Shown here piece after piece: positions 1-23,003 of a stretch of DNA of 23,003 nucleotides. Source of the DNA: a virus. Every line of letters starts with the position of its first letter. Within the stretch, counting starts at the first letter, position 1. The stretch lies in IMG/VR virus record IMGVR_UViG_3300045912_000110, positions 1 to 23,003 of that record. The stretch is one strand, 5' to 3'. A program made the position numbers and the translations under genes. A model generated the notes under the pieces. It was given only the letters and a program-made list of their open reading frames with translations. It searched no databases and had not been told where the DNA came from.

Positions 1-1
1 T

Positions 2-1165
2 TATAAGTCAACCGCTAATAAGATTATTAATCAGGGTGGAACTTCCTCAGGGAAGACGTATAGTATCTTACAGGTATTGTTTACTAAGTTGGTTGAAAAA
101 GGCGGCAAGATTGCAACAGTTGTAGGACAGGATATACCCAATCTGAAAGCCGGGGCACTCCGGGACGCATTAGATATTTATTCAGGATCAGAATTTCTTC
201 AGAAATTTGTAAAGTATTACAACCGGACGGATAGGATCTTTGGGTTAAGGAATGGTTCACTGATTGAATTTAAAAGCTATAGCAGCGCACAGGATGCAAA
301 GTCAGGTAAGAGGGACTACTTATTCGTCAACGAGGCCAACGGGGTTCCTAAGCCTATCTACGATGAACTATCATTAAGAACCAAGGAGCAGGAGTACCTG
401 GATTATAATCCTAATACTCATTTTTGGGTACACGATGAATTGATAGGAAGCGCAGGGGTTGAGTTGTTTATATCTGATCATAGGCATAATCCTTTCTGCC
501 ATAAAAAGGTAAGAGAGAAGATTGAGGCGTTAAAAGATAAAGACTACGAATTATGGAAGGTTTACGCCCGTGGATTAACAGGAAAGATAGAAGGGTTGAT
601 ATTTAGAAACTGGGATTTGGTTGATTCAATCCCGGTAGATGCGAAGTTTATAGGCACAGGTCTTGACTTTGGATTTACCAACGACCCTACCGCCTGCGTA
701 GAAGTGTATATGCAGAATGGAGAGTTATATCTTAATGAACTGATTTATCAGACAGGCCTAACAAACCCTGAGATATGCTCACGGCTTGATCAACTGGGAT
801 ACAACAGAAAGAAATCTATTGTAGCAGATTCATCGGAACCAAAATCTATAAAGGAAATATCCGGTTTAGGGTTCAATATAGAAGCAGCCGAGAAAGGCCC
901 GGATAGTGTACTAGCTTCTATTGATATTTTAAAACGATATAAGTTGAACGTGACTAGAAATTCTGTTAACTTACGCAAGGAGTTGAATAACTATAAGTGG
1001 AGAGTTGATAAGTTAACAAACAATACTCTTAACGAACCTGTGGACGCTTTTAATCACTGTATAGACGCGGTTCGTTATGTCGGTCTTAATAAATTAAAGA
1101 TTCACCAATCGGTACCAACTAAATTTAGTGTGCATTTAAGAATGAAGAGTGGAAAAGTATGGTGA
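2..1165 (+). CDS. terL: Phage terminase large subunit (5' truncated by window edge)
   Basis: Large terminase: the ATPase that drives DNA into the prohead and the nuclease that cuts the concatemer. The frame is open from base 2, and the first codons already carry the Walker A motif (GGTSSGKT, bases 35-58), so the true start lies upstream; the TTG at base 77 is not the start. A Walker B segment (DYLFVNEAN, about 314-340) supplies the catalytic Glu. The RNase H-like nuclease half begins near base 655 with GLDFGFTNDPTA, followed by VADSSEPKS and a late acidic motif DAFNHCIDAVRY, giving the expected three acidic clusters. The pattern fits the PBSX/Terminase_3 type. Only a few N-terminal residues appear to be missing. 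The small terminase subunit is expected just left of the window. The next gene starts 39 bases downstream. Confidence 0.93.
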   Translation, partial: YKSTANKIINQGGTSSGKTYSILQVLFTKLVEKGGKIATVVGQDIPNLKAGALRDALDIYSGSEFLQKFVKYYNRTDRIFGLRNGSLIEFKSYSSAQDAKSGKRDYLFVNEANGVPKPIYDELSLRTKEQEYLDYNPNTHFWVHDELIGSAGVELFISDHRHNPFCHKKVREKIEALKDKDYELWKVYARGLTGKIEGLIFRNWDLVDSIPVDAKFIGTGLDFGFTNDPTACVEVYMQNGELYLNELIYQTGLTNPEICSRLDQLGYNRKKSIVADSSEPKSIKEISGLGFNIEAAEKGPDSVLASIDILKRYKLNVTRNSVNLRKELNNYKWRVDKLTNNTLNEPVDAFNHCIDAVRYVGLNKLKIHQSVPTKFSVHLRMKSGKVW

Positions 1166-1204
1166 AGATAGAAATCCAAAATTTTCTCTTATACATTCTA
1201 GCAT

Positions 1205-1891
1205 ATGAAGCAATACACATTCGAAGGAAAAGAAGTTAGCATTCCTGAATCATGGCACGAGGTTACAGTTGAACAGGCTATGAAGATGCTGGTGTGTGAA
1301 GATGAATCGGAAATGGTTGCAGTATTTATAAACCTTCCTACGCATCAGGTGCGACTATCTAAAGACCTCGTTTCTTATTTCGCCATAAAGAACACTATAT
1401 CTAAATTCATTCAGGAGAAACTACCCGTTTCAAAGCCTACTAAATTTGTATTTAACAAAGAAGTAGTACAGCTACCATCGGACTTGGGAGAGGCAACGAT
1501 AGGACAATACGAAGATTTAAAGATGCTGTGTAATGAGTATTTTAAAGGTGAACAAATAACCGACTTAAATTATTCTTTATCATTCTACGTTAAAATGGTT
1601 GCCATCTATCTACAGCCTGTAGTAGATAAATCCAGTTACGATTATAAAAGAGCCGAACAGCTAGAATCTGACTTATACAATTGCTCTGTCGTGGAGGTGG
1701 CAGAATGGGGAACTTTTTTTATTCAGAAATTCACCGAATTGAGCAATGGCATTCTGAACGGTGTGCTTCAGTCGGATATACTTCAGAAGAAGAACAGGCC
1801 GGGTTTCCGGATATTCCAAAAATGTTTGGATTTCAGTTCACGTTATTTTCAATCACTAATGGAGACTTTCAGAAGCAGGATTACATCTTAG
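1205..1891 (+). CDS. Tail assembly chaperone, zero-frame product (gpG-like)
   Basis: A 228-residue soluble protein with no signal peptide or membrane segment. The N-terminus (EGKEVSIPESWHEVTVEQAMKM) resembles the opening of Bacteroidota phage tail assembly chaperones, which coat the tape measure protein during tail assembly. Function is inferred from that resemblance and from the overlapping -1 frame. The zero frame crosses a 7-T run at 1714-1720 positioned as T TTT TTT, an ideal -1 slippery heptamer, about 170 codons in. After the slip point the zero frame continues for 56 codons to TAG at 1891, while the -1 frame continues to 1992. This is the lambda G/GT arrangement. ATG 1205 is the first good start after terL. 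It lies far from the tape measure (7885), which is unusual for this gene but fits the rearranged order of this phage. An alternative is a plain hypothetical protein with a sequencing indel in the T run. Confidence 0.6.
   Translation: MKQYTFEGKEVSIPESWHEVTVEQAMKMLVCEDESEMVAVFINLPTHQVRLSKDLVSYFAIKNTISKFIQEKLPVSKPTKFVFNKEVVQLPSDLGEATIGQYEDLKMLCNEYFKGEQITDLNYSLSFYVKMVAIYLQPVVDKSSYDYKRAEQLESDLYNCSVVEVAEWGTFFIQKFTELSNGILNGVLQSDILQKKNRPGFRIFQKCLDFSSRYFQSLMETFRSRITS
1714..1720 (+). promoter_or_regulatory. Candidate -1 programmed ribosomal frameshift slippery site
   Basis: Seven T residues are read in the zero frame as the last base of ACT followed by TTT TTT, which satisfies the X XXY YYZ rule exactly. 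A -1 slip enters the frame that stays open to 1992. It is the only in-frame heptamer of this kind that I found in the overlap (1672-1891). Confidence 0.6.
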
Positions 1892-1992
1892 AGCAACCTG
1901 TTTACCGTATATATCATTATCTGCAATATCTTTCTCATAAATCAGATAAAGAAAGAAATCTAGCAGATATATTTAAAATGAAAAGAAAATAG
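1720..1992 (+). CDS. Tail assembly chaperone, -1 frameshift extension (gpT-like domain)
   Basis: This is the -1 frame segment joined to the upstream gene by slippage at 1714-1720; the product would be about 262 residues (172 from the zero frame plus 90 here). The frame is open from 1672 and contains no ATG until deep inside (PKMFGF), so independent initiation is unlikely. The sequence reads like real protein: an acidic segment, then PDIPKMFGFQFTLFSITNGD, then a Tyr-rich helical region (PVYRIYHYLQYLSHKSDKE). The F-G-x-F-x-T-x-x-x-I-x-x-G-D pattern resembles the T domain of Bacteroidota phage tail chaperones, which recruits the tail tube protein. If the 7-T run were really 8 T, the two parts would form one uninterrupted gene, so a homopolymer error is the main alternative. 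Confidence 0.58.
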   Translation, partial: YSEIHRIEQWHSERCASVGYTSEEEQAGFPDIPKMFGFQFTLFSITNGDFQKQDYILEQPVYRIYHYLQYLSHKSDKERNLADIFKMKRK

Positions 1993-2020
1993 TAATTTTA
2001 TTTCGAGATGCGTAAAAACT

Positions 2021-2479
2021 ATGCTATACGAATCGCTATATAATTTACTTAAAGATATATCTGACAATATCGGATTCGATAATGAATTCAGTCACGGTAG
2101 GGGATCAGATATAAATGTTTTCTCCAAACAGGATAAGTCCGTTCTGATCTGGTTGTCTCCGATCCGTAAAACTTTTACATTTCCCAATCAAGGCAGCAGG
2201 ATGTTCTCTAATTGGGCCGTTGAACTGGCCTTCTACATGAAGGACCAGAAGGATGCCAATAACGACCAGTCCAGGGAGATATTGCAAACGACAGATAAGG
2301 TATCTACAAAATATTTAATCGATTTACAAAACAGGCTGGTAGAGTTAGATAATGTGTTTGACGAAGTTTCTATACAGGGAAGCCAGCAACCTTTTATTAA
2401 AGTCACCACGCATGTACTTACCGGACATCTGGTAACATTTCAGTTAAACCTTCCAGACGACTTCCATTATTGCCCATGA
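2021..2479 (+). CDS. Putative tail completion/terminator-like protein
   Basis: A 152-residue soluble protein; I do not recognise a named family with certainty. It opens with an amphipathic helix (MLYESLYNLLKDISDNIGF) and continues with an alternating beta pattern (SVLIWLSPIRKTFTF, WAVELAFYMKD), then a long helix and a final beta segment (PFIKVTTHVLTGHLVTFQL). Size, fold pattern and position next to a gp10-like protein match small tail terminator or completion proteins that sit between neck and tail in siphoviruses. The stop overlaps the next start as ATGA (2476-2479), so translation is probably coupled. Function is inferred mainly from neighbourhood. Confidence 0.5.
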   Translation: MLYESLYNLLKDISDNIGFDNEFSHGRGSDINVFSKQDKSVLIWLSPIRKTFTFPNQGSRMFSNWAVELAFYMKDQKDANNDQSREILQTTDKVSTKYLIDLQNRLVELDNVFDEVSIQGSQQPFIKVTTHVLTGHLVTFQLNLPDDFHYCP

Positions 2480-2937
2480 CAATAGCTGAATATTTTACAG
2501 AAGTAGGATTACAGGTTCAACTGGACTTGCGCAATAATCTTACCGCAAACAATCGTAATGCATCAGGAAGAACATCAGAGAGTATAGAGTTTCTTGTCTC
2601 AGAGGGCCGGGATAAGATATTATTTCAGGTCACAGCTAACTCAAACATAAACTACCTTCAGGACGGAAGAGGGCCAACGCAGAATGACGGCCCTGGCCAC
2701 GTTAAAGAAGGGATCAGGCAATGGATAAAGGATAAAGGAATACAGTCTAATCTTCCTGAAGAGTCTTTAGTGTTTCTAATCTCAAAGAAGATTCACGAGG
2801 TTGGCTACAGGGGAACTCCCGGACTAATCTCTGGTGTCATTAACGATGATTTACTGGCAGATATGGAAGAGAATGTACTGTCTATTGCCCGTAATGAAAT
2901 AGTAAGAGAACTTAGAAATGTAATAATTAAGTCATGA
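2476..2937 (+). CDS. Putative HK97 gp10-like neck/tail morphogenesis protein
   Basis: I place the start at ATG 2476, which overlaps the previous stop as ATGA; a TTG two codons earlier is a less likely start. The 153-residue product has an N-terminal helix (FTEVGLQVQLDLRNNL), then ASGRTSESIEF, a loop YLQDGRGPT, a helix KEGIRQWIKDKG and a long C-terminal helix. The order A-S-G-x-x-x-x-S-I followed by YLQxGRGPT and an x-x-I-x-x-W-I helix is characteristic of small head-tail joining or tail completion proteins of the HK97 gp10 / gpS type. The next gene again starts in an ATGA overlap (2934-2937). Confidence 0.55.
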   Translation: MTIAEYFTEVGLQVQLDLRNNLTANNRNASGRTSESIEFLVSEGRDKILFQVTANSNINYLQDGRGPTQNDGPGHVKEGIRQWIKDKGIQSNLPEESLVFLISKKIHEVGYRGTPGLISGVINDDLLADMEENVLSIARNEIVRELRNVIIKS

Positions 2938-5405
2938 GTTTAACAATAATATCACGCCCTCAAAAGGATTTATATGTCAACAATCCTCCGGGGGTGTACG
3001 AAGAACCGTACTATAATTCCAGATGGGTGTCTGCTCACCTGCCAGTACAATATAAAATTAAAAATACTAAATGGCCTGTTAACAGCGACGATGATGTAGA
3101 TAGTATCTGTTCGGTAAGCAATAACAATGGATTAGCTTTAATTCAGCTATGCAGCACTTACGAGACTTATTTGGCCCTATCTTACGTTAAGATAGAAAAC
3201 TCTTCTGTAGCCTCATATAATGGAGTCTGGCAAATACTGGATATGGTTACACCTACATCCTTTATTATTTCGGCTTCGTTTGCCGGAACGGCAACCGGAA
3301 CGGTTCAAAGATATTATAATAATTATCATAACATAGTTAAGGTGTATGCCGGAATTCCTTCTTACCACCAATACGAAAGTGAAGACCCGATGAGCCTGAT
3401 AGCTCAACTAAAGATTGTGCCGGATGGCAATAATGTATCCATTGTAGATATATCAGGTCTTATTCAGACTAAAGTTAATTGCGATAACGACCTTAATCAG
3501 ATAAGTAAACCAAATGACCTGAATGCGTGGACTGGATTTTATATAGAGTACACAGAGAGCTATGACGAATCAGACGGGTTTCGGGTATCTACTTTTACAG
3601 ATAATTTTATAACAGACACAGCAGAAGAATGCAACATTGAAAATATAATTCAGAATGGCGATTTCAATACAGACTTATCCGGGTGGACTAATGTATCATC
3701 CGGGTCAACGTTTGTATATGACTCAGGGAAAGCTTCGGCAACAAGGGCAGGTAACACAATGAGTAGTATATTGATGCAACAGGTAGATTTTATTCAGGGA
3801 ATGCCATATAACATACAAGCAACTGTTACTATTAATGAGCCGAGTCTAATAAAATTTACAATATATTTATTTAAAGATTCATTCCTTACAGCGTCAATAA
3901 TATATAGCAATTATATATGGGGTGCGCAACATATATCACTTACAATTACGCCGGATAAAAATTATGTAGGCATAGGATTTAGAATTTCGTCATTCGGGGG
4001 AAACCCCAACCAAAAGGTATCGCTCGATAATATTAGCGCAACAGCTTTAGATTGTACATACTACGGATTTGCAATTAATGGAGTAAGGCAATTTCAAAAT
4101 AAGATAGGCGGGAACTTCGGAGACTATGTTCAGAATTTTAATAATGAAGTTGTTTTAAATAAATTCCTAACATTCTTCAGCGAACCAAGATATTTTAAGG
4201 GTCAGTATTTCGATTTATCAACAATAATTCCTAAGTCAACATTTGATCGAACAGATAATAATAGGCTATATTATCAGGTAAAAGAATATGATTCATCCGG
4301 TAATGAGATTCAAAGACATGATATAGAGCTGTTGCCTAAAGACGATGGTGTTTATAGGTTGCCTGTTTCGGATTTAAGTCTTAATCCTGACACAGATAGT
4401 TTTTCTGTGCAAATTTATCAACTGCCAACTAATAAGTTTACACAGGGTAACGACGGAACATTTGAATACTCCGATCATCCTTTAGGAAATCCTCCTTCAG
4501 ACTGGGGGTTGATTCGTAACTCAGGAATTATAAATGGGTCTTTAGGCAGAACCATAACTAAGTTTCATTCCGGAGGGGCTTCATTGATTATGGCACTAAA
4601 TACTGGTGGTTATGTTCCAGGGATACACTTCATGTGGTCAACAACTACGGGTATAACAGTACAGCCAAATAAAGACTATATACTGGAAGGGTATGTACTA
4701 TCTCTGTGTTCCCCATCATACGTAACAGGTAAAATTTATATGCTCCCTATAACAGCAGGTACAACATATACAGTTGTTAAGGCTGCGGATATGGAATTAT
4801 TTGGACAAAATTGGTTTTATTTCAAAGTAATATTGAATACCGGAAATAATACAAGTATAAATGTGGGTGGGGTTATTGAATATTTTAGCGCAACCGGAAC
4901 AGGTGGTGGTAACGTGTGGTTTGACGATGTTACAATAAAAGGGCCGATTGAAAACCTTTCAGAGATAAAGACTATCAATGTTGATAATAATTGTTCGAGA
5001 CAAAATATTTATCTCACATGGCTAAATAGTTTAGGGGGGTGGGAGTACTGGAATTTCACAGCCGAAAAAGACTATAGTGAAGACATTTTGGAAAGCACAA
5101 GTATTTCCAGAGACATATTAAATGACTGGGACAATACCTTTATCAATGGGGAAACGCAGGACGATTATATAAGAATTCAGTCCGTCCCAAAAGTTCTTGT
5201 AAGGTCGCAATTCATGACAAGAGATGAAGTAGAAGCTGTTAAGAATATTAAGACAGCTATTAGAGTTCAGGAGATAAGGAGCGACAATTCAAAGGTAACA
5301 GTACTTGTTGATAAAAGTAGTTTTAGGTATAAATCAGATGGAGATAAATTATTTAGTATAGAATTTGAAATTACTTATCCGAATACAATTATTCAAACGC
5401 AATGA
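2934..5405 (+). CDS. Large tail protein with carbohydrate-binding-like modules
   Basis: An 823-residue virion protein, probably in the distal tail or receptor-contacting part. Visible parts in order: an N-terminal region with GVYEEPYYNSRWVSA; a SYNGVW module around residues 75-125 that recurs in the 737-residue protein two genes downstream; a first jelly-roll-like module about 237-375 that starts IQNGDFNTDLSGW and ends KVSLDNIS; a middle domain 400-500; a second jelly-roll-like module about 505-660 ending NVWFDDVTIKG; and a C-terminal domain with YLTWLNSLGGWEYWNF, common in Bacteroidota phage tail proteins. The paired GDF..GW starts and (L/F)D(N/D) ends resemble CBM4/9-type folds, suggesting glycan binding. 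No enzyme motif is visible. It lies in an ATGA-linked chain with both neighbours. Confidence 0.6.
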   Translation: MSLTIISRPQKDLYVNNPPGVYEEPYYNSRWVSAHLPVQYKIKNTKWPVNSDDDVDSICSVSNNNGLALIQLCSTYETYLALSYVKIENSSVASYNGVWQILDMVTPTSFIISASFAGTATGTVQRYYNNYHNIVKVYAGIPSYHQYESEDPMSLIAQLKIVPDGNNVSIVDISGLIQTKVNCDNDLNQISKPNDLNAWTGFYIEYTESYDESDGFRVSTFTDNFITDTAEECNIENIIQNGDFNTDLSGWTNVSSGSTFVYDSGKASATRAGNTMSSILMQQVDFIQGMPYNIQATVTINEPSLIKFTIYLFKDSFLTASIIYSNYIWGAQHISLTITPDKNYVGIGFRISSFGGNPNQKVSLDNISATALDCTYYGFAINGVRQFQNKIGGNFGDYVQNFNNEVVLNKFLTFFSEPRYFKGQYFDLSTIIPKSTFDRTDNNRLYYQVKEYDSSGNEIQRHDIELLPKDDGVYRLPVSDLSLNPDTDSFSVQIYQLPTNKFTQGNDGTFEYSDHPLGNPPSDWGLIRNSGIINGSLGRTITKFHSGGASLIMALNTGGYVPGIHFMWSTTTGITVQPNKDYILEGYVLSLCSPSYVTGKIYMLPITAGTTYTVVKAADMELFGQNWFYFKVILNTGNNTSINVGGVIEYFSATGTGGGNVWFDDVTIKGPIENLSEIKTINVDNNCSRQNIYLTWLNSLGGWEYWNFTAEKDYSEDILESTSISRDILNDWDNTFINGETQDDYIRIQSVPKVLVRSQFMTRDEVEAVKNIKTAIRVQEIRSDNSKVTVLVDKSSFRYKSDGDKLFSIEFEITYPNTIIQTQ

Positions 5406-5596
5406 TAGAGATTTTAAAGGCGTGGTTTAAATGGATCTTTATTAAGCAGGATTACCGGGCAAAGAAGAGATTTGTAATATGTAGGACTTGTCATAATAAT
5501 AAGTCAGGCATATGTGTAGCCTGCGGTTGTGTGATCCGGGCAAAAGCAAGATGTGAAATTTGTGACTGTGAAAAATGGCATTATCTATCCAAATAA
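5402..5596 (+). CDS. Small eight-cysteine zinc-ribbon-like protein
   Basis: A 64-residue protein with a basic, aromatic N-terminus (KAWFKWIF) and eight cysteines: CxxC at 27/30, CxxCxC at 38/41/43 and CxxCxC at 51/54/56. Spacing suggests two four-Cys metal sites, probably zinc; a 2Fe-2S site is less likely. Small proteins with a GICxxCGC core are common in Bacteroidota phage tail operons, but I know of no proven function. It starts in an ATGA overlap with the preceding tail gene and its end overlaps the next gene by 22 bases, so it is made with the tail proteins. It may be a tail assembly factor or a minor virion component. Confidence 0.75.
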   Translation: MIEILKAWFKWIFIKQDYRAKKRFVICRTCHNNKSGICVACGCVIRAKARCEICDCEKWHYLSK

Positions 5597-7788
5597 ATAA
5601 CGATAAGTTTCTCGATTTAAGCAAAAGGGAATATGTTGCATTATCCTATCAGGTGTTTGATCTTGGTAAGCTAGAATCAAGGCAAGGAGCTTTCACCAAT
5701 GATTTTGACATCCCCAATACAGACTATAATAGGGCTTTATTAGGATACGCTACTGAGGATAATATTTACCAACCGGAATTTAGCGCTACAAAGAAGATTC
5801 CGGCACGTGTGTACAACAATAATATCATGGTTAGTGATGGGTTTATTCAGATTGTAGAATTCTCACTTAAGACAATCAGGATATGTTTCTTTGGGGATAA
5901 CGTAAACATATGGGAAGCCATCAAAGGGAAGAAGCTAAAAGAAATAGACCTTAGTTATTTAAGACATGTGTACAATGCTACGAATGTTATCAATTCATTC
6001 GGTAATACATCAGGGTATATTTATCTGCCAATCGACTACGGTAATTTTACAGCCAGAACGCTAAGGCAGATTAACGCTGGTGAAATATTCCCGGCAATAT
6101 TTGTAGATGATATAACTAAGGGGATATTTAGGCAGGCCGGATTTAAGGTATCCGGATCTTTACTTAGCAGGTCGCTATATAAGAAGTCTGTTATTCCGTT
6201 TACTAATGCTGAGTTTGGATATTCAGACGATTTTGCTACTAGAAAAAGTTTCTATGCAATAAATAGAAGTGCGCCCCCTGTAATACCTGCTTCATCAAAT
6301 CAAAAATATAACTTTAACGAAACTATTAATTTTTTCGGAGGTAAACTATATAGTAATGAATTATTCGATCTTTCAACGGATAGATATACGGCCGATGAAA
6401 TGTATGCAATTAATATATCCTTTGGATATAACTATAGAGCACTTATTATGGAAAATTTTCCCTTAGTTGAAAGGCCTATTTTAAAGATATATAAAAATGG
6501 AGTACAAGCGTATAGCACAACAGCAGCTTCTATTGATTTGCAACAAATAATTGTTTTTCCGGGGGATTATTTTGAATTTTACATACACAACCACAATCCG
6601 GCAAACCCAAATATAAAAGTAAGGGCATGGGCAAGGATTATAGTTTTTAAGGAGATTATTCCCGGATCAATTGTTTTCCCTGAGATTGCCTTACCTGATA
6701 TGAGTCAGACTGATTTCATAAAGTGGTTAATCTATAGATTTAATTTATTAATTACAGTTGATTCATTCACTAACACAGTTTATCTTGATCAATTCAATGA
6801 TATTAAATTTAATGCTGTTGATGATTGGAGCGATAAAGTTGATTTGAAAAAAGAACCAAAAATAGATAAAGCAAAAATTGTTAGTAACTACGCAAAGAGG
6901 AATATTGGGAAATATACATTAGATGAAAGTGACTTCCTTCAAACGGCATATAGCTCATCCAATAATGGATTAGCGTTTGGCTCAGGAGTATTTAATATAG
7001 ATAACGATTTTTTACCTGACGAAAAGGATATTTTTGAAACGCCTTTTTCAGGAACATTTATAAATCCTGCTTTTGGAATAAATAAAATCAAGCTTCCTTA
7101 TATTCCTAGGTATATAGTAGAGAAAGGTGTAACTCTATCATTTCAGAGCTCTAACACCTCAAACGAAGGAGGTTTTTTACGTTTCACAATTAGTGGACTA
7201 CCTTCATTTAAAGAAAGAGATCGGATTCAAATAACTAATGCTAGCGAGACTTCTTATAATGGTGTATGGGAGATATTATATAAGTTTTCAGATATTTCGT
7301 TTTATGTGGGCGTTCCTTATGTTGCTGGCTCAAGCGGAGATATTAAATTTTTTCCATCAGATATTAATGTTCCAGCCCCTCGGTGTCTAACCGTATATGG
7401 GCTTGTTGATCTAATTCAAATAAGCGATACGGTTTCTTTAGAAATTATGGGGCAAACAGTAACAGAAATACCTTTCTCTTATTTCTTTAAGGGGACATAT
7501 GGCTGGGGAATAGATGATTTTAAAGAATCATTAGCATTTTCCATACAGAATATTCCGGAGCCTAACGATAATGGTGCATTTGAAACGGATTATGCCGACT
7601 TAATAAATGCACTCAATAATCCAGAAATGAGGATAGCCTATTTACGAATAAACCAGTTAGATATTATTAACCTTAAATTCCTTCAAAAAAAATATATAGA
7701 AAGATTTGGCGGGTATTTCTATCTTAACCTATTGGATGAATATGATGGTTCCGGGGATTCTGTCTTGTGTGAACTGGTTAAGATTTAA
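5575..7788 (+). CDS. Large tail tip/baseplate-associated protein
   Basis: A 737-residue soluble protein. The N-terminal 130 residues (LDLSKREYVALSYQVFDLGKL, then GAFTNDFDIPNTDYNRALLGY, then a beta-rich block ending FFGDNVNIWEAIKGKKL) match the opening of tail tip or hub proteins in Bacteroidota siphoviruses. The middle is beta-rich, and around residues 395-450 there is a FIKWLIYRFNLLITVD helix-strand unit. Residues about 530-590 carry the same SYNGVW module as the 823-residue protein. The C-terminus ends in a mixed alpha/beta stretch (LRINQLDIINLKFLQKKYIERFGGYFYLN). It lies directly upstream of the tape measure gene, with a 96-base gap, which supports a role at the tail tip, functionally like gpJ or Dit/Tal. 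The exact role is inferred. Confidence 0.55.
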   Translation: MALSIQINNDKFLDLSKREYVALSYQVFDLGKLESRQGAFTNDFDIPNTDYNRALLGYATEDNIYQPEFSATKKIPARVYNNNIMVSDGFIQIVEFSLKTIRICFFGDNVNIWEAIKGKKLKEIDLSYLRHVYNATNVINSFGNTSGYIYLPIDYGNFTARTLRQINAGEIFPAIFVDDITKGIFRQAGFKVSGSLLSRSLYKKSVIPFTNAEFGYSDDFATRKSFYAINRSAPPVIPASSNQKYNFNETINFFGGKLYSNELFDLSTDRYTADEMYAINISFGYNYRALIMENFPLVERPILKIYKNGVQAYSTTAASIDLQQIIVFPGDYFEFYIHNHNPANPNIKVRAWARIIVFKEIIPGSIVFPEIALPDMSQTDFIKWLIYRFNLLITVDSFTNTVYLDQFNDIKFNAVDDWSDKVDLKKEPKIDKAKIVSNYAKRNIGKYTLDESDFLQTAYSSSNNGLAFGSGVFNIDNDFLPDEKDIFETPFSGTFINPAFGINKIKLPYIPRYIVEKGVTLSFQSSNTSNEGGFLRFTISGLPSFKERDRIQITNASETSYNGVWEILYKFSDISFYVGVPYVAGSSGDIKFFPSDINVPAPRCLTVYGLVDLIQISDTVSLEIMGQTVTEIPFSYFFKGTYGWGIDDFKESLAFSIQNIPEPNDNGAFETDYADLINALNNPEMRIAYLRINQLDIINLKFLQKKYIERFGGYFYLNLLDEYDGSGDSVLCELVKI

Positions 7789-7792
7789 TATC

Positions 7793-7812
7793 TAACCAAA
7801 TACCTCTGGTTA
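7793..7812. other. Short inverted repeat before the tape measure gene
   Basis: TAACCA and TGGTTA form a perfect 6-bp inverted repeat around an 8-base loop just after the stop at 7788. There is no T tract, so it is not a convincing terminator. It could be a weak mRNA end or an operator. Confidence 0.25.
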
Positions 7813-7853
7813 AATTATTAATAGTACACTATTTAAGTATGATATTATTTTAC

Positions 7854-7861
7854 TATATTTA
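7854..7861 (+). promoter_or_regulatory. Weak candidate promoter -7 element upstream of tape measure
   Basis: TATATTTA matches seven of eight positions of the Bacteroidota -7 motif TAnnTTTG and lies 23 bases before the tape measure ATG. A TTTA at 7832-7835 sits 18 bases upstream in the place of the -33 element. This is the first real gap in the gene chain, so a promoter is plausible, but the match is imperfect in AT-rich DNA. Confidence 0.25.
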
Positions 7862-7884
7862 CTCTATATAGTAAGTAGATTAAA

Positions 7885-10377
7885 ATGGCTGACGAAAAAA
7901 CCGTCTTAATACAGGTTGAAATAGAGCGCTCAGAAGCCCAGAAAGGGTTAGAGCAAACAACCCGTGCGTTGCTCGATAACAAGAAGGCCATTGACGAGCT
8001 AAATAAATCTTTTAAGGCAGGGCAAACCACGACAGATGAATATGTTCGTGAATCGGTCAGGCTGAAACGTGAACAGGCAGAGTTGGCAGCTAAGTCACGT
8101 GAATATAATAAGCAGTTAGACGCTGAAAGCAATTCCCTGAACGCACTGAAGTTAAGATTGGCAGAACTTACTAAAGAGCGCAACAATGTTAATCAGGGCA
8201 CAGAAGAAGGGGTAAGGAGGGCAGAAGAATTAACCGCTGCTATTAAAGAAACCAGTGACGCAATTAAGGCGCAGGAAGAGGCTGGCGGAGACTTCCGACG
8301 TAACGTAGGTAATTATGCTAGCGGTTTTCAGGATGCTGCAAAGCAGATAAAAGTATTCGGGGTAGGGCTAGAAGGTATTAATGCAATCTTAAAGGCGAAC
8401 GTGTTCGTGTTATTGGTTGACACATTATTGCAGTTGATAAATATTTTCAAGCAGTCGCAAACAGGAATGGAGTTGTTTAGAAAGGGAGGGGCTGCATTAA
8501 ATGCAATATTCGGGAAACTATCTGATGCAATTGAGTTTGTTGTCAATCTGGTAATTGATTTAATAAAAGGATCTGCATCTCTGGGGGATAAATTAAAGAA
8601 GTTGGGAGAGTTTATTGTTGACAACATCATTAATAGATTTAAAAGTGTTCTTGTTTTTGGTGAGGCAATATCTTTATTGTTTGAAGGGAAGTTTAGCGAG
8701 GCAGCGACAAAAGCTGCCGATGCTGTAATACAATTAAATACAGGTATTACAGACGGGACTGCGAAAATGAAAGCTTATGCCACTGAGGTAGCTGATGCTG
8801 CGAATCGGGCTGCAGAATTAGAGGATGCATTGATCGCTTTAGAAAAGCAGCAAGCAGATAATGCGGTAGAATTTGCAAAGGCAAGGGGGGAAATGGAGCG
8901 TTTAAAGTTTATATCTGAAGACGCTAGTAAAAGTTTAGCAGAAAGGGAGGCGGCAGCAAGAAAGGCTTTTGAGATTGAGAATGAGCAGTTGCAGCGATCA
9001 ATAAAATTGCAAGAGGAAAGAATTGCGATATTGAAGGCTCAAAATGATATTACTAATTCTACTGAAACGTATTTGCAAAAAGTTCGTGATGCAGAAATTG
9101 AGTTAGCTAATCTTCAACGGGATTCTTTTGGTAAACAAACAGAATTTAATAATAAAATAAATGCCTTTAATAAGGAGCGGCTCAACGGGATAAAGGCACA
9201 GAAAGACGCCGAGGCAGCCTTAATCCAATTCCGGTTAGAGCAACAAATAAAAGAAGCGGATAGTATTGAAAAACGTATAGAGAAAGAAATTGAGTTGGAA
9301 GATGCAAAGCGAAAGCATCTGCTGTCTCAAGACAACCTACTTGCTTCGCAGCGTAAATTAATTAATGAGCAATACGAGGCTAAGATAAAAGCTATCAGGG
9401 AGCAGGGAGCCTTAGATAAACAAGCAATTGATGATAAGATAAAAGAGTCAGAATTTAATCTGTCACAATTCAGAATTCAACAGGAGATAGAAAGATCGAA
9501 TAGATTATTAGAGAACAAAGCAAATACTTTAGATGAAACACTTTCTCTTATTGATTATAAGTTACAACAGGAGATTGCACTGGAAGAAGCAAGCAGACAA
9601 AGATTATTAGAGAATGAGGAATTAAATGAAGCGGAAAGGCAATTAATTATCGCTAAATCAGAGGCGAAAATTACTGAATTAAATAGAAACGCGGAGCAAA
9701 CAAGAATTGCTGAGAAAGAAAGAGCGGCAGAAATAGAACGCCAACTTAATGAACAACGTATTGCTGAGAAAGAAAGAGCGGCAGAAATAGAACGCCAACT
9801 TGATGAACAACGTGTAGCTGTAACAGCGCAAACGTTGGGGCAAGTCGCAAATATATTTGAAAAAAACACAGCAGCATATAAACTTTTCGCAAGTACACAA
9901 GCCTTAATTGACACATATAAGGCAGCCAATGCAGCGTATGCGTCAGTTGTTGGCGTTCCTGTCGTTGGCCCTGTGCTTGCCCCCATTGCAGCTGCGGCCG
10001 CAGTTGCGGCAGGTATTAAAAATGTAGAACAAATTAACGCAGCAGCCGGGGGGGGTGATTTTATTACAACTAAACCAACTCTATTATTAGTAGGAGATAA
10101 CCCCGGCGGAAGGGAGAGGGTAACGGTAGAGCCTTTATCCGGAAGAGGTGCGACAAGAATTAACCCGGCTTCAGGTCTTATAGCTATGGCTGGCGGGGGT
10201 ACACTAACAACAGATGCAACCTTAACAAGGGGCTTATCTAATAATGTTCTGGATAGTTTTAATCAGCAAGCATTATTGGATGCAGTTATGAATATGCCGC
10301 CTCCTGTAGTTGCTGTAAAGGAAATTACTAAAGCAGATAATAGAGTAGTAGTTAAAGAATCAGTTAAAAATATATGA
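7885..10377 (+). CDS. Tail tape measure protein
   Basis: An 830-residue protein that sets tail length and is thought to assist DNA passage into the host. Residues 1-130 are long charged helices (coiled coil). Residues about 155-190 and 205-235 are hydrophobic helices (NAILKANVFVLLVDTLLQLI, then AIEFVVNLVIDLI) as in tape measures. Residues about 300-650 are extended heptad-rich helix, including a tandem 18-residue repeat (RIAEKERAAEIERQLNEQ, bases 9706-9813). Residues about 680-710 form an Ala/Val/Pro/Gly-rich segment, followed by the C-terminal GGDFITTKPTLLLVGDNPGGRERVTVEP motif region typical of tape measures. At the usual 0.15 nm per residue this predicts a tail near 125 nm. The stop overlaps the next start as ATGA. 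The ATG at 7885 is the first in frame after the gap. Confidence 0.9.
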   Translation: MADEKTVLIQVEIERSEAQKGLEQTTRALLDNKKAIDELNKSFKAGQTTTDEYVRESVRLKREQAELAAKSREYNKQLDAESNSLNALKLRLAELTKERNNVNQGTEEGVRRAEELTAAIKETSDAIKAQEEAGGDFRRNVGNYASGFQDAAKQIKVFGVGLEGINAILKANVFVLLVDTLLQLINIFKQSQTGMELFRKGGAALNAIFGKLSDAIEFVVNLVIDLIKGSASLGDKLKKLGEFIVDNIINRFKSVLVFGEAISLLFEGKFSEAATKAADAVIQLNTGITDGTAKMKAYATEVADAANRAAELEDALIALEKQQADNAVEFAKARGEMERLKFISEDASKSLAEREAAARKAFEIENEQLQRSIKLQEERIAILKAQNDITNSTETYLQKVRDAEIELANLQRDSFGKQTEFNNKINAFNKERLNGIKAQKDAEAALIQFRLEQQIKEADSIEKRIEKEIELEDAKRKHLLSQDNLLASQRKLINEQYEAKIKAIREQGALDKQAIDDKIKESEFNLSQFRIQQEIERSNRLLENKANTLDETLSLIDYKLQQEIALEEASRQRLLENEELNEAERQLIIAKSEAKITELNRNAEQTRIAEKERAAEIERQLNEQRIAEKERAAEIERQLDEQRVAVTAQTLGQVANIFEKNTAAYKLFASTQALIDTYKAANAAYASVVGVPVVGPVLAPIAAAAAVAAGIKNVEQINAAAGGGDFITTKPTLLLVGDNPGGRERVTVEPLSGRGATRINPASGLIAMAGGGTLTTDATLTRGLSNNVLDSFNQQALLDAVMNMPPPVVAVKEITKADNRVVVKESVKNI
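9706..9813 (+). repeat. Tandem 54-bp duplication inside tape measure gene
   Basis: Two adjacent 54-bp units (9706-9759 and 9760-9813) differ at a single base, changing Asn to Asp. They encode an 18-residue charged helix unit and keep frame. The near identity indicates a recent duplication, which would lengthen the tail ruler slightly. Confidence 0.85.
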
Positions 10378-10637
10378 CATTTATAAAAGAGCGAATCAAA
10401 AGGAAATTACCAACACTTACATCTGATGAAATAGATCAGATATTTGAAGTGCTATCAGAGCTTGGTGTAATTAATAATAAGGTTGAATATCGTTACCAGA
10501 TATTTAAATTCTATAAAGATCTATCTGAGCATTACAACAGAATGAACCTTAGTAAGAAGTGCGGAATACTGGATACGATGCAACACTTTAAAATAAGTCA
10601 GGCACATCTTTATAGGATCATATCCGAGTTCTCATAA
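10374..10637 (+). CDS. Small helix-turn-helix-like protein
   Basis: An 87-residue all-helical protein that starts in an ATGA overlap with the tape measure gene. The C-terminal part (ILDTMQHFKISQAHLYRIISEF) has the spacing and residue types of a helix-turn-helix: first helix, a turn around FKIS, then a recognition-like helix QAHLYRIISEF. The N-terminal part (IKERIKRKLPTLTSDEIDQIFEVLSELGV) is helical with a basic start. It may bind DNA and regulate the downstream head genes; just past its end lies a TTCTCAT-AAAA-ATGAGAA palindrome. I do not recognise a named family, and a structural or chaperone role is possible. Confidence 0.5.
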   Translation: MTFIKERIKRKLPTLTSDEIDQIFEVLSELGVINNKVEYRYQIFKFYKDLSEHYNRMNLSKKCGILDTMQHFKISQAHLYRIISEFS

Positions 10638-10668
10638 AAATGAGAATTGTTTATACAAAAAATGAGAA
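10629..10668. promoter_or_regulatory. Palindrome plus direct repeat of ATGAGAA (candidate operator)
   Basis: TTCTCAT (10629-10635) and ATGAGAA (10640-10646) form a perfect 7-bp inverted repeat with an AAAA centre, straddling the stop codon of the small HTH-like gene. A further copy of ATGAGAA lies at 10662-10668, 22 bases on, about two helical turns. It could be a protein-binding site for the neighbouring HTH-like protein, or simply a weak hairpin at the mRNA end. The rest of the 87-base gap is AT-rich without a clear promoter. Confidence 0.35.
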
Positions 10669-10715
10669 CAGAAGTACTATTTATTATTTAAATACTTTTT
10701 ATCTTTTACCTAAAT

Positions 10716-10737
10716 TGTCCTCACATGTTAGAGGACA
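10716..10737 (+). promoter_or_regulatory. Hairpin holding the start codon of the protease gene in its loop
   Basis: TGTCCTC (10716-10722) pairs perfectly with GAGGACA (10731-10737); the 8-base loop contains the ATG at 10725. In mRNA this would present or mask the initiation codon and could tune translation of the prohead protease. Confidence 0.4.
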
Positions 10738-11837
10738 TTTTCATTTACTCGCATATCGGAGACGGTGGTATTACCGCTGAATATATCAGGAAGCAACTTG
10801 CAAAGACCGGCAAGGATGTTACTGTGCATATTAATTCAGGCGGTGGTGATGTATATGAAGGATATACAATCTATAATCTTTTTAAAAGTTCCGGCAAGAA
10901 TATAACAATGGTAGTAGAGGGGCTCTGCGCTTCAATAGCGACACTAATTGTTTGTGCCGGGAATAAGATTATAATGAATCCTACCTCTCAGTTTATTATC
11001 CATAACCCCTTCACAAAAGTAGAAGGCGATGCGGAGCTACTTAGAAAGGTAGCCAATGAGTTGGATAAGATTAAATCAACAATTATACAGGCTTATAAAA
11101 TCAGAACCGGGAAGACAGAGGAAGAGCTTTGGTTATTAATGAATAATGAGACTTCTTTCAGTGCTTCAGAAACGAAGGATTTTGGGTTTGCCGACGAGGT
11201 TTCGCAAACATTAAAAGCAGTTGCTTACATAGATATTTCGAAATTAAAAACAGAGAAAACAATGGAACAGAAATTTTTAGATGCCTTTAATAATTTATCA
11301 GCAAAAATAGAAGCAGTTCTAAAGATTAAGCCTAAAAATCTTTCTGCTACCCTAGCAGACGGAACAGAGGTTTTTATTGAAACAGAAAGCGAAAGCGAAT
11401 TGCAAGGTAAGGCTATTTTTATTGTCACATCAGAAGGACAGCAACCGGCTCCCGATGGGGATTACACTCTTGCAAATGGAACAGTGGTTTCAGTTAAAGG
11501 GGGTGTAATTATTGCGGTTACTATGCCGGAAGCAAATAAAGCAACTGAAGAGGTTGAAAACCTGAAGAAGGAAATTGAAAACCTAAAGACTCAACTAGCA
11601 GACAAGGATAAGGCTTTGCAAAATAAAACTGCTGAGGCCGAAAGCGTGAAAGCTGAATCAGAGAAAGTAATGAATCAGTTGAAAGAGTTTAAAAATGAAT
11701 TCGACAAGATCAGAAACACGGTAGTAGGTGGGGATACGCCTCCTTTAAAAAAACCACAAACTGTAATAGAGCAGAGAAAGCAGGGTCAAGGCCTATTTGA
11801 TTTCTGGGCAAAGGAAATTAATAAGGCATATAATTAA
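10725..11837 (+). CDS. ClpP-type prohead maturation protease fused to scaffold
   Basis: A 370-residue protein. Residues 1-175 are an S14/ClpP-like serine peptidase: HINSGGGDVYEGYTIYNLF (35-53), the nucleophile Ser70 in GLCASIATLIVCAG and His93 in IIHNPF, with the third catalytic residue expected near NNETSFSASETKDFGFADEV. In phages this protease trims the scaffold and capsid during prohead maturation. The C-terminal half is scaffold-like: a linker, a small beta domain (ADGTEVFIETES, then APDGDYTLANGTVVSVKGG), a heptad-rich coiled coil (ATEEVENLKKEIENLKTQLADK) and a basic tail. An in-frame ATG at 11262 could produce scaffold alone. The major capsid gene follows 61 bases later, as expected. The start lies in the loop of a hairpin (10716-10737). 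Confidence 0.88.
   Translation: MLEDIFIYSHIGDGGITAEYIRKQLAKTGKDVTVHINSGGGDVYEGYTIYNLFKSSGKNITMVVEGLCASIATLIVCAGNKIIMNPTSQFIIHNPFTKVEGDAELLRKVANELDKIKSTIIQAYKIRTGKTEEELWLLMNNETSFSASETKDFGFADEVSQTLKAVAYIDISKLKTEKTMEQKFLDAFNNLSAKIEAVLKIKPKNLSATLADGTEVFIETESESELQGKAIFIVTSEGQQPAPDGDYTLANGTVVSVKGGVIIAVTMPEANKATEEVENLKKEIENLKTQLADKDKALQNKTAEAESVKAESEKVMNQLKEFKNEFDKIRNTVVGGDTPPLKKPQTVIEQRKQGQGLFDFWAKEINKAYN
11262..11837 (+). CDS. Possible nested scaffold protein (internal start)
   Basis: An in-frame ATG at 11262 (MEQKFLDAFNNL) lies exactly at the border between the peptidase domain and the scaffold half. Initiation here would yield a 191-residue scaffold with a beta domain and coiled coil, analogous to Nu3 within lambda C. 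The bases before it are A-rich (GAGAAAACA), which suits Bacteroidota initiation, but there is no strong ribosome binding site. Evidence is positional only. Confidence 0.35.
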   Translation: MEQKFLDAFNNLSAKIEAVLKIKPKNLSATLADGTEVFIETESESELQGKAIFIVTSEGQQPAPDGDYTLANGTVVSVKGGVIIAVTMPEANKATEEVENLKKEIENLKTQLADKDKALQNKTAEAESVKAESEKVMNQLKEFKNEFDKIRNTVVGGDTPPLKKPQTVIEQRKQGQGLFDFWAKEINKAYN

Positions 11838-11898
11838 AAACAATAAGACAAGCGCAGAGGTAGGAGTAAACTAAAATTTAACTCACTACATAATAATA

Positions 11899-12888
11899 AT
11901 GGCAGACATAATTACAGCAAACGGAGTAACGTACGATGGTAAGGAGACAATGGATGTTCTCCTTAAGCCAGCATTTCAGAATCCTGCATTAAATCAGATG
12001 TTCAGGATTATCACTGGAATTAAATCGAAGCAAAAACTTTATACCCTTGACCCGATCGCAAAGATCGTAAAGAAGTATCAGGGATGTGGTCTAAATATAA
12101 CTGGCAACGGTGTTAACATTGGTCAGAAATACATTGAGACAAAAGAAATGGAAGTGTATCTGGAAGAATGTGCAGATGCATTCAAAGGAATCATTTTCGA
12201 AGAATGGCTGAAGTCAGGCGTTGACGGAAACGACCTAACAGGAACACAGGTTCAGAAATTAATTGAGAAACTAGTAATGGAGGGTATCTCTCAGGACACA
12301 TTCAGGATTGCATGGTTCGGAGATGAAACTTCAATTGATCCCAATTATAATCAAATGGATGGTTTCTGGAAGTTGATCTATGAAAATGTAGAAGAATATT
12401 GTATAACTAAAGTTGATGATATTCCAGATGGGCCGCTTGGACAAGATGCAGCGCTAGGTTATCTAAAGAATTTGTACGAGCGTTGTTCGAATATTTTGAA
12501 ACAGGTTCCTGAGAATCAGAAAGATTTTAAAGTGACTGGCTCTATCTACGACAACCTTCTTTCTTCATACGAAAGTAAGAACGGCGGAACCTCAGAAATC
12601 CAGTTTAAAATGATAACTGATGGAGTAACCTCTCTTCAGTACAGAGGTATCAATGTAATGCCTTTAAGAAGTTGGGATACAATCATCGAAAGTGACTTCG
12701 CAGGAACTGACCCTCACCGTATTGTTTACGGAGCAAAAGACAACCTAGTGTTAGGTGTTGAAAAAGAATCTGACTTTACGAAGTCTAAATTCTGGTATTC
12801 TGACGATGACGACATGAATAAGATCCTTGTCAGATTTAAAATGGGTGCTCAATTAGTACACTGCGATCTTACCGCAGCGTCTTACTAA
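11899..12888 (+). CDS. Major capsid protein (HK97-fold, inferred)
   Basis: A 329-residue protein directly after the protease/scaffold gene, the canonical place for the major capsid protein. It opens with NGVTYDGKETMDVLLKPAFQNPAL, then a positively and negatively charged helical region, and a central domain with KDFKVTGSIYDNLLSSYESKNGG and GVTSLQYRGINVMPLRSWDTII. It ends in beta strands (NLVLGVEKESDFTKSKFWY, then KILVRFKMGAQLVHCDLTAASY), which resembles the end of the HK97 P- and A-domains in Bacteroidota phages, where YRGI and the RFKMGAQ strand are recurrent. The 60-base leader contains AGGTAGGAG too far from ATG 11899 to act as its ribosome binding site. The fold is inferred from context and pattern. 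Confidence 0.78.
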   Translation: MADIITANGVTYDGKETMDVLLKPAFQNPALNQMFRIITGIKSKQKLYTLDPIAKIVKKYQGCGLNITGNGVNIGQKYIETKEMEVYLEECADAFKGIIFEEWLKSGVDGNDLTGTQVQKLIEKLVMEGISQDTFRIAWFGDETSIDPNYNQMDGFWKLIYENVEEYCITKVDDIPDGPLGQDAALGYLKNLYERCSNILKQVPENQKDFKVTGSIYDNLLSSYESKNGGTSEIQFKMITDGVTSLQYRGINVMPLRSWDTIIESDFAGTDPHRIVYGAKDNLVLGVEKESDFTKSKFWYSDDDDMNKILVRFKMGAQLVHCDLTAASY

Positions 12889-12890
12889 TA

Positions 12891-12895
12891 GGAGG
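12891..12895 (+). promoter_or_regulatory. Strong Shine-Dalgarno deciding the tail tube start
   Basis: GGAGG lies five bases before ATG 12901. This supports ATG 12901 as the start over the in-frame GTG at 12895, which overlaps the motif itself. Most genes here lack such a site, so it probably supports high expression. Confidence 0.65.
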
Positions 12896-12900
12896 TGTAT

Positions 12901-13449
12901 ATGGCTACTAATTGCAGAGTTACCAACAGTATAGTCGCAGATTGTAACGACCTGAGAAGGGTCGGAGGCGTAAATAAAAGATTCTGGCTGTTTAACATGC
13001 CGGGAACCACATTTACAACTGATGCGAATGGATATTTGAATTCAATTTCATTCTCTGACGTGTATGATGGATTGTACGAATTTGAGGGAAAGAAAAAATC
13101 ACACTCCGGAGGGTACACAATTGTTACGCAGCCGGGAGGAAACACGTTCTTTCAGCATGATGTACTGGTTAAATTGATTTCAACAACTCCGTCCGACGAT
13201 GCAGTTATTGAACGAATGGCTGTAGCATCACCCGGGATAATTCTTGAAACGAATAATCAAGAATTCATTGTATTCGGGTATGGAAACGGTCTGGATATGA
13301 CAGCGGGAGTTCAGAACTCAGGTACTGAATCTGCGTCAGATATTACAGATCAATTAACGTTAACAGGAGAGGAGAGGGGTAAACCAAAAAGGTTCCTGAT
13401 CACTGATTACGAAACTACACTAGCCTATCTTGAATCGCTTGTCATATAG
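12901..13449 (+). CDS. Putative major tail tube protein
   Basis: A 182-residue beta-rich protein, 12 bases after the capsid gene and with a strong ribosome binding site, both signs of an abundant virion protein. The N-terminus (NCRVTNSIVADCNDLRRVGGVNKRFWLFN) resembles a widespread Bacteroidota phage structural family that opens with C-x-I-T-N-S-I-x-x-D-C and is generally taken as tail tube or major tail protein. The middle has GLYEFEGKKKSHSGGYTIV and a DAVIERMAVASPGIILETNNQEFIVFGYGNGLDM beta region, followed by a T/S/G segment and RFLITDYETTLAYLESLVI. A capsid decoration protein is the alternative. A strong terminator follows immediately. Confidence 0.5.
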   Translation: MATNCRVTNSIVADCNDLRRVGGVNKRFWLFNMPGTTFTTDANGYLNSISFSDVYDGLYEFEGKKKSHSGGYTIVTQPGGNTFFQHDVLVKLISTTPSDDAVIERMAVASPGIILETNNQEFIVFGYGNGLDMTAGVQNSGTESASDITDQLTLTGEERGKPKRFLITDYETTLAYLESLVI

Positions 13450-13453
13450 GGAA

Positions 13454-13486
13454 AAAAAATAGCGGCACATGTTGCCGCTATTTTTT
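13454..13486. terminator. Perfect bidirectional intrinsic terminator
   Basis: A flawless 14-bp stem (13454-13467 with 13473-13486) whose outer part is A6 against T6 and whose inner part is TAGCGGCA against TGCCGCTA, around a 5-base loop. Its symmetry means it can end transcripts from either side. It closes the capsid/tube unit and separates it from the glycosyltransferase cassette. Confidence 0.88.
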
Positions 13487-13518
13487 GACTTATAAAATTC
13501 CACGAGTTTGTAGAAAAT

Positions 13519-13719
13519 ATGATAGAAGAAGCAAAGCAAATTATTAAAGAAGGAGATCCCGGATTCTGGGCGAAGAATAAAGAAAATATTCTGAATGTTA
13601 ATAAGATGGGGAAGGTTTTTATTCATTTAACAGGAAAGAAAATAGATTGCACATGGTGTGCCAGATCTGAAATTTATAATTACTTAAAGAGGTGGTTAAA
13701 AGGAAATGGATACCTGTAA
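13519..13719 (+). CDS. Small hypothetical protein with CTWC motif
   Basis: A 66-residue protein, first gene after the terminator. It has an N-terminal acidic helix (EEAKQIIKEGDPGFW), a short KVFIHLTGKKIDCTWCARSEIYNYLKRWLKG core with a CTWC pair, and a basic end. One CxxC alone could be half a metal site or a redox pair. It overlaps the next gene by 14 bases, so it belongs to the glycosyltransferase-like cassette. I do not recognise a family; small proteins with a CxxCR...L..W pattern occur in phage structural operons without known role. Confidence 0.6.
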   Translation: MIEEAKQIIKEGDPGFWAKNKENILNVNKMGKVFIHLTGKKIDCTWCARSEIYNYLKRWLKGNGYL

Positions 13720-14389
13720 GATAATTCAGATTTATTACGACGATAAAAGTAAGGCTTCTTGTTATCCTGAATTCGAACATTTTCATAATGAAAAATGTAC
13801 ACCGTACTTTGAGAATAAAGTAATAATTGATCTGGTAAATTCAGGAAGACATAAAGAGGGTAAATACTTCGGAGTCTTTTCCGGAAACTTCCGCCATAAG
13901 ATAATGTACTCAAAGGATATGCAGCGCATAACACCTCAGTGTATTTATTCAAAGATTGGTAACTCGGATGTAATAAGCTTCTTTCGTCACCACCGCAATA
14001 AAAACATTGTTACTAAGGCTGAGATGTTTCATCCGGGATTTAAGAGGGCATTAAAAAATATTTTCGAACGGATAGGGTTTGAAATAAATCTGGAAGAAAA
14101 CACCCGGTTCATAGTATATCAGAATCACTTCATTGCAAAATCAGAGATATACGAAGACTACGTTAATAGTTTATTGGAGCCTGTTGTTAAAGAGATGGAG
14201 AATAAAGAAAACAAAGAGCTTCAGAATATCATCTGGCAGGACTCAAATTATCATAAGAAATATACGATGTCTGAAAAATTAAAGAGGGAGTTAGGTGTAA
14301 ACTATTATCCATATCATACATTTCTATGCGAAAGATTATTTTCAATTTATTTAAACAAAAACAAACATATCACATGCGAACACTTATGA
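13706..14389 (+). CDS. Glycosyltransferase-like protein, paralogue 1
   Basis: A 227-residue soluble protein. Recognisable blocks are YFGVFSGNFRHKI (about 53-65), FFRHHRNKN (92-100), MFHPGFKRALKNIFERIGF (107-125), NHFIAKSEIYEDYVNSLLEPV (about 140-161) and YPYHTFLCERLFSIYL (about 199-214). The N-(F/Y)-F-x-x-K-x-E-x-(Y/F)-x-x-Y-x-x-x-L-x-P motif and a late ER-(L/M)-F-S block recall capsule-type transferases such as DUF4422 proteins, so I infer a sugar transferase, with low certainty on the family. It is a clear paralogue of the gene at 14530, with the same blocks in the same order. It overlaps the gene before it by 14 bases and the following membrane peptide by an ATGA. Confidence 0.55.
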   Translation: MDTCKIIQIYYDDKSKASCYPEFEHFHNEKCTPYFENKVIIDLVNSGRHKEGKYFGVFSGNFRHKIMYSKDMQRITPQCIYSKIGNSDVISFFRHHRNKNIVTKAEMFHPGFKRALKNIFERIGFEINLEENTRFIVYQNHFIAKSEIYEDYVNSLLEPVVKEMENKENKELQNIIWQDSNYHKKYTMSEKLKRELGVNYYPYHTFLCERLFSIYLNKNKHITCEHL

Positions 14390-14502
14390 AGCGAATAAAA
14401 GATTTATTTATCTCGGCACTAATAGTTCCTGTTATTGGATTTTTAGTTGTGCTTGTAAAACTATTGTATTATCTCATTATCTATTGTTGGAATCTGATAT
14501 GA
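14386..14502 (+). CDS. Small membrane peptide (38 aa) between the paralogues
   Basis: A short gene beginning at ATG 14386, whose ATGA overlaps the stop of the previous gene, and ending at TGA 14500-14502. The product starts MKRIKDLF and then is almost wholly hydrophobic (SALIVPVIGFLVVLVKLLYYL, then IIYCWNLI), with one or two membrane helices and a positive N-terminus. The ATGA coupling argues that it is translated. It could anchor the glycosyltransferase-like proteins at the inner membrane or act as a holin-like or superinfection-exclusion peptide; nothing in the sequence decides between these. Confidence 0.5.
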   Translation: MKRIKDLFISALIVPVIGFLVVLVKLLYYLIIYCWNLI

Positions 14503-14529
14503 TTCATTTATGATTTTCGGAGAGAAAGC

Positions 14530-15201
14530 GTGAAGGTTTACCAGATATATTTTGAAGAATCGCAGCGAAGTAAATGCGTGTATATCCCGTATTTAAATGA
14601 AGATTGTACGGTATTCTTTGAGAACTCTGTTATCAGAAAGCTAGTTGAAGAAGAAAAGCACAAAGACAGTGATTATTTCGGTGTTGTCTCTTATCAGCTG
14701 ATTGATAAGATCGGAGTGATTAAAAATTGGAAGATAAAAAACATTGCAAATACTTCTGTAAATAAATTCACACCTGAATTATTTGAAAGAGAGCTATACA
14801 GGTACAAACCAGACGCAATGAGTTTTCAAAGGCATATACCTCACGATACAGTTACTTTTGCAGACAGGTTTCATCCTGATTTCTCAAAGTATTTCAAAGA
14901 GATAATGAATAAGATTGGTTACCAATGGAGGCCAATAATTTTTGAAAATGTTTTTTATTGTAATTACTTCGTAGCTAAATCAGAAATTTATGAAAGGTAT
15001 GTTTCTGAAATGCTTGCCCCGGCAATGGATGTTATGGAAGAAATGCCGGAATTGATGGGGAATAGCAATTATCCAAAAAAATTACCAGATAACCTGAATA
15101 AGTCATTTGGAATTAATCATTATCCTTACCATCCGTTCTTATGTGAGAGGATGTTCAGTTATTTCGCACATGTTCATAAACTACAATGCAAGCACTATTA
15201 A
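14530..15201 (+). CDS. Glycosyltransferase-like protein, paralogue 2
   Basis: A 223-residue protein paralogous to the gene at 13706: shared blocks are YFGVVSYQLIDKI, FQRHIPHDTV, RFHPDFSKYFKEIMNKIGY, NYFVAKSEIYERYVSEMLAP and YPYHPFLCERMFSYF. Divergence is large, so the duplication is old or the two copies were acquired separately. I chose the GTG at 14530 because GGAGAG lies six bases before it and no in-frame ATG precedes it after the TGA at 14500. An ATG at 14510 is in another frame and gives only seven codons. It overlaps the next gene by 16 bases. The role is inferred as a sugar transferase or a partner of the true transferases in this cassette. Confidence 0.55.
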   Translation: MKVYQIYFEESQRSKCVYIPYLNEDCTVFFENSVIRKLVEEEKHKDSDYFGVVSYQLIDKIGVIKNWKIKNIANTSVNKFTPELFERELYRYKPDAMSFQRHIPHDTVTFADRFHPDFSKYFKEIMNKIGYQWRPIIFENVFYCNYFVAKSEIYERYVSEMLAPAMDVMEEMPELMGNSNYPKKLPDNLNKSFGINHYPYHPFLCERMFSYFAHVHKLQCKHY

Positions 15202-15731
15202 CGAGTTCGGGAAGGTTTGATTTATTGTACACAACCCTTAATAGTCTGTATAGAGATCAGAAATATAAATTCTATACTACTATTTATGATGATGGGTTAT
15301 TAAAAATTGGTCAGCATAATTCTATTGAAGGGTTTATTCTTCCTAAGCATGATAAATATTATTTACACCTGGAAGACGACTGGATCTTTAATAACTCATA
15401 CGACTGGATAAGTGAAAGTATAAAAATAATGGAGGCAGACGAAAAAATTATTAAAGTAATTTGCCGGGAAGATATTTCGCACCCTGTTGAGTTTAAAGAT
15501 GGTTACGGAATTCTTAAATATTGGATTGATCCTTGGAAAAACAATGAATGGTTTGGTTTCGGATGGAATCCAGGTGTAACCCGATGCGATTTATTAAAGA
15601 ATTTTATTCCCTTCCCTAAATGGGAACAAGAACTTTCAAAACAAATTTATGAGGCAGGATATAAAGTTGCAGCTTTAGAAAGAGGTGTTTGCAGACACAT
15701 AGGACAAGGAAGGAGTACACATGCGAATTAG
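15186..15731 (+). CDS. GT-A-type glycosyltransferase (EDDW motif)
   Basis: A 181-residue protein with a GT-A, family-2-like layout: TSSGRFDLLYTTLNSL at the N-terminus (6-21), YDDG (34-37), the metal/nucleotide-sugar acidic motif LHLEDDWIF with EDD at 63-65, then NEWFGFGWNPGVTRCDLL and a C-terminal acceptor-side block YKVAALERGVCRHIGQGRST. Such compact transferases occur in phages and move a sugar from an activated donor. Here it probably modifies a virion or host surface component in the cytoplasm. It is shorter than most GT2 enzymes but has all the core blocks. It overlaps both neighbours (16 and 11 bases). Confidence 0.78.
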   Translation: MQALLTSSGRFDLLYTTLNSLYRDQKYKFYTTIYDDGLLKIGQHNSIEGFILPKHDKYYLHLEDDWIFNNSYDWISESIKIMEADEKIIKVICREDISHPVEFKDGYGILKYWIDPWKNNEWFGFGWNPGVTRCDLLKNFIPFPKWEQELSKQIYEAGYKVAALERGVCRHIGQGRSTHAN

Positions 15732-16407
15732 TATGTTCTTTATTAACTGGAATGATTCTTTCTACCTTCCATTTATTAAGAAGCACTATAGTTATTGTAA
15801 TAAGATAGTTATGTATGATAATTATTCTACTGATAATTCCATTATTATTGCAAAAAGCTTAGGCATGGAGGTCAGGATGTTCGGGAAACCGGGAGAGCTG
15901 AATGATCAATATTATCTGGATGTAAAAAATCATTGCTGGAAAGAAGAAAGAAATAAGTCTGATTACGTGATAGTGTGCGATGCGGATGAATTTCTGAAAC
16001 TGGATAATTTAAAACTAACTTCTTCCTGCCCGACCGTTAAGGGTTATAACATGATTTCAAATTCACTCCCTATTAATTTAATTACAGAGATAAACACAGG
16101 ATATGAAGACGAAAATTATTCGAAGCAGGTAATATTTAATCCGGATATGGTAAGAGAGATTAATTACGTTCACGGATGCCATAAGAATAATAAAATAGGA
16201 AATATAACAACTCATGATAATGTAAAATTACTTCATTATCGTATGATTGGAGGCGTTGACAGGATGATTGAAAGGCACTTTATATATAAGAAGAGAATGA
16301 GTAAATTTAATTTAAAACATCGGATGGGACACCACTATTTACATGAATCAGAGGCAAAAAAAAACGAATGGAATTATTTAAAAACTAAAGCAAAAGAACT
16401 ATGGTAA
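15721..16407 (+). CDS. GT-A-type glycosyltransferase (DAD motif, family-2-like)
   Basis: A 228-residue protein. The N-terminus MRISMFFINWNDSFYLPFIKKHY is followed by YDNYSTDNS (32-40), the hallmark nucleotide-binding turn of Glyco_tranf_2_4/GT92-like enzymes, and VIVCDADEFL with DAD at 87-89. The C-terminal half has VHGCHKN and LLHYRMIGG, as in that group, where the late His helps metal or donor binding. It starts at ATG 15721 with AAGGAGT a few bases upstream. It overlaps the previous gene by 11 bases and the next by 7, so it is cotranslated with the cassette. Confidence 0.82.
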   Translation: MRISMFFINWNDSFYLPFIKKHYSYCNKIVMYDNYSTDNSIIIAKSLGMEVRMFGKPGELNDQYYLDVKNHCWKEERNKSDYVIVCDADEFLKLDNLKLTSSCPTVKGYNMISNSLPINLITEINTGYEDENYSKQVIFNPDMVREINYVHGCHKNNKIGNITTHDNVKLLHYRMIGGVDRMIERHFIYKKRMSKFNLKHRMGHHYLHESEAKKNEWNYLKTKAKELW

Positions 16408-17150
16408 TTAATCAATTTCACAGCATCGGAGATATTTTATTTATAGAGCCGATTTTAAGACACTATTGGAAACTTAACGGAGATAAACCAATTCTACCAG
16501 TCAGGGATCACTTAATGTATCTTCAGAATTATATTGAATCAGCGAGATTAGTTCCTATGTCTCAATTCGTTTTGGATTATGAATCAATGGAAACAACCAA
16601 TCCTGATTATCTTCCTTTGCGATTTGCGAATCAGATTTTAAGGAATAAAGATAAAGACGATCATTCAGATTATAAGAATTGTATGCCCGATAAGTATAAT
16701 TTATGTGGGCTGAATCCTGATATGTGGATGAATCTGGATGTAAAGTTTAATGAAGGAAAGGGCAACGCGTTGTTTAATCAACTTGGGTTAAAAGATGGAG
16801 AAGAATATATATTGGTTAATGAGCATTCTCAGGCGGGAAGGGTAGAAATTAAATTGAATCCTAATTGTAGAGTCTTATACATGGAATCAATTCCCGGATA
16901 CTCCGTTATTGACTGGTGGTATGTTATTTTAAATGCTAAAGAAAATCACCACGTAAGCACCTGCACCTTTTATCTGTTTCAGGCGATTGCAAATAAGTTT
17001 AATTTCAAATCAAAAGTGTTTATCTATCCAAGGCCGGATGAAAGTGGAATCAAGGGAGTTCTAAAATTAAATACCGGTTTCAAAGTAAAATTCAGGAAAA
17101 TAAATTCTCAAGAAAATGAGAATGAAAAACAGGAAAATAGCAGTCAATAA
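16401..17150 (+). CDS. GT-B-type (heptosyltransferase-like) glycosyltransferase
   Basis: A 249-residue protein. The N-terminus INQFHSIGDILFIEPILRHYW matches the glycine-poor variant of the GT9/heptosyltransferase opening (…x-x-G-D-I-L-x-x-x-P-x-L). The second half has EEYILVNEHSQAGRVEIKL, then VIDWWYVILNA and HHVSTCTFYLFQAIANKF, which corresponds to the donor-binding region of GT-B enzymes (the VST/C-T-x-x-x-x-x-x-A element). It is shorter than typical 320-350-residue heptosyltransferases, as is usual for phage versions. The C-terminus is a charged, low-complexity tail rich in N, E, Q and K. It ends the cassette; the stop lies inside a hairpin at 17134-17161. Confidence 0.68.
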   Translation: MVINQFHSIGDILFIEPILRHYWKLNGDKPILPVRDHLMYLQNYIESARLVPMSQFVLDYESMETTNPDYLPLRFANQILRNKDKDDHSDYKNCMPDKYNLCGLNPDMWMNLDVKFNEGKGNALFNQLGLKDGEEYILVNEHSQAGRVEIKLNPNCRVLYMESIPGYSVIDWWYVILNAKENHHVSTCTFYLFQAIANKFNFKSKVFIYPRPDESGIKGVLKLNTGFKVKFRKINSQENENEKQENSSQ

Positions 17151-17161
17151 ATAGCTATTTT
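17134..17161 (+). terminator. AT-rich hairpin at the end of the glycosyltransferase cassette
   Basis: AAAATAGC (17134-17141) and GCTATTTT (17154-17161) form a perfect 8-bp inverted repeat with a 12-base loop, followed by a short T-rich stretch. It lies between the last transferase and the portal gene. The stem is weak, so it may only attenuate transcription. Confidence 0.35.
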
Positions 17162-17166
17162 TAATT

Positions 17167-18435
17167 GTGAAAAAGCATACACGATATAAGGTTCACAACC
17201 TGCAAGCGCAACCTGCTCCTGAAAGTAAGAAGGATACCAGTATAGGTATTCTAGACTGGGGCATTAATAATAATCGACCTCAGAAGATTATGGAAGCTGT
17301 CTATGGAAGCCCAACTGCTTCTGCGTGTATGGACACATATATTGATTTTCTGGAAGGGGATGGAATTTTACAAAAAGAATTGGCTGAATTTAAGGTAAAC
17401 AGAAATCAAACGCTTGATGATTTACACCATTTAGTTTCTCACGACGAAGGGTATTTTGAAGGATTTGCAATTCTTGTAAAATATAACCCAATGGGAGAAA
17501 AGATTTCATTGGAAAATTTACCAATGGAAAGTGTGAGGCTAGGAATACCAGATGACACAGGTTTTATTTCCAAGATTCATTATAACCCTTACTTTGGAAC
17601 TTCTGATTATAAGCAATCACAAACAGTAATTTATAATGTTTACAATCCCGATAAGGGTGTTGTGATGTCGCAAATAAGGGATCAGGGAGAGAACTTCAAA
17701 GGTCAGGTTTATTTCTTTGCTCATGAAAAACCTTTTGTTAGATTTTATCCGGAACCATTTTATTCAGCTGGAATAAAATGGTTTATAATAGATGGGAAAA
17801 TCGGTGTTTTCCATGAAAAAAACATTGACAATAATTTTTTATTGTCTGTTCTAATAAAGATGGTTGGAGATCCTGATGAAGCATTAGAGAAGGATAAAGA
17901 AGGTAAAGTTACACTGACAGTTGGTGAGTCGTTTGATAAAATGCTTTCAAAAACTTTCAGTGGAGCGGATAAGGGAGGCATGGTGATGGTTCTTTGGTCT
18001 AAGCTTAAAGACCAGTTCCCGGAGCTTCAGGAATTTCCGTCTAGAACTAACCACGAATTATTTATCGCATTACAGCAATTAACTGTTGACAATATTTCTA
18101 TTGCTACCAAAGTCCCCCCGATCCTTGCCAACATACAGGTATCAGGAAAGCTTGGTAACTCACAGGAAATTGTTAACTCAATAAAAATGATGCAAGGGAG
18201 GGTTAATAAGAAGCAACGTGCATTAGAAAGGATTTATAAAGAGTTATTGACAGGATTTAAGGATGTTCCGGCAAACTACAATGATCTAGTAATTAAAAAC
18301 GTGAATATTATAAATATGATTCCTCCGGAGGCATGGGAGTCTTTAACAACAGAGGAGAAAAGGAAGTTTATTGAGAATAATTACGATATTGAACTAATAG
18401 ATACGCAACCAACGCAGGCTCCAAATGTTTTGTAG
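17167..18435 (+). CDS. Phage portal protein
   Basis: A 422-residue portal: the dodecameric ring at one capsid vertex through which DNA enters and leaves. After a short basic start it shows ILDWGINNNRPQKIMEAVYGSPTASACMDTY (28-58), the standard portal opening with W-G-x-N-x-x-P and a following helix. It continues with beta-rich wing segments, FFAHEKPFVRFYPEPFYSAGIKWF, a clip/stem helix region NNFLLSVLIKMVG, and a crown-side segment NISIATKVPPILANI-x-x-SGKLGNSQEIVNSIKMM typical of portals. The start is GTG 17167; the first in-frame ATG falls inside the conserved opening at about codon 42. The protein ends in a Thr/Gln/Pro tail. The next gene overlaps by 11 bases. Confidence 0.85.
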   Translation: MKKHTRYKVHNLQAQPAPESKKDTSIGILDWGINNNRPQKIMEAVYGSPTASACMDTYIDFLEGDGILQKELAEFKVNRNQTLDDLHHLVSHDEGYFEGFAILVKYNPMGEKISLENLPMESVRLGIPDDTGFISKIHYNPYFGTSDYKQSQTVIYNVYNPDKGVVMSQIRDQGENFKGQVYFFAHEKPFVRFYPEPFYSAGIKWFIIDGKIGVFHEKNIDNNFLLSVLIKMVGDPDEALEKDKEGKVTLTVGESFDKMLSKTFSGADKGGMVMVLWSKLKDQFPELQEFPSRTNHELFIALQQLTVDNISIATKVPPILANIQVSGKLGNSQEIVNSIKMMQGRVNKKQRALERIYKELLTGFKDVPANYNDLVIKNVNIINMIPPEAWESLTTEEKRKFIENNYDIELIDTQPTQAPNVL

Positions 18436-18934
18436 AACATTATTTATATCGCAGGAAGACTTTCAGAATCGTGTAGATTTGAGCGGCAATGTATTGTCAA
18501 AATACATTATTCCTAACATAGCGATTGTTCAGGATAGATATATCAGGAAAATACTTTGCGATGATTTTTACAATGAATTAATTAATCAGATTAATTCAGA
18601 TACGCTTACACCAGACAATAAAACTCTAGTTGATAATTATATTAAACCTGCAATGGTGTATAGGTCATACGCCCGATATGTGGCAACCGCAAACGTGTAC
18701 AGTAGTGTGTCAGGGTTAAGGAAGTACAAAGAAGATGATAGCGATGCAGCCGAAAGAGACGACTTGATTCCATTAATAAAGCAGGCAGAAAGTGACGCAA
18801 CATTTTATGAGCGTGAACTTATAGAGTTTCTGGATAACAATGAAGACAGCTATCTTACGTGGAAAAATAAGTGTAAATGTAATAATATTAAATCTGCTAC
18901 AAACTTTAAGTTTAGCAGAATAGGAAAATCATAA
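18425..18934 (+). CDS. Head-tail connector/adaptor protein
   Basis: A 169-residue mostly helical protein directly after the portal. FISQEDFQNRVDLSGNV at the N-terminus, DDFYNELINQ, then a central helix KPAMVYRSYARYVATANVYSS and KYKEDDSDAAERDDLIPLI fit the Bacteroidota head-tail connector family DUF6712 (gp6-like adaptor), which forms a ring below the portal. The C-terminus has a conserved-looking WKNKCKCNN block. It starts at ATG 18425, overlapping the portal by 11 bases, and ends in a TAATG overlap with the next gene. Confidence 0.72.
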   Translation: MFCRTLFISQEDFQNRVDLSGNVLSKYIIPNIAIVQDRYIRKILCDDFYNELINQINSDTLTPDNKTLVDNYIKPAMVYRSYARYVATANVYSSVSGLRKYKEDDSDAAERDDLIPLIKQAESDATFYERELIEFLDNNEDSYLTWKNKCKCNNIKSATNFKFSRIGKS

Positions 18935-19389
18935 TGATTACAATAAATCAAAATTCTGAAAATAGAATAATACTTAATGTGTCAACCAGTGTTTCAAATC
19001 CTTATTTTCTTATAAGGTTCACCAATTGTACAATCAATATTTCAACTATTGCTCTGTTTAAAACGCAATCGGATTTTGGTTTTTATATTATTAATATAAT
19101 TGAGGTTGGACAAAACGGAATAGAGGATAAGGTAAATGGTAAATTAAAATTAGGGCCAACGGGAAATTGGCAGAGTGAGGTTTGGGCACAGGCAAGTTCT
19201 ACGAATCTAAATCCAAACATGGCAGACGAATATTTGGGAGATATGGAGACGGTTGTAATTGGCACTAGCTGTGGATATAATTCGGATAATGACTCATGTC
19301 CAACTATATTAGAAATTAACGGCGGTGATTCAGGTGGTGATTCACAATTCATAGAGATAAACGGATTATTGGATGGATGTAATTCATAA
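18934..19389 (+). CDS. Tail/baseplate accessory protein, fibre-associated
   Basis: A 151-residue beta-rich protein. TINQNSENRIILNVSTSVSNPYFLIRFTN at the start and GPTGNWQSEVWAQASSTNLNP in the middle match a recurrent Bacteroidota phage structural family with a PSGxWxYxIYxQxSSTNLD-like motif, usually next to tail fibre genes. The C-terminus is a Ser/Gly/Asp-rich stretch (NGGDSGGDSQFIEINGLL). The exact role is unknown; a fibre connector or baseplate part is likely. It starts in a TAATG overlap with the adaptor gene and ends in another with the fibre gene. Confidence 0.58.
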   Translation: MITINQNSENRIILNVSTSVSNPYFLIRFTNCTINISTIALFKTQSDFGFYIINIIEVGQNGIEDKVNGKLKLGPTGNWQSEVWAQASSTNLNPNMADEYLGDMETVVIGTSCGYNSDNDSCPTILEINGGDSGGDSQFIEINGLLDGCNS

Positions 19390-20705
19390 TGGCAACACGA
19401 ATTAAGTTACGAAGAGATACCAATGCAAATTGGGGAACTAATAACCCAATCCTTCAGTCGGGGGAGATTGGTATTGTAATAGACTCTGCAACCGATAGTG
19501 AGAAATTAAAGATAGGTGACGATGTCACACCTTGGAACGACTTGAGTTTTTTTTCCCCGGGAGGTATATCAGTAATTGAGTGGGGGGGTATTACAGGAGA
19601 TATTTTAAATCAAACAGACTTACAGAATTTATTTGATTTAAAATTAAATCTATCTGGTGGAGATATGACCGGAGATCTCAACATGGGAGGCAATAGCATA
19701 ACAGGCATTGCCAATATTGATTCAGTTGCAACAGGGGGAACCGATGAAATTAATATCGGGCCTATAAATGCCAATGTAGTAAATATCGGAAGGTCGGGGG
19801 AAGCGGTTAATATACTTACTAATCTCAACATGATGGCTAATGATATTACCGATGTAGCCGGTATAAAAATAGAAGCTGGCACTTTAGCAGATAACGAAAA
19901 TGCTTTATCTATAACCGCAACTATGCCAACTACTGCTGCGGCAGTTAATAATGCGATAAACATTGAGATTGCCAGTGCGGGTAATTCATCATTTAACAAC
20001 AGAGCTGTTTTAGTTCAGTATAAAGAAGGATATACAGGGATAAGTCCTACGATAGGCGCAGAGGTAACCAATTCGGCGGCCTCGACCGGGAGCGACATAA
20101 CTACCACTAATGGCAATAACGCGATTTTAGGGAACTGCAACGGTACTACCACAGGAAGCAATACAGGGGGCAGGTTTATTTCACAAAATGCGAACCTGAA
20201 TATTGGCGTAATAGGATTATCTATTACGGCAAAAAACAATGCTATTAATGGCGGAGGGGTGTTTATAGGAAGAAATACAGGAACAACGCCTATTGAGTTT
20301 GGTGTTTATGCAGGCCTGAGCGCTTCAGGCCCAACACTAGTGAGCGCTGCGCTTATTGCGGATAACTCTAATTCTACCTCGCCAATAGCTCTGTTCAGGG
20401 ACAACGGAATTACCATGTGGAGTATTACTGATGGCGGGACACTCAACGCTGCAGACGGAAGAAATATTGCAGTCGGCATAAATGCCGGGACTAGGATCGG
20501 AACTTCTACCTCGCAAAAAATTGGGTTTTGGAACGCAACCCCAATTGTTCAACCCTCTTCTACCGGTGAGACATCCGGGTTTACTGCTGGTTCTGGTTCT
20601 GCTGTCAATAATGGTTCAACTTTTACCGGGAACGTTGGGACAAGAGCATATACAATAGGAGATATAGTTAAGCACCTTAAAAGTGCGGGGATATTAGCTA
20701 GTTAA
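19389..20705 (+). CDS. Tail fibre with MTD-type N-terminal domain
   Basis: A 438-residue receptor-binding fibre. Residues about 3-55 (IKLRRDTNANWGTNNPILQSGEIG, then KLKIGDDVTPWNDL) match the N-terminal domain of the phage major tropism determinant/hyaluronate-lyase-like fibre family that attaches to the baseplate. Next are beta-helix or triple-fibre segments with LSGGDMTGDLNMGGNSITGI and repeats rich in Gly, Asn, Thr and Ala, and a C-terminal block TSQKIGFWNATPIVQP-…-AYTIGDIVKHLKSAGILAS, a common end of Bacteroidota phage fibres. There is no C-type lectin variable region and no reverse transcriptase in this window, so this is not a visible diversity-generating element. The start overlaps the previous stop (TAATG). 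Confidence 0.85.
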   Translation: MATRIKLRRDTNANWGTNNPILQSGEIGIVIDSATDSEKLKIGDDVTPWNDLSFFSPGGISVIEWGGITGDILNQTDLQNLFDLKLNLSGGDMTGDLNMGGNSITGIANIDSVATGGTDEINIGPINANVVNIGRSGEAVNILTNLNMMANDITDVAGIKIEAGTLADNENALSITATMPTTAAAVNNAINIEIASAGNSSFNNRAVLVQYKEGYTGISPTIGAEVTNSAASTGSDITTTNGNNAILGNCNGTTTGSNTGGRFISQNANLNIGVIGLSITAKNNAINGGGVFIGRNTGTTPIEFGVYAGLSASGPTLVSAALIADNSNSTSPIALFRDNGITMWSITDGGTLNAADGRNIAVGINAGTRIGTSTSQKIGFWNATPIVQPSSTGETSGFTAGSGSAVNNGSTFTGNVGTRAYTIGDIVKHLKSAGILAS

Positions 20706-20723
20706 TAAAAATTAAATTTAACC

Positions 20724-20915
20724 ATGAAAAACGGATTAACTATTGAGCAGCATTTTAAGAACGTTGAGGTGGCAGTGATTAAAGCAGTCGGAACCTTCGA
20801 TGAATTAAATGCAATTAGAAACAGTTTCTTAACGATAAAGGAATATGTTGTAAGGCTTGAAAAAGAAATCAAAGAGTTTGAAATCAAAGGCGAAAATGAG
20901 TCAAAAGATAGTTGA
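20724..20915 (+). CDS. Small coiled-coil hypothetical protein
   Basis: A 63-residue, strongly helical and charged protein (TIEQHFKNVEVAVIKAVGTFDELNAIRNSF, then a KEYVVRLEKEIKEFEIKGENESK tail with heptad spacing). No catalytic motif or signal peptide. It lies 18 bases after the fibre gene, and its end overlaps the endolysin start by 20 bases, so it belongs to the fibre/lysis unit. A fibre chaperone or an endolysin regulator is possible; the sequence does not decide. Confidence 0.55.
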   Translation: MKNGLTIEQHFKNVEVAVIKAVGTFDELNAIRNSFLTIKEYVVRLEKEIKEFEIKGENESKDS

Positions 20916-21360
20916 TATTGCCCGGAAGGAATTAGGGTATAAAGAATTTCCTGCTAATTCGAACAAGACCAAGTATGGTAAATGGTTTGGGCTGGATGGC
21001 GTGGCATGGTGTGCCATATTCGTTTCATGGTGTTATGATAAGGCAGGTTATCCATTAGGTAATATTGGTTTCCCAAAAGGTTTCGCAGGGTGTCAGACAG
21101 GGTTTGCGCATTGGAGTAAAACTAAAGAGATTACCAAAGATCCGCAGCCGGGGGACATTGTTTTATTTGATTGGAATAAAGATGGCAGGTATGACCACGC
21201 CGGGATATTTATAAAAGACTTAGGCAATGGATATTTCCAAACCATCGAAGGCAACACGAGTGCAACCAATCAAAGTAATGGGGGAGAGGTTCAGGAAAGA
21301 AAAAGAAAATACGACTGTGCAATATTTATACACCCTAAAATACTAAACATAAAAAAATGA
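20896..21360 (+). CDS. Endolysin, CHAP-type amidase/peptidase
   Basis: A cell-wall hydrolase of 154 residues. The helix IVDIARKELGY leads into a CHAP domain with the nucleophile Cys39 in VAWCAIFVSWCYDKAG, the general base His101 in GRYDHAGIF, and the polar third residue around Glu119/Asn121 in TIEGNTS. This fold cuts peptidoglycan amide bonds at host lysis. ATG 20896 is preferred over upstream in-frame codons: it places the standard N-terminal helix at the start, whereas an earlier start adds an implausible poly-Lys/Ser stretch. It overlaps the small upstream gene by 20 bases, and its stop overlaps the holin-like gene as ATGA. No signal peptide is visible, so export would need the holin. Confidence 0.87.
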   Translation: MSQKIVDIARKELGYKEFPANSNKTKYGKWFGLDGVAWCAIFVSWCYDKAGYPLGNIGFPKGFAGCQTGFAHWSKTKEITKDPQPGDIVLFDWNKDGRYDHAGIFIKDLGNGYFQTIEGNTSATNQSNGGEVQERKRKYDCAIFIHPKILNIKK

Positions 21361-21557
21361 GAAAGCTAAAATTCGGTATCGGAGGTCGAAATTTTCCTAT
21401 GCCTTGGAAGGTTGAAAAGGTAGTGACCTCAATTAAGGCTATATTATTGGTTGTGTCAGGGCATCAATACGTCTCCGACAATAGTAAGCTTGCTTTTTGG
21501 TTGTTAGTCGGCGGGGCTGTTGTCGACCAAGTGAGTAAATACTTTTATGAAGAATGA
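21357..21557 (+). CDS. Small membrane protein, candidate holin
   Basis: A 66-residue protein between endolysin and spanin-like gene, with ATGA overlap on both sides. A basic N-terminus (KLKFGIGGRNFPMPWKVEKV) leads into hydrophobic helices SIKAILLVVSG and LAFWLLVGGAVVDQVSKYF, giving one or two membrane spans. Its position in a compact lysis cassette suggests a holin that permeabilises the inner membrane, but no holin family motif is recognisable, so the assignment rests on context. Confidence 0.55.
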   Translation: MRKLKFGIGGRNFPMPWKVEKVVTSIKAILLVVSGHQYVSDNSKLAFWLLVGGAVVDQVSKYFYEE

Positions 21558-21952
21558 AATACGCCCTTTATATAGCGATAGGGATTTTAATTCTTTCTTC
21601 CTGTGGCCAAAGGGCATGGACAAAGAGAGGAAAAAAAAGAGGTTGGATAAAATCAGAGATTAAATACGATACCGTTTATACGGACTCCGTTTTCAAAGAT
21701 ACGGTTTTCCTGTTCGGCCGGATCCGGGACACGGTAATTTTAAAAGAGGATAAATTAACCGTAAAGTACTTTTATAACAGAAAGGATTCTACTGTTTATT
21801 TATCCGGGGAATGCGATAAAGACACCCTGATAGTTGAAAAAGAAATTATCCGGGTAGAAACTAAAGAAGGATTTTACTGGAAAACACATATGATCGGATT
21901 CCTGTTAGTAGCCTTAATTATTCTTTTGGTATTTTTTAGATTTTCAAAATAG
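21554..21952 (+). CDS. Lipoprotein with C-terminal membrane helix, candidate u-spanin
   Basis: A 132-residue protein that starts in the ATGA overlap with the holin-like gene. The N-terminus has a hydrophobic signal and a lipobox LSSC with lipidated Cys17. A charged, beta-prone periplasmic region follows (TDSVFKDTVFLFGRIRDTVILKEDKL and similar KDTL/DTV repeats). The C-terminus is a membrane helix MIGFLLVALIILLVFF ending in a short basic tail. An outer-membrane lipoprotein anchor at one end and an inner-membrane helix at the other is the definition of a unimolecular spanin, which fuses the two membranes in the last step of lysis. Position last in the lysis block fits. It also shows that the host is Gram-negative. 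Confidence 0.72.
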   Translation: MKYALYIAIGILILSSCGQRAWTKRGKKRGWIKSEIKYDTVYTDSVFKDTVFLFGRIRDTVILKEDKLTVKYFYNRKDSTVYLSGECDKDTLIVEKEIIRVETKEGFYWKTHMIGFLLVALIILLVFFRFSK

Positions 21953-22040
21953 TTCTTTTAGTACTATAAATAAATACTATATAATATTGATTAATATAGA
22001 ATTTGTCTATATATTGAAAAATTAAAAAGCCAGTTATGGG

Positions 22041-22077
22041 ACCGTTCCGGGGTAATAGCCGGGGCGGTTTTTTATTT
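22041..22077 (+). terminator. Strong intrinsic terminator after the lysis genes
   Basis: A 10-bp GC-rich stem (ACCGTTCCGG with CCGGGGCGGT, two G-U pairs) around an 8-base loop, followed by TTTTTTATTT. It ends the late operon 89 bases after the spanin-like gene. Confidence 0.88.
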
Positions 22078-22166
22078 ACATCTCTTAAAAGTTGCTCTGA
22101 AATGGGCAAAAACCATTGTTTTTTATGTTTGATTTTCAGCACTTTAGAAAATATTTTAAAAATATA

Positions 22167-22190
22167 TTGAAAAAAGTTTACTTTTTTCAA
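22167..22190. promoter_or_regulatory. Perfect 10-bp inverted repeat, candidate operator
   Basis: TTGAAAAAAG and CTTTTTTCAA form a perfect inverted repeat with a 4-base centre (TTTA) that coincides with the -33 element of the promoter below. A repressor bound here would block that promoter. It is AT-rich, so chance is possible. Confidence 0.4.
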
Positions 22191-22207
22191 AATAGGGTTT
22201 ATATTTG
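22177..22207 (+). promoter_or_regulatory. Bacteroidota-type promoter for the repeat-protein gene
   Basis: The -7 element TATATTTG (22200-22207) matches TAnnTTTG fully; a -33 element TTTA (22177-22180, three of four for TTTG) lies 19 bases upstream, the known optimal spacing. It is 27 bases before ATG 22234 and downstream of the late terminator. The rest of the 281-base gap (21953-22233) holds no gene that I can support. Confidence 0.6.
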
Positions 22208-22233
22208 TATTAAACTAAAATATTTTTAAGACC

Positions 22234-23003
22234 ATGAAAGAAATTATCGTTAACACACAGAAAGAACTGGATGAAATACCTCTTAACTATGACGGATATA
22301 TCTATATTGAAGGAGGTGATTATGATAATCCACTTATTTTAAAAGTAAAATTCGACCGGGCCTATGTAGTAACCAGAGGTAAAGCTGTCATAGAGATGCT
22401 GGGAAACTCACAGGTAAAAAAGATGAGAGAAAACTCACAGGTGAAGGTGATGAGAGAAAACTCACAGGTGGATGTGATGAGAGAAAACTCACAGGTGAAA
22501 GAGATGAGAGAAAACTCACAGGTGAAAGAGATGTGGGAAAACTCACAGGTGAATATGATGAGAGAAAACTCACAGGTGGATATGATGAGAGAAAACTCAC
22601 AGGTGAAGGTGATGTGTGAAAACTCACAGGTGAATGAGATGAAAGAAAACTCACAGGTGGATGAGATGCTGGGAAGCTCACAGGTGAATGTGATGCTGGA
22701 AAACTCACAGGTGAATGAGATGCGGGGAAGCTCACAGGTGGATGAGATGTGGGGAAACTCACAGGTGGATGTGATGCTGGGAAGTTCACAGGTGAATATG
22801 ATGTGGGGAAGCTCACAGGTGAATGCGATGTGGGGAAGCTCACAGGTGAATGAGATGCTGGAAAGCTCACAGGTAAAAGAGATGCTGGGAAGCTCACAGG
22901 TGAAGGTGATGCGGGAAAACTCACAGGTGAATGAGATGTGGGAAAACTCACAGGTGAATGAGATGCTGGGAAGCTCACAGGTGAATGAGATGAAAGAAAA
23001 CTC
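22234..23003 (+). CDS. Tandem nonapeptide-repeat protein (3' truncated by window edge)
   Basis: The frame opens at ATG 22234 and runs off the window after 256 codons. Residues 1-56 form a cap (MKEIIVNTQKELDEIPLNY, then YIYIEGGDYDNPLILKVKF and two degenerate repeat-like turns RAYVVTRG and KAVIEMLG). From residue 57 there are 22 complete 9-residue units of the form [E/G][N/S]SQV[K/N/D]xM[R/L/W/K], without indels, plus the start of a 23rd. SQV and M are invariant, so they probably face the core of a beta-solenoid, while positions 1, 2, 6, 7 and 9 vary and face outward. Similar N-terminal caps with short repeats occur in Bacteroidota proteins of unknown function. It has its own promoter and lies beyond the late terminator, so it is a moron, part of another phage module, or flanking host DNA. 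Function unknown. Confidence 0.75.
   Translation, partial: MKEIIVNTQKELDEIPLNYDGYIYIEGGDYDNPLILKVKFDRAYVVTRGKAVIEMLGNSQVKKMRENSQVKVMRENSQVDVMRENSQVKEMRENSQVKEMWENSQVNMMRENSQVDMMRENSQVKVMCENSQVNEMKENSQVDEMLGSSQVNVMLENSQVNEMRGSSQVDEMWGNSQVDVMLGSSQVNMMWGSSQVNAMWGSSQVNEMLESSQVKEMLGSSQVKVMRENSQVNEMWENSQVNEMLGSSQVNEMKEN
22402..23003 (+). repeat. 27-bp coding minisatellite, at least 22 units
   Basis: Units of exactly 27 bp with an invariant TCACAG core and an invariant ATG, in frame with the repeat-protein gene. Early units (2-7) mostly share GAAAAC before the core and AGA after ATG; later units mix GGAAGC and CTG/TGG. The array continues past the window edge. Confidence 0.93.

What the first reader, a model, noticed from the sequence alone, without database searches (positions are those of the whole stretch)
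22234..23003. Nonapeptide-repeat protein with fixed SQV..M core and variable surface codons
All 22 complete units have exactly nine codons, three adjacent residues and one Met are invariant, and variation is confined to five positions. Units 2-7 are nearly identical, so the array is still expanding or homogenising. The pattern is what one expects of a solenoid whose exposed face is diversified by repeat recombination, possibly for binding or phase/length variation, or for neutralising a host factor.
Basis: partly seen in the sequence, partly recalled or inferred. Interest (0 to 1): 0.62.

Follow-up and report, generated by a model that had tools for sequence, protein, structure and literature searches.

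The report
Phage protein with hypervariable nonapeptide array
The window ends inside a phage gene that encodes a long row of near-identical nine-residue repeats; in relatives such rows keep changing in length and in a few chosen residues, next to a domain shared with a known phage anti-immunity protein, so they are probably fast-evolving tools against bacterial defences.

Summary
From 22405 there are 22 in-frame nine-codon units, SQV and M are invariant, and variation falls at five codons. The gene (22234 to the contig end) is cut at its 3' end. It follows the lysis genes of a Bacteroidota phage, behind a terminator and a Bacteroidota-type promoter motif.

Relatives complete the picture: an N-terminal KELDxIPxxYDGYIYIEGG cap, an 8- or 9-residue repeat array, and a C-terminal DUF7666-type domain. 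That domain also occurs in the anti-Gabija protein Gad2 and, weakly, in RIIB. Relatives lie in early, recombination or lysogeny regions; two have a macrodomain gene overlapping the array gene.

The arrays behave unusually. In 33 of 36, replacement diversity exceeds fourfold-silent diversity. Pseudomonas phage relatives with 86-100% identical N-terminal DNA carry 9-28 units (complete genes), differing at one di-residue drawn almost only from NR, DY and YQ. Two metagenomic contigs with >99% identical flanks differ by a four-unit block. The E. coli relative YdhT behaves ordinarily.

Best reading: an intracellular, early counter-defence or takeover protein with a repeat rod diversified by unit recombination under selection. 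The target is unknown. The AlphaFold2 solenoid is plausible, but AF2 overpredicts such folds.

The parts
22038..22071 (+). intrinsic-terminator-like hairpin ending the lysis-gene transcription unit
   Evidence: 13-pair stem with T tail; 2 sites found in the region against 0.1 expected
22200..22207 (+). TATATTTG, fits the Bacteroidota -7 promoter consensus TAnnTTTG, 27 bases before the start codon
   Evidence: pattern found at 22200; the consensus is from general knowledge; 7 such sites on the + strand of the window, so weak on its own
22234..23003 (+). array gene, ATG start, 3' end cut by the contig end
22234..22404 (+). N-terminal cap domain (KELDxIPxxYDGYIYIEGG), residues 1-57
   Evidence: 57% identical in L029, 33-54% identity to the other rows of A7, 12 loci in viral contigs
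22405..22998 (+). 22 complete nonapeptide units [N/S]-S-Q-V-x-x-M-x-[E/G]
22999..23003 (+). start of unit 23, cut by the contig end
   Evidence: sequence
21554..21952 (+). upstream neighbour: short protein with N-terminal ISSC lipobox-like start and C-terminal hydrophobic segment, probably spanin-like
   Evidence: sequence only; no Pfam match above cut-off
20857..21360 (+). upstream neighbour: endolysin
   Evidence: PHROG endolysin families, best E 8e-27

Best explanation
The gene encodes an intracellular, early-expressed phage protein made of an N-terminal cap, a rod of nonapeptide repeats (probably a beta-solenoid, two units per 18-residue coil) and, beyond the contig end, probably a DUF7666-type C-terminal domain. 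The rod displays a few variable side chains per unit, taken from a small alphabet. Units are duplicated, deleted and exchanged by recombination, and selection keeps the displayed residues diverse while silent sites stay homogenised. The most likely job is counter-defence or host takeover: the rod binds, or decoys for, a bacterial target that differs between hosts, and the DUF7666-type domain supplies the common activity or docking. Shown: the array, its composition, its relatives, their length changes, the replacement/silent contrast, the domain relationships and the neighbourhoods of relatives. Inferred: solenoid fold, exposure of the variable residues, the missing C-terminus, early expression, selection as the cause, and the function.
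For: Three-part architecture in every complete relative with the same cap. C-terminal domain is DUF7666-type in 7 of 9 members at E<=0.5, mostly below the Pfam cut-off singly, and aligns with Gad2, a verified anti-Gabija protein (tblastn 36% identity E 6e-5, homologue in BUCT083 E 1e-6; hhalign 96.7%; Gad2 as anti-Gabija: PMC11263360, PMC12904381), and with RIIB families (KVP40 RIIB hhalign 89%). A macrodomain gene overlaps the array gene in L030 and L034, DarG-like in L034 (PADLOC E 2e-22). Neighbours are repressor, recombination, SSB and methylase genes. Replacement diversity above fourfold-silent diversity in 33 of 36 arrays; the same alternatives (E/V, R/W, G/E or G/D) recur on different codons. 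Length change with near-identical flanks. Three di-residues cover 132 of 144 units in nine Pseudomonas genes, 49 expected if independent. The relative YdhT shows neither feature.
Against: No function has been tested. The link to defence is by domain and neighbourhood; the DUF7666-type domain's own activity is unknown, and Gad2's N-terminal part is quite different. The window copy lacks its 3' end, so its C-terminal domain is assumed. In the window array alone the silent/replacement contrast is weaker (pN/pS 0.85; 0.191 against 0.087). A neighbouring solenoid array in L020 shows the same silent-fixed pattern, so it may be common to young phage repeat arrays. AF2 overpredicts beta-solenoids for repeats (PMC11795689). 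The 36 arrays are not all independent.
Confidence: 0.5

Rival explanations
1. A structural spacer: the array is a rod of adjustable length between two working domains, and the residue alternatives (E/V, R/W, G/E) merely avoid stacking like charges or aggregation. There is no variable target.
For: The array length varies widely; the alphabets are small and mix charged with neutral residues; the same repeats sit behind different N-terminal domains.
Against: Unit order shows no consistent two-unit (coil) periodicity, which an anti-stacking rule would predict. The relative YdhT keeps one length and ordinary silent divergence. Fixed di-residue cassettes NR/DY/YQ are more specific than charge mixing needs.
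Confidence: 0.22
2. No special selection: young arrays expand from a few founder units that happened to differ at a few codons, and unequal crossing-over homogenises the rest. The pattern is repeat turnover, with no functional diversification.
For: Adjacent units are more alike than shuffled; block duplication is seen; L031 has six identical units; an unrelated neighbouring array in L020 shows the same pattern.
Against: Founder units differing at several codons should differ at silent sites too, yet fourfold diversity is zero in most arrays. The same residue alternatives recur with different codons in different phages.
Confidence: 0.2
3. A virion or surface protein: a fibre or adhesin whose solenoid face is varied to follow receptors.
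For: Beta-helix folds are common in tailspikes and adhesins; the window gene lies close to the late genes.
Against: A terminator separates it from the late unit; relatives sit among repressor, recombination and methylase genes; no signal peptide in the sequence; no PHROG match for the window protein.
Confidence: 0.06

Closest known systems
DUF7666 repeat proteins of Pseudomonas phages (PHROG 4433; e.g. QDB70960.1 of vB_PaeP_YA3)
   Same: DUF7666-type domain plus a nonapeptide array with a hypervariable pair of residues, array length differing between near-identical phages, gene next to the CI repressor.
   Different: DUF7666 is at the N-terminus, the repeat is SNTGxxSAA, and the KELD cap is absent. 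Function unknown.
Gad2, anti-Gabija protein of SPbeta-like Bacillus phages
   Same: Its C-terminal domain aligns with the C-terminal domain of relatives of the window protein.
   Different: Its N-terminal part has no repeat array and looks like a nucleotidyltransferase (sequence; Pfam gives nothing). No Gabija test exists for the array proteins.
RIIB (T4-like phages)
   Same: C-terminal region shares the DUF7666-type signature.
   Different: KVP40 RIIB has a weak HTH-type N-terminus and no array; similarity is weak.
E. coli YdhT
   Same: Nonapeptide repeats and C-terminus related to the Pseudomonas phage proteins (NCBIfam E 3e-19; BLASTP 8e-11).
   Different: Chromosomal; units diverged in the ordinary way (0.51 replacement, 0.66 silent); covered over at least 80% of its length in 5362 of 5426 E. 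coli genomes.
TAL effector repeats
   Same: What it works like, perhaps: near-identical units, variation at one or two residues from a small alphabet, order and number differ between relatives (general knowledge).
   Different: 33-35-residue helical units that bind DNA; no relation tested or claimed.

Membership tests
cap + repeat array + DUF7666-type phage proteins (the family defined here by L029, L030, L032, L034, L048, L053, L054) | N-terminal KELDxIP...GxIYIExG cap | tested here: met
cap + repeat array + DUF7666-type phage proteins (the family defined here by L029, L030, L032, L034, L048, L053, L054) | 8- or 9-residue tandem units with fixed core and few variable positions | tested here: met
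cap + repeat array + DUF7666-type phage proteins (the family defined here by L029, L030, L032, L034, L048, L053, L054) | C-terminal DUF7666-type domain | not testable with these tools
   the window record ends inside the array; nearest complete relatives L029 and L048 have it
RTX nonapeptide repeats (GGxGxDxUx) | glycine/aspartate calcium-binding turn in each nonamer | tested here: not met
   consensus [NS]SQVxxMx[EG] lacks it; the phmmer hit to CyaA chains is weak and compositional
Pentapeptide repeat proteins | period of five residues, A(D/N)LxX | tested here: not met
   period is exactly nine; no Pfam pentapeptide match
Diversity-generating retroelement target | reverse transcriptase nearby and adenine-directed changes | tested here: inconclusive
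   no RVT_1 match in the window record, but the record is a fragment; the alternatives include C/T, A/T and G/A pairs, which does not look adenine-directed
Gad2 (anti-Gabija) | N-terminal nucleotidyltransferase-like part | tested here: not met
   the window protein has cap and array instead
Gad2 (anti-Gabija) | inhibits Gabija | not testable with these tools
   needs a plating test
Beta-solenoid proteins | regular stacked beta coils | tested here: inconclusive
   AF2 pLDDT 94, VIA-align Z 18.5 to antigen 43, but AF2 is unreliable for this class (PMC11795689)

The most novel reading that the evidence does not exclude
The arrays are modular, code-like recognition rods: each unit reads one element of a linear or repetitive host target through its variable residues, as TAL effector repeats do with DNA, and phages rewrite the code by recombining units to follow changing bacterial defences.
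Probability: 0.12. Interest if true: 0.92.

Novelty: new variant of a known kind. Interest (0 to 1): 0.6.

Why it matters
If right, phages of several unrelated host groups (Bacteroidota, Clostridia, Pseudomonas) carry a largely undescribed class of early proteins whose repeat rods evolve by cassette shuffling under diversifying selection, joined to a domain found in a verified anti-defence protein. That would give a family-level handle for finding counter-defence genes, and a natural example of a rewritable repeat scaffold. No paper found in the searched library describes it; that library is partial.

Tried and rejected
Direct protein searches with the full window protein failed because the tool needs exact short peptides; DNA patterns and the cap alignment worked instead. 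One viral scan was wasted on a pattern with a frame error of mine. The portal query found no close relative in viral contigs, and no window gene matches the fetched loci by tblastn, so there is no synteny evidence. A cap search in 391 genomes of one class found nothing, without a positive control. Weak Pfam hits of the array (eIF-1a, TraG) are below cut-off and look compositional. An ADP-ribosyltransferase-like fold for the C-terminal domain (Foldseek row 7zhl, E 4.4) was considered because of the macrodomain neighbour, but is unsupported: the profile found nothing among PDB sequences, and the VIA-align list, filled by the solenoid, shows no such chain. A coil-periodic order of units was tested and not found. 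The array in L020 that I meant as a control showed the same pattern, so YdhT was used instead; YdhT is an old chromosomal array and therefore not a matched control for young arrays.

Full report
What is there. The window is a 23-kb virus record of a Bacteroidota phage: its portal protein matches Bacteroides, Phocaeicola, Parabacteroides and Cellulophaga phages. Tape-measure, head protease, portal and endolysin genes are recognisable, and a small lipoprotein-like gene (21554-21952) follows the endolysin. After a terminator (22038-22071) and a TATATTTG motif at 22200, a new gene starts at 22234 and runs off the contig. It has a 57-residue N-terminal part and then 22 complete nonapeptide units.

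What varies. SQV and M never vary. Five codons do, each with a small alphabet: N/S, K/N/D, E/V/M/K/A, R/L/W/K/C, E/G. Silent sites barely vary. Cut at the N/S codon, each of the 22 units is distinct.

Relatives. A search with the whole protein found none. A degenerate DNA pattern for two SQVxxM units found 14 viral and 6 bacterial-genome stretches. Their proteins carry the same nonamer, mostly behind quite different N-terminal domains. The window's own N-terminus was found in viral contigs by a peptide search, a DNA pattern and a six-row alignment. Every complete one has three parts: the cap, an 8- or 9-residue array, and a C-terminal domain of the Pfam DUF7666 type. In Pseudomonas phages the same type of domain comes first, followed by a SNTGxxSAA array. 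Several contigs, like the window, end inside the array, which is expected of a repeat longer than short reads.

How the arrays change. L054 and L055 are 99.4-99.9% identical over the aligned flanks but carry 18 and 14 units, differing by one four-unit block (both are metagenome assemblies, so an assembly error is possible). In Pseudomonas phages and plasmids with 86-100% identical N-terminal DNA the arrays have 9 to 28 units in complete, intact genes, in different orders (a further record is cut inside the array, and one frameshifted relative, TC7, is left out); two plasmids differ in one unit only. One di-residue varies, and 132 of 144 units in nine of these genes use NR, DY or YQ, against 49 expected if its two residues were independent. 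Across 36 arrays, diversity at first and second codon positions averages 0.113 against 0.031 at fourfold sites, and exceeds it in 33; the arrays are not all independent, so the p-values printed there are too small. Each phage has its own fixed codons, yet the same alternatives recur: E/V, R/W, G/E or G/D. The chromosomal relative YdhT does the opposite: 0.51 against 0.66, and it is covered over at least 80% of its length in 5362 of 5426 E. coli genomes. The window array by itself gives a weaker signal (pN/pS 0.85 by an NG86-type count; 0.191 against 0.087 at fourfold sites). A second solenoid-type array next to the one in L020 shows the same silent-fixed pattern, so the pattern may belong to young phage arrays more widely.

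Structure. AlphaFold2 gives a regular solenoid with one five-residue strand per unit and pLDDT 94; a complete relative gives cap, solenoid and a separate C-terminal domain at pLDDT 86. The nearest solved folds are beta-helices such as antigen 43 and a bacterial antifreeze protein. This must be discounted: AF2 makes confident but unrealistic beta-solenoids from repeats (PMC11795689). That two units make one coil, and that the variable residues point outwards, are my inferences from strand spacing and from the invariant V and M; no coordinates were available.

Function. The C-terminal domain is the lead. It aligns with the C-terminus of Gad2, a verified anti-Gabija protein (PMC11263360) whose mechanism is unknown (PMC12904381), and with RIIB proteins. 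Two relatives have a macrodomain gene overlapping the array gene, in one case DarG-like. Other neighbours are recombination, repressor and methylase genes. In L017 the order is tail, M15 endolysin, spanin-like gene, array, YqaJ recombinase, the same lysis-then-array order as here. I therefore favour an early counter-defence or takeover protein with a variable rod. This is inference from association, and the spacer and neutral-turnover rivals remain open.

Novelty. The named families are domains of unknown function, and no paper found describes the array behaviour (a partial library). I rate it a new variant of a known kind: hypervariable tandem-repeat proteins are known, this phage class apparently is not. 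The likeness to TAL effectors is an analogy only.

Noticed in passing
window 19389-20705: 438-residue protein with an Mtd_N domain (PF18454, E 3e-9), the N-terminal domain of the major tropism determinant, so probably a receptor-binding protein; no reverse transcriptase in the window.
   Followed up: partly
window 9699-9820: 54-bp tandem repeat, 2.3 copies, 92% matches, inside the tape-measure gene.
   Followed up: no
window 7885-20705: Gene order on one strand is tape measure, then head protease, then portal, then the Mtd-like protein, then lysis: tail before head, which is unusual.
   Followed up: no
L020 2342-2911: Gene just upstream of the nonapeptide-array gene encodes another solenoid-type array (NA[Q/W]VYG, Pfam YdcK solenoid, E 1e-18) with no silent variation and Q/W/R alternation.
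   Followed up: partly
L043 (Pseudomonas phage TC7) 2501-3475: The array gene is frameshifted inside the array and loses its usual C-terminus; it is annotated as an ATPase.
   Followed up: no
L030 3157-3639 and L034 8985-9431: Macrodomain genes overlap the 3' end of the array gene; the one in L034 matches PADLOC DarG, a candidate anti-DarTG function.
   Followed up: partly
L012/L016 and L013/L021: Two viral contigs (41 kb and 40 kb) appear to have both ends inside the same kind of array, as if the array were the only unresolved part of a circular genome.
   Followed up: no
L024 and L026 (Clostridium porci): One bacterial genome carries two array genes of the same type with different arrays on two contigs.
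   Followed up: no
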